This document shows positions 1-60,378 of a stretch of DNA of 60,378 nucleotides, piece after piece. The first letter of the stretch is position 1. Each line of letters starts with the position of its first letter. The translations under genes and the position numbers were made by a program. The notes under the pieces were generated by a model. It had not been told where the DNA came from, ran no database searches, and saw only the letters and a program-made list of their open reading frames with translations. Location: positions 157,210-217,587 of the forward strand of contig NZ_ANBE01000014.1 of the NCBI RefSeq assembly GCF_000341145.1. The letters run 5' to 3'. Source of the DNA: Nocardiopsis xinjiangensis YIM 90004 (GTDB lineage Bacteria > Actinomycetota > Actinomycetes > Streptosporangiales > Streptosporangiaceae).

Positions 1-3000
1 AGCCATCGACGAGCCGTCGCCCGAGATGTGGTGGAGCAGGAGCAACACCACGTGTTCCGTGGGCCCGAGCCGGTACACCCAGGAACGGAAAGGCAGTTCC
101 ACCGTGAGGTCGAAGGTGTGGTGAACCGCCGCGTCGAGCTGCTCGGGCAGGCGGTCCTCCGTGGTCAGGACACAGGCCGTACGCGGATCGCAGCGTTCCT
201 CGGGGATCACCCTCTGGTGGGGAACACCGTCGTGCTCGAAGAACTCGGTCCGCAGGGAGCCGTGCCGGGCCATCACGTCGCGGAGCGCCTGCCGTAGGAC
301 GTCGGTGTCCAATTCCCCGGATGTTCTGATGGCGATCGGGATGTTGTAGGTGGAGCTCGGCCCTTCCGCGCGCGCGAGGAACCACAGGCGTTGTTGTGCT
401 GGGGACAGGGGGCCCTCCGTGGCCCCCGTCGTCCTCAACGGGGGCCGTGTCTGGGCCCGGGAGTCCAACAAGGAAGCCAAAGCAGCCGGAGTCGGGTGGT
501 CGAGGACATCACGAATCCTCAGGTCGGTCTCCAGGGAGGACCGGATTCTGGCGATCACCCGGGCCAGCAGGAGGGAATGGCCGCCGAGATCGAAGAAGTC
601 GTCCTTGCGTCCGACGCTCTCCAAGCTCAGCGTCTGCGCGAACACACGACAGACCACCTCTTCACGAGGTGACAGGAAATCGGACTCGGGGGCCCTCTCG
701 CTCTCCGCGGGAACGGGAACGGGCAGGGCGCGTTTGTCAAGCTTCCCGCTGGTGTTCAGAGGGAGACCGTCCACGGGAACGAAAGCTGCGGGAAGCATGT
801 ACGACGGCAGGCGATCGGCGAGGTGTCGGCGCAGGCTGGGGGCCTCCACCGCTCGTGCGCAGACCACGTAGGCAGCCAACCGCGTCTCAGCGCCGTCGCG
901 GGCTCCTGGCGGGCACCACGGCAGTACCGCTGCTTGGTCCACGTCGGGATGTGAGGCCAGTGCCGACTCGACCTCGCCCAACTCGATTCGATGGCCTCGC
1001 AGTTTGATCTGGTCGTCCGTCCGTCCTCGGAAAACCAGCCGGCCGTCCGTGTCCAGGAAACCGATGTCGCCCGTGCGGTACATCCTCCTGCCGGGCGGGC
1101 CGTAGGGGTCGGCCACGAAGCGTTCGGCCGTGACACCGGGAAGGCCGAGGTAACCCCTGGCGGTCTGCTCGCCCGTCAAGTAGATCTCGCCAGGGACCCC
1201 CGACGGCACAGGGGCCAGGTTCTCGTCGAGCACGTACACGCCGACATTGGTCAGCGCACCGCCGATACGCGGGCGCGAACCTTCATGGACGGGCTCGGAC
1301 GTGGCGTAGACCGTGCTCTCTGTCGGGCCGTAGTAGTTCCACGTCCGGGTCCGGGCGGGGGCACTGAGCTGCTCCCACAGTGAAGGCCGGACCGCTTCTC
1401 CGGCCAGGATCAATCTCGCCGGAGCGGTATCGGGGTCGTTGAGCAGGCCCGCTCCGATGAGTTGGGCCGCATGTGTCGGGGTGGCGTCGACCAGGTCGAG
1501 GCGGTGGTCGAGCAGATAGTCCGCGTACGCTTCCGGGTCGCGCCGGATCCCCTCGGAAACGACGTGGAGCTCGTGCCCCGTCACGAGGGCTAGCAGCCCC
1601 TGCCAGGACACGTCGAAGGACAGAGCCGCCGTCATCGTGGCACGGAGCCGGTCCCTTCCCACCTGCTCAGCGGTGGAAGAGAACATCTCGCGCGAGAGGT
1701 GGTCGGCCAGGTTGGCGATCTGGCGGTGCTCGACCACGACACCCTTCGGACGCCCGGTCGACCCCGATGTGTGGATGATGTAGGCCGCGTTCTCGGGCCG
1801 CAACGGGGAGCGCCTCTGAGGATCGGCGGGCAGGTGTGGGGGATGGCCCGCGAACTCGGCTGTCGCTTCCCGGTCGTCCACGATCAGCGAGTCCAGACCG
1901 GACTCGGAAGCGAGACGGGCAGCCTGATCGGACGAGGCACGGGTACCGAGAAGCAGTTCTGTACCGCAGGAACGCAGGACATGGACGTTCCGTGGCACGG
2001 GGTGCTCGGGGTCCACGGGGACGAACACCGCACCCGCCGAGAGTACGGCCAGCAAGGAGATGATCTGCGCTTCCGAACGGGGCATGAGGGTCGCCACCGG
2101 ATGCTCGGGGCCGATCCCGCGCTGGATGAGGGCATGGGCCGTGCGCGACACCCGCTCGCCGAGTTCCCCGAAGGTGAGTCGGGAATCGCTGGTGACCAAG
2201 GCGGTGTCGTCAGGTCTCATGGCGATCTGCTGCGCAAGGAGGTCGGGCACGAGCGCGGGGGCACTCCTGCGTGCCGGACCCTTCCCCGCGGAAAGCACTC
2301 GACGTGCCTCGGCCCCCGTGAGCAGCGGATGACGGCTCAGTGGGGTGTCGGGTGCCGAGACCGCTTCTGCCAGGAAGTGTGCGAAGCGTTCGCCGACCTC
2401 CGTGGCGTGTCCCTCACCGATGAGGTGTGTTCGCAGCCGGAGGGCGCCGACCAACCGGTTGTCGAGGATCCGTGTGCTGAGTTCGGTGTCGAAGCGGGCC
2501 GAGTCCTGGACGGGGTAGAGACGGCTGATCCCGCTGTCGTCGGTATGTTCGGTGGTGGCCGTCCCGTGGTGCAGGAAGAGGGCATTGACCGGATCGGGGC
2601 CGGGACCGGACTGGGCGACGATCTCCTCGTAAGGGAGTTGGTGGTGCAGTCCGTTCAGAAGCTTCGGGGTCAGTGTTCTGATGGAGTCGTTGAGGGACGG
2701 GTCCCCGTTGAAGGTTCCCCTGAGCGGGAGGGTGTCGACGAAGAAGCCGACCACGTCGCGGTATTCCGGTCCGGGGCGGGAATCCAGGGCGACGGCCGTC
2801 GTGATGTCCTTCTGGTTGCTGTGCCGTGCCAGCCACGACTGGAAGAGGACGGTGATCACGCAGGTCAGGGTCGATCGGCGGCGGAGAGCCAGGCGTTCCA
2901 GGTCCCGGGTGGTTTCGGGGCGGAGCTCGAACCGGCAGAGTTCGACGGAGTCCCGATCCCTGTGGCTTCCGGAGCCCGCCCCGTCCAGCGCGAACCCGAC

Positions 3001-3612
3001 CGGCTCGGCACCGAGCATCTCGGCCTGCCAATAGGACTCCCGGTCCTCGCGGTTGGGGCCCGATTCCGTTCCGGGTGGTGCGGAAGCGGCGAAGGTCAGG
3101 TAGTCGGACTTCAGAGGGGGTAGATCCGGTTGCGCGCCTTCCCTCTCGTGGAGGTAGAGCGCTTTGAGGTCGCGGTAGAGCGTGCGCATCGAACGCCCGT
3201 CCCCGATGCTGTGGTGCAGAGCCAGGACCAGCACGTCGTTTCCGTCCGCGCAACGAACGAGCACGGCGCGCGGGGAAGGGCGGTTCAGGAGGTCGAAAGG
3301 GGATGCCGCGAGGGGACGGGCAGCCTTTTCCCAGTCGCGGTAGGACGGAGCGGAGACTTCCTCCACGGGTATGCGGAAGTCCGGTGTCGTCACCTGAGTG
3401 CTTTCGCCGGACGGTTCACGATCGAATTTGACCGTGAGTAGGGGATGGCGTTCCAGGAGTCGATCCAGGCAACGGTCCAGGGCCGATCTTTCTGTTCCGC
3501 CTGTAAAGAGGACGGGCAGGAAGATGTGGTAGGCAGCGCTGTCGGGGTCGACTTCATGGATCCAGAGAAGCCGTTCCTGTCCGGAAGATGCGGGTGCGCG
3601 CGTTCGTGGCAT
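1..3612 (-). CDS. non-ribosomal peptide synthetase, C-A-T-C..., 3' end outside window
   Basis: Reading leftward from ATG at 3612, one frame stays open to the window edge (1204 codons, truncated). A condensation domain comes first, with its HHSIGDG motif near 3199-3225. An adenylation domain follows: IIHTSGSTGRPKG near 1750-1790, NYYGPTE near 1330, YRTGD near 1075, GRTDDQIKLRGHRIELGE near 990-1040 and a terminal NTSGKLDKR. Next is a thiolation domain (FDLGGHSLL near 574-595), then a second condensation domain whose HHISGDG lies at about 20-45. The order C-A-T-C means it extends a peptide made or loaded elsewhere. My manual alignment of the A-domain pocket gives D235, V236, D278, I299, A301, Y322, V330, Y331, with position 239 ambiguous; I do not assign a substrate. 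The first C domain being N-terminal fits an acyl or carrier-protein-bound starter from the divergent operon, which is inference. Confidence 0.95.
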   Translation of the reverse strand, partial: MPRTRAPASSGQERLLWIHEVDPDSAAYHIFLPVLFTGGTERSALDRCLDRLLERHPLLTVKFDREPSGESTQVTTPDFRIPVEEVSAPSYRDWEKAARPLAASPFDLLNRPSPRAVLVRCADGNDVLVLALHHSIGDGRSMRTLYRDLKALYLHEREGAQPDLPPLKSDYLTFAASAPPGTESGPNREDRESYWQAEMLGAEPVGFALDGAGSGSHRDRDSVELCRFELRPETTRDLERLALRRRSTLTCVITVLFQSWLARHSNQKDITTAVALDSRPGPEYRDVVGFFVDTLPLRGTFNGDPSLNDSIRTLTPKLLNGLHHQLPYEEIVAQSGPGPDPVNALFLHHGTATTEHTDDSGISRLYPVQDSARFDTELSTRILDNRLVGALRLRTHLIGEGHATEVGERFAHFLAEAVSAPDTPLSRHPLLTGAEARRVLSAGKGPARRSAPALVPDLLAQQIAMRPDDTALVTSDSRLTFGELGERVSRTAHALIQRGIGPEHPVATLMPRSEAQIISLLAVLSAGAVFVPVDPEHPVPRNVHVLRSCGTELLLGTRASSDQAARLASESGLDSLIVDDREATAEFAGHPPHLPADPQRRSPLRPENAAYIIHTSGSTGRPKGVVVEHRQIANLADHLSREMFSSTAEQVGRDRLRATMTAALSFDVSWQGLLALVTGHELHVVSEGIRRDPEAYADYLLDHRLDLVDATPTHAAQLIGAGLLNDPDTAPARLILAGEAVRPSLWEQLSAPARTRTWNYYGPTESTVYATSEPVHEGSRPRIGGALTNVGVYVLDENLAPVPSGVPGEIYLTGEQTARGYLGLPGVTAERFVADPYGPPGRRMYRTGDIGFLDTDGRLVFRGRTDDQIKLRGHRIELGEVESALASHPDVDQAAVLPWCPPGARDGAETRLAAYVVCARAVEAPSLRRHLADRLPSYMLPAAFVPVDGLPLNTSGKLDKRALPVPVPAESERAPESDFLSPREEVVCRVFAQTLSLESVGRKDDFFDLGGHSLLLARVIARIRSSLETDLRIRDVLDHPTPAALASLLDSRAQTRPPLRTTGATEGPLSPAQQRLWFLARAEGPSSTYNIPIAIRTSGELDTDVLRQALRDVMARHGSLRTEFFEHDGVPHQRVIPEERCDPRTACVLTTEDRLPEQLDAAVHHTFDLTVELPFRSWVYRLGPTEHVVLLLLHHISGDGSSMA

Positions 3613-3715
3613 GGGAACCCTTATCGGATGAAAACAGGGCGAAAGTTTGTATTGCCGGAGGCCCGGCCTCTTTCGGTGTCGGAGCGACTTTCCCGGAACG
3701 GGGGAGGTGGAAGTT

Positions 3716-3928
3716 CTACTCGCTGTCCATCGACCTGGCGAGAGTGAGGGGGCGCATGTCCTTCCACTCTTCCTCGATGAACGACAGGCAATCCTGTCTT
3801 CCCGCGGGGCCATGGGCCACTGCCCAGCCAGGAGGAACATCGATACTACCTGGCCAGAGGCTGTGCTGGCCTTCGTCGTTGACCAGGGCCAGGTACTCCC
3901 TGTTCTTTTCCTCGAACGGATTGGTCAT
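3716..3928 (-). CDS. MbtH-like protein
   Basis: A 70-residue protein beginning MTNPFEEKNREYLALVNDEG. It carries the family signature: SLWP, P-x-GW, and the closing W-x-D-x-RP (WKDMRP). MbtH-like proteins bind NRPS adenylation domains and make them soluble or active in the cytoplasm. I chose ATG 3928, not the longer upstream extension, because it matches family length and is preceded on its strand by a GGGGGAA ribosome site. The NRPS starts 103 bp downstream on the same strand, so the two are probably one transcript and this protein is the partner of that A domain. Confidence 0.95.
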   Translation of the reverse strand: MTNPFEEKNREYLALVNDEGQHSLWPGSIDVPPGWAVAHGPAGRQDCLSFIEEEWKDMRPLTLARSMDSE

Positions 3929-4377
3929 GGGTCGTTCCCCCCTGATTCGTGGTTCGGGTTCGGGCGCAGAACATGTACCCGGCCAGGGTCGGACCATCGA
4001 CAAGGCCGGCTGAAGGGGCAACGGAATGTCATCCCATTTATGAGCGATCATATTAGGATCGCTTCTCTGGAGAGATCAAGGCCTCTTGGTGGCCGGATCC
4101 GGCCATCTGGATTCTTCCGATTTCGTGCGGTTGCTCCTGTTTCGTGTAGATGGAAGCGGGGTATTGTGAGATGCGGGGAGGCCGGTTTCTTCTGGTACTG
4201 CGATCCAAAATTATCCCCTTTCTTTTTCAGTTGCTGGGGTTGACTCCCATTCAAGTGCTGTGGTCTAGTCAGTGGCTGATTCGGTGGTGCCCGTCAGGTG
4301 CCACCGCGTTGCCGGTGTACTGGTTCTCCGAATTTATGCACAACAATGCGTGTGATGTGCTGATTCCATCACCCATG
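3929..4377. other. divergent intergenic region between the NRPS arm and the biosynthetic operon
   Basis: About 450 bp with no convincing gene and visibly more A+T than the flanks. It must hold the promoters of both the leftward mbtH-NRPS unit and the rightward operon. An open frame continues upstream of the first carrier protein to 4150, but its residues before 4375 look like neither a carrier protein nor a signal peptide, so I treat them as untranslated. One inverted repeat is annotated separately. Confidence 0.5.
4043..4063. promoter_or_regulatory. inverted repeat, candidate operator
   Basis: The arms AGCGATC (4043-4049) and GATCGCT (4057-4063) are perfectly complementary around a 7-nt A/T-rich spacer. 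It sits in the divergent promoter region, where a regulator could control both arms at once. No cognate regulator is encoded in this cluster inside the window. A short hairpin without regulatory function is equally possible. Confidence 0.3.
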
Positions 4378-4677
4378 ATGCGTATTCCCCTTGTGGGTAC
4401 ATCAGAGAGTGAGCCTTGCGTGCAAGAGCAGATCAGAGCCGTGATGAAGGAATTTTCGAAGTTGTCCGGGGTGGCCGGTGACATTTCTGAGGACGCCGAC
4501 CTCTGGGAGGCCGGAATGGATTCCATCACGAGCGTCCAGCTCCTGCTCAGGCTCGAAGAACGTTTCCAGACGGAGCTCCCCGACTCGGTTCTGACCCGGG
4601 AGACCTTCCGGAGCATCGGTTCCTTGACCGAGGCGCTCAGCGCTCAGGTCGACCAGAAAGGGTCCCGCGCTTCATGA
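4378..4677 (+). CDS. stand-alone acyl/peptidyl carrier protein (ACP1)
   Basis: A 99-residue single carrier domain. The phosphopantetheine attachment site is the Ser in DLWEAGMDSITSVQLLLRLEE, about two thirds along, and helix 1 (EQIRAVMKEF) is present. An ATG pair at 4375/4378 could start it. A GTG at 4441 would cut helix 1, so I prefer 4378; no strong ribosome site helps decide. Its stop overlaps the next start (ATGA at 4674). It lies directly before a flavoprotein dehydrogenase and an amino acid:carrier-protein ligase. The natural reading is that the ligase loads an amino acid here and the flavoprotein oxidises it while it is tethered, which is inference from order and family. Confidence 0.9.
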   Translation: MRIPLVGTSESEPCVQEQIRAVMKEFSKLSGVAGDISEDADLWEAGMDSITSVQLLLRLEERFQTELPDSVLTRETFRSIGSLTEALSAQVDQKGSRAS

Positions 4678-5855
4678 AGAAGACCGAGGATGAGACGGAG
4701 CCGTTGCCCAGGGACATCGAGCACGCCGGCTGGTGGGAGGCGGTCGACCGCGCCAGGCGAGTGGCGGCGGAGAACGCGACGGATGTGGACCGTGGGGCGC
4801 GATTCCCGAAAGAAGCCGTCGACGCCCTCCGGCAGGACCGGCTCTTGGCAGCGGCGGTGCCCGTCCGTTCCGGCGGCAGGGGGATGGACTTGTCGGAGCT
4901 GGTCCGAGTCGCGGAACTCCTGGCCCGGGGGTGCGGCTCCGCGGCCATGGTGTGGGCGATGCACCAGATCCAGATGGCCTGTCTGGTACGGCACCACCCG
5001 GAATCCCCCCTCCTGCCGCGCGCGGTCGAGGAGCAATGGCTCATCGCTTCCGTGACCAGCGAGGTCGGGACCGGAGGCGACTTGCGCAGCAGTGCAGCGG
5101 GTGTGGCGTCCACCGCCGGCAGTCCTGGGGAAGAGGCCTCCCTCCTCAAACAGGGAACGACCGTCTCCTATGGGGAACATGCTCAGGGCTACCTGATCAC
5201 GGCGAGGCGGGAGGCGGAGGCGGACCGGGGGAACCAGGTCGCGGTGCTGGTCTCGCGTGAACAGGTGAACCTCGTCCGGACCGGGGGATGGAACACCCTC
5301 GGGATGAGGGGTACCTGCAGTCCGTCGTTCGACCTCGACACGTCCTTCGAGTACGACCAGATACTGCCCGCACCCTTCGGCGACATCGCGGCGCACACCA
5401 TGACCCCGTTCTCCCACGTTCTGTGGGCCGGCGTCTGGGTCGGACTCGCGACCGAAGCGTTCCAACGTGCGGTGGCCCTGTCCCGCAAGCGCAGCCGTGG
5501 CGGGGCCGTGACGGCCCACCCCTCCCTCGCGCTCGCACACACCGAGCTGATGGGAGCGCGAGGCCGACTCACCGCTGCGGTGAGCGACATCCAGCCGGTA
5601 CTGGAACGCGGAGCCGAACCCACGGTCTCCTCCGGGGCCGAGTTGAACGCCTTGAAGGTCGGAATCTCCAAGAGTGTCGGTGAGGTGGTCCGGTTGTCCA
5701 TGGAGGTCTGCGGCATGGCCGGGTTCTCGGAGGACGGTCCGCACTCGGTCGCGCGGATCCTCCGCGATGTGCATTCGGCCCCGCTCATGATCGGGAACAC
5801 CCGGTTGCTGGCCACCAACTCGCAACTTCTGTTGACACTGAGGGGCGACCGGTGA
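4674..5855 (+). CDS. acyl-CoA-dehydrogenase-fold flavoprotein
   Basis: 393 residues, the usual length for the acyl-CoA dehydrogenase superfamily. Visible landmarks are an N-terminal helical part ending near LLARGCGSAAMVWAMHQ, a central beta segment with ASVTSEVGTGGDL (the flavin-contacting region) and GGWNTLGMRGTCS, and a C-terminal helical part with VCGMAGFSEDGP. Members either dehydrogenate acyl thioesters, including carrier-protein-bound ones (as in aminomalonyl-ACP or methoxymalonyl-ACP pathways), or act as reduced-flavin monooxygenases. Because it lies between a carrier protein and an aminoacyl-carrier ligase with 4-bp overlaps on both sides, oxidation of an aminoacyl-S-ACP is the best guess. 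The flavin reductase at 16160 keeps a monooxygenase role open. Confidence 0.85.
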   Translation: MKKTEDETEPLPRDIEHAGWWEAVDRARRVAAENATDVDRGARFPKEAVDALRQDRLLAAAVPVRSGGRGMDLSELVRVAELLARGCGSAAMVWAMHQIQMACLVRHHPESPLLPRAVEEQWLIASVTSEVGTGGDLRSSAAGVASTAGSPGEEASLLKQGTTVSYGEHAQGYLITARREAEADRGNQVAVLVSREQVNLVRTGGWNTLGMRGTCSPSFDLDTSFEYDQILPAPFGDIAAHTMTPFSHVLWAGVWVGLATEAFQRAVALSRKRSRGGAVTAHPSLALAHTELMGARGRLTAAVSDIQPVLERGAEPTVSSGAELNALKVGISKSVGEVVRLSMEVCGMAGFSEDGPHSVARILRDVHSAPLMIGNTRLLATNSQLLLTLRGDR

Positions 5856-6673
5856 ACCGGCCATGGACGAGTTCCGGGCTCGAAGCGGAACCCGCGGCGT
5901 GGGGTGTCGAGCTGAGCCCGAGTGAGGACGAGCGTGTCCTGGAGCTACTCCGTGCGAACATTGCACGCCGTTTCGGGCACTCCGCTGCCGAGCACTACGT
6001 CGCCCCTCCCGTCATCGCCAGATCGGCGGTGGAGCGCGCGGGTTACGCGGATTCGTTCCCGCATCTCCTCGGGACCGTACACACCGCACCCGGGGGAAGC
6101 GTTCAGGCCCCGACCGATCTGGTGCTGCCCGCGTCCGGCTGCCACCACATCTATCCCCTCGTGGCCGGCAGGACGCTCACGGAGCCCCTGATGCTCAGCT
6201 TGGAGGCGAGGTGTTTCCGGGCCGAGGACACCGAAGAGCCGGGGCGGTTGCGTTCGTTCCGGATGTACGAGGTCGTGTACCTGGGGTCGGAAGCCGAAGT
6301 GGAGACGTGGCGGGACGACGTGCTCCGAGCCGCGGCCGCTTGGCTGAGTGGACTCGGTCTGTCAGCGGAGACCGTTCCGGCCAACGACCCGTTCTTCGGG
6401 CGCACTGGACGACTCCTGGCAAGTGTTCAGCGAACCCAACGCCTCAAGTGGGAGATCACTGCCGAAGTCGCCCAGGACACCGTTCAGGCGGTCGCTTCGG
6501 CCAACGTCCACAAGGACCAGTTCGGTAAGGCTTTCGAGGTGACGGGTCCACAAGGTGCCCCTCTGCACAGCGCGTGCCTGGGGTTCGGCATGGATCGGCT
6601 GCTGTTGGCCCTGAGACATCTGTACGGATCCGAGGTCATGCATCAACTCAGACGAGCAGAGGAACACCGATGA
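5852..6673 (+). CDS. amino acid:[carrier protein] ligase, class II aaRS-like
   Basis: 273 residues from a GTG whose TGA overlap couples it to the gene before. It resembles the catalytic core of atypical seryl-tRNA synthetases without a tRNA-binding arm. Class II motif 2 is seen as RSFRMYEVVYLG and motif 3 as GFGMDRLLLAL. Candidate zinc ligands are the Cys in LPASGCHHIYP and the Cys in HSACLGFGMDR, as in the known family, where Cys/Glu/Cys bind zinc. Characterised members activate small amino acids such as glycine or alanine and transfer them to a carrier protein's phosphopantetheine. ACP1, two genes upstream, is the obvious acceptor; the amino acid cannot be read from sequence. Confidence 0.85.
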   Translation: MNRPWTSSGLEAEPAAWGVELSPSEDERVLELLRANIARRFGHSAAEHYVAPPVIARSAVERAGYADSFPHLLGTVHTAPGGSVQAPTDLVLPASGCHHIYPLVAGRTLTEPLMLSLEARCFRAEDTEEPGRLRSFRMYEVVYLGSEAEVETWRDDVLRAAAAWLSGLGLSAETVPANDPFFGRTGRLLASVQRTQRLKWEITAEVAQDTVQAVASANVHKDQFGKAFEVTGPQGAPLHSACLGFGMDRLLLALRHLYGSEVMHQLRRAEEHR

Positions 6674-7749
6674 CTTCTGTACCGGAAGCCGAAACCATCC
6701 CCCCGTTTTCGCTCGACGGAGCGTGGTTCGGGGACCGACTCCAGAACGAACCGCACCGGTGGCAGGTCACAATATCCGAGGCCGTCTCACAGGAGCTGTT
6801 GGCGCTCGCCCGGGCCTCGCTCGCGAGCTCCGGTCCAGGACGGGAGCCCCTGGCACGGCCTCCGGAGATGTCGGAGCGAGGGCGGTCCCTTCTCTCCCAG
6901 GTGCGTGAATCCCTCGTGGCGGATCCCGAATTCATCCTGCTCAGGGGTTTCCCGATCGACGAGGAGCCGGAGGTGGTCGAGGCCGCCTATTGGCTCTTCG
7001 GCACGCTGATCGGGCAACCGGTGTCACAGACCCGTGACGGAGGCTTCCTGACCAGGGTCGAGGACCGGGGCGCCGATATCGGCAGTCCCACCCAACGCGG
7101 GCACCGAAGCTCCAGTGAGCTGGCCTATCACGCGGACCGTACGGACGTGATTGGGCTGCTCTGTGTCCGTCCGGCGGCCGAGGGCGGGGAGAGCAAGCTC
7201 GTCTCCAGCAAGGCTCTGCACAACATCGTGTTGGACGAGGCCCCTGAAATCCTGCCCGTTCTGTACGGAGAGTTCCCGAACGATCAGAGAGGCGAGGAAC
7301 GCCCCGGACGACCCGGCTGGTGTCCTCTCCCCGTGTTCAGCTGCACCGAGGGCGACTTCGCCGCCCGTTACGTGCGACGTTTCATCGAGGACTCCCAGCG
7401 GCACAGTGACGCACCGCGGCTCACGCGATCGCAACGCAGAGCGATGGATCTCCTGGACGAGATCCTTCACCGTCCGGGCGTCGCGTTGCCGATGGACCTG
7501 AGACCGGGGGATCTCCAGCTGATCAACAACTTCCGCCTGCTCCACTCCAGGAGCGCGTTCAAGGACACGGTTGGAGAGGGGGAGGGGAGGCTGCTCCTGC
7601 GCCTGTGGCTCTCCTTCGCCGACAGCCCGAACCTTCCCCCCAGCTACGGGGAGCTCTACGGCGCTACGTCCCGCGGTGCCTACCGGGGAGGCGTGTGGCC
7701 GACCAACACCCGGAACCACGAGGAGAAACGGGGTATGCGCGGTGAGTAG
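6670..7749 (+). CDS. Fe(II)/2-oxoglutarate oxygenase, TauD/clavaminate-synthase type
   Basis: 359 residues from ATG 6670, which overlaps the preceding stop (ATGA). The iron triad is visible as the H-x-D in ELAYHADRTDVIGLL and the distal His in NNFRLLHSRSAF, followed by RLLLRLWLSF, whose Arg should bind 2-oxoglutarate. Members hydroxylate, desaturate or cyclise amino acids, often free or carrier-bound, in NRPS pathways. It is translationally linked to the carrier-protein trio before and the homocitrate-synthase-like gene after, so it probably acts on a building block and not on the finished peptide. The substrate is unknown. Confidence 0.88.
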   Translation: MTSVPEAETIPPFSLDGAWFGDRLQNEPHRWQVTISEAVSQELLALARASLASSGPGREPLARPPEMSERGRSLLSQVRESLVADPEFILLRGFPIDEEPEVVEAAYWLFGTLIGQPVSQTRDGGFLTRVEDRGADIGSPTQRGHRSSSELAYHADRTDVIGLLCVRPAAEGGESKLVSSKALHNIVLDEAPEILPVLYGEFPNDQRGEERPGRPGWCPLPVFSCTEGDFAARYVRRFIEDSQRHSDAPRLTRSQRRAMDLLDEILHRPGVALPMDLRPGDLQLINNFRLLHSRSAFKDTVGEGEGRLLLRLWLSFADSPNLPPSYGELYGATSRGAYRGGVWPTNTRNHEEKRGMRGE

Positions 7750-9145
7750 CAGAACCATCCGGATCGTGGACGCGACCTTGCGTGAAGGGATGCAGGCCGC
7801 AGAGGGCACGTTCTCCACGGAACAGAGCGTCGAGGTCGCCCGCGGATTGGTGGAGTGCGGCGTCGACACCATCGAATGCGGACACCCCGCCATCGACCAC
7901 ACGGAGCAGCTGCGTGTAGCCGCTGTGGTCGAAGCCGTCGGCGGGCGAACACCGGTCCTGGCGCACGCCAGGGCGGTGGCGGAGGACATCGACGCCGTGG
8001 CCAAGACCGGTGCCACCTGGGTGGGGATCTTCCTCGGCGTCAACGGGATCTCACTCGACAGCCGCATGCCCGGCCGCAGCCAGGAGGAGCTCTACGGCAA
8101 GATCGAGAGCTCCATCAGCCACGCCCGGAGCCTGGGGCTTCGCGTCCGTTTCACGGTGGAGGACAGCAGCCGTACGGAGAGTGACCTGCTGGCCGAGGCC
8201 TACGGTCGCGCTCTCCGGGCAGGGGCGGAACGGATCTGTGTCGCCGACACGGTCGGGCTGCTCGAGCCTGCCGATACCGCTGAACTGATCGGTACCCTCA
8301 AGCGCCATGAGCCCGGGGTGGCCATCGAGGCGCATCTGCACGACGACCGAGGGCTGGCGTTGGCCAACGCCCTGGCGGCCATCGACGCCGGGGTCGACTG
8401 GATCTCGACCTCCGTCAACGGGTTGGGGGAACGGGCCGGCATCGTGGACCTCGGGGCGTTGCTCGCCAACTTGGACTACCGCAAGTCCCGTCCGCTCCGC
8501 GACGGACGGAAGTTGCGCGACCTGAGCCGACGTGTCGGCGCCTATGCCCGGTCCGCGCCGGACGACCGTCGGCCCGTGGTCGGCCGCAACGTCTTCCGCC
8601 ATGTGTCCAAGCTTCATGTCCGTGCGGTGGAACGCGACCCGGGGACTTACGAATGGATCCCCGCCGAACAGTTCGGTGTGCAACGCACCCTCGGCCCCGA
8701 CCGCCTGCCGAAGGACCCGGCCGACTGGATCGTGAAACCGCCGGTGATCTCGGCCGAGGAGCTCAAACACCACCGTGCCGGTCCCGGGGACCGATTCGTG
8801 CTCGTGGACGACAGGTTCGTTCCCGCCGCCAACCAGTACTGTATAGCCCGCCGGATCCCCAGGATGGAGTCGTACGGGACGGGGCACGTCGACGGGCACG
8901 TGCACCACTGCGACAGTCTCTTCGTTTTCCTCGGCGGCGAGAGCGATTACCGGGGACTGGCCGTCGAAGTCCACCTCGGTGAGGAGAGCTTCCCGGTGGA
9001 GAGCCCCGCCTCGGTCTTCATCCCCGCCGGGGTCGAGCACAGCTACCGTGTGGTCGACGGGACGGGAACCTACCTCAACTACGTTCTCGCCGGGGATTAC
9101 AACTCCAGTCTGCTCGCACCGGTGGTCGCCGAAGGCGGTGGGTGA
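7742..9145 (+). CDS. homocitrate/isopropylmalate-synthase-like enzyme fused to a cupin domain
   Basis: 467 residues from GTG 7742, with an 8-bp overlap into the gene before. Residues 1 to about 330 form a DRE-TIM metallolyase: VDATLREGMQ at the N-terminus, HLHDDRG giving the H-x-H metal ligands, NGLGERAG, and the NifV-like VVGRNVFRHVSKLHV. Such enzymes condense acetyl-CoA with a 2-oxo acid to lengthen it by one carbon unit. From about 365 to the end is a cupin: GHVDGHVHHCDSLFVFLGG with clustered His, then FIPAGVEHSYRV. The fusion is unusual; ordinary homologues end after the first part. The cupin may bind the metal or product, or carry out a following isomerisation or oxidation. I infer it makes a homologated 2-oxo or 2-amino acid for the pathway. 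Confidence 0.88.
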   Translation: MSSRTIRIVDATLREGMQAAEGTFSTEQSVEVARGLVECGVDTIECGHPAIDHTEQLRVAAVVEAVGGRTPVLAHARAVAEDIDAVAKTGATWVGIFLGVNGISLDSRMPGRSQEELYGKIESSISHARSLGLRVRFTVEDSSRTESDLLAEAYGRALRAGAERICVADTVGLLEPADTAELIGTLKRHEPGVAIEAHLHDDRGLALANALAAIDAGVDWISTSVNGLGERAGIVDLGALLANLDYRKSRPLRDGRKLRDLSRRVGAYARSAPDDRRPVVGRNVFRHVSKLHVRAVERDPGTYEWIPAEQFGVQRTLGPDRLPKDPADWIVKPPVISAEELKHHRAGPGDRFVLVDDRFVPAANQYCIARRIPRMESYGTGHVDGHVHHCDSLFVFLGGESDYRGLAVEVHLGEESFPVESPASVFIPAGVEHSYRVVDGTGTYLNYVLAGDYNSSLLAPVVAEGGG

Positions 9146-9147
9146 CC

Positions 9148-10899
9148 GTGTGCGGCGTGGCCGGCGTCTGCCTGAATCACCGTATGAGCTGTACCGATGC
9201 GGAAAGCCTCACAGCGGATCTGCTTGCACAGCTCGAGCACAGAGGCCCGGACGGTCGCGGTCTGGCGGCTCGGAGCCGGAGCGCGCTGGGCATGGCACGC
9301 CTGCGGGTGCGCAGTGCCCCCGGTGACCGTGTTCCTTTCAGCGAGCCCGCCGACGGCATCGTTCACGCGTTCAACGGAGAGATCTACCGCGATGGTGCCG
9401 CGACCCCGCAGGGAGGCCTGGCCGAGGCACGCAGCGCCTCTCGCCCCGAACTGGTGGACGGGATGTACGCGGTGGCCAGCAGCCCTTCCGAGGACGTGCT
9501 GGAACTGGGCCGGGATCCCTTGGGGATCAAGCCGTTGTACGTCCGGGAGGGTCCGGAGGGGGTGGCGGCGGCTTCCGAAATCGTGCCCCTGATCAATGCC
9601 TTCGGGCGTGCGCCGTTGCGCTCCGAGGCGTTCGCGCAGTTCCTGCTCACCGGCCGTCGGGTGGTCGATGGAGGGACGTTCTTCGAGGGCGTCAGACCGC
9701 TCCCGCCAGGTACGCGGATGAGGGTTGCAGCGGGCCGCGTCGTCGCTTCGGCCCAGACGGAGCCCCGGCGAACCGAACCGGCCGTTCCTGCTCCGGGAGA
9801 GCTGCGGGCCAGGCTGGAGGAAGCGGTCGACCGGGTGCTCCTGGCCGATCGGCCGATCGGGCTGGCGTTGAGCGGAGGTCTCGACTCCACGATCCTGGCA
9901 CGTGTTCTCGCGGGAAGGGGGCTTCGTCACCTGCCCACGGTCAGTGTCTGCCCGGAGCACACCGGGGACGGGGTGCGTTCCCTCAGCGAACTCGGCCTGG
10001 ACGACGAGGTGGTGTCGACCTGGCGGCACGACTGGTCACCCTTCGGCCCTGCCGACCTGCTGGACGGATTGTCCGCTGCCGTACGGACCTTTGGTGAGCC
10101 CACCGCAATGACGAGTGTGCCGATGTACGCGGCGCTGGCGAGGTCGGCCAGGGCGCAGGGGACCACCGTGCTCCTGGTCGGTGAGGGCGCGGACGAATTG
10201 TTCGCCGGTTACAACCGTTACGTCCCCCTCTTCGCCGGCGAGATCAGCGACCCGGTGAGTTTCTACCTCTCGCGAGGACGGCTGGAGCTGGTGGGTGAGC
10301 TGCTCGGTTCCGAGGCGGCGCATGGAGCCGCAGACGCCCTCCGGTCCGCTGTCGGACGAGCCGAGACGGCTGCCGGCCGGCGCTGGGGCCGCACCCCCGG
10401 CACCATCGACGTCGTGAGGGAATTCGAATACGAGCACAGCCTCGAACCCCTGCTCCGCAGGACGGACCATCTGCTGATGGCGGAAGGGATCGAAGGGAGG
10501 GTCCCCTTCCTGCATGCCGGAGTCCCTGAGCTCTCGATCCGGTATCCGGCCCCGGCCCTCGTCCGCGGCGATTTGACCAAGGCGGTCCTTCGCGAGGAAT
10601 TCGCCGACCTGTTGCCGCCCCAGCACAGGAAGAAACGCAAGCAGCCGTTCCGAGCGCCGGTGCACCAATGGCTCGGCGGTGCCGAACTGCCACGGGTCGA
10701 CAGCGCTTTGGCCGGGGCAACGGAGCTGTTGCATCACGAGCTCGGTGTTCTTCCCACGGGGCTCCGGAGGTTGCGTGAGCGCTTGGCGCATGGGGACGAG
10801 ACGGCGTTCACCTTCGCTTTCGCTCTGCTCTCCGCCGTGGAATGGCTGGTCTGGCTCGACCAGTCCCATGTGGAGGAAGGGGCCGTCTCTTATGCCTGA
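9148..10899 (+). CDS. asparagine-synthetase-B-like glutamine amidotransferase
   Basis: 583 residues. I chose GTG 9148 over the in-frame GTG 9142 because it gives Met-Cys-Gly-Val, placing the catalytic glutaminase Cys at residue 2 once Met is removed. The N-terminal Ntn domain shows HRGPDG, FNGEIY and RDPLGIKPLY, but the stretch after NGEIY is shorter than usual. The synthetase half has the ATP-pyrophosphatase loop ALSGGLDSTIL and VGEGADELFAGYNRY. The family adenylates a carboxylate and either transfers ammonia from glutamine or, in beta-lactam synthetases, closes a ring internally. The retained Cys argues for true amidation. A biosynthetic role in this operon is more likely than housekeeping asparagine supply. 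Confidence 0.88.
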   Translation: MCGVAGVCLNHRMSCTDAESLTADLLAQLEHRGPDGRGLAARSRSALGMARLRVRSAPGDRVPFSEPADGIVHAFNGEIYRDGAATPQGGLAEARSASRPELVDGMYAVASSPSEDVLELGRDPLGIKPLYVREGPEGVAAASEIVPLINAFGRAPLRSEAFAQFLLTGRRVVDGGTFFEGVRPLPPGTRMRVAAGRVVASAQTEPRRTEPAVPAPGELRARLEEAVDRVLLADRPIGLALSGGLDSTILARVLAGRGLRHLPTVSVCPEHTGDGVRSLSELGLDDEVVSTWRHDWSPFGPADLLDGLSAAVRTFGEPTAMTSVPMYAALARSARAQGTTVLLVGEGADELFAGYNRYVPLFAGEISDPVSFYLSRGRLELVGELLGSEAAHGAADALRSAVGRAETAAGRRWGRTPGTIDVVREFEYEHSLEPLLRRTDHLLMAEGIEGRVPFLHAGVPELSIRYPAPALVRGDLTKAVLREEFADLLPPQHRKKRKQPFRAPVHQWLGGAELPRVDSALAGATELLHHELGVLPTGLRRLRERLAHGDETAFTFAFALLSAVEWLVWLDQSHVEEGAVSYA

Positions 10900-11512
10900 T
10901 ACCGGGACCACCAGTAGCAGGGACCCATGGCTCCTCGTGGCGCTGCACGGCTACGGCGGCACCGCGGACGAGATGATCCGGACCCTGTCCTCGGCCGCGG
11001 CCGGAAGGTATGACCTGGTCATAGTTGGTCCGGACGGTCCGGACCGGCCTGGGCTCGTTCCGGGCGGCAACGCCTGGTATCCGATCACCTCGCAGGAGCC
11101 ACTGATCGCGCGGTGGTCACGGGAACTGGTGCCGTGGGTCGTCCGCTACGTCGAGGGCGAGCAGAGCAGACACGCCGCCCGGACGGAGAGGACCGTGCTG
11201 GTCGGTTTCTCCCAGGGCGTCTCCGTGGGCGCGGCGGTCCTCGACCACTCCAGTATCGCGCGACGTGCCGTGTTCGTGTGCGGCCGCCCTCTCGGGGAGG
11301 GGGCGAGGGAGCGGGAGGATCTGCGGCCCCGCGAGGTCTTGGTGGTGACGGGGGGCCGTGACCGGTTCGTCCGGAGCGAGGACGTGCGGTCCGACACCGC
11401 ACGGCGACGGGACCGTCAGCGCTTCGCCCACGTGGAGCTTCCCGGCCTGGGCCACGATTTCAGCAACGAAGTCGCCAAGATTGCTATTGAGCACGCGACG
11501 CAAGAAGAGTAG
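10892..11512 (+). CDS. alpha/beta hydrolase, phospholipase/carboxylesterase type
   Basis: 206 residues from ATG 10892, overlapping the previous stop by 8 bp. ALHGYGGTADEM forms the oxyanion region, VLVGFSQGVSVG is the nucleophile elbow (Ser of G-F-S-Q-G), and LPGLGHDFSNE supplies the His; the Asp is probably in VVTGGRDRFV. The fold is that of small serine esterases. Placed just before the second carrier protein, it may release or proofread an acyl thioester, or hydrolyse an ester intermediate. It is too short and differently patterned to be a classic NRPS terminal thioesterase. Confidence 0.82.
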   Translation: MPDTGTTSSRDPWLLVALHGYGGTADEMIRTLSSAAAGRYDLVIVGPDGPDRPGLVPGGNAWYPITSQEPLIARWSRELVPWVVRYVEGEQSRHAARTERTVLVGFSQGVSVGAAVLDHSSIARRAVFVCGRPLGEGAREREDLRPREVLVVTGGRDRFVRSEDVRSDTARRRDRQRFAHVELPGLGHDFSNEVAKIAIEHATQEE

Positions 11513-11522
11513 GTTATTCTGC

Positions 11523-11768
11523 ATGATCTCCGAAGAGAAATTCCTTGAATTGAGTCGAGAGTTCCTTGTGGAGCGACTGGGGAGTAAGGCGGAAGAAATC
11601 GATGCCAACACCGAGCTGGTTGAATCCGGGATCTTGGATTCGTTGATGGTGCTGGAGTTCTTCTTCTTCCTGGAAGGGATCACCGGAACCGCAGTCGATC
11701 CGGGATCGGCGACCGTCGAATCCCTGGCGACCCTCCGCGGTGCCTACCAGTTGGTGGTGGCCGCATGA
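11523..11768 (+). CDS. stand-alone acyl carrier protein (ACP2)
   Basis: 81 residues forming one complete carrier domain, MISEEKFLELSREFLVERLG onward. The phosphopantetheine Ser is in ESGILDSLMVLEFF. It begins 10 bp after the hydrolase, with AGAGTAGG-like purines upstream, and its stop overlaps the DUF2332 start (ATGA at 11765). It differs clearly from ACP1 in sequence. With the KASIII-like and adenylating-ligase genes just downstream, I infer that ACP2 carries an acyl group loaded by the ligase, while ACP1 carries the aminoacyl group. Confidence 0.92.
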   Translation: MISEEKFLELSREFLVERLGSKAEEIDANTELVESGILDSLMVLEFFFFLEGITGTAVDPGSATVESLATLRGAYQLVVAA

Positions 11769-12835
11769 CTTCGACCATCGAACAAGTCATCGCCGGTTGC
11801 GAATGGCAGCGTGACCTGTGCCGTAAGAATGGTGCGCCGACCTACGTCGCCCTCATCAACGAGCTGATCGAGCGGCTCGGTGCGGACGACACCGTGACGG
11901 ATCTCTTGACCAGCGACGGCCAGAACCCTGTTCAATCGGCCCTTTGCCTCCGATTGTTCGGTGCCGTCAACCGCATTGCCATGGATGGGTCCGAGGACTG
12001 GATCACGCGCTACTACCCCACCATGGGCGGTGAGGCCGACCCGGATCGTGTGGTTCCGGCGTTCTTCGATTTCCTGCTCGCCAACGTCGACTCCGTGCGG
12101 GAACAGATGCGTGTCGCGGTGCAGACCAATGAGGTGGGAAGGGCAGCGCCGCTTTCGGCCGCGGTGAACTACGTCGCGCACGCGACCGGACGTCCCCTCC
12201 GGCTTTTGGAAGTCGGCTCCAGCGCGGGACTCAACCTGCTCCTGGACCACTATCGGGTGGAAGGACCGCACGGCCCTTGGGGGCCCGCCGACTCCGCCCT
12301 GCGACTGGAGGGGCACTTCACCTCGGGGGAGCCGCAGGCCGCCGTTCCGGAGGTCGTCGAACGCCGCGGGTGCGATCTCAACCCGATCGACGTCCACGCT
12401 CCGGGGACCCCCAATCTCCTGCGCTCGTTCGTCTGGCCCGAGCACGTGGAGCGCGCCCGACGGCTCGAAGCCGCGCTGACCGTGGCCAGGTCGGCTCCGC
12501 CGCTCACACTCGACGCGGCGGATGCCTGTTCTTGGGTTGCCGAACATGTCGACGACCCCGAGCCCGGACGTACCACGGTGCTCTTCCACTCGATCGTTCT
12601 GCCCTACTTCGACCCGGATGAACGAGACAGGTTCTCCAAGCTCGTCCGCTCCAGGGGAGAGCAGACGGACGAGGACCGGCCCTTGGCCTGGATCTCTCTG
12701 GAGCCGAGTGAGGAGGATTCCAGCGTGGTCAACCTGATCTGCGAGATCTGGCCCATGGGCAGGAAGGTTCTGTTGGCGAGGACGACCCCGCACGGGACCC
12801 AGGTCCACTGGGATCCGCAGGAGCTCCTCACATGA
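11765..12835 (+). CDS. DUF2332 family protein
   Basis: 356 residues matching the DUF2332 layout: TNEVGRAAPL, LRLLEVGSSAGLNLLLDHY, RRGCDLNPIDV and FVWPEHVERARRL are all recognisable. The glycine-rich LEVGSSAGLN strand-loop resembles a Rossmann-like nucleotide or SAM-binding loop, but no activity is established for the family as far as I know. It is translationally coupled on both sides (4-bp overlaps with ACP2 and the KASIII-like gene), which ties it to carrier-protein chemistry. I give no reaction. Confidence 0.85.
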   Translation: MTSTIEQVIAGCEWQRDLCRKNGAPTYVALINELIERLGADDTVTDLLTSDGQNPVQSALCLRLFGAVNRIAMDGSEDWITRYYPTMGGEADPDRVVPAFFDFLLANVDSVREQMRVAVQTNEVGRAAPLSAAVNYVAHATGRPLRLLEVGSSAGLNLLLDHYRVEGPHGPWGPADSALRLEGHFTSGEPQAAVPEVVERRGCDLNPIDVHAPGTPNLLRSFVWPEHVERARRLEAALTVARSAPPLTLDAADACSWVAEHVDDPEPGRTTVLFHSIVLPYFDPDERDRFSKLVRSRGEQTDEDRPLAWISLEPSEEDSSVVNLICEIWPMGRKVLLARTTPHGTQVHWDPQELLT

Positions 12836-13743
12836 GCGGGGTGGTCGGTGCGCTGGCCCACGCGGTCGGCTCCCCCACCCCGGTCACGGAGCTGCCCCAC
12901 TCCGCGATACCTCCCGGGGTCGCCGATGAGCTGGTGGGCCGGGGGCAGAAGCTGTGCCCGGTAGCAGAGGACGAGATGCCGCTGGTGGAGAGCTCGGTCG
13001 GCTCATCGCTCGCTCGGGCGGACCGTGCCCCCCGCGAGGTGAGTCACGTGCTCGTCGCGACCGAGACGATGACGGCCAGTGGGACGCGGGCCGAGCACGA
13101 GCGGGTCCGGGGCCGGCTCTACCGGACGCTGGCCGGGCTCGGCCTGAGCCACGCGTCCGTGACCGCCCTGACCTTCGGCGGGTGCAGTGCGGTGATGACG
13201 GCCCTCGAATACGCGGACCTGCTGGTGGGACAGGACCCTGCCCGCTGTGTCCTCGTGGTGGCCATCGGGCGGATGCGCCGTGACGATTCCCGCGTTCTCG
13301 CACCCGCCGTCTCCGCCATCGGAGACGGTGTGGCCAGTTGCCTCGTCAAGGCGCACGGAAGGGGTTGGAGGATCCGTTGGATGCTGCGGAGGGCCTTCCT
13401 GCAGACCGCGGAGTTCGAGCAGGCCGTGGACTTCGGTCCCACACTGGTCCTTCTGGGGCGTGCTTTGCGGGACCTGCGCGGGGAGGCCGAAGAACTCGGG
13501 CTCCCCGTACGGCCGTCCTTGGTGTGCAACAACTACGGGACGCCGACGGTGCGTCTCCTCAGCAGCACGCTGAGGATCCCCCTCGATGATGTCCATCTCG
13601 AGAACATCCCTCTGCTCAGCCACCTGGGCACGCCGGACGTCCTCATCAATCTGGAGAGCCTCCCCGGCACCATGAGCGAGACGCTCGCCCTGGCCACCGG
13701 TCCCGCCGACTGTGTCCTGGCGGCCTTGGAAAGGACGGGTTGA
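12832..13743 (+). CDS. KASIII-like (3-oxoacyl-ACP synthase III fold) protein
   Basis: 303 residues with thiolase-fold features. The active-site Cys is in ALTFGGCSAVMTALEYADL, and the C-terminal half shows VCNNYGTPTVRLL and LSHLGTPDVLINLES. In FabH the two further catalytic residues are His and Asn in HQAN and NTS motifs. Here the equivalent stretches read NNYG and HLGT, so the triad is altered while the Cys is kept. That pattern fits an acyl-transferring or non-decarboxylating KASIII relative better than a fatty-acid initiator. Next to ACP2 and the acyl-adenylating ligase, it probably condenses or transfers the ACP2-bound acyl unit. Confidence 0.8.
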   Translation: MSGVVGALAHAVGSPTPVTELPHSAIPPGVADELVGRGQKLCPVAEDEMPLVESSVGSSLARADRAPREVSHVLVATETMTASGTRAEHERVRGRLYRTLAGLGLSHASVTALTFGGCSAVMTALEYADLLVGQDPARCVLVVAIGRMRRDDSRVLAPAVSAIGDGVASCLVKAHGRGWRIRWMLRRAFLQTAEFEQAVDFGPTLVLLGRALRDLRGEAEELGLPVRPSLVCNNYGTPTVRLLSSTLRIPLDDVHLENIPLLSHLGTPDVLINLESLPGTMSETLALATGPADCVLAALERTG

Positions 13744-13744
13744 C

Positions 13745-15232
13745 ATGTTGTTCGACGTCTATGAACAACTTGCCCGGCGTTCACCGGACCGGACCGCCCT
13801 CAGTTTTCACCGGCCACCCCATGACGGAACGGTGATGACTTGGCGGGACCTGGTGGACCGTAGCGCAGAGATCGCCGAGGACCTCGCAGCGGCCGGGGTC
13901 GCGCGCGGTGGCCGGTGCGCGGTGGTCATGGCCGACCACCCGGACCTCCTTCCGACGGTTCTCGCCGTGTGGCGGGCGGAGGCAGTCGTCGTTCCCATCG
14001 ACGGCCACTGGGGAACGGACACTCTGCGTTCGGTGCTTGCGCTCAGTGATGCCGGTTTCGTGGTCGACGCGGAACAGGGCACATGCGTCGAGAACCCCGA
14101 TGCGCGCGGGGACGGGCCCGCGCTGTCGCCCGACACCGCGATGATCAGCTACACCTCCGGGTCGACCTCGGACCCCAAGGGTGTGGTCCTGACCCACGGG
14201 CAGCTCCGCCACGCCTATGAAGCCGGCGGCCGGGCGTTGAGAGAGCTGTTGGGCTACTCACCGTCACGGTTCGGGGTGTCCATGCGGATGTCGGGTCTCG
14301 GGATCCTCGGCATGAACTACTTGTGGCCGGCGGTGATGGGGATACCCGTGGCTGTTCTCCCAGAACTCACCCTCATGTCCGCCAACCGGTATTGGTCGGA
14401 TCTTCGGGCCCACGGCGTCGAGGCCACGTATCTGGTGCCGGCCCTGGTCGAACTGCTCAACAGAGCCGCGCCCGACGAGACAACGGAGGAGGGGCGCGAG
14501 ACCGGGACGGTGGCATGCCTCAGCGGTGGTGCTCCCCTGTCGCCCACGGCGCTCGGTTTGTTCCAGGACCGGTTCCGGGCGGTGCTGCTCAACGTGTACG
14601 GGATGACGGAAGTTTCCTTCGCCGCTTTCTTCGGTGATCTCGACGTGAACGGTCGGGGCACTCTCTCCATCGGTCGCCCCGCCACGGTCGACGCACGCCT
14701 GCGGGGGATCGAAGGGCTGGTCCACGGGGCGGGCGAAGGCGAGCTCGAGCTGCGCGGGCCGGCCATGAGTTGCGGCTATTACGACAACCCTTCCGCCACG
14801 GAAGAGCTCCTCCACGACGGCTGGGTCCGTTCCGGTGACCTGGCGCGGCGTGATTCCGAAGGACGGTACTGGATCAGTGGGCGGCGGAAGGACGTGGTCC
14901 TCAAGGGCGGGTTCACCGTGTACCTGCACGAGGTCGAAGAGGTGGCGGGTCTGATGCCAGGTGTCCTGGAGAGCGCGGCCGTACGGCTGGATCTGCCCAC
15001 GGGCGAGGACATCGGCCTCATCGTTCGTTCCGACCCGGCGGCGCAACTCATACCCGGGGATCTGCAGCGTGCCCTGGCGGAGAAGCTGGGCCGCCAAAGA
15101 GCTCCGCGCCGTGTGGCCGTCACCAGCGAGGCCCTTCCCCGGCTCGGTCAGGAAAAGATCAACAGGCGGGAGGCGCTGGCCCTCTGGCACCGGTTGGTGG
15201 CAGATCGGTCCTCCGGTGCGCATCAGCCCTAG
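13745..15232 (+). CDS. AMP-dependent acyl ligase (ANL superfamily)
   Basis: 495 residues from ATG 13745, one base after the preceding stop. The ANL core motifs are present: MISYTSGSTSDPKGVVLTHG (P-loop), NVYGMTE, SGDLARRDSEGRYW, GRRKDVVLKGG, and the terminal catalytic Lys region PRLGQEKINR. The enzyme adenylates a carboxylic acid and passes it to CoA or a carrier protein. Position, and the lack of its own carrier domain, suggest ACP2 as acceptor. OleC-type beta-lactone synthetases belong to the same superfamily and sit beside thiolase-fold partners, so that alternative should be kept in mind. Substrate unknown. Confidence 0.88.
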   Translation: MLFDVYEQLARRSPDRTALSFHRPPHDGTVMTWRDLVDRSAEIAEDLAAAGVARGGRCAVVMADHPDLLPTVLAVWRAEAVVVPIDGHWGTDTLRSVLALSDAGFVVDAEQGTCVENPDARGDGPALSPDTAMISYTSGSTSDPKGVVLTHGQLRHAYEAGGRALRELLGYSPSRFGVSMRMSGLGILGMNYLWPAVMGIPVAVLPELTLMSANRYWSDLRAHGVEATYLVPALVELLNRAAPDETTEEGRETGTVACLSGGAPLSPTALGLFQDRFRAVLLNVYGMTEVSFAAFFGDLDVNGRGTLSIGRPATVDARLRGIEGLVHGAGEGELELRGPAMSCGYYDNPSATEELLHDGWVRSGDLARRDSEGRYWISGRRKDVVLKGGFTVYLHEVEEVAGLMPGVLESAAVRLDLPTGEDIGLIVRSDPAAQLIPGDLQRALAEKLGRQRAPRRVAVTSEALPRLGQEKINRREALALWHRLVADRSSGAHQP

Positions 15233-15250
15233 AGGAAGTGAGGACAGTCC

Positions 15251-15982
15251 ATGTCGATCGTTGACGCCGAGAAATTCAGGTCAGCCGGGTTCCAGGAACT
15301 CGGATATCGCCTTTCCGATGACGACCGATCGAGAATCCTGCAGTATTTCGACGGCCTCGACGCCCGTGACCGGATCTCCCCCGGTTTCCAGGCGCAGTAC
15401 GACGGGGAAGGAGACGAGCGCAGGTTGCGTAAGCTACGCCGCCTGCTCTGGAACGATCGCAAGTTCTTCGGTCCCATCATCAACCGGCTCGGTGCCCCCG
15501 ACGTGGCCGAGGCGCTCATCGGTCCGACGGCGGTGGTGATCCTGCACGCGGCCTTCCTCAAACCTGCGCACGTGGGCACACACGTGGCGCCGCATCAGGA
15601 TCAGGCGTTGTGGAAGCAGGAATACCCGGGTGCGTTCAGTATGTGGACAGCCCTGACGGAGGTTTCCCCGGCCAATGGCGGGCTCCACGGTTATCCCGGG
15701 TCGCACTCGGGAGGGGTCGTGCAGCACGCCGAAGACCCTGAGCACCCCTGGCACGAGAGTTTGGCGCACGTCGTCGAGCAGTTCGGTGACCGCCATGAAT
15801 TCGTCCTGCAGCCCGGTGAGTCGGCTGTCTGGGACCGCATGTTCGTGCACGGTAGTGGCCCCAACGAGTCCGAGGACGATCGCCGCGGCATGGTGGTCGT
15901 CTTCGCGGACAGCGCTGCGGAGGGTTTCCGAGCACGGGACGTCATGACCCTCGATGAGCTCCGCTCCCTGGCTGATACCTAG
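15251..15982 (+). CDS. phytanoyl-CoA dioxygenase (PhyH)-family Fe(II)/2OG oxygenase
   Basis: 243 residues, AAGTGAGGA upstream. The metal site is read from VAPHQDQALW (H-x-D) and MFVHGSGPNES (distal His), with the 2-oxoglutarate Arg probably in DDRRGMVVVF. The middle GAFSMWTALTEVSPANGGL and GYPGSH are typical of PhyH proteins. Relatives hydroxylate or halogenate amino acids and peptides in bacterial natural-product pathways; no halogenase signature (Ala or Gly in place of the Asp) is seen, so hydroxylation is more likely. It starts 18 bp after the ligase and is probably in the same operon. Confidence 0.88.
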   Translation: MSIVDAEKFRSAGFQELGYRLSDDDRSRILQYFDGLDARDRISPGFQAQYDGEGDERRLRKLRRLLWNDRKFFGPIINRLGAPDVAEALIGPTAVVILHAAFLKPAHVGTHVAPHQDQALWKQEYPGAFSMWTALTEVSPANGGLHGYPGSHSGGVVQHAEDPEHPWHESLAHVVEQFGDRHEFVLQPGESAVWDRMFVHGSGPNESEDDRRGMVVVFADSAAEGFRARDVMTLDELRSLADT

Positions 15983-16159
15983 GGCGGAGCTCGACGCGGG
16001 AGAGCGTAGGAGTTCCTCCTGGTCCCGGCCCCGGGACCCGTCGTGTGGTGTGTGCCGATGCGATGGGCCCGGGCCCCGCTCTCTCCTGTGCGGGTCGCGG
16101 GCCCGAAGAGTGGTGGGACCGGGGGAACGAGAACCGAGGGATGAGGAAGGCAAGGCCAC

Positions 16160-16693
16160 GTGGACATCGCAGTGGACCCGGACGAACCCGCACCTGTCTC
16201 TGAGGCCCCGGGACCCGGCGCGGAGGAATTCCGAGGGGCGATGGCGGCATTGCCGACCTCGGTCTCCATCGTGACGACCCGTGACGCGGGCGGGGTCGAC
16301 CACGGGTTCACGGCCGGTTCGGTGGTCTCGGCTTCGCTCGAGCCCCCACTGGTCCTGGTGTGTCTGTCCAGAACCGCCGAATGCCATGGAGCCTTCGCCT
16401 CGTCGCCGTTCTTTGCAGTGAGTGTGGCTCGATACGAGCACGCGGAACTCGCCCGGCGGTTCGCAGCGAAGGGGACCGACAAGTTCGCCGAGGGCCGGTT
16501 CAGGCGTACCGAGTCCGGACTACTCACCATGGAGGACGCTCGGCTCCTCCTGGAGTGTCGTGTCGTGGGCCGGCATCATGTGGGTGACCACGACGTTTTC
16601 ATCGGCCGGGTGCTGCGGACCCGTGTCGGGGCAGGGGAGGCCCTCGTCTTCGTCGACCGTGGATTCACGAAAACCGCCCCGTCCACCTGGTGA
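16160..16693 (+). CDS. flavin reductase (HpaC-like)
   Basis: 177 residues from GTG 16160. It has the flavin-reductase-like pattern: MAALPTSVSIVTT, GFTAGSVVSASLEPPLVLVC, and a late H-x-V-F-I-G-R-V (DHDVFIGRVL). These proteins use NAD(P)H to supply reduced flavin to a separate monooxygenase. No HpaB or luciferase-like oxygenase lies in this cluster within the window; the acyl-CoA-dehydrogenase-fold protein at 4674 could be the client. The 177-bp gap before it may hold its own promoter. Confidence 0.88.
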   Translation: MDIAVDPDEPAPVSEAPGPGAEEFRGAMAALPTSVSIVTTRDAGGVDHGFTAGSVVSASLEPPLVLVCLSRTAECHGAFASSPFFAVSVARYEHAELARRFAAKGTDKFAEGRFRRTESGLLTMEDARLLLECRVVGRHHVGDHDVFIGRVLRTRVGAGEALVFVDRGFTKTAPSTW

Positions 16694-17217
16694 CCGGCAC
16701 GGCGTCGACCCCGGAACACGCTCGGCCCACGTGTCGGTGGCGTGAGCGCACCGGCTCGACGAGGGCGCATGTGCTGTGAGCGAGGTGTTCGGGTGCGGGG
16801 GACCGAGCAACGGTCGGCGTCTTCCTGCCTCGACCGCTGTGGCGGCGTCCCGACGGGCCATCGGCCCCTGCCCCCTCCACCGTGGAGCCCACAGCGCTGC
16901 GAATGTGTCCCACTTGAGCCTGGCACAGAGGGTTCACGCCCGGGGTCCCTCGCTGGACCCCGCTGAAGAGCCGCTGTTCGCACGAACGAAGCCGGCGATC
17001 ACTCGACGCCTCCACGTGCAGACGCACCTGTCGAGCGCAGTCGATCTTGCGGCGGTCCGAGCGAGATCGCCCTTCTGTCGCGGCCGGTTGCCGGTCCAGG
17101 ACGAAACCAGTAGGCCGTCCTCGATGACCGGGACAACGCGCTAGCGTTGCCTCTGAAGGGCCTTGCACGCGCACGGTCGCACGTAGGGACGGATCCGAGG
17201 ACGAAGAGAGGACGGCG
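16694..17217. other. intergenic region before the MerR gene
   Basis: 524 bp in which no frame on either strand has convincing coding character. It separates the hybrid cluster from the MerR/SulP pair and so may mark the cluster edge. The only structure I see is the inverted repeat at 17134-17149. Confidence 0.45.
17134..17149. promoter_or_regulatory. inverted repeat upstream of merR, candidate operator
   Basis: CAACGC (17134-17139) and GCGTTG (17144-17149) are perfect arms around GCTA. It lies about 70 bp before the MerR start, where MerR regulators usually bind the spacer of their own promoter. The core promoter cannot be fixed by eye. Confidence 0.3.
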
Positions 17218-17637
17218 ATGTCCAACAGCGGGCACATGCAGATCGGTGAGGTCGCTGAACGGACCGGCCTGTCCCTGCGGACCATCCGCTACTACGGCGA
17301 GGTCGGCCTGGTCGAGCCCTCGGCCCGCTCACGTGGGGGGTTCCGTCTCTACACGGAAGAGGACGCCGACCGGCTCCAGCTCATCAAGCGGATGAAGCCG
17401 CTGAGCTTCAGCCTGGAGCAGACCCGGGAGCTGCTGGAGACCTTGGACCGCCTCAACGATCCCCGGACCACACCCGAGGAACAGGCCGCTCTCAGCTCCG
17501 GCCTCGACGAATTCGAAGACTCCATCGACCGGCGCTGCCGGACTCTGCGCAAGGAACTGGCGATGGCAGAGGAGTTCGGCCAACGCCTGCGCGACGAACG
17601 CGCCCGCAGCGGACCCGCCAGCGAAGCGCACCCGTAG
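17218..17637 (+). CDS. MerR-family transcriptional regulator
   Basis: 139 residues. The N-terminal winged helix is MQIGEVAERTGLSLRTIRYY, followed by GLVEPSARSRGGFRLY. A dimerisation coiled coil follows, and the C-terminus is short, acidic and basic without a Cys cluster, so metal sensing of the CueR or SoxR type is not supported. A GAGAGG site 6 bp upstream supports ATG 17218 over the in-frame ATG at 17236. The SulP permease gene follows 285 bp downstream on the same strand and is the probable target. The effector is unknown. Confidence 0.9.
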   Translation: MSNSGHMQIGEVAERTGLSLRTIRYYGEVGLVEPSARSRGGFRLYTEEDADRLQLIKRMKPLSFSLEQTRELLETLDRLNDPRTTPEEQAALSSGLDEFEDSIDRRCRTLRKELAMAEEFGQRLRDERARSGPASEAHP

Positions 17638-17922
17638 CCGGCCGGAGCATGCCGCGTTCGAGGGTGTGCGGTGTGCGACAAGGACGGAAAGCCTTGTTGC
17701 GCAGTGGCTCGGTCGGCTTGTGACGGGCGTCTCCTCCCGAACCCCGGAAGTCAACATTCACGTGAGGATAGAGTTTGGGGGTCGGTCGCCGACGACGTCG
17801 ACCTGCGTTCCTGCCGCCCTTGGCCCCGGTCGCCTCATGCCGGGGCCGTGGCTCCGCGGCCGAACGCACCACCCGTACTTTCCGCGGCCCGCGTCCCGGG
17901 CCACCGCACCCTGTTGGATTCC

Positions 17923-19413
17923 ATGACTCTGCCTGCCGAAACGCCCCGCACGTGGCGTTCGAAGATGCCCTCAACCGCCCAGCTGCGCGCCGACGTGCTG
18001 GCCGGCCTCGTGGTGGCCCTGGCTCTGATCCCCGAGGCCATCGCGTTCTCGCTCATCGCCGGGGTGGATCCCCGGGTGGGTCTGTACGCCTCCTTCGTCA
18101 TGGCGGTCTCCATCGCCTTCCTGGGCGGGCGCCCGGCGATGATCTCCGCCGCCACCGGCGCCATGGCCCTGGTGGTCGCTCCTTTGTCCATGGAGCACGG
18201 CGTCGACCATCTGATCGCCGCGACCCTGCTGGCCGGCCTGTTCCAGATCGCCCTGGGCCTGGCCGGGGTCGCCAAACTGATGCGGTTCGTCCCGCCCAGT
18301 GTGATGACCGGGTTCATCAACGCCCTGGCGATCCTCATCTTCCTGTCGCAGATGCCTTACTTGAGCGACTTCGACGTGCCTGTCTACGCCATGGTCGCCA
18401 TCGGGCTGGGCATCATCTTCGGCCTGCCCTACCTGACCAAGGTCGTGCCCGCCCCCCTGGTGGCCATCGTCGTACTCACCGTCGCCACGATCACGATGGG
18501 GATCTCGACCCGGACCGTGGGCGACGAGGGCGAGCTGCCCGACACCTTCCCCGTGCCGCTGATCCCGGACGTGCCCTTCACCTGGGACACGCTGGTCCTC
18601 ATCGCCCCCTACTCCCTGACCCTGGCGCTGGTGGGGCTGATGGAGTCGCTGATGACCGCCAAGGTCGTCGACGACCGCACCGAGACCGCCTCCGACCACG
18701 GCCGTGAGGCCCGTGGGCAAGGCATCGCCAACGTCCTGGTCGGCCTCTTCGGCGGGATGCCCTCCTGCGCGATGATCGGCCAGACCATGATCAACGTCTC
18801 CTCCGGTGCCCGCACCCGTGTCTCCACGTTCCTGGCCGGGGTCTTCCTGATGCTGCTGTGCGTGGTCCTGGGCGACGTCGTGGGCCTGATCCCCATGGCG
18901 GCGCTCGTGGCGGTGATGGTCTTCGTCTCGATCGTGACCTTCGAATGGCACAGCATCGCCCCGGCCACGCTCAAGCGCATGCCCTGGAGCGAGACCCTGG
19001 TCATGGTGGTGACCGTCGTCGTGGTGGTGGCCACCGACAACCTCGCCCTGGGCGTCGTCGTGGGTGTGCTCGTGTCCATGGTTTCCTTCGCCGGCAAGGC
19101 CGCGATGCAGGCCGACGTCACCAGCGTCCTGGACCCCGAGGGCGGGACCCGGGTCTACTCGGTCAACGGCGAGGTCTTCTTCGCCTCCACCGGCGGCCTC
19201 GTCGGGCGTTTCGACTACACCGAACAGGGCCTGGACAAGGTGGTGATCGACATGTCCGGCGCCCACGTGTGGGACTCCTCGGCGGTGGCGGCCCTGGACC
19301 AGGTCACCGAACACTTCCGGCGCCACGGTGTCGAGGTGGAGATCATCGGGCTCAACCGGCCCAGCGAACGCCTGCACGCCGAGCTGTCGGGGACATTGGC
19401 CGGAGGTCACTGA
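17923..19413 (+). CDS. SulP-family anion permease
   Basis: 496 residues from ATG 17923. The open frame extends to 17671, but that stretch is not protein-like. About ten to twelve hydrophobic segments fill residues 25-400, starting with the family's LAGLVVALALIPEAIAFSLIAGVDP. The C-terminus is a STAS domain (VYSVNGEVFFAST, KVVIDMSGAHVWDSSAVAAL). SulP proteins import sulfate, bicarbonate or other anions across the inner membrane. No carbonic anhydrase is adjacent, so the substrate is open. A strong hairpin follows 20 bp after the stop. Confidence 0.93.
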   Translation: MTLPAETPRTWRSKMPSTAQLRADVLAGLVVALALIPEAIAFSLIAGVDPRVGLYASFVMAVSIAFLGGRPAMISAATGAMALVVAPLSMEHGVDHLIAATLLAGLFQIALGLAGVAKLMRFVPPSVMTGFINALAILIFLSQMPYLSDFDVPVYAMVAIGLGIIFGLPYLTKVVPAPLVAIVVLTVATITMGISTRTVGDEGELPDTFPVPLIPDVPFTWDTLVLIAPYSLTLALVGLMESLMTAKVVDDRTETASDHGREARGQGIANVLVGLFGGMPSCAMIGQTMINVSSGARTRVSTFLAGVFLMLLCVVLGDVVGLIPMAALVAVMVFVSIVTFEWHSIAPATLKRMPWSETLVMVVTVVVVVATDNLALGVVVGVLVSMVSFAGKAAMQADVTSVLDPEGGTRVYSVNGEVFFASTGGLVGRFDYTEQGLDKVVIDMSGAHVWDSSAVAALDQVTEHFRRHGVEVEIIGLNRPSERLHAELSGTLAGGH

Positions 19414-19722
19414 CCCGCCTCCACAGACGGATCGAGCGCCCCGGGAACCACCGTTCCCGGGGCGCTCGGCATGCCGTGAACCGGATTCGCCACCGCAAGG
19501 CCTCCAGGCCCTCCAACACGCCGGACCATCTCCGAGGCGGTCGAGCAATGCTCACCACCGCCGACCGCGGTCCGGCGCCTCTGCCCCCACGGCTCGTCGG
19601 GGCGTTCTTGCCGACAACGGTGCTCGAACCGGTCCTCGGCGCCCCGCGCAGTCCGGCTCGGCGGGCGGCCGACTCCGGCCCCTTCGGCCTGGAGGGATGA
19701 TGCCGCGCGGGTGGTGTGCGCC
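19414..19722. other. convergent intergenic region with terminator
   Basis: 309 bp between the SulP stop and the leftward flavoprotein stop. It contains the hairpin at 19434-19467 and nothing else that I can support. Confidence 0.5.
19434..19467 (+). terminator. strong hairpin terminator after the SulP gene
   Basis: A perfect 15-bp stem, GAGCGCCCCGGGAAC with its complement, around a CACC loop. It lacks a T-run, as is common in high-GC actinobacteria. It lies between convergent genes and could serve both strands. Confidence 0.8.
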
Positions 19723-20856
19723 TCACGTGGCGTGGCGCAGGGCGGCCGTGTCCAGGGCCTGACCGAAGCGAAGCGCACCGTACAGCGGGTAGGCGCGGGC
19801 CGTCACCTGAACGTGCTGCGTGATGGTGTGGGCATCACGCAGACGCCGTTGCAACGGATCGCCGGCGTGGACGGCTGCCCCGCCTCCGAGCTGGTGGATG
19901 CCGCCCACGACCGCGGCGGCCTCCGCGGTCGCGTGGCTCATGGCGAGTCGGCTCCGGGCCCGCACACCGGTGTCGGCGGTGTGCCCGTCCTGCGCCGTGT
20001 CCCACATCTCGCCCATGGCCTCCAGCAGGAAGGCCCGTGCGGAGTACAACCGCGCCTCGGCCCGCGCGGTTTCGATGTGTGCGAGCGAGGACCGTGCGAG
20101 CGTGTTGGGCAGGCCCAGGGACGTGGTGCCCTCCGCGCGGTCGAGCAGGTCGTTGACCGCTCCGACCGCGTTGCCGAGCGCGACCGCGGCGTAGGCGAAG
20201 GAAATATACGCGGTCAGGGGGAACAGGGAGAGCGGGGTGTCCTGACGGGGCCCGGGCCGCCCCATGTCGACCAGCCGCCGGTCGGGAACGAACACGCCCG
20301 GCCGGACGGAGAAGTGCCCGGAGGAGGTCGCGCGGAGGCCGAGCGAGTCCCAGTCGCCCTCGATGACGATGTCCGAGGTGGGTACGAAGGCGACGAGGGA
20401 CCGCCCGTCGACGACCATGCCCAGGCCCATCCACTTCGCGTGCGGTGCGGCCGACCCCCACGGCCACCGGCCGGAGTCCACACACAGGCCGCCCTCGGTG
20501 AACCGGCCCGAACCTCCCGGCATCGACGCGCACGCGACCGGAGCCGTGCCGTCGAAGATCTCTCGGGCGCTGTCCTCGGCCAGGTAGTGGGTGAAGATCG
20601 AGTGTGTGGAGGACGTCGCCGGGTACCACGCCGCGCTCGCGTCTCCCTCAGCCACGGCCATCAGAGCTCGCGCGCTCGTGACCGGATCGATCTCGGGACC
20701 ACCGAGTCGCGTCGGCATACCCATACGCAGCAATTCGGTGCCGATGAGCTCCGTGACGACCTCTTCGGTCAGCAAGCCGGCCCGTTCGCCCGCGTCCGCG
20801 TGGACGCGGCTGACGTCTGCGACCCTGCGCGCGCACTCTATGATCTTCTCGGTCAT
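19723..20856 (-). CDS. acyl-CoA-dehydrogenase-fold flavoprotein, likely monooxygenase-type (azole-peptide cluster)
   Basis: 377 residues, MTEKIIECARRVADVSRVHA onward. Start 20856 was chosen because the open frame runs far upstream through non-homologous sequence. The central region reads VCASMPGGSGRF-like residues, then GRWPWGSAAPHAKWMGLG. This matches the HsaA/HpaB-like branch (two-component, FMNH2-dependent hydroxylases) better than true acyl-CoA dehydrogenases. It is the last gene of the leftward azole-peptide operon, 74 bp after the CPBP protease. A role in oxidising or hydroxylating the modified peptide is plausible. No dedicated reductase is adjacent. Confidence 0.82.
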   Translation of the reverse strand: MTEKIIECARRVADVSRVHADAGERAGLLTEEVVTELIGTELLRMGMPTRLGGPEIDPVTSARALMAVAEGDASAAWYPATSSTHSIFTHYLAEDSAREIFDGTAPVACASMPGGSGRFTEGGLCVDSGRWPWGSAAPHAKWMGLGMVVDGRSLVAFVPTSDIVIEGDWDSLGLRATSSGHFSVRPGVFVPDRRLVDMGRPGPRQDTPLSLFPLTAYISFAYAAVALGNAVGAVNDLLDRAEGTTSLGLPNTLARSSLAHIETARAEARLYSARAFLLEAMGEMWDTAQDGHTADTGVRARSRLAMSHATAEAAAVVGGIHQLGGGAAVHAGDPLQRRLRDAHTITQHVQVTARAYPLYGALRFGQALDTAALRHAT

Positions 20857-20930
20857 ACCCCGATCGAATCGCGCCCGGGCGACGTTGCCCAGTCGTCTCA
20901 TCGGCCGACAGGCGCACATGCGTTCATCCG

Positions 20931-21566
20931 TCATCCGTCCCAGGACCGGCTCGGCGGCAGATCTGGGGGAGCCGCAGGTGCCCTCCGCCGCGAAACGCGA
21001 GCTGTGGCAGACATGACCAGATTGTGCACGTAGTGGAAGAGCGCGGCCGCGAGCACGCCCCCCAGGAGCGCGAGCCCGGTCAAGGCGGCCCCCAGGAGCA
21101 GCTGATAGGGGATGACACGCCAACCGTTGCGGGGAACGTGCAGCAGTGCGAACCCCGCCATCGTCGACATCGCGGCGAGGAGGACGGGTGTTCCGGCGTG
21201 CACCAGGCCGCCCAGCGCGGCGAGTCGCCACAGCGCTTCCTCGGAGGCCGTGCAGAGCCCCGTCCACACAGGGCGCCTGGGGAGCCGCACGAACCTGCGC
21301 GGACGGCTCACCAAGCCGCCCATGACCAAGGGGAAAGCACATCCCAGCACCACCGCGACCACGCAGGCGAGGTGTGTCCAGGCGGTCACCAGCCCCGGAG
21401 GGCCGGAGCCGGCGGCCAGGAGAGCCACGGACCCGAGGGCGACCGTGGCGACCGTGTACAGGCCCTCCGGCCGCTGGCCCGCGAACCGTACCGCTGTACC
21501 CAGTGGGGGCGGGTACCGCAGCACCCAAGGCACGGCCAGGTGCATGAGGGCCAACAGGGCCGTCAC
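20931..21566 (-). CDS. CPBP (Abi/CAAX-like) intramembrane metalloprotease
   Basis: 211 residues with about six hydrophobic segments. The family motifs are all visible: SEEALWR (E-E-x-x-x-R), FALLH (F-x-x-x-H) and FHYVHN. CPBP proteases cleave within the membrane and are known in some RiPP operons as leader peptidases or immunity proteins. Its start overlaps the SagB-type gene's stop by 4 bp, so it belongs to the azole-peptide operon, which has no other obvious leader peptidase. Cleavage of the precursors is therefore inference from context. Confidence 0.85.
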   Translation of the reverse strand: MTALLALMHLAVPWVLRYPPPLGTAVRFAGQRPEGLYTVATVALGSVALLAAGSGPPGLVTAWTHLACVVAVVLGCAFPLVMGGLVSRPRRFVRLPRRPVWTGLCTASEEALWRLAALGGLVHAGTPVLLAAMSTMAGFALLHVPRNGWRVIPYQLLLGAALTGLALLGGVLAAALFHYVHNLVMSATARVSRRRAPAAPPDLPPSRSWDG

Positions 21567-22384
21567 CGGTCGGAGCCGTAGCCGATCAGCACCGCGTAGA
21601 CAGGAGCGTCGTCGACACCGTTGTGGTCCACCATCACCTCGGTGAGCCGGGCGTCGAAGAAGCCTCCGATCGGCCGGCAGGCCAGGCCGTGGGCCGTGGC
21701 GAGCAGGAGAAGATTCTGGACCAGGTGTCCCGCCTCGGTCAGCGCGAACCGCAGTGCGCGCTGACCGTACTTGAACCGCGACCTCCAGAACGAGGCCGAG
21801 ATCACGAGCTGGACGGCCGGCACCCCGGAGATGTTGGGGGCGTTCGTCGCTTCCCTCAGTGCCGCGCCGTCGACATCGCCGAGGTCGGTCAGCGCGTGTT
21901 CGAAGGGGTCGAAGTGGTAACGACCGCCGCTGCGGAGGGATTCGACGCGGCTGGGGAGCACGTAGATGTCCAGGGGATACAACGCGCCGGCGGAAGGGGT
22001 GGGCCGCAGCGAGTGTTCACCGAGCGACCCCGTCACACCGTACGAGCGCGAGAGCAGACTGGAGAGCACTCCGGCAGAGACCTCCCGCTCGTCGAACGCG
22101 TCCGCGCTGCGACGGCTCGCCAGCACCGACTCCAACGACGCCTGTGCTGGAGCGGACTCCGGAAGCGGGAGTACGGGTCTGCCCTCGTAACGCCGTGTCG
22201 ACCGGGTACTCATCTGGCGCATCTCCGCCGAGCGCTCCAGGCGCGCGACGCCCGGCACGTCCCACGGGATGCTGGCGGGATAGATCTTCGATGCCTCGAA
22301 GAAATTCTCGGCGGGGTCGTCCGGTCCGGGGATCCCCGACTGGTAGACCACGTCGACCAGATTGGACGTATCGACCTCGGCCAT
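21563..22384 (-). CDS. SagB-type FMN-dependent azoline dehydrogenase
   Basis: 273 residues from ATG 22384, with an AAGGAG ribosome site. The frame is open further upstream, but that part is antisense to the YcaO end. Nitroreductase-fold signatures typical of SagB/McbC oxidases are clear: SRRSADAFDEREVSAGVLSSL, RPTPSAGALYPLDIYVL, and a late ALTEAGHLVQNLLLLATAHG. These enzymes oxidise thiazolines and oxazolines made by the cyclodehydratase to thiazoles and oxazoles using FMN. It starts 10 bp after the YcaO gene. Its presence means the mature peptide should carry aromatic azoles. Confidence 0.93.
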   Translation of the reverse strand: MAEVDTSNLVDVVYQSGIPGPDDPAENFFEASKIYPASIPWDVPGVARLERSAEMRQMSTRSTRRYEGRPVLPLPESAPAQASLESVLASRRSADAFDEREVSAGVLSSLLSRSYGVTGSLGEHSLRPTPSAGALYPLDIYVLPSRVESLRSGGRYHFDPFEHALTDLGDVDGAALREATNAPNISGVPAVQLVISASFWRSRFKYGQRALRFALTEAGHLVQNLLLLATAHGLACRPIGGFFDARLTEVMVDHNGVDDAPVYAVLIGYGSDR

Positions 22385-22394
22385 GGCCGCTCCT

Positions 22395-23762
22395 TCAGGG
22401 GAAAGGGTGGGGTGTGGGGTTGACGAAGGGCTCGGTACCGGGCTCCAGCAGACCGAGTTCGACGGGGCGGCTGTGGAGGCGTTCACCGCCGAGGCAGCGA
22501 CGGCGGTACCCGGCATCGAGGGGTTGCAACTGCGGGGAGAACACTTTGACCACGTGTCCGCCTGCCTCGCGTACGTCCGGGCTCGTCAGATCGACCGCGT
22601 ACAGGTCGACCCCGTCCTCGTGCAGTGAGGAGATCAAGGCGTCCCGCAGCTCTCCCGGGCTCTCCGACGGCAGTATCGGCATGTCTGCCGTCCGCGAGCG
22701 GGCAGGGGAGCTGTCGAGGAACCGTGTCTTCCCGGTGAGGGCGTTGTTCGAATGCAGCGCGATGTGGTCGTCGAAGTCCTGCACGGTCTCGTCGTAATCC
22801 GAGCCGGGAGCCACGCTCTCGCCCGCGCGGCGTTTTGCGACCCCCCACGTTCGGGTGCTGACCGCCTCTGCGACGGCCTTGGTGGCGGCCGTTACCGGGG
22901 AGCTTGCGGCAGCGGCGCCCAAGCCCAGCGGTACTGCTCCTGCGAACTCGTTGCGCACCACCGCCAGGACGGTGGAGACCCCGCTGAAGGCGCTGAGGTC
23001 CACCAAGGAGACATCGAGGCCGGTCGGCGCGACGTGTTTGCTCATGTAGGCGGACAGCGCCGGGTCCGAGTCGACGTCGACCAGCGGCATCGACAGCTGC
23101 TTGTACCAGGTGATCATGACGGCGTCGCGCTCGACCAGTTCCAGCAGAGCACCCACCAGAGCTTCGTCCGGGGTGCTGCTGTAGGCCAGCCCATTGCTGG
23201 TCGCGTCGGCGATCGGGTTGACGTCCATCATGTCCGCGCGCAGGTAGACCGGCTGCGCGGGGATCCACACGAGGGCGCCGTCGGCCAGGCGGCGGCTCTG
23301 CACCCAGGGCAGCCAGGTGGACTCGGTGAACGGAACACGAGACGCGCCCGTCTGCTCGTACTGCCAGTCGGCGAACGGTTTGTACTGCTTGGGTGGGAGG
23401 CAGTCGAGTCCGCGGTCGGTCAACTCCGACCACGTGCCGTACTCCAAGCGGTCGAACGGGACCCATGCGCCGCTGTAGCGTTCCACCGCTTCGCCGATCG
23501 CGGCCAGCCGCGCGTCCCGGAGGCTGGAACCGCCGCCGCCGTTGACCTTGTTGCACCGCGTCCCGAGCAGCATCCGGGAATCGGCTGCCTCACTGCCCAC
23601 CGAGAACGCGTACAGGTCCGAAGTGTCCCGTGTGCGTTCGAACAAGCGGCGGACGAGGCCGGTCACCGGAGAGACGAAGCCCGACATCACCCGTTCCGCT
23701 TGCTCTGGCGTCGTCCACGGGACGGAGCCCGCCGGTGCCGGTTCGTCGAACGCGGTGCTCAC
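22395..23762 (-). CDS. YcaO-domain cyclodehydratase
   Basis: 455 residues from GTG 23762 (GTGA overlap with the E1-like gene's stop). YcaO ATP-site landmarks are AAIGEAVERYSGAWVP, LLELVERDAVMITWYK and, later, AATKAVAEAVSTR. The protein ends in the proline-rich tail PTPHPFP, typical of azoline-forming YcaO enzymes. It activates backbone amides with ATP so that Cys and Ser/Thr side chains cyclise to azolines. Together with the E1-like partner it forms the heterocyclase acting on the two precursor peptides encoded divergently at 25768 and 26043. Confidence 0.96.
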   Translation of the reverse strand: MSTAFDEPAPAGSVPWTTPEQAERVMSGFVSPVTGLVRRLFERTRDTSDLYAFSVGSEAADSRMLLGTRCNKVNGGGGSSLRDARLAAIGEAVERYSGAWVPFDRLEYGTWSELTDRGLDCLPPKQYKPFADWQYEQTGASRVPFTESTWLPWVQSRRLADGALVWIPAQPVYLRADMMDVNPIADATSNGLAYSSTPDEALVGALLELVERDAVMITWYKQLSMPLVDVDSDPALSAYMSKHVAPTGLDVSLVDLSAFSGVSTVLAVVRNEFAGAVPLGLGAAAASSPVTAATKAVAEAVSTRTWGVAKRRAGESVAPGSDYDETVQDFDDHIALHSNNALTGKTRFLDSSPARSRTADMPILPSESPGELRDALISSLHEDGVDLYAVDLTSPDVREAGGHVVKVFSPQLQPLDAGYRRRCLGGERLHSRPVELGLLEPGTEPFVNPTPHPFP

Positions 23763-24742
23763 TTGTGCGCCTCCTTCGCGAACCAGACCTGCGGGTAGCC
23801 GATGCCGGCGGAGGGCGAGCAACGTTCGCACCGGGGCACACGCAGTACGCGGTGGTTCTCCAAGTCGATCGAGTCGAAGCGCAGCGAGATCGTCGACAGC
23901 TCGCCCGGTACCGTCTGCCCCGCCCGTTCCTGCAGACCGAGCCGTTCCACGACCTTGTCGACGACGAGCCCGGTCTGGATGAGGCGCAACCCCGGGTAGC
24001 GAGTGGAACTGTCGAAGACCGGCCCCACCGGTTCGGCTTCGGCCAGCGCGGAGGAGATCTCTGCGGTACCGAAATTCGAGGCCTTGCGCAGCAGGTAACA
24101 CTCGTAGCAGGCCGACTGCCCGGGAACGACCCAGGGACCGACCGTGGCCTGCCCGCCGTTGAAGGCGACCACCGCCAGCCAAGGGACCTCCAGGTCCTCC
24201 GACAGCCGCTCCGCGTTCCATTCGGTCAGTACCGGGTCCTGCTCATGGCTTCCCACCACGACGGCCGGTGCCGTGATGTCGTCGTCGCGGCCGATGACCA
24301 CACCCGCATCGGTCAACGACTGGTTCAGCTCCGCGTGCAGCCTGCCCGACCCCACCAAGCGGATCGGCCGGTCGCGCAGACGCGCGTGGATCTCAGCGCG
24401 TTCCACCGATCCGCCCGACCGCTGCCACAATCCGAGAACGACGGGATCGAGGTCCTGAGCCTCCGAGCCCGCCGGTGGGGACCCTTCGATGAAGAGTCCC
24501 GCAGCCACGAGCTGCGACATCAGTGTCTCGAACTGGGAGCTCTGCCCTTCGCTGATCTCGGAGGGGTCGATGTCGATCCGTCCGTCGACCGCCCTGTCGA
24601 GGAGTGCAGCGACGAATGGGCGGACACCGGGCGCGGCGCACCGGGTCACGACCCCGCCGTGCCGAACCAGGATGTCCTGGCCTCTGGCCAGAGCACGGGC
24701 CTCCGTGTTCACGAGCCAGCTTCTGCTTCCGGTCTCATACAT
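23759..24742 (-). CDS. E1-like (ThiF/SagC-type) partner, leader-binding subunit of the cyclodehydratase
   Basis: 327 residues. Two Cys pairs, C-x2-C in SACYECYLLRK and C-x2-C in RCERCSP near the C-terminus, form the structural zinc site of TOMM E1-like proteins. The N-terminal hundred residues (VRPFVAALLDRAVDGRIDI, SSQFETLMSQLVAAGLF) look like the winged-helix leader-recognition element. In this family the protein binds the precursor leader and presents the core to YcaO. It overlaps the YcaO gene by 4 bp and follows the NmrA-like gene by 9 bp. Confidence 0.9.
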   Translation of the reverse strand: MYETGSRSWLVNTEARALARGQDILVRHGGVVTRCAAPGVRPFVAALLDRAVDGRIDIDPSEISEGQSSQFETLMSQLVAAGLFIEGSPPAGSEAQDLDPVVLGLWQRSGGSVERAEIHARLRDRPIRLVGSGRLHAELNQSLTDAGVVIGRDDDITAPAVVVGSHEQDPVLTEWNAERLSEDLEVPWLAVVAFNGGQATVGPWVVPGQSACYECYLLRKASNFGTAEISSALAEAEPVGPVFDSSTRYPGLRLIQTGLVVDKVVERLGLQERAGQTVPGELSTISLRFDSIDLENHRVLRVPRCERCSPSAGIGYPQVWFAKEAHK

Positions 24743-24751
24743 GAGAAAGCT

Positions 24752-25534
24752 TCACTTTCCTGAGTCCTGGCGAGATGGGGTGAGACTGGACCGTGCGGAT
24801 CGCAGCAGGTACTGGGACAGGGCCGTCGGTGGATGGCCCAGAGCCTCTGCCAACAGGGGAGAGGGAGCTCGGCAGGCGGCCGAAGTCGCCCACGACATGT
24901 ACTCGGTGCGCCTCGCAGCGAAAACCGGGTCGAACCCGGCCTTCTCCATGCTGGAGGAGAGCACGTCCGGTTCCAGTTGCACGTAGTGGAGAGTGCGGCC
25001 CTGCAGGTCGTGCAGCAGGTCGCAGACCTGGGCCATGGGAACCGTGGCCGGGCCCGTCACGTCGTAGGCCGCATGCCACCGGTCCTGGGTCCGTACCAGC
25101 TTGCCGATCAGGGCGACCACGTCAGCAGCGGCGAGCCACGGAGCGCCTTCCGGTTGCCATGCCGTCAGCAGTTGCCCCTCGGCGGCGTAGCGGGTGTTCC
25201 AGGCCAGTTCCTCGCCGAACGCGGCGCATCTGAGCACACACCATTGTTCGGCCTCGGCCACTACGGCGGACTCCCGAGCCGCCACTTCCGCCGGGAACGA
25301 TCCCGGGCGGGCCCGATCGGCCCCCAACAGTGACAGGACGATCACCGGCCTCTCAGCTCGGATCGCCGACAGATCCGCGTCTTCGTAGGAACACACGTCC
25401 TGGACGATGAGGTCGGCTTCCGCCGGCGACGAGGCGGGTTCGAGCTGATCCGACGAGGAGGCGGCGTTGAGCATCGCTTCGCGGATCGAGTCCCGCGTAC
25501 CCGTGAAGAAAACTCTCGTCTTCGATCCGGTCAC
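24752..25534 (-). CDS. NmrA/SDR-like NAD(P)-binding protein, first gene of the azole-peptide operon
   Basis: 260 residues from GTG 25534, preceded by AAAGGAG. It begins TRVFFTGTRDSIREAM, a strand-loop-helix start with a degenerate dinucleotide loop, followed by RPVIVLSLLGADRA and AYDVTGPATVPMAQVCDLL, the latter typical of atypical NmrA-type SDR proteins. The classic YxxxK pair is not obvious. It may reduce or isomerise the peptide, or be regulatory as NmrA is. It is the operon's promoter-proximal gene, divergent from the precursor genes. Confidence 0.65.
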   Translation of the reverse strand: MTGSKTRVFFTGTRDSIREAMLNAASSSDQLEPASSPAEADLIVQDVCSYEDADLSAIRAERPVIVLSLLGADRARPGSFPAEVAARESAVVAEAEQWCVLRCAAFGEELAWNTRYAAEGQLLTAWQPEGAPWLAAADVVALIGKLVRTQDRWHAAYDVTGPATVPMAQVCDLLHDLQGRTLHYVQLEPDVLSSSMEKAGFDPVFAARRTEYMSWATSAACRAPSPLLAEALGHPPTALSQYLLRSARSSLTPSRQDSGK

Positions 25535-25767
25535 CTGGGTCCTCTCCTTTCTGTCGTTCGTCGCATTGACGACACCGGATCGACTCTCTCAAGCCGGAAA
25601 CATCGAAGGCAAGAAGATGGCTTTCACCCGGTGTCATCTTTTCGGGTGACACGGGGGTCGCCTGTTCGGGTGACTTACGTGGGGCTGTCTCTTCTCTTAT
25701 GTTCGTGTTGGGTGGTCGTGCTTGTCGCGGGCGTCCGTGTTTTGGATAGATACAATCGGAGAGGGCG
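25535..25767. promoter_or_regulatory. divergent promoter region between the azole-peptide operon and its precursor genes
   Basis: 233 bp separating the leftward modification operon from precursor 1. It contains an unusual set of motifs: TCACCCG at 25624-25630, then TTCGGGTGAC at 25641-25650 and again at 25665-25674, the last two 24 bp apart and inverted relative to the first. A related TTCGGGCGTC recurs at 25940-25949 ahead of precursor 2. The spacing suits a regulator binding several helical turns. Before each precursor a TTGTCG...TAGATA/TACAAT stretch (25722-25756 in copy 1) could be a shared promoter, with a CGGAGAG ribosome site. Which of the two nearby regulators binds is unknown. Confidence 0.5.
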
Positions 25768-25868
25768 ATGAACGAACTGTTGGCTGAGGTTCCTGTTGTT
25801 GAGGTGACCCCGTTCGGCGAGGAATCTGTGTATTTCGAGCCGGTGGCAGCGGCCTCCAGCAGCAGCGT
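25659..25868 (+). repeat. direct repeat copy 1 carrying promoter and leader of precursor 1
   Basis: About 210 bp that recurs at 25934-26143 with a constant 275-bp offset and only scattered differences. The unit spans the upstream region, ribosome site, entire leader codons and the four Ser codons, then stops matching inside the core codons. This is a recent tandem duplication of precursor gene plus promoter. Confidence 0.9.
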
Positions 25869-25893
25869 CGTCTGCTGCTGTTGCTGCGCCTGA
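25768..25893 (+). CDS. azole-peptide precursor 1 (41 aa, Ser/Cys-rich core)
   Basis: A short gene encoding 41 residues. The leader begins MNELLAEVPVVEVTPFG, is acidic, and ends in FEPVAAA. The core is SSSSVVCCCCCA, ending at TGA. A run of four Ser and five Cys is the ideal substrate for a YcaO/E1/SagB set, giving contiguous oxazoles and thiazoles. AAA before the first Ser is a reasonable but unproven leader-cleavage point. The ribosome site CGGAGAG lies just upstream. Codon use (GTT, TTG, CCT) is less G/C-rich than in neighbouring genes. It is the natural substrate of the divergent operon. Confidence 0.93.
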   Translation: MNELLAEVPVVEVTPFGEESVYFEPVAAASSSSVVCCCCCA

Positions 25894-25933
25894 TTATATT
25901 GTTTCTCCCAAAAGTTGAGAAGGAACTCGTGTC

Positions 25934-26143
25934 CGCCTGTTCGGGCGTCTCACGTGGGGCTGTCTCTTCTTTTGTGTCCGTGTTGGGTGGTCGTGCTTGT
26001 CGCGGGCGTCCGTGTTTTGGATAGATACAATCGGAGAGTGCGATGAACGAACTGTTGGCTGAGGTTCCTGTTGTTGAGGTGACCACGTTCGGCGAGGAAT
26101 CTGTGTATTTCGAGCCGGTGGCAGCGGCCTCCAGCAGCAGCCT
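25934..26143 (+). repeat. direct repeat copy 2 carrying promoter and leader of precursor 2
   Basis: Second copy of the 210-bp unit at 25659-25868, in the same orientation, 275 bp downstream. Differences in the leader coding part are minimal (one Pro-to-Thr change), while sequence beyond the Ser codons is unrelated in detail. See copy 1. Confidence 0.9.
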
Positions 26144-26168
26144 CATCTCCTGCTGCTGCTGCAGCTGA
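26043..26168 (+). CDS. azole-peptide precursor 2 (41 aa, variant core)
   Basis: Also 41 residues. The leader is identical to precursor 1 except Thr for Pro at residue 15 (VEVTTFG), and the core is SSSSLISCCCCS. Compared with precursor 1, the four Ser are kept, the hydrophobic pair VV becomes LI, the first Cys becomes Ser, and the last residue becomes Ser. Both should be modified by the same enzymes, since the leader is what they recognise. The result would be two related polyazole peptides. Two GC-rich hairpins follow the stop. Confidence 0.93.
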   Translation: MNELLAEVPVVEVTTFGEESVYFEPVAAASSSSLISCCCCS

Positions 26169-26200
26169 TCCACAGATAGAACGGGTACTGCCCGACGGGT

Positions 26201-26239
26201 GGTGCCCGCGCGGAACACGCACCGGTCGGCGCGGGCACC
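26201..26239 (+). terminator. hairpin after precursor 2
   Basis: Perfect 11-bp stem GGTGCCCGCGC (26201-26211) with GCGCGGGCACC (26229-26239) and a 17-nt loop, 32 bp beyond the precursor 2 stop. No long T-run follows. It probably ends the short precursor transcript. Confidence 0.65.
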
Positions 26240-26253
26240 CTCGATTTCCTGGG

Positions 26254-26300
26254 GCCCCGGTCAGTGGCCGTGAGCGTTCCAACGGCCGCTCGACCGGGGC
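26254..26300. terminator. second hairpin between convergent transcripts
   Basis: Outer stem GCCCCGGTC (26254-26262) with GACCGGGGC (26292-26300), inner stem GGCCG with CGGCC. It lies between precursor 2 and the convergent regulator gene and could stop transcription from either side. Confidence 0.55.
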
Positions 26301-26442
26301 ACCGGTCGGCCGACTGTGCCGGATCCATGCGTGGAGTCCCCGCTCCTCGCCGGTCCGGAGCGAGGCCGACGCCGATCATTGATGTCGTACAGGACTGCTG
26401 AACGGAGGCGCGCCCGATCCCGCTGTCGGCCGCCCGTCCCGT

Positions 26443-28683
26443 TCAGCCGTGTTCGGGCAACAGAGCCAGTTCGGCCACGGCTTGGTCGCGGTATTTGCTG
26501 AACAACGGCCCCGCCGAGTATTCGGCGACCTTTTCCAAGCACTCCCTGGCACGTTCGTGGTCACCAGCCATGCGCCATGCTCTGCCTTCGGGCAGTGCGA
26601 TCTCTTCCTCGGCGCTGTACATGCCGCCTTCGGACACGAGAGAACGCGCCTGCTGATAGGTCTCAGCGGCTGCGCGCCACTCTTTCAACCCGGTCAGACA
26701 ATCACCGATGCATCGCAGTGTGAACCCCCGGTACAGCAGCTGGACCGCTGTACTCGTCTCTCCTGCGCGCCGAATCAGCTGTGCGTACAGACGCCGGTGG
26801 ACACCCAGGGCCTCTTCGAAACGACCGAGGGAATGCAGGACCCGGCCATATGAGTTGTATGCGGATACACGTATCTCGAAGAACCCGAAATCGTCCGAGA
26901 GGGCGGCGGCCTGCTCCGCGTGTTCCAGCGCCTCTCCGGGGTCGCCCAGGCGCAAAAGCTCCATGGCCAGGTAACTGTTGGCCCATGCCTGCTCACGGCG
27001 ATCACCCGTCTCGGTCGCGATTGCCAAAGCTGCGGTGTTCGTTTCGAACCCGGCGCGGGGCTGGTTCATGCAGACGTACTGTGCCCAGCCGAGGAAATTG
27101 AGGAGCACGGCCTCCTCCTGCGGGTCCCCGAGCTCTTGCGCGGCTTCCACGCCCAAACGGAACACCTGGTCCCAGGGCATCGCGTAGATGCGGCTGTCGG
27201 AGTACCAGTGCATCGCTCTGCCGACATCGAGTACTTCGCGATGCCAGCCCAGCCGAGCCGCGCGCCGTTGGGCGGGCAGCCAATTCGCGGCTTCCAGGTC
27301 GAGCCAGGCAACGGCCTCCTCACGTGAGGAGAACGCGCCTGTGGGTTGCGCATCGGGCGCACACAACCGAGCGGCTTCGCACGCTGTGTCCAGTATGTGC
27401 CTGAGCAGCCTTGTGCGTGAGAGCTCCTGCTCGCCCGAGGGTTCCTCCGACCGGAGGCAATCATCTGCGAACACTCTGATCAGGTCGTGGAACTGGAACC
27501 GGCCGGGGACGGTGGCGTGCTGCAGAAGGCCGGCGTCGGTGAGCTCCTCCAGGAAGATGTCGACCTCGGCCCGGTCCACCCCGGTGCACACGGCTGCCAT
27601 CTCGGTTCCGAAGTCCACCCCGGGTACGGCGGCCAGCCGCCGGAACACGGACCGGGTCTCCCGGTCGAGGCGCCGGTACGAGAGCTCGAAAGCCGACCGG
27701 ACGCGGAGGTCGCCCGCCGAGAGCCTCCGCAGCCTGGTTCGCTCGTCCTCCAGCTTCTCCCTGAGGTATCGCAGGGACCAGTGGGGCCGCGTCGCCAAGC
27801 GGTTCCCGAGGATCCGGATCGCCAACGGCAGATGTGCGCACAGCGTGGTCAACTCTGCTGCGGACTGCGGTTCGGCATCGACCCTGTCGGCGCCGACGAT
27901 GTCGGCCAGCAAGAACACGGCGTTCTCACTCTTCAACGGGGCGAGCCGGAGCCACCTGACACGGTCCAGGCCCACGAGCATGCGCCGGCTCGTCACCAGG
28001 GTCAGACAACCCCTCCCGGTGACGAGCAACGGCCGCACCTGTGATTCGTCGGCCGCGTTGTCCAGGAGCAAGAGCATCCTGCGTTCGTGCACGAGCGCCC
28101 GGAACAGGTTCGAACACTCGGATTCGTTTTTCGGGGTACGCGAGCTGGGGACGCCGAGCCGATGCAACAGCCTCTGCAATGTGGCCCGGGGGGTGAGGGG
28201 CTCCTCGTCCATCCCCCGCAGGTCCACGGCCATGCACCCGTCCGGGAACTCAGCGGCCAGGTCGTGAGCCGCAGCCACCGCGAGCGCGGTCTTGCCCACA
28301 CCGGGAGGGCCGACCACGGCCACGGTCGCCCCGGTCCCGGCCTCTGCGCGCAGGGTCGCCAGCTCCTCTTCGCGGCCCACCAGGTTCGGTCTCGGGGAGG
28401 GCAGCGCACAGGTGCTCTCCGTGTCCGGGTCCGTTCCGGTACGGCGCCTGCGCATATGGGCGATGAGCAGGAACTCCTCGCGTTCACCGCCTTCCAGACC
28501 CAGCCCTTTCGCAAGTACTTCCGCTGATCGTTGTTGAGCCGACCGGGCACGTCCGCGTTCCAGATCGCGCAGTGCACGGACACTCATGCCCGAAGCCCTG
28601 GCCAGTTGTGCCTGGGACATCCCCGATGACATGCGATGTTTCAACAGCAGTTCTCCGAAGTCCGACGTCCGTTCTCCACCCAT
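26443..28683 (-). CDS. HTH / P-loop NTPase / TPR pathway regulator
   Basis: 746 residues. Residues 8-65 are an XRE-type helix-turn-helix (MSQAQLARASGMSVRALRDL). Around 100-360 is an NB-ARC-like STAND NTPase: Walker A VVGPPGVGKTALAV, Walker B RMLLLLDNAAD, and LPLAIRILGNRLA. The C-terminal 300 residues are TPR-like helical repeats. Such proteins are signal-integrating transcription regulators, frequent in actinomycete biosynthetic clusters. It lies convergent to the precursors and divergent from the LuxR-type gene, so it is a candidate controller of the azole-peptide genes. The signal is unknown. Confidence 0.9.
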   Translation of the reverse strand: MGGERTSDFGELLLKHRMSSGMSQAQLARASGMSVRALRDLERGRARSAQQRSAEVLAKGLGLEGGEREEFLLIAHMRRRRTGTDPDTESTCALPSPRPNLVGREEELATLRAEAGTGATVAVVGPPGVGKTALAVAAAHDLAAEFPDGCMAVDLRGMDEEPLTPRATLQRLLHRLGVPSSRTPKNESECSNLFRALVHERRMLLLLDNAADESQVRPLLVTGRGCLTLVTSRRMLVGLDRVRWLRLAPLKSENAVFLLADIVGADRVDAEPQSAAELTTLCAHLPLAIRILGNRLATRPHWSLRYLREKLEDERTRLRRLSAGDLRVRSAFELSYRRLDRETRSVFRRLAAVPGVDFGTEMAAVCTGVDRAEVDIFLEELTDAGLLQHATVPGRFQFHDLIRVFADDCLRSEEPSGEQELSRTRLLRHILDTACEAARLCAPDAQPTGAFSSREEAVAWLDLEAANWLPAQRRAARLGWHREVLDVGRAMHWYSDSRIYAMPWDQVFRLGVEAAQELGDPQEEAVLLNFLGWAQYVCMNQPRAGFETNTAALAIATETGDRREQAWANSYLAMELLRLGDPGEALEHAEQAAALSDDFGFFEIRVSAYNSYGRVLHSLGRFEEALGVHRRLYAQLIRRAGETSTAVQLLYRGFTLRCIGDCLTGLKEWRAAAETYQQARSLVSEGGMYSAEEEIALPEGRAWRMAGDHERARECLEKVAEYSAGPLFSKYRDQAVAELALLPEHG

Positions 28684-28891
28684 GTCACTCCCGTCGACGA
28701 CTGGACCGGCAGTTTCCGTGATGGCCGAAGCTGCCCCAGGACAGCTCTACCCAGAGAACCGGCGCGGACGCTTGAATGGGGCCGTGCCGTTCGCAGACGA
28801 ATGCCGTGCGAGTTGAAACTCTTGTGGATCATCCGCCCACTGTTCTTCCGAATGATGTACGGGCATTCGGCTCGAGGAGAAGAATTCGATA

Positions 28892-29539
28892 ATGACGTTA
28901 ATTCAAGGGAAGGCCGGCGCTCGCGCATGTCGGGTCGTGATGGCAGATGATGGGTCGGTCGGGTGCCATGGATTACTGAACGCACTTTCTGTCAGTGGGA
29001 GCATGGACGCCACCCGCGTCGAATACGACGCGGGGGCCGTCCTCGGTTCCGTCGGAGACCTGGCTCCGGACGCGGTCATCCTGCCACTGCGGGATGACGG
29101 GGTCGTGAGCCTGATCCAACGGATCCGTGAAGTGTCGCGGGGATCGGTGCGCGTGCTCATCGCCGGTGAGCTGGGGCCCTTGATGGAGCGTTCGGTCTCA
29201 TCGGGGGCCGTTGGCCGTATCACCTGGAATTACACCGTGAGCGACGTTTCGCTGGCGGTGGTGGGAGCTTTGGGGCGTGCGAACGATAATGAGAGCGGAC
29301 AGAGCCCTTGCCTTGCCCGCGCGCCCCAGCTCAGTGTTCGCGAGCGCGAAGTTCTGGTACTGGCCGCGAAGGGCCTCACCAACGCCAGTATCGCCCGCGC
29401 GATTTCGCTCAGTGAATCCACGATCAAGACCTACTGGCGTCGCATATTCAAGAAACTCGATGTGCATGACAGGACCAATGCCGTCGCATCGGCCATCGCC
29501 CGGGGCGCGATTGTTTCGCCCCTTTCGGGGGTTCATTGA
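28892..29539 (+). CDS. LuxR-type regulator with degenerate receiver domain
   Basis: 215 residues. The C-terminus is a classic LuxR/NarL helix-turn-helix (LSVREREVLVLAAKGLTNAS, then STIKTYWRRIFKKLDVHDR). The N-terminal 125 residues have response-regulator topology, but the expected phospho-acceptor strand reads DAVILPLRDDG, with no Asp in the usual place, and no kinase gene is adjacent. It is probably phosphorylation-independent. GAGGAGAAG precedes the start. Its stop overlaps the M20 gene by one base. Confidence 0.88.
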   Translation: MTLIQGKAGARACRVVMADDGSVGCHGLLNALSVSGSMDATRVEYDAGAVLGSVGDLAPDAVILPLRDDGVVSLIQRIREVSRGSVRVLIAGELGPLMERSVSSGAVGRITWNYTVSDVSLAVVGALGRANDNESGQSPCLARAPQLSVREREVLVLAAKGLTNASIARAISLSESTIKTYWRRIFKKLDVHDRTNAVASAIARGAIVSPLSGVH

Positions 29540-30759
29540 TGTCGATGCCTGAAAAGAAGGAAGCAGGCGCTGGGGTGGGTGTTATTTCGAGCTCGGAATC
29601 ATTTCAACAGGAGCTTGTTCGTCTCCGTCGTTCACTACACCGAACGCCGGAGACCGGTCTGAATCTTCCACGGACCCAGGAAAAAATCCTGGAAGAGCTC
29701 GAAGGCCTGGATCTGGAGATCACGACCGGCGAGGGACTCACCTCGGTCACCGCGGTCCAACGCGGCCGGGAGCCGGGCCCGACCGTGTTGCTGCGCGCGG
29801 ACATGGACGGGCTGCCGCTCGGTGAGGAGGGGCAGCACCCCTTTGTCTCACGGCATGCTGGGGCGATGCACGCCTGCGGGCACGACATGCACATGGCCAT
29901 GCTCGTCGGTGCAGCGCGGCTTCTCCACGGGGCCGACTTCCCCGGATCGATCGTGTACATGTTCCAGCCGGGAGAGGAGGGGCACGGCGGCGCTGAACTG
30001 ATGGTTCAGGAGGGTGTCCTCACCGCCGCGGGACAACGGCCGGTGGCCGCCTACGCTCTGCACGTGGTGGCGTCGATGCTGCCCGGCGGTATCTTCGTGT
30101 CGCGCCCCGGAGTCGTTCTCGGCGGCTCGGACACGATTCGTCTGACGGTCCGCGGGACCGGCGGGCACAGCGCGATGCCGCACAGGACCCGCTCTCCGCT
30201 GCCGGCCGCCTGTGCTGTGGTCTCCTCCGTGCAGAACGCTCTCAGCTCCTCCATCGACCCGTTCGATCCCGTGGTCGCCGGCACCACCGGCCTCCATGCC
30301 GGCGAGGCCGACAACGCCATCCCCGACCGGGCCGAGATCACCCTGTCGCTCCGCTCCTTCTCGGCCGAAGCCCGCCGCAAGGCCAAGGAGGAGATCGTCC
30401 GGCTCGCCGAGGGGATCGCTTCGGCCCATGACGTCGGGGTCGACATCCGGACCTGTGAGGGATATCCGGTCACCAGGAACGACCCGAAGGAGACGGCGTT
30501 CGCCGCGGCCACGGTCCAACAGGTCTTCGGCCCGGACCGTTACGTGCAGGTCGCACGGCCGCTGCCCGCCTCCGAAGACTTCTCCTACGTCCTGGACGAA
30601 GTGCCCGGTGCCTACGTGTCCCTGGGAGCCTGTCCGCCGGGGGTCCCTCCTGAGGAGGCGGCCCCCAACCACTCGCCGCGTGCGGCGTTCGACGAGGGCG
30701 TGCTGGGCGACGGCGCCCGCTATTACGCGGAGTTGGCACTCCGGCGACTACGTGCGTGA
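29539..30759 (+). CDS. M20-family amidohydrolase (hippurate hydrolase/IAA-amino acid hydrolase type)
   Basis: 406 residues from ATG 29539, one-base overlap with the LuxR stop; a TTG at 29536 is an alternative start. Metal-binding motifs are MHACGHDMHMAMLVGAA, PGEEGHGGAEL, the His in YALHVVAS, and the late PASEDFSYV. The family removes acyl groups from N-acyl amino acids or cleaves dipeptides in the cytoplasm. Coupled to the LuxR-type regulator near a RiPP cluster, it could trim the N-terminus of the mature peptide, or inactivate it as self-protection. Both are inference. Confidence 0.88.
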   Translation: MSMPEKKEAGAGVGVISSSESFQQELVRLRRSLHRTPETGLNLPRTQEKILEELEGLDLEITTGEGLTSVTAVQRGREPGPTVLLRADMDGLPLGEEGQHPFVSRHAGAMHACGHDMHMAMLVGAARLLHGADFPGSIVYMFQPGEEGHGGAELMVQEGVLTAAGQRPVAAYALHVVASMLPGGIFVSRPGVVLGGSDTIRLTVRGTGGHSAMPHRTRSPLPAACAVVSSVQNALSSSIDPFDPVVAGTTGLHAGEADNAIPDRAEITLSLRSFSAEARRKAKEEIVRLAEGIASAHDVGVDIRTCEGYPVTRNDPKETAFAAATVQQVFGPDRYVQVARPLPASEDFSYVLDEVPGAYVSLGACPPGVPPEEAAPNHSPRAAFDEGVLGDGARYYAELALRRLRA

Positions 30760-31147
30760 GCCGATCGGCCGCGGCGGTGCCGAACAGGTTCTGGCTCCTG
30801 AACCTGAGCTGTGAGGGCTGCCTGGGCACGGGTTCGCCCGGACGCCCGCCCACGGGTCCGGTTGCTCCGTGGACCGGGCCCGTTCAGGGCCCTCGCCGAA
30901 AGCTCGCGGCCCCGAGCGTGGTGAGCAGGCCGACGGACGGGCGCCTCCGGCCGGGCCCGCGTCAGTGCTCACTGCCGCACTGCCTGGGCTTCTGCCCGAG
31001 CCCGGTCCAGATCGAGTCGGCGGCCCTGTTCGGTCGCCACCGCCGTATGACGTTTGACCAGGTGGGGGCGGTGGCGGATGTGTGCCCGCTCTTGGTTCCG
31101 GGCCCCGACGAACTGCTCCGTGGGGGCCTCGCTCCACCTGTGTGAGG
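30760..31147. other. non-coding or degenerate region
   Basis: 388 bp with no frame of convincing coding character on either strand. It adjoins the IS3 remnant at 31263-31389 and may be decayed mobile-element DNA, but I cannot recognise a protein in it. Confidence 0.4.
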
Positions 31148-32050
31148 TCACGGGTGCCCGTCCGGTCGCGTGTGACGGTTTTCCCGGGGAGGCCGACAAA
31201 TCCAGTAGAGGGCAACCTGTCGGTGTCGGTCAGTGGATGGGCCGGACCTGCCGGAGAAGCAACTACACATCCTCACAGCCGGCGGGGCGGGTGACCGCCC
31301 CCTCATGCGTGGTCGGGTTCCGGCGGACTTCCATCGCCATGCGGGCGGCGCGTTCACCCAGTTCATCGGGGTGCTTCCTCGGTCGGCATGCTCCTCCTCC
31401 TTCCCAGGGGTGAGAGCCTCCACCACACCCGGAACGAAACAGATCCAGGCCAGCTCCCGCGCCCGGCGCCGGTCGAGTGCGAGCAGACTGCGCGCGCCCG
31501 GAGCGAACGCCGTCGGTCCGTGTTGGGTGGCCGCACGCAGCCGTCGCCAGCGCCGCGAATGCGCCTGGTGGCTGCGCTCGGTCACCCGCCGCCCTCGGGC
31601 GTGCTGCCCGTTCCGGGCCTCCTGCGGGGTGGCGTCGATCATCAACACGTGCATCTCGTACCGGCGGAGTCGGCAGAGCAGGGCGAGCAGCACGCGGACC
31701 GGGCTCCGGGTCCCGCACTCGTGCGCCACCACCGGGCCGCCGCGCAGCGCCGCGGCCATCCGGGCCAGGTGTAGTACGTGCACCACCCAGCGCCACAGTG
31801 GGTAGGGGACCCGACCGAGCAATGGTCCCAACCGGTACCGCGACTGCAGCGAGTCGATCACCCGCACACCGTCCACGGTGAGCACGGGTCGCTCCTCGTT
31901 TCCGCGGAGCCCGAACAGCCGCCGCAACAGGGTGCTCTTCCCGGCCCCGGGGACCCCGGCCACCAGGACCAGGGACCGCCGGGGGTAGACCATGCCGTGC
32001 ACTGTTGCGTCGTTCACCGTGGGCACGTACTGCGCCGGCCCTTGGAACAT
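31148..32050 (-). CDS. P-loop kinase/AAA-like protein with a rearranged C-terminus
   Basis: 300 residues as an open frame. A Walker A motif sits near residue 32 in VLVAGVPGAGKSTLLRRLFG; later HVLMIDATPQEARNGQHARGR resembles the lid of small nucleotide-type kinases. Protein-like sequence ends near RELAWICFVPGVVEAL (about residue 222). The remaining 75 residues are Arg/Pro-rich and are read out of frame through an IS3 orfA remnant. I conclude that the native 3' end was lost or extended by an insertion. A start at the internal MVYPRRS (residue 20) is possible. Substrate unknown; it is 230 bp downstream of the PKS on the same strand. Confidence 0.6.
   Translation of the reverse strand: MFQGPAQYVPTVNDATVHGMVYPRRSLVLVAGVPGAGKSTLLRRLFGLRGNEERPVLTVDGVRVIDSLQSRYRLGPLLGRVPYPLWRWVVHVLHLARMAAALRGGPVVAHECGTRSPVRVLLALLCRLRRYEMHVLMIDATPQEARNGQHARGRRVTERSHQAHSRRWRRLRAATQHGPTAFAPGARSLLALDRRRARELAWICFVPGVVEALTPGKEEEHADRGSTPMNWVNAPPAWRWKSAGTRPRMRGRSPAPPAVRMCSCFSGRSGPSTDRHRQVALYWICRPPRENRHTRPDGHP
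31263..31389 (-). pseudogene. IS3-family orfA (HTH) remnant
   Basis: On the minus strand, a frame reading PRKHPDELGERAARMAMEVR then NPTTHEGAVTR strongly resembles the start of IS3-type OrfA proteins. An ATG at 31389 with an AAGGAGGAGG ribosome site is one base out of frame with it, so the gene is frameshifted, and it stops after about 40 residues. No orfB or terminal repeats are recognisable next to it. It overlaps the distal reading frame of the P-loop gene. Confidence 0.65.
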
Positions 32051-32280
32051 CTTCGGTAGCTCCTCAAAGCCGACCTTCGCGCCGGGGTGCGGCTCTGCAG
32101 CGGCCGCGTCACCAATGTCATGACGCTACCGGGCATCGACCATTCCGAAAAATGCCGAAGCAACCTCGACCGGACGTGCCGTGGTCCCGAGTGCCGGGGG
32201 AGAACCGGACACCTGCGTGGGCAGCCCCGAAAGTGGGTGTGAGGACCGGGGCCAGGCACGGACTGGCCCCGAACCGAGTG

Positions 32281-35196
32281 TCAGCCGCCCCCGACCTTGG
32301 CCTGCGGGGCCGTGCCTCCCGCACGGGTCAGGGTCTGGCCCAGGGTGTGGCTGATGCCGTTGATGGTGGGGTTCTGTTCCACCGCGGTGGCTGCCTCGGG
32401 TGGCAGATGGGACATGATCTCGGCGCGCAGGAGGAGGCGGTGCATGCTGTTGAGGCCGAGTTCTTCGAGTACCGTGTCGCGGTCTGCTTCGCGCACGGAC
32501 ACAGGAGCCAGTTCCTCCACGCACTGATGGACCCACGCAGCCAGCGCTGTGCGTGCTTCGTCCGACTCCAGGCCGGCCAGTGCTTGAAGCCAGTCGGTGG
32601 GTGCGTGGGTTCGCCAGGTGCGCGGTCGGAGTCCCAACGGCGGGTGGGAGCCATCGCTCTGACGGAGGTCATGTCCGTGGGTGTGGGCCCATGCGGCCAA
32701 ACGCGCCGGGCCCCGGCTCTCGGTATCGGTCCCGTCGACGAGGGTCGCCACCTGCACATCCAGGTGGTGGCGGGCGGTGATACGCATGGTGGGCACGGCC
32801 AGCACCGGGTGCGGAGAGAGTTCTGCCGCCAACACCGGCCCCTGGCGGGCCACACACGCCAGGGCCGCCTCGTAGTCGACGGGGGAGCGCAGCTGCCGTA
32901 CCCAGTAGTCGGCGCCCAGGTCCTGCACGCTGGTGGCGGAGACGGTCGAGACCATCTCTACCCGCGGCGGCCGGGCGTCCATCCGGCCCAGTCGGTCGGC
33001 GAGCTCGTCCAGTACCGGTTCGACGGCGCGGCTGTGGGCCGGGGGCGCCGCGGGCAGTTCCCGGGCGGTGTACCCGTCCTGTTCGGCCTGGCCACGGACG
33101 GCCTCAAGCCGCTCCCGGGGGCCAGAGAGCACCTGCAGTGAGGGGGCGTTGATCGCGGCTACCTCCACACCGTGGGCCGCGGCCAGGGTCCGAGCAGTAG
33201 CGTTGTCGGTTTCGAGTGAGATCATGCCCCCGGTGGGGGACACACGCTCCAGTAGTTCGGAACGGGCCACCACCAGTCGGGCCGCCTGGTCCAGGTCCAG
33301 GGCTCCGGCCACCTGGGCGGCGGCCACCTCGCCCAAGGAGTGTCCCACCACCACCTCGGGGGTCAGCTTCCACCGTTCGACCAGGGTGGCGGCCAGTGCG
33401 GTCTGCATGGCCCAGGTGGCTTGTTGGGTCTGGGCCAGGCCTCGAGCCGGCCCCCGGGCCGGGTGCCAGGGGGCCGGGGTGTATCGGATCAAGGCCTGAT
33501 GGGCCTGGTCCATGTGGCGGGCGAAGACTCCGTCCGCGCGGTAGAGCTGTGCGCCCATGTGTGGGTGGGCGGCGCCGTGCCCGCCGAAGACCCACGCCAG
33601 GCGTCCTGTTCTCGCCCGGGCGGGGCCGAGCAGAGCCTCATGGGGGTGCCCCTGTGCCAGCGCCTCCAACCCTGCGACCCCGTCGGAGCCGGGTGCGTGG
33701 ACGAGAGCGGCCCGCCAGGGGCCCCGTCGGTCGGTGCGCCGGGCCAGGTGGGCGCCCACACGCGCCGCGCTGGGCGGGTCGGGGCAGGTGAGTTGTTCGT
33801 GCAGCCGGTCGGCCTGCTCGGCCAGGGCCGCCTTGGAGGCTGCGGACAGCGCCCACACGTGGTCCGGCTGCTGGCCGGCGTCCTCGTGGCCCGGTCGAGT
33901 GGGCGGGGCCTGTTCCAACACTGCATGTGCGATCGCGCCGGAAAAACCCAGGCTCGTGACCCCGGCGCGGTGGGCAGAGCCTGCGTGTGGCCAGCCCACC
34001 TGCTGGGTCGGCACGCGCAGATGGTGGCGCCCCAAGGCCGGGGACGGGGTGCGGTGACCGGCGGTGGGCGGGATGCGCCCGTGGTGCAGGCTCAAAGCTG
34101 CTGCCACCACTCCGAGCAGCCCGGCCGCTCCTTCGGAATGGCCGAAGGAGCCCTTGACCGAACCCACCCACAATGGGGTGTGCTCGCCGCGGCCGAAGAC
34201 CCGCCCCAGGGCACGTGCCTCAGCGTGGTCGCCGGCCCGGGTGGCGGTGCCGTGAGCGATGAGGTAACCGATCTCGTCCGGGTCGACGCCGGCTTCGGAG
34301 TAGGTACGTGCCAACAGTTCCGCCTGTGCTGAGGCGGAAGGGGCGCCGGTAGCTGCCGAGTGCCCGTCGGCGCCGGTGCGCGTGTGGGTCAGCAGTGCGT
34401 AGAGACGATCACGGTCCTGGTCGGCTTCGTGGCGGTTGCGTAGGACGACGGCTACGACGCCCTCACCGCGCACGAAACCCTCGGCTGCCGCGTCGAACGG
34501 GTGGCTGGCAGGTTCCGGGGCCAGGACGGGCCCGTCGGCGAAAGCCCGACCCACGGCGGGGGTGCGGGCTGTGTTGACCCCGATCACCAGGGCCGTGTCC
34601 ACCCGGCCGTCGGCGACGTCACGCCGGGCCGCATCCAGGGCGTACAACGACGAGGAACAGGAGGTGTCCATGGTCAGGAGCGGTCCCCGGGTATCCAGCC
34701 ACCGGGAGAGCGGGGTGGCCAGCATTCCGGCCCCGCCGGCGGACAGGTCCGCCAGCCCGGGGCGGGCGCTCTCGTTGAACGCTTCGACGGCTTCATCGGG
34801 GCTGGCGCTGCCTACGTAGAGGCCGGTGTCGGGCCCGGCCAGTGTGGCCGGATCCAGGCCGGCGTCTTCCAGGGCCTCGGCGGCCACCTCCAGGATCAGG
34901 CGTTGGGTCGGCGAGAGATGCTGGGCTTCGGCCGCCGACAGGCGGAAAGCTGCGTTCTCGACATGTTCGGGGGGATGCAGAGGCGCCACCGGCCAAGGGC
35001 TTCGGGGGCGGTCGTCGGGGTGCAGGCGCCGGGCCATGTGCTCCCACCTGTGCTGGGGGTAGCGACCCAAGGTGCTGGCCCCCTCCAACAAGGTGTTCCA
35101 GAGTTGGCGGGGACCGCGCACCGGTTCGCCGGCGGGGCCGGGCAGGCGCGCGCCGATCCCGGTCAGGGCTGCCTCTCTGGGCTCGGGTCTGCTCAT
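32281..35196 (-). CDS. type I polyketide synthase, single module KS-AT-ACP
   Basis: 971 residues from ATG 35196, overlapping the methyltransferase stop by 4 bp. The ketosynthase (about 10-430) keeps Cys in TMDTSCSSSLYALDAAR and both His (IAHGTATRAGDH, KGSFGHSEGAAGL), though HGTAT and KGSFGH differ from the usual HGTGT and KSNIGH. The acyltransferase (about 510-800) has GHSLGEVAAAQ and, in place of a HAFHS-like specificity box, PPAHS, so extender choice is unclear. The ACP lies at about 880-960 (LEELGLNSMHRLLLRAE). No ketoreductase, dehydratase or thioesterase domain is present. One extension, or iterative use, would give a beta-keto product unless partners act in trans. Confidence 0.94.
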   Translation of the reverse strand: MSRPEPREAALTGIGARLPGPAGEPVRGPRQLWNTLLEGASTLGRYPQHRWEHMARRLHPDDRPRSPWPVAPLHPPEHVENAAFRLSAAEAQHLSPTQRLILEVAAEALEDAGLDPATLAGPDTGLYVGSASPDEAVEAFNESARPGLADLSAGGAGMLATPLSRWLDTRGPLLTMDTSCSSSLYALDAARRDVADGRVDTALVIGVNTARTPAVGRAFADGPVLAPEPASHPFDAAAEGFVRGEGVVAVVLRNRHEADQDRDRLYALLTHTRTGADGHSAATGAPSASAQAELLARTYSEAGVDPDEIGYLIAHGTATRAGDHAEARALGRVFGRGEHTPLWVGSVKGSFGHSEGAAGLLGVVAAALSLHHGRIPPTAGHRTPSPALGRHHLRVPTQQVGWPHAGSAHRAGVTSLGFSGAIAHAVLEQAPPTRPGHEDAGQQPDHVWALSAASKAALAEQADRLHEQLTCPDPPSAARVGAHLARRTDRRGPWRAALVHAPGSDGVAGLEALAQGHPHEALLGPARARTGRLAWVFGGHGAAHPHMGAQLYRADGVFARHMDQAHQALIRYTPAPWHPARGPARGLAQTQQATWAMQTALAATLVERWKLTPEVVVGHSLGEVAAAQVAGALDLDQAARLVVARSELLERVSPTGGMISLETDNATARTLAAAHGVEVAAINAPSLQVLSGPRERLEAVRGQAEQDGYTARELPAAPPAHSRAVEPVLDELADRLGRMDARPPRVEMVSTVSATSVQDLGADYWVRQLRSPVDYEAALACVARQGPVLAAELSPHPVLAVPTMRITARHHLDVQVATLVDGTDTESRGPARLAAWAHTHGHDLRQSDGSHPPLGLRPRTWRTHAPTDWLQALAGLESDEARTALAAWVHQCVEELAPVSVREADRDTVLEELGLNSMHRLLLRAEIMSHLPPEAATAVEQNPTINGISHTLGQTLTRAGGTAPQAKVGGG

Positions 35197-35855
35197 CTCC
35201 CGATCACCTGCCACAGGGCCACAGACCCGACGATGCTCATCTGCACCTGGTCGAAGCGCTTCTCCAGGGCCGTTTCCAGATCGGCCAGGGAGTCGTCATG
35301 ACAGGAGAAGACCTCCTGGCGGTTGAGGAGGCTCAGACCTGCCCGGCTGCGCCGGGTATGCGGGACTCCTCGGGACAGGACGGTGGCACCGGCGAAGCGG
35401 CCCCCGGGCCGCAGGACGCCGGCCACACCATCGAAGACCGCTTCTTTGTCGGTGACGGACTGCCCCGGCAGGCAGTGCACGACCATGGACAGCATGACCG
35501 CGTCGACGCTGTCGTGCTCCATGGGGAAGGGTTCCAGGGCGTTGGCCGGGTGTTGGGTGGGGGTGTAGCGCGCCAGGCGCTCGGCCGCGGCGGTCATGGA
35601 GCCGGGGAAGGCGTCCATCAGGTGCACGGTCAGGTCCTGGCGGTCGGTGCGGTCCAGGTGTCCGCCGTTGCCGGGGCCGATCTCCAGGACCGTGTCGCCG
35701 TCGCGGACGGTGCTGTAGTACAGCCCCAGCACATGGCGCACGTGGCAGCGCCACAGGAAACGGTAGGTGCCGTGCACCACCAGGGGGTCGTACAGGCGCT
35801 GGACCAGGCGGGGGGCCCACCAACGTGTGGCGGGTGCAGAGGTGTCGTAAGACAC
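35193..35855 (-). CDS. SAM-dependent methyltransferase
   Basis: 220 residues from GTG 35855, chosen for its TTGGAG ribosome site; an ATG at 35885 would add ten residues. The SAM-binding loop is TVLEIGPGNGGHLD, and later FDGVAGVLRPGGRFAGATVL is typical of class I methyltransferases. It is translationally coupled to the PKS start (ATGA), so it probably methylates the polyketide or its carrier-bound precursor. Methyl position (C, O or ester) cannot be told. Confidence 0.88.
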   Translation of the reverse strand: MSYDTSAPATRWWAPRLVQRLYDPLVVHGTYRFLWRCHVRHVLGLYYSTVRDGDTVLEIGPGNGGHLDRTDRQDLTVHLMDAFPGSMTAAAERLARYTPTQHPANALEPFPMEHDSVDAVMLSMVVHCLPGQSVTDKEAVFDGVAGVLRPGGRFAGATVLSRGVPHTRRSRAGLSLLNRQEVFSCHDDSLADLETALEKRFDQVQMSIVGSVALWQVIGR

Positions 35856-35901
35856 GGGGCTCCAATGATGACGGGGGCAGGGCAAATCAGGGGATGGGGT
35901 C

Positions 35902-37224
35902 TCAGGTGAGGGTGTTCAGGTAAGCGCGTGCGCTTTCGGGGTCATACAGCCAGGTGTAGCGGCGAGGGTCGTCGAGGTCGCCCAGGAACCGGTCGGCGAC
36001 CTGTTGGTGGGTGGCGGCCGCGCCCAGGACCTCGGTCAGGTGGGCTGGTGCCTGTGGGTCCCAGATCTGGTCGAGGACCTGGCTCAGTCCCAGGCAGGCC
36101 TGGCCCATACCGGCGAAGGGGTACTCAGCGGTGGGCTCGCCCTGCCACAGGCCCTCGAAGGTTTCGTGCATCCAGGCGGGGGTGAACGGTCCCTGCGTGT
36201 GGTGGAGGATGCGTGCGAGGTAATGCTGGGAGCTGGCGACGGCCATGTTCCCGGCCTGGGCGGCCACGGGGTCGTCGGTGCTGACGACCGCCTCGGCCAT
36301 GCCCAACACGTGTCCGCCTGAGGGCAGGGTCGCCACCGGGGCGCGTACGTGGGGGGTGTAGGCGTGCACGCCGGCATCTTGTTCTGAGGCAGGCAGGTAG
36401 GCCTCTTCGAGGCGCTGGTGCAGGTGTGGGGTGTGTTTGGCGGTCAGCTCGCTCATCCACCGCCAGATCTCTTCGGGGCGGGGGCGGTCGGGCCAGCCCT
36501 CCATCGGTCCGCCGGGGGCGCCCACGAGCTGGAGGACGTGCTGGGGGCCCACGTCGGTCAGCACCGGGGAGAGGATCGCCCGTAGTTCGGGGGTGGAGGC
36601 AACTTCGGCGTAGTCGCTGGCGACCGGTTCGGGCAAGTACCCCGGGGGTGCGTGCCGTGGAGGATCGACCGGGTGCACCTGTACGTGGGGGCTCGGTTGA
36701 ACGCCCTCGATGATGGCTTGGGCCACCGCTCGGGGCGGGGGTGCTTGCCCGCTGGTGTGGCGGTCGAAGAGGGCGCCGAGTTCGCCGTAACCGATGGCCA
36801 GGACGACCAGGTCGAACATACGGGAGAAGTAGTCCAGGTCACCGACGGTGACCCCGTGGATGACGACCTTGGCGCCTCGGTCCTCCAGGTATTCGAGCCA
36901 GTCGGCGATTTTGACGCGGTGGTCGACCGAGACCCCGTAGGAGCTGAAGGCCGACTCCACTGTGCTGGTGGGCATGTCGGGCGGGTGCAGGTGCAGGCGG
37001 GCTCCGCTGATTCGGGGGGCCACGTGCTCCCATCGGGCCAGTTCGGCCCGCTGTTCGTGGGCCAGGGCCGTGGGCAGGCTGAACTGGGTGGTGGAGGGCT
37101 GGGAGGTGCGGATCTCCCCGCTGGTGCGGGCGTTGAGCATGGTCACGTCGTAGCCGTGGGTGAGTAGGCCGTGGGCCAGGTGGAGACCGGCCGGGCTGGC
37201 CCCCACGATCAGGATCTTCGTCAT
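35902..37224 (-). CDS. styrene-monooxygenase-like FAD monooxygenase
   Basis: 440 residues. The N-terminus is a Rossmann FAD-binding motif, ILIVGASPAGLHLAHGLLTHG, and the pattern of ISGARLHLHPPD, LVVLAIGYGELGALF and GHVLGMAEAVVSTDDPV resembles the StyA/indole monooxygenase group. These need FADH2 from a separate reductase and epoxidise alkenes or oxidise indole-like rings. No reductase lies beside it; the only one in the window is at 16160. No good ribosome site precedes ATG 37224, because the DNA just upstream is the tail of a lost gene (see 37221-37277). It probably tailors the product of the adjacent PKS. Confidence 0.82.
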   Translation of the reverse strand: MTKILIVGASPAGLHLAHGLLTHGYDVTMLNARTSGEIRTSQPSTTQFSLPTALAHEQRAELARWEHVAPRISGARLHLHPPDMPTSTVESAFSSYGVSVDHRVKIADWLEYLEDRGAKVVIHGVTVGDLDYFSRMFDLVVLAIGYGELGALFDRHTSGQAPPPRAVAQAIIEGVQPSPHVQVHPVDPPRHAPPGYLPEPVASDYAEVASTPELRAILSPVLTDVGPQHVLQLVGAPGGPMEGWPDRPRPEEIWRWMSELTAKHTPHLHQRLEEAYLPASEQDAGVHAYTPHVRAPVATLPSGGHVLGMAEAVVSTDDPVAAQAGNMAVASSQHYLARILHHTQGPFTPAWMHETFEGLWQGEPTAEYPFAGMGQACLGLSQVLDQIWDPQAPAHLTEVLGAAATHQQVADRFLGDLDDPRRYTWLYDPESARAYLNTLT

Positions 37225-37277
37225 GAGAGGGTCAGGTGTACCCCGCCGTCGAGCGGGAGAAGATGTCCCTTCTCCTT
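37221..37277 (-). pseudogene. 3' tail of a lost short-chain dehydrogenase gene
   Basis: On the minus strand, codons just before the monooxygenase read GHLLPLDGGVHLTLS then TGA, overlapping the monooxygenase ATG as ATGA. That is the characteristic C-terminus of FabG-like SDR enzymes (..LPVDGG.. near the end). An in-frame TGA interrupts it 18 codons upstream, and no further SDR sequence is recognisable. I read it as the leftover end of a ketoreductase-type gene once coupled to the monooxygenase. The match is short, so chance is possible. Confidence 0.45.
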
Positions 37278-37563
37278 TCAGGATTCGTTGTGCTTACATG
37301 AGACTCGGCCGGGTGAGCAGGGCCGGATGGGCCTGTGGGAACCGTTTGACCGAGAGCTGAGGTCTTTCCCCCCACCCCGCTCAGCGGGCCCCTTGCCGCA
37401 GGAACTGCCGCATCGTGGTCACCGCTCACGGACGTCCAGAGGCGACCGGGCGGGCCTTCGTGCTCGGAGCTGACCTCGGCCCTCCACGGGAGTTCCCTGG
37501 CAGGGGGCGGTCTCCGCTGAGGCGAAAGCCCGGTCGACCCTTGCCTCTCGGAGAGGGGAGGAC
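37278..37563. other. intergenic region upstream of the monooxygenase
   Basis: 286 bp between the SDR tail and the stop of the conservon-like gene, all leftward. I see no gene or clear hairpin. An AAAGGAG near 37270 looks like an orphaned ribosome site. Confidence 0.4.
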
Positions 37564-38412
37564 TCAACACGGATCCGGAACCGGGGTGCGCGGAACCGGC
37601 GAGAACCGGCAGCTTCGGTGTACCACGTCGCGCACCGCCCCGTAGGCGCCTGAACCCGAGTCCACGTCACACAACGTCACCTGATCCGGTGCCAGGCCCA
37701 GGACGGTGGTCAGGGCCTGCAGATCAGGGCCCGGCCCCTGAGGGTGGTCGACCACGAGTTGGACCGGCAACCCGTGATCACGGGCTGTTTCCACCAGTTC
37801 CTTTTCCTGCTGCCAGGTCTGGGCCCTGGTCACGACGACGGCTGCGTAAGCATCGCGCACCGTCCCTGGCCACAGGGTGGGCCACTCGGCCGGGTCGGCC
37901 ACGCTGAGCAGGCACAGTTCCACCATCGCCAACCGCATGCGGGCCATGGTCAGGCAGGTCTGCCGGCCGGGGCGGGCCGGGGCACTTTCCCACACCCGCA
38001 CCGCAGCGGCGTTGGCGGCGATGAACCGGTTACGCATCCGCTCCCGGCTGCCCAGAACCAGGATCTTGGCCGAGGCCAGGGCGGGGTCGTAGTAGGTGGG
38101 ACCGAGGTTGTCGCTCAGATGGGTCAGGACCGGGGCTGCCATCGGTCGGCTGACCCGGGCCTGGCCCCGGCGCACCAGTTCGGCCACGGCCACTGCGACC
38201 GCACCCCGGCTCATCCGGGCGTGCGCCGCCAACTCCAGCACACTGAGCGCGCCCCGGTCCGCGGCGGCCGCTACGTGCCACAGACGCGCGGCGTCGCCGG
38301 TGAAGGGACATACGGGTTCGGGTGCGGGGCCGACGGTGCGCACCAGCGTGTGGTCGCTCAGGGCGGGTACGGGCTCGTGGGCGGGCCGGTAGGGCTCAGG
38401 CTTGATGCTCAC
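37564..38412 (-). CDS. DUF742 / GTPase-like fusion of a partial conservon
   Basis: 282 residues. Residues 35-110 form the DUF742 winged-helix region (CPFTGDAARLWHVAAAADRG, SVLELAAHARMSRGAVAVAVAELVRRGQ). The second half has the fold order of conservon GTPases (CvnD), which are normally separate and start with KI-V-V-AGGFG-x-GKT. Here the P-loop position reads KILVLGSRERMRNRF, lacking the Gly-Lys-Thr needed to bind phosphate, while DAYAAVVVTRAQTWQQEKELV keeps the later strand and helix. It is therefore a fused CvnC-CvnD with a probably dead nucleotide site. It overlaps the Roadblock gene by 4 bp. Role: probably protein-protein signalling. Confidence 0.75.
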   Translation of the reverse strand: MSIKPEPYRPAHEPVPALSDHTLVRTVGPAPEPVCPFTGDAARLWHVAAAADRGALSVLELAAHARMSRGAVAVAVAELVRRGQARVSRPMAAPVLTHLSDNLGPTYYDPALASAKILVLGSRERMRNRFIAANAAAVRVWESAPARPGRQTCLTMARMRLAMVELCLLSVADPAEWPTLWPGTVRDAYAAVVVTRAQTWQQEKELVETARDHGLPVQLVVDHPQGPGPDLQALTTVLGLAPDQVTLCDVDSGSGAYGAVRDVVHRSCRFSPVPRTPVPDPC

Positions 38413-38867
38413 TCGGCCACCTCCGCGCTCACGGGGCTGGGCAGGGCCATCGCCCCGGTAGCGGGCAGGAGGTCCCGGATCTGCTCGGTAAAGCGCGCCG
38501 CCTGGTAAGCAATGTGCCTGGTCTCGGTCGAGGCGCCATTGCCCGAGGTGGCGTTGCCTACCGCGATCCAGGCCCGGTCGGAGGCGGCCAGCAACGTCAG
38601 CGTCCCGGACGTATAGCGCACCGAGAGCAGGTCCGCGCCCTCGCGCTGGGTCCAGTCGGCCGCCCGTTTGGCGTAGCTGATCATCGTGAAAGCAGTGCCG
38701 GCGACCTGCTCAGCACTGGGTACAGAGAGTGACCCGCCCAGTGAGATCAACCGGCCGTCAGAGGACAGCAGCACCGCTTCCACCCCGTACTCGGACGCGA
38801 AAGCGCGTACGCGCTCGTGGAGGAGGCCAGGCCCGCTGCCCGGCACAGCGGGGGTTTGCGAACTCAT
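38409..38867 (-). CDS. Roadblock/LC7-domain protein (CvnB-like)
   Basis: 152 residues. The middle LLSSDGRLISLGGSLS and the following AEQVAGTAFTMISYAKRAAD match conservon Roadblock proteins, which bind the partner small GTPase. A full conservon also has a membrane histidine-kinase-like CvnA and a free GTPase; neither is present here. The region upstream (38868-39068) is A/T-rich and probably holds promoters for this pair and for the divergent regulator. Confidence 0.85.
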   Translation of the reverse strand: MSSQTPAVPGSGPGLLHERVRAFASEYGVEAVLLSSDGRLISLGGSLSVPSAEQVAGTAFTMISYAKRAADWTQREGADLLSVRYTSGTLTLLAASDRAWIAVGNATSGNGASTETRHIAYQAARFTEQIRDLLPATGAMALPSPVSAEVAE

Positions 38868-39068
38868 GGGCCCACTCTGGCAAAGCCCCCAACCGCAAGG
38901 CTATTCGCCACCACAAGAATTTTTACGCAGTGATGAATAGACTTATCCCACCCTATGGTGTATAAGGTGCCGACGAGTCACCCCGGACACTAGGCTGGCG
39001 GGCGTGTTCCCCCACCGACATTCGCCCACACAGCCGAACCTGCTCCGTGTCCAGAGCGGACGAGATCA

Positions 39069-40592
39069 GTGAGCCGGCATCCGTGCGGACACTGCGGCCT
39101 ACCCCGCTCGGGTACCCGCGTGCGGTGCGCCTGCATCCCCCCGCGCGTGTGGGAGCGCCCGGAGGCGCGCGCCGCGCTCGCTCACCGGGACCTGGGTGCG
39201 CTTCTGCGCGTACTGCGCGAACAAACCACCCTGTCCCAGATCGCTCTGGCCCAAATGACCGGTGCCTCCCAAGCCACCATCAGCAAACTCCTGAACGGGC
39301 AGGTCACCTTCCGCCGGAGCGGACGCATCGCCTTGGCGCTGGAAGGCCTCGGCGCACCCACCGTCCCCGCCACAGGGCCGAATCCGCCTGGGCCCGCCCC
39401 GGTCGCGGACGCTTCCTTCCCACCAACGCTCCCGCAGTTTCTACGCCAGGCAGCCGCGCTCTGGGCAAGCGATCTGCAAGCACACACACCTCCCGGGCCC
39501 GACCTCTCACTGGACCACTTGAAAAGCATGTCACTGGCCTGGCTCGGGGCGCGGCCAGAGCCCCTCCCCTCTCGAAACCATGGATCGAATAACCAGGTGA
39601 GCGACACCGACATCGCCGCCATCGACCGCACGTGCGTACTGTTCGCCGAGTTGGACGACGAATTCGGGGGCGCACACGCACGCACCTCCGCGGTGCAATA
39701 CCTGCACAGCGAGATCGGCCCCCTCCTGCAGAGCGACTACACGGCCAAGAGGGGGCAGCGCCTGTTCGGCGCGGTTGCGCGTTTCACCGCCCAAGCCGGA
39801 GCGATGGCCGAAGACGCCGCGCTCCACCACCTGGCGCGGCACTATTTCCTGCAGTCACTCACCTTCGCCCACCTGGGGTCGGACCGCCTGTTGGCAGCCC
39901 ATGCCCTGATCCTGCTGAGCCACCACGCCAACCTGCTCGGGCAGTACGGTCACGCCTTGGAACTAGCGTGTATCGCCACAGTCGGTACCCGGGGTGAAGC
40001 CACCCCCGCCGTACGGACGAGGCTTGCAGCCGCACGGGCCAGGGCCCTGGCCTCACTCGGCGAGGAGGCTGCCTGCGCTCGAGCGCTCCACGAAATGGAA
40101 GAGGCTCTCCAACACACGGGGCACAGGGGAGATCCGGAATGGATGGCCTACTTCGATGCCTCGGAGGCAGACCTTCAGATCGCCCACTGCTGCCATGACT
40201 TGGGCCAGGGACGGCGAGCTGTCGAGCATGCCCGTCGATTCCTCGCGACGGCCCCGCGCTCTCGTCGACGCAACCGGACCATCGCGGGTCTTCTCCAAGC
40301 CGGTGCACAATTGCGCACCACCGAGGCCGACCCCCTGGCCGCCGGCGCCTTGGTCCGCACCACCATTCAACAGGCCGGGCACCTGTACTCGGCACGCGTA
40401 CGCATTCGCCTCACTCGCTTGCGGGCTGACCTGCAACCTTATGCAGCCAACCGTTCGGTTGAAGAACTCGAGAATTTCCTCGCGGAAACACCTCTGGCGC
40501 GCGACATCCGGGGGCGGATCAACTCCCGACCGGACGAGCGCAGCCGCCCCGACCGGGTGGGGGGTATACCGAGAAGAGCAGCGGCTCGATGA
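39069..40592 (+). CDS. XRE-family regulator with TPR-like C-terminus
   Basis: 507 residues from GTG 39069. A Cys-rich start (CGHCGLPRSGTRVRCACIPP) could bind a metal. It is followed by an XRE helix-turn-helix at about 45-95 (LSQIALAQMTGASQATISKLL), then about 330 residues of helical TPR-like repeats. The type is common in actinomycetes, often beside conservon-like genes and biosynthetic clusters, and may sense a peptide or small molecule. It is divergent from the Roadblock gene. The last 20 residues are Arg-rich and run toward mobile-element debris, so the C-terminus may be altered. Confidence 0.85.
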   Translation: MSRHPCGHCGLPRSGTRVRCACIPPRVWERPEARAALAHRDLGALLRVLREQTTLSQIALAQMTGASQATISKLLNGQVTFRRSGRIALALEGLGAPTVPATGPNPPGPAPVADASFPPTLPQFLRQAAALWASDLQAHTPPGPDLSLDHLKSMSLAWLGARPEPLPSRNHGSNNQVSDTDIAAIDRTCVLFAELDDEFGGAHARTSAVQYLHSEIGPLLQSDYTAKRGQRLFGAVARFTAQAGAMAEDAALHHLARHYFLQSLTFAHLGSDRLLAAHALILLSHHANLLGQYGHALELACIATVGTRGEATPAVRTRLAAARARALASLGEEAACARALHEMEEALQHTGHRGDPEWMAYFDASEADLQIAHCCHDLGQGRRAVEHARRFLATAPRSRRRNRTIAGLLQAGAQLRTTEADPLAAGALVRTTIQQAGHLYSARVRIRLTRLRADLQPYAANRSVEELENFLAETPLARDIRGRINSRPDERSRPDRVGGIPRRAAAR

Positions 40593-40970
40593 GCGCATGG
40601 TCGGTGTACGGGCGCGGGACGCCGGCATGCGTGGGACGTGGAGTCTCCGAGCCTGGACGGGCCCGGACCGCGCGGAACGCTCACCACTTCCGAGCTCGGG
40701 AGCACGGTCGCGTTGGTCTGCGAGCGCTCCTCGGCCAGGAAAGCCCGGGTGAAGGAGGCTGTGAAGCCGTAGTGGTTCACCCGCCGAGTCGCGGGTCGGG
40801 CAGATGTGCGTGAGGACCTCGATGTCGACCTCGCGGCTGGCCGTGCGGAGCCACCGTCGACGGGGGCCGAGATGGTATTCGCCGGATTGAGGCCGTGGCG
40901 ATCTACTTCGCCCAAGACACATATCAGTCTGAAGTTGCTTCAGTTCGGTGGACACTTGTGAGCTGGGGTT
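40593..40970. other. degenerate region with IS edge
   Basis: 378 bp with no intact gene. It contains copy A of the 54-bp dispersed repeat (40837-40890) and, near 40925-40970, the sequence TTCGGTGGACACT typical of IS3-type ends, just outside the orfB remnant. Confidence 0.45.
40837..40890 (+). repeat. 54-bp dispersed repeat, copy A
   Basis: Matches 45146-45199 in the same orientation, with about three mismatches and no gaps. It begins CTGGCCGTGCGGAGCC and ends CCGGATTGA. The two copies bracket the 4.3-kb segment holding the IS3 remnant, the acidic protein and the propeller protein. Origin unrecognised; possibly a piece of a mobile element. Confidence 0.85.
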
Positions 40971-41549
40971 TTACCCAGCCTGAGGCAGCGCTGTGGACCC
41001 CTCGTCCATGGCTTTGGTGTGGCGACGTTCATACTCGGCAGGGCTGAGCCGGCCGTTGGCCGAATGCCTGCGCCAGGGGTTGTGGAACCCCTCGATACAG
41101 GAGAACACCTCCCGCTGGGCAGGCCCTCTGGCCGGGAAACGGGTGCGGTCGATCAGCTCGGTCTCCAAGGAGGCGAAGAAGCTCTCGGTGGCCGCGTTGT
41201 CGTAACACGATCCCGTCCGCCCGGTCGAGGGCGCGATACCCGCCTCCTCGCAGCGGCGGCCGAAAGCCAGGCTGGTGTACTGCGAACCCTTGTCGGAGTG
41301 ATGGATCAGCCCGGGGCCGGGCCGGCGGACCGAGACCGCCATGGCCAGGGCGTCACAGACCAGCTCAGCACGCATGTGCTCGGCCATCGCCCAGCCCACG
41401 ATGCGGCGGGAGAAGGCGTCCACCACCACCGCTAAATACAGCCATCCCTGATCGGTGGGCACGTAGGTGATGCCGGCCGTCCACTCGGTGGCCGGCGCTT
41501 TGGCCGTGAACTCAACCCAACGCAGATCGCCAGAGCGCCGGCCGACCAC
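40971..41549 (-). pseudogene. IS3-family orfB (DDE transposase) remnant
   Basis: 192 codons covering only the catalytic (rve) part of an IS3 transposase: WTAGITYVPTDQGWLYLAVV, LIHHSDKGSQYTS, CYDNAATESFFASLE, and a terminal SPAEYERR. The N-terminal helical part and orfA are missing. The first catalytic Asp, expected in W-x-x-D-I-T-Y, is Gly here (TAGITYV), while the second Asp and the Glu remain. It is truncated and catalytically dead. Confidence 0.88.
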
Positions 41550-42058
41550 GAGGGGCGGCGACAGAGGAGCCGGGGCGGCAGATGGAGAATCGGCGATATT
41601 CTAGCCTGAGTCGGACTTTCTGCGCAGACCGAAATCGGAAATTCCCCTTCGCCCGGACGCGCGGTGGAACGTGCTGCTGATGCCCCGTCCCACGGCGGGT
41701 GGACTGCGAGGTCCCGGATCTTCGGGTACCACCGGAAACAGCGGCAACGGTTTCCTCTCCCTCCTCTTGCGTATCGAGCAGAATCGCGGACGGCCCGGGG
41801 TTTCGTTCCGTCGATAGTACCAATTACGGCCCTTGTCTGGATTCAGCAGACAAGATACACAAAGCCCCTGCTCCTAAAAAGTTCCAAATATCTGACTTGT
41901 CCGTAAATCGAGTTTGTTCCGGTTCTGTGCAAAGTACCGGCGGCCCGAAATCCTCAGCGACATCACCGTCGCCCTGGCCATTGGAACCGGGTAGGGGTCA
42001 GCATGGCTTAGGAGGATAGAAGGAATCCGGGAAGCAACGTACGTTCGAAAGGGAGTTC
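41550..42058. other. intergenic region upstream of the acidic protein gene
   Basis: 509 bp without a convincing gene, markedly more A/T-rich toward 41820-41930 than its surroundings. It probably carries the promoter for the acidic-protein/propeller pair. I cannot fix the promoter elements by eye. Confidence 0.45.
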
Positions 42059-42481
42059 ATGTCTTTCAAGAACATCTTCGAAAACGGCAAAGGTGAGGCC
42101 GAGTCTGCCGAAGAGTCAGCTCAACATGTGCACGAGAAAATTCCTGGTGCCCGGCCCGAATGGGAAGGGGTTGACCCGGAACTCTACGACGGAATCCCTG
42201 ATGCTGAGCGCGACCCGAAGATCATACGCGAGACCTCACCCGAAGCGCTCTCGGTCATGAACACATTCATCGCCCCCATGTTCAAGAACACCCAGACGGC
42301 GGCCACCGAACAGCAGCAAGCCAGCGAAGACCCACAAACAACATCCGATATGGCCTCTTCGTCCATGGATGAGGCATACAAAAATGTGGAGGTGGAGATC
42401 GACGAGGAAGACCAGCCGGAGATCAGCGCCGAGGAGCGAGAAGAGTTGAAACAGTTCAATCAACAGGACCGAAAAGAATAG
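42059..42481 (+). CDS. small acidic protein of unknown function, partner of the pore-forming-like protein
   Basis: 140 residues, rich in Glu/Asp/Gln, with no signal peptide or membrane segment. It begins MSFKNIFENGKGEAESAEES; the C-terminal 40 residues are strongly acidic and probably helical. AAAGGGAG lies just upstream. I do not recognise a family. It precedes the propeller protein by 92 bp on the same strand, so the two are probably co-transcribed. An acidic soluble partner could be a chaperone or inhibitor of the larger protein, which is inference from position only. Confidence 0.75.
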   Translation: MSFKNIFENGKGEAESAEESAQHVHEKIPGARPEWEGVDPELYDGIPDAERDPKIIRETSPEALSVMNTFIAPMFKNTQTAATEQQQASEDPQTTSDMASSSMDEAYKNVEVEIDEEDQPEISAEEREELKQFNQQDRKE

Positions 42482-42573
42482 AGAGCCATCCTTCGGCTGC
42501 GCCAGGCTGAAGGAAGTTCACCCGGCCTCCGCTGGGCCACCGTTGAGTTCTGATGCGCAAGGAGGATGCAGGC

Positions 42574-44481
42574 ATGGGCGGTCCCACCGAGAACAACGTG
42601 AGTACGACCTACCTCGGAGAGCGATTCATACGCCACCCGCTGACCAACCGGAACCTCGAGGAACTCGACATTGACGACAAGGCCCCTGTCATACTGGAGC
42701 GGGACAAGGAGAAACTGAAGAGGAAAGCCGAGAAGAAGAACCCAGACGGAACAGACCGGTACGTCTCCCCTGCAGGGTTCTCCTTGAACAGGGGGCGGTT
42801 CGGTGCATTTCCCGATTCGGAGGCCCCAGCGCACCACCGGGGATGGCGCGCATACATGACCGTGGGCGTGCCGCTTGTCGAAGAACGAGGGGACATCGCC
42901 CAGCCGCCCCCTGACGTGATCTCCAAACAGACGTTCGCCAATCGGACCGATCCCACCCCGACGACATGGTCCCACACTGTCGAATTCTCTATTTCGAATA
43001 CCATCAGTTGGTCGCTCGAGGGCCAGGTGCAGCTCACCTTCGGGGCGAAAGCCACCGCATCGCTGCAGCAGCAACTGCAGAAGAGCATGGCGATGAACAA
43101 CTCTCAGAAGACCACCCTGAAAAACAGCAAGGACAACCAGGGTGTTGACACAGAGTCCCAGTCGCAGTCGACAAGTACGACAACAGCGACGGGAACCGCC
43201 ACGGGCACCGGGGAAGTGTCGGCACAGCTGATGCTCGGAATCGCCGGTTCTATCAGTGGTTCTTTGTCCACTTCGTACAAGACATCGTCCACGCTGAGCG
43301 GGGAGGTCGGTAGCCGGGTCGATGTGCTGGCCACGCAGCGGCGCCAGGTGAGGAGGTTCGACTACGAATACCCGGTCTCATTCGGCGGGTGGGTTGCTCT
43401 GTATTACCCCGAGCCAGTAGAAGTCAAGGAGACCCGCCCGGACGGGCCGCAGCCCCAAGAGCCGGAATACTCCCAGGTGATCGCATGGAAACTCGGAGAG
43501 ACCGGATCTGAGAGGGAAGCTTTCGACCTGACCGATGAAAGCAAGCCTTTCATGCAAAAAGGGGAGGCCGAAGTCGTCTCGACCCTCGCCGGTAACCACG
43601 AGGTCTTCGAGCTCGAAGAGCTTCATTTCAACGAGGAACACCACCCTCTCCACAAGGCTGGCCCCGAAGAGCGAGAGATCTCGAAGGAGGACCCCGTCGA
43701 ACTCGCCACCGGGTTGGGGTGGGCCGATGGCCTCGCGCTCGATGTTCCGGCCAACAAGGCCTACGTCACCGACCGGTACCACGGCGGCAAGCTGTACAGG
43801 GTGGATCTCGACGACGGCAGCACGGACGTGGTCGCCGAGCAGCTGGGCGAAGTCAACGATGTCGCCTTGGACCTGCGGGGCAACAAGGCCTATGTGGCCG
43901 ACTACAGCGGCAGGCGACTGTTCACCCTGGACCTGTCCGAGAGCGCCCCCTCCCCGGTCACGGTCGCCGAGGACATACGCGCGTATGGCGTCGCGCTGGA
44001 CCTGCCGGGCAACAAGGCCTACGTCAGCGACGTCGCGGACCACCAGCTGATCGAGTTCGATCTGAGCAGCGAACCGGCGCAACAGCAGCGGACCTGGCGC
44101 GTGGAAAGGGCCGCCGGCATCGCGCTGGACGGGGGCAAGGCGTACGTAGGCCAGTACGACCGCGGCGGGCTGTACGAGATCGACCTGGAAGCAGAAGACA
44201 GCACCCCGCAGAGTGTGGCCACCAACCTCGGACGCAGCATCCGCGTAGCACTGGATGGCGCGACCAACGCATACGTCTGCAACTGGGCCGGCAGCAAGCT
44301 GCACGAGGTCGTCGTGGCTGACAGCGAGGCCAAGGGACGACAGCACGTGGTGGCCGACGGTCTCGGCACGGTCGCCGGTCTCGGGCTGGACCGCGACAAC
44401 GACCGCATCTACGTCAGCAACCGGCAGGGCCAGCTCTTGCGGATCTCCGGTGTGCTGCCCGCTGGTTCGGCAGAATCGTAG
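42574..44481 (+). CDS. predicted aerolysin/ETX-MTX2-like protein fused to a six-repeat beta-propeller
   Basis: 635 residues from ATG 42574, preferred over 42553 because AAGGAGG lies 8 bp upstream. Residues about 130-280 have the long alternating Ser/Thr-rich strands of aerolysin-type pore formers: WSHTVEFSISNTISWSLEG, then STSTTTATGTATGTGEVS, then GSISGSLSTSYKTSS, closing with YPVSFGGWVALYY. From about 380 to 630 are six repeats of the type NKAYV-x-D...L-x-x-V/I-D-L, a propeller of the NHL/SMP-30 kind. No signal peptide is visible. The propeller may bind a receptor or glycan, with the N-terminus inserting into membranes. This is by pattern, not by family match; a structural surface protein is an alternative. 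Confidence 0.65.
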   Translation: MGGPTENNVSTTYLGERFIRHPLTNRNLEELDIDDKAPVILERDKEKLKRKAEKKNPDGTDRYVSPAGFSLNRGRFGAFPDSEAPAHHRGWRAYMTVGVPLVEERGDIAQPPPDVISKQTFANRTDPTPTTWSHTVEFSISNTISWSLEGQVQLTFGAKATASLQQQLQKSMAMNNSQKTTLKNSKDNQGVDTESQSQSTSTTTATGTATGTGEVSAQLMLGIAGSISGSLSTSYKTSSTLSGEVGSRVDVLATQRRQVRRFDYEYPVSFGGWVALYYPEPVEVKETRPDGPQPQEPEYSQVIAWKLGETGSEREAFDLTDESKPFMQKGEAEVVSTLAGNHEVFELEELHFNEEHHPLHKAGPEEREISKEDPVELATGLGWADGLALDVPANKAYVTDRYHGGKLYRVDLDDGSTDVVAEQLGEVNDVALDLRGNKAYVADYSGRRLFTLDLSESAPSPVTVAEDIRAYGVALDLPGNKAYVSDVADHQLIEFDLSSEPAQQQRTWRVERAAGIALDGGKAYVGQYDRGGLYEIDLEAEDSTPQSVATNLGRSIRVALDGATNAYVCNWAGSKLHEVVVADSEAKGRQHVVADGLGTVAGLGLDRDNDRIYVSNRQGQLLRISGVLPAGSAES

Positions 44482-44808
44482 CGTAGAGCGTTCTTTCGCG
44501 GAAGGGCGATCATGGGCGCCTTGAACATAGGGGTTACCGAGACCCACATGTTCGAACGGGCGCCCATGGTCGTGCACCATGTCGTCGCAGATCAATCCAT
44601 TCGGCCCGCCCGACCAACACGTAAAGGCCCTCTCCCGGGTCAGCGAAGACGGCCTGGAGTCGCCGCAGCTGCCCTCGTACACCGCGAAGGTGGACGATCT
44701 CCTCCTGTGCCGCGCAACGGTCCCAGCGGGTGTCGGTGTGGTTCCCAGGCCTGGTCGAGCTCCACGAGTCAGTGGATCATATGGGCAGCCAGGGCGAGCT
44801 TCTGTGCT

Positions 44809-44843
44809 GGGGAACGGGGAACGGGGAACGGGGAACGGGGAAC
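44809..44843 (+). repeat. five tandem copies of a 7-bp unit
   Basis: GGGGAAC is repeated five times without interruption, then breaks off as GTGG. It lies in non-coding DNA. It is prone to slippage and could be a variable-number locus between strains. Confidence 0.95.
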
Positions 44844-45145
44844 GTGGCCAGTGCGCTCGTTAACCGGGCGTGCTGCCATGAACCGTAGGCGGTCAGGAAC
44901 TGCCCCTGCGGGGTGGAGGCATCCGGGGGCAACGCGAGCATGGGGGAGACCCTGTTCCGGCGGGGAATCGGTATCTTCGCAGAGCACCACTGACGGATGG
45001 AAGATCTTGGTCTCTCAAAGGGCAGCGCAGACCTGAAGGCTAACGCGCCTGCAGGCTCAGCTAAACGCCGGGGCCAAGGGGTGGTCGGGAGCAGATCTCC
45101 TACAGCTAGAGGTCGAATAATTCTTCTTGGGCAGGCTTATTGCAT

Positions 45146-45199
45146 CTGGCCGTGCGGAGCCACCGTCGACGGGGGCCAAGATGGTACTCACCGGATTGA
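45146..45199 (+). repeat. 54-bp dispersed repeat, copy B
   Basis: Second copy of 40837-40890, direct orientation, constant offset of 4309 bp. See copy A. Confidence 0.85.
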
Positions 45200-45503
45200 C
45201 GCGGGAGTCAACCCGGCAGCCAGCCGGGCGCTACCTGCAAGCTCGGCCCTTCAGGGGTGAGAAGCTGACTCGATCTTCCTGCGCGGGGCGGGGACGGCGC
45301 TGGGGCGTATGGGCGGCTGACACACCCCGATAGCCCCTGGGATAGGGCTATGGGGTGTTGGGGCGCTGGTGGCCGGATGTGGGAGTGTCCTGGGCTCTGC
45401 CGCTAGGGTCAGGAGCTGGCAAAGTGCTCCGGAGGTGGAGCCCCGGATGTACGCGGCCCAGCACTGGGGAGCACACGAGGAGCACACAGGGCCCGAAAAC
45501 GAG

Positions 45504-45529
45504 GCGAGGACCTCGTCCGAGGTCCTCGC
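45504..45529 (-). terminator. palindromic terminator of tRNA-Arg
   Basis: A perfect 12-bp stem, GCGAGGACCTCG with its complement, around two bases. On the minus strand it lies 29 bp past the tRNA 3' end and is followed by CTCGTTTTC, a short T-run. This fits Rho-independent termination of the tRNA. Confidence 0.75.
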
Positions 45530-45558
45530 GCACCCCGTCTGACCTGGTGTTTTGTTGC

Positions 45559-45630
45559 GCACCCGGCAGGGTTCGAACCTGCGACCATCGGATTAGAAGT
45601 CCGGTGCTCTATCCACTGAGCTACGGGTGC
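45559..45630 (-). tRNA. tRNA-Arg (anticodon TCT)
   Basis: On the minus strand a 72-nt cloverleaf: acceptor GCACCCG pairs with CGGGTGC, the D arm is GCTC...GAGC, the anticodon loop is CTTCTAA, and the T arm is GCAGG-TTCGAAC-CTGC. Anticodon TCT reads AGA, a rare codon in this GC-rich genome. The CCA end is not encoded. The 3' end of the gene faces the accessory region, the side at which integrative elements usually insert. Confidence 0.95.
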
Positions 45631-46285
45631 TCGTGTTCAGTTGTCGCCATTTCGGCGGCGGACGCAGCGGGCCTCGCCATCGGCTCGGGTGGGTGCCGTG
45701 CGCCGGGGTGACGGGGCCGCTCGGCGATCCTACGGGCGGGGTTCGTGCCGTGATGCCAGTGGCTTCCGAGCAGACATTCTACGGCATTCCGTAGATGTCG
45801 CCCACAAGAGGGCAAAGCCTCTCAATAACCATCATCCGCAGTTGCGTCTCGTTACCACGTGTGTTCCGCCAAATCGGTCGCTATGGGCCTCGCGCACCAC
45901 GTTACCGGTGATTAACACGTGCCGGTGCGCTGCCCCTGCGGCGTTTCGCGAAGTCGGCGTGGCCGCCTGCGCGGGTGATCCGGGAGGATCAGAAGATCCA
46001 CCACTGGCCTGCGGTCATCAGCAGGGCGACCAGGGTGCACAGCATGCTCTCGGCCTTTTCGCGCTCGGCGCCAGGATGCCTTACGTGTATGGGCGCCTGG
46101 GTCGAGTGGCAAACCCGGGTTTGCCGTGCCTTGGGCGACGCGGGGACGCGGGTTGGTGTGCGGCACCGTGTGCTTGCCGCGCCGGTGGTGAACCCATGGC
46201 CGGGCACAGGTACGGTCCGTTTCCTGTCCGTGGCCGGGGCCGTGGTGTCGGCCCGGCCCCGGCCGGTCGCCGGGACCGCCGCCGT
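45631..46285. other. intergenic region, no supported gene
   Basis: 655 bp between tRNA-Arg and a small membrane-protein gene. The only hint is a minus-strand ORF ending near 45989 whose last 18 codons encode a hydrophobic stretch (MLCTLVALLMTAGQWWIF); I cannot show that it is a gene. Confidence 0.4.
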
Positions 46286-46759
46286 TCAGGTGCTGAGGGA
46301 ACGCACGTAGTTCACCTGCTGGTGGACACGGTGCGCGTCCGCCGGTGAGGTCGCGGGGATCGTGGTGGCGTGGAAGTGGCCCTCCCGCTGCACCGTGACC
46401 TGGATGTGGCCGCTGGTGCGGCTCTCCTTGACGAGCAGGAAGAGGAGGCCGAGCAGGCAGGTCCACCAGAAGGTCAGAACGCCGACGATGATCGCCCACG
46501 CGGGGGTGGAGCGATCGGTGCGGCTCATGTCCGTGACGGTCCAGACGCTGCCCTGGAGAGGGAAACGGCCGCCCGGCGTGACCACCGTGTGTTGGGAGAC
46601 GGAGATGTCGCCGATGGTGAGCAGCTGAGGGCCGGCGCCGGCGGGGTCGTAGGGCTGGAGCCCGCCGCCGTCGATGCTCGGGGGCAGGCCCCAGCCGCCG
46701 ACGCCCGGGTCGGGCTGCTGATGAGGATCACCAGAGTGGGGGTCCGGTTGCTGGTACAT
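46286..46759 (-). CDS. small membrane protein of unknown function
   Basis: 157 residues from ATG 46759. A Pro/Gln/Asp-rich cytoplasmic start (MYQQPDPHSGDPHQQPDPGV) is followed by a beta-rich stretch (LLTIGDISVSQHTVVTPGG). One long or two short membrane segments come next (PAWAIIVGVLTFWWTCLLG, LLFLLVKES), then a soluble tail of about 50 residues. I do not assign a function. It stands alone, with gaps of more than 300 bp on both sides. Confidence 0.75.
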   Translation of the reverse strand: MYQQPDPHSGDPHQQPDPGVGGWGLPPSIDGGGLQPYDPAGAGPQLLTIGDISVSQHTVVTPGGRFPLQGSVWTVTDMSRTDRSTPAWAIIVGVLTFWWTCLLGLLFLLVKESRTSGHIQVTVQREGHFHATTIPATSPADAHRVHQQVNYVRSLST

Positions 46760-47072
46760 GGCTCGATTGTGGCAGTGGGGGAGCGGTTCTGCAGGGGGTC
46801 GCCTCAGAGGAACGGCTTTTGCCCTGGTCCCGGTTGGTATGGAGCATCCATCTGGCCGAATGTGGTCAGGTTCGTGGGCGGTTTTCGGGGCGACCGTCCG
46901 AGCGAGTGTGCTGCGTGCGGCCCGACCGATGCCTAAACCCCCTCGAGGCCACGGCCCGGGAACCTCGTGCGACACGCGGCCCGGAAAAACGTGAAACTCT
47001 TTCGGGCCCCGGTTGCCGCTGCGTAACATGCCGCTGACCATCGCCCGCACCTCCAGGTGGTGACAACAGCAC
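46760..47072. other. divergent promoter region
   Basis: 313 bp between the leftward membrane-protein gene and the rightward acylase gene. No gene seen. It must contain promoters for both. Confidence 0.45.
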
Positions 47073-50018
47073 ATGCTCCCCTCCCGCAGACAACCCCTGG
47101 GCGCGGCCGCCTCGGGCTTGGCTCTGGCCGTGGCGGCAGCCACCGTCAGCGCCGTTCCCGCATCGGCCGGTACAGCCCCTCCTGCACAGGAGCCCGCCCT
47201 CCCGGCCGCGCAGCAGACCGAGGACTTCTGCGCCCCCTCCGGCTGCCACGACATCCTGCCGCCCGGACAGAACGGCAACGCCACCCTCGTGGAGATCCTG
47301 GGCCACCAGGTCTTCGGGACCCGGCCCGAGCACTCCTCCAGTCAACTGGACATGTACGACGACCTCGTCCACAACTACGACGGGCTCACCGACGAGGGCC
47401 TGGACGAGTTCTTCCTCGACTCGGGGTTCGGGGCCGACCCGGACGACATCGGCGAGGAGTACCAGCCGCGTGAGGACGTCACCATCACGCGCGATGCCTC
47501 CCACGGCATCCCCCGCATCCACGGCGACACCCGCGAGGGCACCATGTACGGCGCCGGGTACGCCGCCGCGGAGGACCGCCTCTTCCTCATGGACGTGCTG
47601 CGCAGGGTCGGCCGCGGCGAGCTCACCTCCTTCGCCGGCGGGGCCGAGGGCAACCGCGGCCTCGAACAGGACCTCTGGCGCAGTGCTCCCTACACCGAGG
47701 AGGACAAACAGGCCCAGATCGACCGCATCGCCGCCGAGGGTGCGCGGGGCGAGCAGGCACTGGAGGACGTCGAGGGTTATCTCGAGGGCATCAACGCCTA
47801 CATCGACGAGGCCGACGGCGACCGCGACTTCCCGGGCGAGTACGTGCTCACCGGGCACAAGGACGCCATCACCAACGAGGGCGAGATCGAGCCCTTCACC
47901 CCCAGCGACGTGGTCGGCATCGCCGCCATGGTCGGCGGGATCTTCGGAGGCGGCGGAGGAGGCGAGGTCCGGTCGGCCCTGGCCCGCGCCGGTTTCCAGG
48001 ACCGCTACGGCGCCGAGGAGGGCCTGGAGCTCTACGACGCCTGGCGCATGGAGAACGACCCCGAGGCCCCCGCGACCGTCGACGGCGAGTTCCCCTACAG
48101 CCAGACCCCCGACGATCCCGTGGGCGAGTCCGTGCCCGACGCCGGTTCGGTCGAGGAGTACGGCATCGTCCACGACGAACACGGGTCCGCGGAGAGCGGC
48201 GAGACCCCCGATCCCCTCGCCGAGGCCGACGACGAACCGGCCGGATCCGACGCGGGCACGGTCGAGGACCTGACGGAGGAGCAGCGCGAGGAACTCGACC
48301 GCATGATCGAGGAGGAGGACCTCTCCGCTGCCGAGGGCCTGTTCGACGACGGTGTCCTGCCCGAGGAGTTCCTCGATCCCGGCGGTATGTCCAACGCTCT
48401 GTTGGTCTCGGGCGAGCACACCGAGAGCGGAGAACCCGCCGCCGTGATGGGGCCGCAGACCGGTTACTTCGCGCCGCAACTGCTCATGCTGCAGGAACTG
48501 CAGGGACCGGGCATCAGCGCCCGCGGGGCCTCCTTCGCCGGCGTGAGTTTCTACGTCCAGATGGGACGCGGCGCCGACTACGCCTGGAGCGCGACCTCGG
48601 CCAACCAGGACGTCACCGACACCTACGCGGTGCCCCTGTGCGAGACCGACGGCTCCGATCCGACCACGGGTTCACGCGCCTACGTCGACAGTTCCGGCGC
48701 ATGCGTGGAGTTCGAGGAGCTCAGCGTCACCAACGAGTGGTCCCCCACCGTCGCGGACCAGACCCCCGAGGGCGGCTACACCCTGACCTCCCTGCGTTCG
48801 GAGTACGGGCTCGTGGAATCCTTCGCGACGGTCGACGGCGCTCCGGTGGCGTACACGAACCTGCGCTCGACCTACATGCGCGAGGTCGACTCCATCCTCG
48901 GTTTCCAGCGCTTCAACGACCCCGGCGACATCACCTCGGCGGAGAGCTTCACCGACGCGGCCTACGACATCGAGTACGCGTTCAACTGGCACTACGTCGA
49001 CAGTGAGGACATCGCGTTCGTCAACTCCGGGGCCAACCCGGTGCGCACGGAGGGCACCAACCCGAACATGCCCATCGACGCGACCTCCGAGGCGGGCTGG
49101 TCGGGCTGGGACCCCGACACCAACCTCGCCGACTACCACCCTCCGGAGGACCACCCGCAGCAGATCAACCCCGACCACCTCCTCAACTGGAACAACAAAC
49201 CCGCCGACGGCTACACCTCGGACTGGTCGCACGGCTCGGTGCACCGCAGCGACCTGTTGGAGGCCCGTGTGACCTCGGCGATCGAGGAGGGGCACGCCTT
49301 CACCCCGGCTTCGCTCACCGCCCTCACCATCGAGGCCGGCGTGGGCGATCTGCGGGCCCAGGAGGTGCTGCCGCTGCTGTTGGAGGTCATCGACACCGCC
49401 GAGGTCTCCGACCCCGAACTGGCCGGGAGCGTGGAGGAGCTGCGTGCCTGGGCCGAGGACGGCGCCCTGCGCAAGGAACCCGAACGCGACGCCGGTTCCT
49501 ACGAGCACGCCGACGCGATCAGGGTCCTGGACGCCTGGTGGCCGCTCCTGGTGCGGGCCCAGTTCGAGCCGGGCCTGGGCGAGGACCTCTACGCGCAGGT
49601 CGCCGCGGTCTCCCAGATCGACGAGTCCCCCTCGGGCCGGATCGGCGGCGGTGAGCCGGACGGCGCCACCCAGGCCCGGAGCCACAGCGGTTCGGCCTTC
49701 CAGAACGGTTGGTGGTCCTACGTCGACAAGGACCTGCGCACGGTCCTGGGCCAGGACGTCGACGGGTCCTTGTCCGAGACCTACTGCGGCGAGGGTGATG
49801 TCGACACCTGCCGGACGGTCCTGCTGGAGAGCCTGGCCGAGGCCGCCGCGACCCCGGCCGAGGACGTCTATCCCGGTGACGAACACTGCGACGCCGGCGA
49901 CCAGCTCTGCGCGGACACGGTGATCCACCAGTCCGTCGGCGGCATCGACATGTGGCCCGTGCACTGGCAGAACCGGCCCACCTACCAGGTCGTGTACCAG
50001 TTCTCCGGCGGACGCTAG
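47073..50018 (+). CDS. secreted penicillin-acylase-family Ntn hydrolase
   Basis: 981 residues. The Sec signal peptide is about residues 1-32 (LGAAASGLALAVAAATVSAV, cleavage near ASA). The alpha-chain region has the family's DVTITRDASHGIPRIHGDT and YGAGYAAAEDRLFLMD. The autocatalytic nucleophile is Ser440 in PGGMSNALLVSGEHT, giving the beta-chain N-terminus. A strongly acidic spacer (about 360-430) precedes it. Relatives cleave amide-linked acyl groups such as penicillins and acyl-homoserine lactones, outside the cell. It is longer than classic penicillin G acylase (about 850). Substrate unknown. A strong terminator follows. Confidence 0.93.
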   Translation: MLPSRRQPLGAAASGLALAVAAATVSAVPASAGTAPPAQEPALPAAQQTEDFCAPSGCHDILPPGQNGNATLVEILGHQVFGTRPEHSSSQLDMYDDLVHNYDGLTDEGLDEFFLDSGFGADPDDIGEEYQPREDVTITRDASHGIPRIHGDTREGTMYGAGYAAAEDRLFLMDVLRRVGRGELTSFAGGAEGNRGLEQDLWRSAPYTEEDKQAQIDRIAAEGARGEQALEDVEGYLEGINAYIDEADGDRDFPGEYVLTGHKDAITNEGEIEPFTPSDVVGIAAMVGGIFGGGGGGEVRSALARAGFQDRYGAEEGLELYDAWRMENDPEAPATVDGEFPYSQTPDDPVGESVPDAGSVEEYGIVHDEHGSAESGETPDPLAEADDEPAGSDAGTVEDLTEEQREELDRMIEEEDLSAAEGLFDDGVLPEEFLDPGGMSNALLVSGEHTESGEPAAVMGPQTGYFAPQLLMLQELQGPGISARGASFAGVSFYVQMGRGADYAWSATSANQDVTDTYAVPLCETDGSDPTTGSRAYVDSSGACVEFEELSVTNEWSPTVADQTPEGGYTLTSLRSEYGLVESFATVDGAPVAYTNLRSTYMREVDSILGFQRFNDPGDITSAESFTDAAYDIEYAFNWHYVDSEDIAFVNSGANPVRTEGTNPNMPIDATSEAGWSGWDPDTNLADYHPPEDHPQQINPDHLLNWNNKPADGYTSDWSHGSVHRSDLLEARVTSAIEEGHAFTPASLTALTIEAGVGDLRAQEVLPLLLEVIDTAEVSDPELAGSVEELRAWAEDGALRKEPERDAGSYEHADAIRVLDAWWPLLVRAQFEPGLGEDLYAQVAAVSQIDESPSGRIGGGEPDGATQARSHSGSAFQNGWWSYVDKDLRTVLGQDVDGSLSETYCGEGDVDTCRTVLLESLAEAAATPAEDVYPGDEHCDAGDQLCADTVIHQSVGGIDMWPVHWQNRPTYQVVYQFSGGR

Positions 50019-50051
50019 GAGTTCGGTGACGATCCCGGGGTGAGCTCCGGA

Positions 50052-50090
50052 CCGGCCCGCGGCATCGGAACGTGCCGCGGGCCGGGTTTT
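50052..50090 (+). terminator. Rho-independent terminator after the acylase gene
   Basis: A 13-bp stem, CCGGCCCGCGGCA (50052-50064) with TGCCGCGGGCCGG (50073-50085), an 8-nt loop, then GTTTT. It isolates the acylase from the nfeD-slipin pair. Confidence 0.9.
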
Positions 50091-50200
50091 CACACCAGGG
50101 GTCTCGGGAACGCAACGGAGACCGTGATCGGGTGCTTCGCCACGCTCGCGTGGGTAGGCACACCAGTACCCGACGAGAAGGCGGGAGGGTCGAGACGACG

Positions 50201-50692
50201 ATGCCGGCCTGGTTGATCTGGCTCATCCTCGCCGCGGGCCTGGGCGTGGCCGAGTTGTTCACTCTGACCTTCGTTCTCGGGCTCATGGCCACCGCGGCGC
50301 TGGTCGCCGCGCTCCTGGGCGCGATCGGCCTGCCCGCCGCTGTCCAGATCATCGGGTTCGCCGCCGCGACGGTCGCCGGTCTGGTCTTCGTCAGACCCCT
50401 CATCAACCGGCAGCTCGCCAGGGGCGTGGACACACGCTCGGGGGCGGATGCGCTCGTGGGACGTTCGGCCGTGGTCCTGCAGCCCGTCGACGGAGAACAG
50501 GGGCGCGTCAAGCTCGCCGGCGAGGAGTGGTCGGCCCGCTGTATCGACGAGGACCTGCTCATCCCGGCGGGCGCCCGCGTGGACGTCGTCGAGATCGACG
50601 GGGCCACCGCCGTGGTCTACCCGCGTGAAGCTCTCCCCGGAGGTTCCGATCCCGAGGGGACCGATGGCAACAACCAGTCAGGCCGGTACTAG
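50201..50692 (+). CDS. NfeD-family membrane protein
   Basis: 163 residues from ATG 50201; the open frame before it is not protein-like. Three hydrophobic segments (LIWLILAAGLGVAELFTLTF, GLMATAALVAALLGAIGLP, VQIIGFAAATVAGLVFV) are followed by the C-terminal OB-fold domain (ALVGRSAVVLQPV, GEEWSARCIDEDLLIPAGARV, VDVVEIDGA). NfeD proteins pair with stomatin-like proteins in the membrane. The slipin gene follows 42 bp downstream. Confidence 0.92.
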   Translation: MPAWLIWLILAAGLGVAELFTLTFVLGLMATAALVAALLGAIGLPAAVQIIGFAAATVAGLVFVRPLINRQLARGVDTRSGADALVGRSAVVLQPVDGEQGRVKLAGEEWSARCIDEDLLIPAGARVDVVEIDGATAVVYPREALPGGSDPEGTDGNNQSGRY

Positions 50693-50734
50693 AAACGGCG
50701 GTACCAGAGCCAATCGAAGCCAGGTGATCACACG

Positions 50735-51826
50735 ATGGATCCGTCCGTTCCCTTCATCATCATTGCGGTCCTCTTCGTCGCATTGGCGCTCTCGGCGATC
50801 CGCATCGTGCCACAGGCGCGGGCTTACAACATCGAACGTTTCGGGCGCTACATCCGCACGCTGAACCCCGGGCTCAACTTCATCGTCCCGGGGGTGGACC
50901 GGGTCAACACCAAGTTCGACCTGCGGGAACAGGTCTTCAGTTCCCGTCCCCAACCCGTCATCACCGAGGACAACCTCGTGGTGAACATCGACACGGTGCT
51001 CTACTACCAGATCACCGCGCCGAAGGCGGCCGCCTACGAGGTCGCCAACTATTCCCAGGCCATCGACCAGCTCACCGTCACCACGCTGCGCAACGTCATC
51101 GGTTCCATGGACCTCGAACGCACCTTGACCTCCCGCGAGGAGATCAACACCCGCCTGCGCGGGGTCCTGGACGAGACGACCGGTAAGTGGGGCATCCGCA
51201 TAAACCGGGTGGAGATCAAGGCGATCGACCCGCCGCCCACCATCAAGGAGGCGATGGAGAAGCAGATGCGGGCCGACCGCGACAAGCGGGCGGCGATCCT
51301 GCACGCCGAGGGTGAGCGCCAGTCCCGCATCCTCAAGGCCGAGGGCGCACGGCAGCAGGCGATCCTGGAGGCCCAGGGTGACCAGCAGGCGGCGATCCTG
51401 CGCGCCGACGGTGAGGCCCAGGCGGTCGAGCGGGTCTTCCAGGCCGTGCACGAGAACGACGCCGACGCCAAGATGCTGGCCTACAAGTACCTGGAGACCC
51501 TGCCGGCGCTGGCGCAGGGCGAGGGCAACACGTTCTGGGTCATCCCCGGCGAGTTCACCGAGGCCGTCAAGAACGTCACCCACGCCTTCGCGGGCGATGC
51601 CGCGCAGACCACCCCCTCCACCGAGAAGGAGCATACCGAGAAGACCGAGACGGGTCAGCGGAGCCTCACCGCGGCCGACCCGACCCGGTCGACGTCGGCG
51701 CAGGCCGCGATGAACGCCGCCGAGGCAGCGGAGAAGGCCGTGGCCGACGCCCGCGACGACGTCCGCAGGGCCGGTGACGCGCGGGGCGGACCCACCCCGG
51801 CGCCCCGTGAGGGGGACGAGGGGTGA
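50735..51826 (+). CDS. slipin / stomatin-like SPFH (band 7) protein
   Basis: 363 residues. An N-terminal membrane anchor (VPFIIIAVLFVALALSAIRI) leads into the SPFH domain (GRYIRTLNPGLNFIVPGVDRV, NLVVNIDTVLYYQIT, SREEINTRLRGVLDETTGKW). A coiled coil follows with repeated AEG/AQG units (ILHAEGERQSRIL, AILEAQGDQQAAIL). The last 80 residues are low-complexity and Ala/Thr-rich. Such proteins form oligomeric membrane rings that organise membrane microdomains and regulate proteases. Partner: NfeD, just upstream. Confidence 0.94.
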   Translation: MDPSVPFIIIAVLFVALALSAIRIVPQARAYNIERFGRYIRTLNPGLNFIVPGVDRVNTKFDLREQVFSSRPQPVITEDNLVVNIDTVLYYQITAPKAAAYEVANYSQAIDQLTVTTLRNVIGSMDLERTLTSREEINTRLRGVLDETTGKWGIRINRVEIKAIDPPPTIKEAMEKQMRADRDKRAAILHAEGERQSRILKAEGARQQAILEAQGDQQAAILRADGEAQAVERVFQAVHENDADAKMLAYKYLETLPALAQGEGNTFWVIPGEFTEAVKNVTHAFAGDAAQTTPSTEKEHTEKTETGQRSLTAADPTRSTSAQAAMNAAEAAEKAVADARDDVRRAGDARGGPTPAPREGDEG

Positions 51827-51833
51827 GCACCTT

Positions 51834-51878
51834 CCCGGGCACGGGGTGTGAGCCCCGCGCTCGGGGCCGTGCCCCGGG
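51834..51878. terminator. hairpin between convergent slipin and kinase genes
   Basis: CCCGGGCACGG (51834-51844) pairs nearly completely with CCGTGCCCCGGG (51867-51878). It lies in the 76-bp gap between two convergent genes and could serve both. Confidence 0.6.
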
Positions 51879-51902
51879 CCGGGGAGGGCGTTTGCCGGGC
51901 GG

Positions 51903-54095
51903 TCAGGGTTCGTCGGTGATCTCGTGCACCGAGAAGGACTGGAAGAGCACGTCGACCACCGACTCGTTGCCGGGCGCCGCACGTGCCATGACAGCGGCCT
52001 GGCGGCGGTCCTCCTCGTCCTCGGCGTCGTCGGGCAGCGGGTTCTCGTCCACGGCCGAGACCACGAAGCTGTCGTTGACCCACAGGGACAGGTCCATGGC
52101 GCCGTTCTCCGCGTCGTACTCGCAGGCCAGGGAGAGGGTGTTGGTCACCGCCTCGGAGGAGGAGTAACCGTCGATCCCGGCGCGCACGTCGCTGTCGGGG
52201 TCGAGGTTCTCGAACCCCTCGAAACCGGACACGTCGGAGGCGGTCGCGAGGGCGTTGTCCCCGCTCTCCTCCGCCGAACGCCGGATCTGGGCCTGTTGTC
52301 CGTCGGCGCGGACGACGGCCTCGTACTTGGTGAACTCGTCCTCGCCGGCGTTGCCCCAGCAGCGCACGCCGAACGTGGCCTCGTCGGGGCCTTCGAGCAC
52401 GTGGGCGGTGGCCGAGACCAACACATGGTCGGGCAGGGCCTCGTCCTCGCGTTCCAGGTACTCGCCGCGGCTCAGCTGGGTGGAGGGGTCCACGTGCAGC
52501 AGCATCGCCTGCTCCTCGGCCCAGTATCCGTCGCCGTCGTCGGGGTCGCCCTCGAACGTGTTCCTGGTCCAGTCCGGGTTCGCCGAGAAATCGGTGCTGT
52601 ACAGCGACAGGGTGTCGGAGGGCACCGACGGAGACCGGATGACGGCGACCACGGCGATGAGCGCGACGACCAGGAGCGCTGCGCCGCCGGCCGCCGCGAT
52701 GGCCGTCCGTGTGCGGCGCTTGCCGCCGGAGGGGCCGGCCGCACCGGACGGCGACTGCCCCGGCCCGCCCGGGCCGCCCGGGCCGCTGGGATCACCGGGA
52801 CCGTTGGGGGCCCCGGGTGCACCGGCCGCGGTGAAGGCCTGTTGCCCTTGTGCAGGTGAGGCGCGTGCGTACGGGTGCTGCTGGGGATGCGGTCCCCCGT
52901 ACGGGGGACCTCCCTGCGGCTGCGCCCCCGGCGGGACCTGGCCCGGGTGGGGCTGCTGGGGTCCGCTCGGCGGTCGGTCCGGAGCTCCGGCCGGGGAACG
53001 GGGGCCGGAGGGGCCGGACCCCTGCTGCGCGGTGTGGGCCTGCGTGGGCGGCGTCGTGCGGGGCGTGGTCGGCTGACCGGACGGCGGGGTGCTCGGGGCG
53101 AGCGGCTGCTGGGGCCCGCTCGGCGGCTGTTGGGGGCCGCTCTGTGGGCCGGGCGCCTCGGCAGCCTGCGCCGCCGTCTCCTGGGGCGGTGCACCCGGGA
53201 CCGGGGCACTGCTCGGCGGGGCCCAGGACGTCGAGATGGTCCGGTTGACCTCGGCCTCCTCCGGCTGTTCCTGCCCCGTCAGCCGGGCCAGGAGCTGCTG
53301 GGAGGTCGGACGGTTGAGCGGGTCCTTGTCCAAGGCAGCGACCACCAGCTCCGACAGACCCTGGTCCAGGCCTTGCAGACGCGGCGGCGCGGTGGAGATG
53401 TTGTGCAGCACCGCCGGTACCGTCGCGGCGTCGAAGGGGGCCGAACCGATCCCGGCGAAGGCCACCAGGCACCCCCACGCGAAGATGTCCGCGGCCGCCG
53501 TGGGCTGCTCACCCAGGATCAGCTCCGGCGCCATGTACGAGGGGGTGCCCATGAGCTGGCTGGACCGGGTGACCCCGCCGTCGGCATCGTCCAGCGCGCG
53601 GGCGATCCCGAAGTCGATGACCTTGGGTCCGACCGGCGACAGCAGTACGTTCGCGGGCTTGAGGTCGCGGTGGACGACCCCGGAACCGTGGATCGCCGTC
53701 AACGCCGCGGCCACACCCATGGCCAGGCTCTCCAAGGTGCCTCCCGACATGGAGCCGTCGGCCCGCACCGCTTCGTCCAGGTTCGGGCCCGGCACGTACT
53801 CGGAGGCGATGTAGAGCGGCTCCCCCTCCAACCGGGCGTCGATGACCCCGGCCGTGGAGAACCGTGCCACCCGTCGGGCCGACTCGACCTCACGCGCGAA
53901 CCGGCGCCGGAAGTCCTCGTCGTCGGCGAGGTCGGGATGGATGAGTTTGAGCGCGACCCGCTGACCGGATTCGTCCTCGGCGAGGTAGACGGTGCCCATG
54001 CCGCCGCGACCCAGGCGGCTCGCCACACGGTAGCCGTTGAGTTCGTGCGGGTCCCCCGCACGCAGGGGCTTGCCGCGGTTCTGACCGTTGGACAT
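51903..54095 (-). CDS. membrane Ser/Thr protein kinase with extracellular sensor domain
   Basis: 730 residues from ATG 54095. The kinase domain (about 18-275) is complete: LGRGGMGTVY glycine loop, catalytic VVHRDLKPANVLLS, KVIDFGIAR (DFG), and GTPSYMAPE. A long Pro/Gln/Gly linker (about 290-450) leads to one membrane segment (AIAAAGGAALLVVALIAVVAVI). The C-terminal 250 residues are outside the cell and begin TLSLYSTDFSANPDWTRN. That outer domain is also found, without a kinase, in the next gene (54203-55183). It probably senses an envelope or small-molecule signal. No PASTA repeats are present. Confidence 0.95.
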   Translation of the reverse strand: MSNGQNRGKPLRAGDPHELNGYRVASRLGRGGMGTVYLAEDESGQRVALKLIHPDLADDEDFRRRFAREVESARRVARFSTAGVIDARLEGEPLYIASEYVPGPNLDEAVRADGSMSGGTLESLAMGVAAALTAIHGSGVVHRDLKPANVLLSPVGPKVIDFGIARALDDADGGVTRSSQLMGTPSYMAPELILGEQPTAAADIFAWGCLVAFAGIGSAPFDAATVPAVLHNISTAPPRLQGLDQGLSELVVAALDKDPLNRPTSQQLLARLTGQEQPEEAEVNRTISTSWAPPSSAPVPGAPPQETAAQAAEAPGPQSGPQQPPSGPQQPLAPSTPPSGQPTTPRTTPPTQAHTAQQGSGPSGPRSPAGAPDRPPSGPQQPHPGQVPPGAQPQGGPPYGGPHPQQHPYARASPAQGQQAFTAAGAPGAPNGPGDPSGPGGPGGPGQSPSGAAGPSGGKRRTRTAIAAAGGAALLVVALIAVVAVIRSPSVPSDTLSLYSTDFSANPDWTRNTFEGDPDDGDGYWAEEQAMLLHVDPSTQLSRGEYLEREDEALPDHVLVSATAHVLEGPDEATFGVRCWGNAGEDEFTKYEAVVRADGQQAQIRRSAEESGDNALATASDVSGFEGFENLDPDSDVRAGIDGYSSSEAVTNTLSLACEYDAENGAMDLSLWVNDSFVVSAVDENPLPDDAEDEEDRRQAAVMARAAPGNESVVDVLFQSFSVHEITDEP

Positions 54096-54202
54096 CACGG
54101 TGGGGGGTACCTCGCATGGTTCGTCGGATTCGCGCTCCACAGCGTACCGAGGATGCCGCGGCGCCGCGCGCAGGAGGCGGGGACGGCCTCGGCCACGGCC
54201 AC

Positions 54203-55183
54203 TCAGCCACCGACCTCGTACAGGTGGTAGTCCTCGAACAGCACACGCAGCGGGACCTCGCCCTGGCCCCGGTCGTAGGCGATGCGCTGCTTGCGCACGA
54301 GCTCGTGGCCGTCGTGGCCTGCCGGTGCTGCCTCGTCGTCGACCGCTTGTGCCACGGGGTGGTCGTTGACCCACGCCGTCACGGTGGTGCGGCCGGGCCT
54401 GTCGCCGTCGGGGGCCTCGGACTCGCAGGAGAGCTTGACGTTGTTCGACACCGGGTCGGTCCCCTCCTCCCGGCCCCCGCCGTCCACCGCCGGGTAAGGA
54501 TCGAAGTCGGGTACCGGCCCGCTCGCGAGCTCCTCCCGTCCGTCGGTGCCGGGGGTGTTCCGGGTCAAGACCGCCTGCTCGCCGTCGGCGCGCACCGACA
54601 AGCGGTAGGTGACGAAGTGGTCCTTCTCCTCCGAGGGTGAGAGCGGATCGCTGCCGGGAGGGAAGTACTCGTCGGTGCATTCCACGCCGAAGGACAGGTA
54701 TTCGTAGCCTTCCACGACCCGCACGTCGGCTTCGACCATCAGGTGCGGAGGCAGGTCGCCGTCCTCGGGCATCGGGGTCGACAACACCGCCCCGGACCAC
54801 GGGTCGGACTTCCCGGACGGGTCGTAGGCCATCATCTGTCCCTCGCCGGGCAGGTAGCCGGAAGCGTAGGGCTCCTCGTCCCGGTCGTGTAGCCCCGTGC
54901 TCCAACCGGGGTTGGTGGCGAAGTCGGTGGCGTAGAGGCTCGTGAGGTCCTCGGGTGGGTCTTCACCCCGGGAGAACACGACGAGGGCGGTGGTGCCGAC
55001 CAGGGCCAGGACAGTCGCGCCCGCGCCCAGGGACCAGAACAGGCGGCGCCGTCCGTGGGGATCATGCTGCTGAGCGGGGGCCGGTACCGGCGGACGGGGT
55101 GCTCCGGCAGGAGCGGGCGGCTGGTGCCGGCCCCAGGGGGCGTGGCCGTCCGATGCCGGGGGACCGGCGCTGTTCGACGTCAC
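54203..55183 (-). CDS. membrane-anchored paralogue of the kinase sensor domain
   Basis: 326 residues from GTG 55183, chosen for the GGGAGG ribosome site 8 bp upstream. A short Pro-rich cytoplasmic part (QPPAPAGAPRPPVPAPAQQ) and one membrane segment (LFWSLGAGATVLALVGTTAL) precede an outer domain that aligns with the neighbouring kinase: TSLYATDFATNPGWSTG against TLSLYSTDFSANPDWTR, and the ends VLFEDYHLYEV against VLFQSFSVHEI. It has no kinase domain. It lies 107 bp upstream of the kinase on the same strand. A co-receptor or decoy role is inference. Confidence 0.8.
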   Translation of the reverse strand: MTSNSAGPPASDGHAPWGRHQPPAPAGAPRPPVPAPAQQHDPHGRRRLFWSLGAGATVLALVGTTALVVFSRGEDPPEDLTSLYATDFATNPGWSTGLHDRDEEPYASGYLPGEGQMMAYDPSGKSDPWSGAVLSTPMPEDGDLPPHLMVEADVRVVEGYEYLSFGVECTDEYFPPGSDPLSPSEEKDHFVTYRLSVRADGEQAVLTRNTPGTDGREELASGPVPDFDPYPAVDGGGREEGTDPVSNNVKLSCESEAPDGDRPGRTTVTAWVNDHPVAQAVDDEAAPAGHDGHELVRKQRIAYDRGQGEVPLRVLFEDYHLYEVGG

Positions 55184-55448
55184 TGCTGCGACCTCCCGGA
55201 GCAGGACGGGCGCGACGGGGTTCGCGCGGGATCGGTACTGGTGGCGGGGCGCGCGGGAAGACTGCACGGGCACCCAGGATCACACAGGAGGATGCCGAAT
55301 CCGCGGAAACAGTTCCCCGGGCACTCCGGCTTTCGCTAGAGTAGGAACACCTGTTCGAAAAACGGCCGCTCTTCCCCACGGCCGGGCCCGTCGGGTGCAC
55401 CGAGCGTGCCCCGGGACAGGGCCCATCGAGTGAGAGGCGAGGGGAGAC

Positions 55449-55772
55449 ATGGTCGGTCACTACGGGGCGCGGATCACGGTCGTGGAGGACGACGGCCGAC
55501 CGGCCAGGTTCACTTGGAACGGCCGTCTGTACGGGGTGCGCCGCATCATCGACCACTGGGTGAGCCCGCGCATGGACCGGGTGCCCGCGCCCGGCGGCGG
55601 TGTTCCCGAACGGTGGCACTGGCGCGTGGAGGCCGGGACCGTGCAGGCGCAGGGGGTGTACGAACTCCGCAAGGACACCACCACCGGGCAGTGGTCACTC
55701 TCCAGGGTGTGGGACCGAGACCAGGCCGGAGCGCGGCGTCAGGGACGCGGATCGGACGGCAGCAGGCTGTAG
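55449..55772 (+). CDS. DUF6504-like protein
   Basis: 107 residues with an AGGCGAGGGGAG-type ribosome site. The pattern RPARFTWNGRLYGVRRIIDHW, WHWRVEAG, GVYELRKD and WSLSRVWD matches the small actinobacterial proteins I know as DUF6504, of unknown function, often near Y-family polymerase or DnaE2 genes; none is here. The last 11 codons overlap the convergent GNAT gene. Confidence 0.7.
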   Translation: MVGHYGARITVVEDDGRPARFTWNGRLYGVRRIIDHWVSPRMDRVPAPGGGVPERWHWRVEAGTVQAQGVYELRKDTTTGQWSLSRVWDRDQAGARRQGRGSDGSRL

Positions 55773-56320
55773 ACCGCCAGGTCGTCCCGTCGGCCGCCGT
55801 GGTTGGGCATGGCGCTGCGCTCCACACCCTCGAACGTGTAGCCCGTGCGTTCGGGGATCCGGCGCGAGAGTAGGTTCTCCGTCGCCGCCTTGATCTCGAT
55901 GCGGCGGAACCCCTGGTCCAGTGACCAGCGCGAGACCGCCACCGTCGCCTCGGTCATGTAGCCCCGGTTGCGCGCCCACGGGGAGGTCCAGTAGCCGATC
56001 TCGCCGTTCATGGCGGCCCAGTTGATCCGCACCAGGCCGATCGACGCGACCATGCGTCCGGAGCCGGCCTCGGTCACCGCCCACTGCTGGCCCTCTCCGC
56101 GGGTGCGAAAGCCCGGGGCCGCCTCGCGGCACCACTCCTCGGCGTCCTTGCGGGTGTACGGGGTGTCGGGGGCGGGGAGCGGGAGCCATCTCTGCAGATC
56201 GGGGTCGCTGCAGGTGGCCAGGACGTCGTCGATGTCGTCCTCGAGGAAGGCCCGGAGCCGGAGCCGCTCGGTCTCGAGCACGACCGATGGCAGTATGCGT
56301 TTCTCCTGGGGCTCACTCAC
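55739..56320 (-). CDS. GNAT-family N-acetyltransferase (RimJ/RimL-like)
   Basis: 193 residues from GTG 56320 (VSEPQEKR). The RimJ-like pattern is LETERLRLRAFLEDDIDDVL, EIGYWTSPWARNRGYMTEA (acetyl-CoA-binding loop with R-x-x-G-Y/A) and RRIEIKAATENLLSRRIPERTGY. It acetylates an amine on a protein N-terminus or small molecule. Its 3' end overlaps the convergent DUF6504-like gene by 34 bp. Confidence 0.9.
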   Translation of the reverse strand: MSEPQEKRILPSVVLETERLRLRAFLEDDIDDVLATCSDPDLQRWLPLPAPDTPYTRKDAEEWCREAAPGFRTRGEGQQWAVTEAGSGRMVASIGLVRINWAAMNGEIGYWTSPWARNRGYMTEATVAVSRWSLDQGFRRIEIKAATENLLSRRIPERTGYTFEGVERSAMPNHGGRRDDLAVYSLLPSDPRP

Positions 56321-56585
56321 GATGGGGCCCTTTCGTGCTGGTGGGGACAGAGGCGGGTTCACCCTATGAGCGGCGAAAAGGCAGCGCATCCGGTTTTCTG
56401 CGCTCTCGTCGGCCGGTACTCAGCGGCCTCCCGACACGGGTGCGGGCTGTCTCTGGCACAGTTGTGGGTGACTTCGGCACCCGGACCCGCCGGGTGGCGC
56501 TGCCCTCGGCGCGGGTTCCTTTCCCCCTCGCTCCTGTGCCGGGCCGGGACCGACGGGCAGCGGTAAACCTCTCCGGGGAGCGAAC

Positions 56586-59500
56586 ATGACCGACGACGAC
56601 CGCCAGAAGACCCATCAGGGTGGTGCACAGGGCGAGGGCGAGGTCGGGGCGCTCCTCGGCGGGTTGTTGGACGGGCTGCCCGAGAGCGGTCACAGCGCAG
56701 GGGGAGAGAGGCCGGCCAACCCCTTCCGGGACGCGGGCCCGGCGGCCTCCGTCGGGTCCTCCGGGCAGGGCTCCGAGCCTTCGTCCCCCACCGACGCGCC
56801 CCCGCCCACGGGATCCCCGGTGAGTACGGACGCCGACCCCGATCCCTTGGGCCTGGCTTCCCCCACGGGGCTCCTGGCCCCCACACAGCAGACCTGGCGC
56901 GCAGATGGCGCCGATGGCGCCGAGGCGGAGGGCGTGCCGGACGGGCCCGTGCCCCCGATCTCCGGCGGGTACGAGGCCCGCGAGGCGGAGAGCGTGGACG
57001 AGGCCCGGCCTGCTCCTGGAACTTCCGGTGTTCGCGCCGACGACGAGGCGCTCGGTGGTCACAGCATCCCGAGCACGGTCGCGGGTGACGAAGTTCCCGG
57101 AGTTCTCGGCGTGCAAGGGGTCCGGGGGGTGCAGGGCGGACAGGAGGACGGCGAGAGCGCGGGAACGCACCATGCCCCCGGTCCACCCGCCGGTGACACC
57201 GCGCCGAGCGGTGTCACCGACCCCGAGGTGACCGGAGGACCGGACCGCAGCGAGAGCGAGCCCGATACCGGGGTGGCCGCGGGTGGAGACGTGCTCTCGG
57301 CCGGAGAGGCTGCGCCGGAGGCACCAGCAACGCCTTCCGTCCCCGCAGGCGATCAGGCCCCGGGCATGCACACCACACCGGATCCGTCCGGCGCGCCCCG
57401 GGCCGATGCAGCCGCACCCCCTGCGGTCGAGCCCCGGTCGGCGTACGACGTACCGGACGTCTCCGAGGCCCCAAGTGCGTTCACCACCACCGCGACCGGT
57501 GGTGCGGGTGGAACCGGCGGGCATGCTGTGCCCGCCGTCGCCGGGGGACACGCCTCTGGCACGGACGGCAACACGGAACCCTACGGCGTCCGTGCGTCCG
57601 GCATACCGGCTGCCCACGGGAACACGGGCTCCGAGGTCCCTTCGGATGCGGCTTCGGCCCCCGGTCCCCACGCGGTCGACGCGGTCGAGGGGCCCGGCCA
57701 CACAGAGGTCCACGGCCCTTCCGAGGGTGCCCCCGACGTGAACGGCGCACCTGACGGTGCGGGGGACCCCACGCCTCCGGAGGATGCGCGTGGTGTGTCC
57801 GAGGTTGTCGGTGTCGCCGGTGTTCTCGGCGAGGCCGTCCCCGTGCCCGTCCACCCCGGCCGGGCGCGCGTGTCCGGCGAGCACGAGACGGCAGGATCCG
57901 GGATGCGTCCCGACCACGTGGGGGAACCTCCCGGGGACACGCAGGTCCCGGAGGCCGGCGGACACGTGTCCGGGGACACGCAGGTCCCGGACAACGGTGA
58001 ACCCACGCAGGAAGGGGCCAGGCCCCCCGCCCCAGCCGAGACGCCGGTCGAAGCTGCCCAGGAGAACGTGCCTCCGGCGCCCGTCGCGCCCGTGGACCAC
58101 ACGGTCCGGACACCGACGGCCGATGCCCCCGAGCATGGCGCCGCTTCGCAGGGCCAGGCCTACGCCGACGCCGAGCGCGAGGCCCTCTACCGAGCCATCC
58201 GCGAACGCCGCGACGTCCACAGCGGCTTCCGCCCCGAGCGCGTCGCCGACGACCTCCTCGTCCGCATCCTGGAAGCCGCACACCAGGCCCCCGGCGTCGA
58301 CGACACCAAACCGTGGGACTTCCTCGTCGTCGACGACCGCGCGCTGCGCACCCGTGTCCACGACCTCGCCCGCGACGAACGCGAGGAGCACGCGCGATCC
58401 CGCTCGGGAACCCGCGCGCAGGCGTTCTCCGGGCTCGGTGCCGAGGCGATCCTCGAAGCCCCCCTCAACATCGCCGTCACCGTCGACCCCACGCGCGGAC
58501 CCCGACCCACACCCGGGGGCCGCACCAGCCCGAGGAGCGCCTCTCACGCGGCCGCGCCGGCAGTGGAGAACCTCTGGCTCGCCGCACGCGCGGAAGGCCT
58601 CGGCGTCGGCTGGATCCCGTTCCCCGACGAACGTGAGGTGGCCCGCGCCCTCGACCTACCCCCTCACCTCGACGTCGTCGCCTACCTGTGTGTGGGCCAC
58701 GTCGACGAATTTCCCACCGAACCCGAACCCGGCCTCGCGGGCCGGGTGAGGGAACGGCCCCTGTCCTGGGCGGTCCACCACGACCGCTACGGCCGCCGCG
58801 GCCTGCCCGGACAGGAGCCGACGAGTTTGCTGGAGGAGACCATCGCCGCCATCGGAGGGCTCAGCGCCCGTGCCGTGGAGGAAGCCAGAGACCGCCAGCG
58901 CAGGATGAGCAAACCCCCGGGTGCACTCGGTGTCCTGGAAGAGGTCTCCGTGCGCCTGGCCGGCCTCTCCGGCGAGTGCCCGCCCCCGATCCCCGAACCT
59001 GCGGCCGTCGCGATCTTCGCGGGCGACCACGGGGTGCACGCCCAGGGGGTCACGCCGTGGCCTCAGGAGGTCACCGCACAGATGGTGGGCACCTTCCTGG
59101 CCGGCGGCGCGGTCGTCAACGCGTTCGCCGAACAGGTCGGTGCCGACGTCACCGTCGTCGACGTGGGCGTGGCCGCGGACCTGCCTTCGGCCTCGGGTCT
59201 GCTGCCCCGCAAGGTCGCACGCGGCACTGCGGACGCCACCCAGGGGCCGGCGATGACCCGTCCGCAGGCCCTGCAGGCCCTGGAGACGGGGATCGAGGTC
59301 GCCCGCGATCTGGTCGCCTCGGGCCACCGGTGCCTGGTCACCGGCGACATGGGGATCGCCAACACGACCCCGTCCGCCGCCCTGATCTGCGCCTACACGG
59401 GGGCCGCGCCCGAGGAAGCCACGGGTAAGGGCGCCGGTGCGGACGAGAAGGTCCACGAGAACAAGGTCGACGTCGTGCGGCGCATGCTGGCCGCCAACCC

Positions 59501-59879
59501 GGTGGAGCCCTCCGACCCGGTCGGCACCCTCGCGGCCCTGGGCGGGTTGGAGCATGCCGCTCTCGCCGGGTTCGTGCTCGGCGGCGCGGCGATGCGCGTT
59601 CCCGTCCTCCTCGACGGGGTCATCGCGGGTTCCTCCGCCCTCGCCGCAGCCGCGATCTCCCCGGAGTCGGCCGCCGCCTGTTTCGCCGGGCACCGTTCCT
59701 CCGAACCGGGCCACGCGACGGCCCTGGAACACCTGGGCCTGCCTCCGCTGGTCGACCTGGAGCTGCGGGTGGGAGAGGGCTCGGGGGCCCTGCTCGCCCT
59801 ACCGCTGCTCCAGGCCTCGGCGCGTGCCCTGGGGTCGGTGGCGACCTTCGAGGACGCCGGGATCACTTCGGCGGGTTGA
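56586..59879 (+). CDS. cobT: BluB-CobT fusion (lower-ligand synthesis and activation for cobalamin) with a long disordered leader
   Basis: 1097 residues. Residues 1 to about 525 are low-complexity Gly/Pro/Ala/Glu/Asp sequence with no fold signature. About 529-740 is a nitroreductase-fold BluB domain (ALYRAIRERRDVHSGFRP, EAAHQAPGVDDTKPWDFLVV, AEGLGVGWIPFPD), which makes 5,6-dimethylbenzimidazole from FMNH2. About 745-1097 is CobT (AIFAGDHGVHAQGVTPWPQ, TGDMGIANTTPSAAL, VGEGSGALLALPLLQA with the catalytic Glu), which converts that base to alpha-ribazole phosphate. The fusion joins consecutive steps of cobalamin nucleotide-loop assembly. I see no cobalamin riboswitch in the 265 bp upstream. The siroheme synthase gene that follows belongs to the same tetrapyrrole theme. 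Confidence 0.93.
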   Translation: MTDDDRQKTHQGGAQGEGEVGALLGGLLDGLPESGHSAGGERPANPFRDAGPAASVGSSGQGSEPSSPTDAPPPTGSPVSTDADPDPLGLASPTGLLAPTQQTWRADGADGAEAEGVPDGPVPPISGGYEAREAESVDEARPAPGTSGVRADDEALGGHSIPSTVAGDEVPGVLGVQGVRGVQGGQEDGESAGTHHAPGPPAGDTAPSGVTDPEVTGGPDRSESEPDTGVAAGGDVLSAGEAAPEAPATPSVPAGDQAPGMHTTPDPSGAPRADAAAPPAVEPRSAYDVPDVSEAPSAFTTTATGGAGGTGGHAVPAVAGGHASGTDGNTEPYGVRASGIPAAHGNTGSEVPSDAASAPGPHAVDAVEGPGHTEVHGPSEGAPDVNGAPDGAGDPTPPEDARGVSEVVGVAGVLGEAVPVPVHPGRARVSGEHETAGSGMRPDHVGEPPGDTQVPEAGGHVSGDTQVPDNGEPTQEGARPPAPAETPVEAAQENVPPAPVAPVDHTVRTPTADAPEHGAASQGQAYADAEREALYRAIRERRDVHSGFRPERVADDLLVRILEAAHQAPGVDDTKPWDFLVVDDRALRTRVHDLARDEREEHARSRSGTRAQAFSGLGAEAILEAPLNIAVTVDPTRGPRPTPGGRTSPRSASHAAAPAVENLWLAARAEGLGVGWIPFPDEREVARALDLPPHLDVVAYLCVGHVDEFPTEPEPGLAGRVRERPLSWAVHHDRYGRRGLPGQEPTSLLEETIAAIGGLSARAVEEARDRQRRMSKPPGALGVLEEVSVRLAGLSGECPPPIPEPAAVAIFAGDHGVHAQGVTPWPQEVTAQMVGTFLAGGAVVNAFAEQVGADVTVVDVGVAADLPSASGLLPRKVARGTADATQGPAMTRPQALQALETGIEVARDLVASGHRCLVTGDMGIANTTPSAALICAYTGAAPEEATGKGAGADEKVHENKVDVVRRMLAANPVEPSDPVGTLAALGGLEHAALAGFVLGGAAMRVPVLLDGVIAGSSALAAAAISPESAAACFAGHRSSEPGHATALEHLGLPPLVDLELRVGEGSGALLALPLLQASARALGSVATFEDAGITSAG

Positions 59880-60129
59880 CCGTCCGCGCGCCGTCCCACG
59901 CGCCGGGGCTGCGCACCACGACCGCCCCGTCCCGCCCCGGATACAATTGTCCGGCGCAGGGCGGGGTGGGTCACATTGCCGAGACCACCCCGATTCACCC
60001 CCGTTCAACAGCACTCTGGCAAGCTGCTGTGTAGGAAACGCCGTACCAATGCCGGCGGTGTGAGGACGATGCCTCACCACATCCCGCCGACGTCGCCGGG
60101 GTCCGCCGGACGACCGAAGGGGAACGCCC

Positions 60130-60378
60130 ATGACCTACCTCCTGGGTCTGCGCATGGCCGGACGTGACGTGCTCGTTGTCGGAGGGGGAGAGGTCGCCCA
60201 GCGTCGGATCCCCGTCCTGCTCGACGCGGGCGCGCGAGTGCATCTGATCTCTCCGTCCGTGTCCACTGCCCTGGAGGACCTCGCCTCCGCAGGACACCTG
60301 ACGTGGGAGGCCCGCGGTTACCGAGCGGGTGACGCCGCGGGGCCGGACGCGCCCGCCTACTGGCTGGGCCCCGCCCCC
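60130..60378 (+). CDS. cysG: siroheme synthase (CysG-type), 5' end only
   Basis: 83 codons before the window ends. It begins MTYLLGLRMAGRDVLVVGGG and continues EVAQRRIPVLLDAGARVHLI, the NAD-binding dehydrogenase/ferrochelatase domain of CysG/Met8 proteins. This domain oxidises precorrin-2 and inserts iron to make siroheme, the sulfite and nitrite reductase cofactor. Whether a methyltransferase domain follows is outside the window. A small hairpin (GTGAGG...CCTCAC, 60060-60077) lies upstream. Confidence 0.9.
   Translation, partial: MTYLLGLRMAGRDVLVVGGGEVAQRRIPVLLDAGARVHLISPSVSTALEDLASAGHLTWEARGYRAGDAAGPDAPAYWLGPAP

Follow-up and report, generated by a model that had tools for sequence, protein, structure and literature searches.

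A probable plantazolicin-lineage azole-peptide cluster with two precursor genes in Nocardiopsis xinjiangensis

A stretch of 60,378 nucleotides from Nocardiopsis xinjiangensis YIM 90004 (the window) carries genes for a linear azole peptide together with genes that an earlier note on this DNA regarded as unusual for such products. The locus raises the question of whether the encoded peptides stand apart from described compounds or belong to a known lineage that has been altered. We conclude, with a probability of about 0.82, that the cluster is a diverged plantazolicin-lineage linear azole-peptide system with two precursors; this figure covers the plantazolicin-lineage azole peptide only, not the oxime cap or the C-terminal trimming considered below. 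The peptides would resemble distant, rebuilt cousins of plantazolicin, with the ring-forming residues apparently in reverse order, the methyl-capping enzyme gone and, seemingly, an oxygen-using enzyme instead.

A complete azole-peptide gene set in a conserved island

Positions 19723 to 30759 coincide exactly with a conserved island that holds nine genes along with the two precursors and is kept in two further genera (loci L021 and L023). The cluster is a complete azole-peptide set, comprising E1-like, YcaO and SagB genes and two 41-residue precursor ORFs on the opposite strand. The coordinates given earlier are correct and the heterocyclase and oxidase set is real, each member scoring over its family cut-off: the E1-like leader-binding partner C (23759 to 24742, minus strand; TIGR03882, 39.3 bits against 36.9), the YcaO cyclodehydratase D (22395 to 23762, minus; NCBIfam SagD TIGR03604, 264 bits against 219, and placed by phylogeny) and the SagB-family azoline dehydrogenase B (21563 to 22384, minus; TIGR03605, 107.5 bits against 78.4). 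Cysteines C212, C215, C305 and C308 of the E1-like protein are invariant in all four sequences and presumably form a zinc site. The YcaO protein ends in NPTPHPFP, which we take to be an end of the PxPxP type, and a KY motif is present in the SagB-family protein; we assume the usual roles for both.

On the same strand, an NmrA-like SDR-fold protein (24752 to 25534) is identified as the counterpart of plantazolicin gene J by a 12-sequence alignment that includes J of P. flexa and B. safensis. Its profile matches YtfG (2.6e-13) and an NmrA-family protein (1.8e-5), its predicted model has a pLDDT of 89.9, and the GxxG motif is absent from the window copy. A CPBP (Rce1-like) membrane protease (20931 to 21566, minus; PF02517, 2.4e-6, over cut-off) occupies the position of PznE in plantazolicin clusters and is the presumed leader protease E; motifs that we take to be EExxxR, FxxxH and HxxxN-type are visible in its sequence.

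A family scan of ten proteins from the cluster and its neighbourhood turned up no LanB-type dehydratase or cycloaddition enzyme. A thiopeptide is therefore unlikely and was rejected, in agreement with the earlier call of a linear azole-peptide (TOMM) cluster.

Two short precursors under purifying selection

Precursor A1 (25768 to 25893, plus strand) has the core A-SSSS-VV-CCCCC-A and precursor A2 (26043 to 26168, plus) the core A-SSSS-LI-SCCCC-S, each after FEPVAA. The A2 unit is a tandem copy of the A1 unit, with 228 of 254 bases identical. Both match the plantazolicin-family model TIGR04218 under its cut-off of 45 bits (A1, 8.6e-5 and 22.4 bits; A2, 2.3e-5 and 24.2 bits), and this model is the best match for all eight non-classical precursors submitted, two G124 precursors having been left out. 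A1 also matches a thiopeptide precursor model (3.6e-4, 20.8 bits against a cut-off of 25). We rejected a thiopeptide reading of A1, the plantazolicin model ranking higher by E-value and A2 having no thiopeptide match.

The view of the earlier note that the two ORFs are the substrates is supported. Two other genomes (L021 and L023) have homologous precursor pairs in the corresponding position, and chance ORFs were rejected on this conservation. The leader is under purifying selection: over 28 codons, the window and G030 differ at 16 third positions, 4-5 first positions and 2-3 second positions. With a seven-precursor profile only A1 and A2 were found, both at E 0.001 in 396 genomes of the phylum (at most 18 candidates per genome scored) and at E 0.01 in a set of 40 congeneric genomes with every candidate scored. 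The earlier estimate of up to nine azoles needs one small correction: counting its C-terminal Ser brings A2 to as many as ten heterocyclisable residues.

The scan of the island proteins yielded no transporter family, and the G124 YcaO gene reads in two frames, as would fit a cryptic or decayed cluster without a product. We consider decay very unlikely, given that the frames of the window are open with intact motifs and that the leaders are under purifying selection.

The pairing of precursors invites another reading, in which A1 and A2 give one two-component product and not two independent congeners. All three islands combine one core of the SCCC(C) type with one of the CCCCC type, and the leaders within each genome differ by only 1-2 residues. 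This pattern comes from three genomes only, and a single precursor was found in L031, L032, L034, L035 and the six classical clusters; a two-component product appears improbable.

Relationship to plantazolicin and sister clusters

The window shares with plantazolicin (PznA/BamA; the pzn clusters of Bacillus and relatives, with Auritidibacter and other versions) a 41-residue precursor, a leader ending in FEPxAA, and a core built of an N-terminal residue, an azole block, two aliphatics and a second azole block. It also shares the gene order J-C-D-B-E, with the CPBP protease E, on the strand opposite to A. This order with an opposite-strand precursor is common to P. flexa, B. badius, B. safensis, Auritidibacter, a Propionibacteriaceae MAG and a Spirochaetia MAG, and the part of PMC7617318 consulted lists it for B. 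safensis. Since the cluster belongs to this lineage, the NmrA-like and CPBP proteins are its standard parts J and E; both are common to plantazolicin clusters, and their interpretation as novel tailoring, or as steps unusual for linear azole peptides, was dropped.

In an alignment of 16 precursors the G, FEP and A columns are invariant. Comparison of the leader profile with the plantazolicin precursor profile by hhalign gave E 3.6e-7 and a probability of 92.9, in an alignment limited to the end of the leader and the first residues of the core. A midpoint-rooted tree was built for YcaO, the one protein of the J-C-D-B-E set to be treed; composition is biased in its Bacillus rows. The window falls in a 13-row clade (support 99/98) outside the classical 6-row clade, and the tree does not resolve the branching among the window clade, the Allosalinactinospora pair and the classical clade.

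Plantazolicin has the core CTCTT-II-SSSST and Arg1, whereas the window cores begin with Ala and place the Ser block first and the Cys block last. The available text of PMC4603692 describes, for 10 clusters, five heterocyclisable, two nonpolar and five to six heterocyclisable residues; against this layout the window cores read 4 + 2 + 5 (A2 with an additional terminal Ser), the first block being one short and the residue types swapped, and the first G124 core reads 5 + 2 + 5. Unlike plantazolicin clusters, the island has two precursors, no ABC transporter, NB-ARC/TPR and LuxR regulators, an added flavin monooxygenase and an added M20 peptidase. N-terminal Arg is missing and no PznL-type methyltransferase was found: a PznL-like query at E 1e-8 had no match in the window genome (G000), in G030 or in G124. 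Neither feature is an absolute class criterion, because of the 13 members counted in the same text 12 have the methyltransferase and 10 have Arg; class members lacking one or the other were already noted in 2015.

Could a separate azole-peptide family have converged on the plantazolicin layout? The precursors lie under the TIGR04218 cut-off and the residue types are swapped between blocks, as convergence would allow. However, the homology observed in leader, J protein and YcaO clade, the shared gene order, and the precursors of Allosalinactinospora and Longimycelium, which are intermediate in having Arg and mixed cores, make it extremely unlikely, and common descent with plantazolicin is retained. 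Like the window, Allosalinactinospora lopnorensis (L022/L034) and Longimycelium tulufanense (L035) have J-C-D-B, with FEPTAA leaders and mixed Ser/Thr/Cys cores. Unlike the window, their cores begin with Arg and they have no ACAD match; genes for a PznL-like and a guanidinoacetate-methyltransferase-like enzyme are present in Allosalinactinospora, the former a methyltransferase.

A contig scan with the single YcaO sequence gave no matches, and an alignment-based scan gave YcaO relatives, the closest being those of Streptomyces calidiresistens (L031), Crossiella sp. SN42 (L032) and Amycolatopsis suaedae (L033) at 67, 62 and 58%. These clusters have the order J-C-D-B-E of the window, and one precursor each was found in L031 (core ACSSIICCCCS) and L032 (core YCSSIVCCCCSS); repeated searches of the L033 locus found none. 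They differ from the window in carrying EryCIII-type glycosyltransferases beside deoxysugar-type genes and in having no ACAD match. A class-wide search with the YcaO alignment (E 1e-70, 394 genomes, four candidates per genome scored) found only the window and G030.

The claim that no compound with these cores has been described stands as far as the consulted parts of the CC-licensed PMC literature go, and no description of the window clade was found there. The cluster is nevertheless not apart from described compounds: its leader, the layout of its cores, its gene order and the YcaO tree all mark plantazolicin as its relative.

Additional genes and the proposed product

Of the genes earlier flagged as unusual, the ACAD-fold one genuinely is, and the M20 gene perhaps likewise. 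The ACAD-fold gene is present as claimed, with its start corrected to 20856 (19723 to 20856, minus strand; Acyl-CoA_dh_2, 1.2e-22). It encodes an Rv3094c-like oxygenase component of the group-D flavin monooxygenase type, Rv3094c being its closest solved relative (2.2e-58; profile 7e-66). A true acyl-CoA dehydrogenase is disfavoured because the best full-length solved matches are monooxygenases. Of the 12 flavin contacts of Rv3094c named in the consulted part of PMC9904262, seven are identical in a pairwise alignment (W80, S138, W174, L179, S184, T347 and H351, corresponding to W77, S135, W169, L174, S179, T344 and H348) and invariant across three orthologues; G113, V114, W115, F136 and F352 differ. 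The predicted structure, built from three sequences, was poor (pLDDT 53.5) and was kept out of the evidence.

The gene stands at the operon end, the position held by the N-capping PznL in plantazolicin clusters. No PznL having turned up, the cap may come from the flavin monooxygenase, and oxidation of the N-terminal amine is our best single guess, tentative and unproven. The gene occurs in three of the four clusters whose cores start with Ala or Gly (window, G030 and G124), and no PznL-like gene was found in those three. Group D flavin monooxygenases include N-hydroxylases (PMC6165268, in part), and azolemycin is a linear azole peptide bearing an N-terminal oxime (PMC7136475, in part). Azolemycin resembles the proposed product in peptide type and in its proposed flavin-dependent N-terminal oxidation. 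Its oxime is presumably AzmF-dependent.

It is also quite possible that the same plantazolicin-lineage peptide keeps a free N-terminal amine and that the enzyme hydroxylates an aliphatic residue, oxidises sulfur or acts as a second azoline oxidase. The closest solved relatives oxidise sulfur or carbon, not amines: Rv3094c sulfoxygenates ethionamide according to the consulted part of PMC9904262, and further relatives are carbon hydroxylases of the HsaA, HpaH and XiaF types. Moreover, S. calidiresistens has an Ala core and no ACAD gene on its 13.2 kb contig. The position of the gene and its company of Ala/Gly cores, with no PznL-like gene found beside them, speak against oxidation elsewhere, as does the SagB oxidase already in the cluster.

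Beyond the precursors lie an XRE-HTH/NB-ARC/TPR regulator (26443 to 28683, minus; 59-61% identical in L021 and L023) and a LuxR/GerE regulator (28892 to 29539, plus; 48-53% identical), both from the family scan. A candidate operator, the inverted repeat GTGTCA-N10-TGACAC (25631 to 25652), lies between J and the precursors; a degenerate pattern drawn from the window, L021 and L023 sites had a single match in each of these, at corresponding places, and none in the remaining six of nine loci scanned. The M20 metallopeptidase/amidohydrolase (29539 to 30759, plus) matches PF01546 (2.5e-34) and, over cut-off, the amidohydrolase model TIGR01891 (265 bits); its match to the CpsA carboxypeptidase model reaches 4.3e-83, yet under that model's cut-off. 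Its nearest solved relatives are YxeP, an IAA-amino acid hydrolase and an aminoacylase. That it trims the peptide C-terminus is a rather doubtful hypothesis, and the link is imperfect because Longimycelium, with Ser at the C-terminus, shows no M20 gene in its 18 kb.

Going by the enzyme families, C would bind the leader, D would cyclise Ser and Cys in two blocks of four and then five residues with two aliphatics between, and B would oxidise azolines to azoles, with J as a putative structural helper of degenerate SDR fold. E or another protease would cleave after FEPVAA to expose the N-terminal Ala, the flavin monooxygenase may oxidise the free amine through a hydroxylamine to an oxime cap, and the exocyclic Ala or Ser at the C-terminus may be taken off by the M20 enzyme. 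With nine azoles, the calculated [M+H]+ is 1042.167 for A1 and 1070.216 for A2 as free amines, and 1056.146 and 1084.195 as oximes; trimming by M20 would lower these values by 71.04 (A1, Ala) or 87.03 (A2, Ser). The full product would be an 'inverted plantazolicin' with four oxazoles and two aliphatics followed by as many as five contiguous thiazoles; the flavoenzyme would exchange the methylated-Arg cap for an oxime Ala/Gly cap and M20 would trim to a bare thiazole acid. Taken whole, this picture is speculative and unlikely to be right in every part. If true, the product would belong to a lineage in which the sister members have genes for deoxysugar glycosylation in its stead.

The narrow-spectrum antibiotic plantazolicin depends on its N-terminal dimethyl cap for activity (review PMC11285071, in part). 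A cluster that keeps the ring-making core and changes capping chemistry and ring order would offer a natural comparison of the roles of cap and azole order. Short precursors under the cut-off of a curated model can hide members of the plantazolicin class, and the sister clusters brought out here may be sources of azole peptides that are glycosylated.

Gene content and conservation of the island

The island at 19723-30759 of the window holds nine genes and two 41-codon ORFs, in a source genome of 5.33 Mb in 90 contigs. On the minus strand lie an ACAD-fold gene (19723-20856), a CPBP protease gene (E), SagB (B), YcaO (D), an E1-like gene (C), an NmrA-like gene (J) and, past the precursors, an XRE/NB-ARC/TPR regulator; the plus strand carries the precursors A1 and A2, a LuxR-type regulator and an M20 peptidase (29539-30759). 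Curated models for the leader-binding protein (39.3 bits), SagD (264 bits) and SagB (107.5 bits) all score above their cut-offs, bearing out the heterocyclase and oxidase set of E1-like, YcaO and SagB proteins described in the earlier note. The two precursors, MNELLAEVPVVEVTPFGEESVYFEPVAAASSSSVVCCCCCA and MNELLAEVPVVEVTTFGEESVYFEPVAAASSSSLISCCCCS, are each preceded by a motif resembling a ribosome binding site. Precursor and upstream region form a tandem duplication (25640-25893 and 25915-26168) with 228 of 254 bases identical.

We searched 298 genomes of the family with the YcaO protein, scoring five candidates per genome, and nine of them, counting the one that holds the window, matched at E of 1e-40 or lower. 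G030 (YcaO 75% identical) and G124 (72-74% over two frames) have the complete island with unchanged gene order and two precursors each; in G124 the CPBP match covers only part of the length. G049 holds a more distant cluster and the remaining five matches of this search are 31-34% identical. The G124 YcaO (locus L023, 9393-10735) reads in two frames either because the draft contains an error or because the gene is broken. A class-wide YcaO search of 394 genomes at 1e-70 returned the window and G030 only. A precursor profile gave no further match in 396 genomes of the phylum (up to 18 candidates scored in each) or in 40 genomes of the genus (every candidate scored), and the island thus appears rare. 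Read by eye, the G124 island is flanked by RDD-type genes and a UvrA-like gene, and a sulfate permease gene lies to one side of the window island; since flanking genes differ between genomes, the conserved unit is 19723-30759.

The counterpart pairs in G030 and G124 uphold the proposal that the two 41-residue ORFs on the opposite strand are precursors and, judged from the sequences, precursor ORFs and island are not a product of chance. Over the 28 leader codons, window and G030 show 16 differences at third positions, 4-5 at first positions and 2-3 at second positions (dN 0.10-0.14, dS beyond calculation). Leaders of one genome differ by only one or two residues and are therefore more alike within than between genomes, yet two core types, one SCCC(C) and one CCCCC, persist in all three islands.

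Relationship to plantazolicin

A profile search of genome contigs with the YcaO alignment identified 136 of 202 candidates as relatives; 80 loci were kept, 24 of which were compared with the window's proteins. Six marker proteins were run on 90 loci of more than 4.5 kb each, gathered in this search and in others. The best YcaO relatives are from Streptomyces calidiresistens (67%), Crossiella (62%), Amycolatopsis suaedae (58%), Allosalinactinospora (45%, on the same contig as the G049 match) and Longimycelium (43%). The next-nearest clusters encode plantazolicin or near copies. Classical precursors are FEPMAA-RCTCTTIISSSSTF (Priestia flexa and B. safensis), RCTTTTIISSSSTL (B. badius), RCTTTTIISSSSSCW (Auritidibacter), RCTTTTIISSSSCTF (a Propionibacteriaceae MAG) and RCTTTTIISSSSCF (a Spirochaetia MAG); FEPTAA-RCTTTTSTCSTCCCSS (Longimycelium) and FEPTAA-RCSSSSTCTCCCTG (Allosalinactinospora) are intermediate, and S. 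calidiresistens and Crossiella encode FEPVAA-ACSSIICCCCS and FEPVAA-YCSSIVCCCCSS.

Across 16 aligned precursors the invariant columns are G, F-E-P and A, and window-type and classical profiles align across the end of the leader and the opening residues of the core (hhalign E 3.6e-7). The plantazolicin model TIGR04218 is the top family for all eight non-classical precursors submitted, each below its 45-bit cut-off; two classical ones scored 74.5 and 89.6 bits. In a midpoint-rooted YcaO tree of 23 rows, from which G124 is absent owing to its split frame, a clade of 13 rows (99/98) contains three subclades, each supported at 100/100: the window with G030, S. calidiresistens, Crossiella and Amycolatopsis; Allosalinactinospora with Longimycelium; and the six classical clusters. 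Branching among these three lacks resolution, and the Bacillus rows are of unusual composition.

Gene order is J-C-D-B-E-L in all six classical clusters; for B. safensis, a passage of PMC7617318 lists this order too. The B. safensis precursor gene A is on the other strand from these genes, and in P. flexa two ABC-type genes stand between A and J (read by eye). The window shares J, C, D, B and E, followed by the ACAD-fold gene where classical clusters have the methyltransferase L. The NmrA-like gene, previously considered an unusual extra step, is not one: it aligns with plantazolicin J and, at E up to 1e-6, retrieves 13 of the 91 sequences made up of the window and the 90 loci (L022 and L034 being one locus), all of the plantazolicin lineage. 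The J proteins of P. flexa (2.5e-6) and B. badius (1e-4) match more weakly. J is probably a helper, not a redox enzyme, because its model is confident (pLDDT 89.9), its profile retrieves YtfG and NmrA-type SDRs, and the window copy lacks a GxxG motif.

Cap, tail and regulation

The first core residue is Arg in all classical (6/6) and intermediate (2/2) clusters; it is Ala/Ala in the window, Ala/Gly in G030, Gly/Gly in G124, Ala in S. calidiresistens and Tyr in Crossiella. A PznL-like methyltransferase accompanies all six classical clusters, Allosalinactinospora and Crossiella; no such gene turned up in the sequence stretches from Longimycelium, S. calidiresistens and Amycolatopsis, or genome-wide in the window's genome, G030 and G124 (Allosalinactinospora query, E 1e-8). 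In Allosalinactinospora, in addition to the PznL-like gene, a guanidinoacetate-methyltransferase-like gene (L022 12905-13741, 1.9e-24) adjoins the Arg-core precursor; guanidine methylation is possible there.

The ACAD-fold gene occurs in three of the 91 sequences, the window and the island loci L021 and L023, and its nearest solved relative is the flavin monooxygenase Rv3094c; azolemycin AzmF is reportedly a flavin monooxygenase too. Of twelve flavin contacts named in a section of PMC9904262, seven are identical, including proton donor H351 (H348 here), and five differ. Text in PMC6165268 places N-hydroxylases among group D flavoproteins, and azolemycin bears an N-terminal oxime according to a passage of PMC7136475. 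By this analogy, we give about a one-in-three chance that the monooxygenase puts N-oxidation in place of the methyl cap; oxidation elsewhere on the peptide, all sites taken together, is a credible alternative at somewhat short of even odds.

Compared with plantazolicin, the window core has its blocks reversed, the Ser-rich block first and the Cys block last. An M20 gene accompanies the precursors in the window, L021, L023 and Crossiella, and a cut end of one is seen in S. calidiresistens. All eight precursors of these clusters end in Ala or Ser, and all six classical ones in F, L or W; the Longimycelium precursor ends in Ser with no M20 gene in view, so that the link is no more than suggestive. 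Acyl-amino acids are the substrates of M20D-type enzymes, and solved relatives of the island protein include an IAA-amino acid hydrolase; such an activity would fit removal of the Ala or Ser that follows the final thiazole. We give this trimming slightly less than a one-in-three chance.

The proposed pathway would build on the observed genes, homologies and conservation. From their enzyme families, C would bind the leader, D perform cyclodehydration and B oxidation; leader removal is attributed to PznE in a part of PMC5100339. N-oxidation may replace the methyl cap, and M20 may cleave off the terminal residue. The stretch between J and A1 contains an inverted repeat, GTGTCA-N10-TGACAC, to which sites at the matching place in L021 and L023 correspond, and a pattern built from the three had no other match among nine loci scanned; the repeat may be the operator of the LuxR or XRE regulator.

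Other clusters and novelty

EryCIII-like glycosyltransferases with deoxysugar-type genes lie near the precursor or operon in S. calidiresistens (L031 2334-5754), Crossiella (L032 1249-7783) and Amycolatopsis (L033 4470-8039 and 12844-14139), which suggests that these clusters make glycosylated linear azole peptides. In the next sister YcaO group, from Actinomycetota MAGs, short ORFs (L042 8878-9024; L044 8715-8834 and 8884-9015) close with extended stretches of Cys, CCCCCCSCC and CCCSACCCCC among them. Short ORFs at L027 8056-8196 and L028 7855-7995, adjoining E1, YcaO and SagB, have cores CCCCTPCCCC and CCCCTPCCSC, resembling the Cys4-X-Cys4 pattern of gallolytisin in a passage of PMC4603692.

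The window's genome gives six YcaO hits, and short ORFs near three other YcaO genes (L017 6733-6894, L018 19552-19716, L019 13001-13696) have tails SCGICGSSSCC, SSPSCGCSCSSLP and three more rich in Ser, Thr and Cys; further azole or thiazolyl peptide clusters are therefore probable. The window also contains a separate natural-product-like group at 4674-15229 (acyl-CoA dehydrogenase, TauD, HMGL-like, asparagine synthase, DUF2332 and AMP-binding enzyme) and, just beyond the island at 32281-37224, a lone polyketide synthase module (KS-AT) near a styrene-monooxygenase-like gene.

A count in PMC4603692 gives the plantazolicin class 13 members, of which 10 have Arg cores and 12 a methyltransferase, so that absence of either is not new in itself. 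The earlier note knew of no compound with these cores; this holds insofar as our searches of open-licence literature gave no account of a clade bearing the ACAD-fold gene or the glycosyltransferases, but not for the scaffold. The scaffold of the predicted island product is the known plantazolicin type, with the cap changed and the core reversed.
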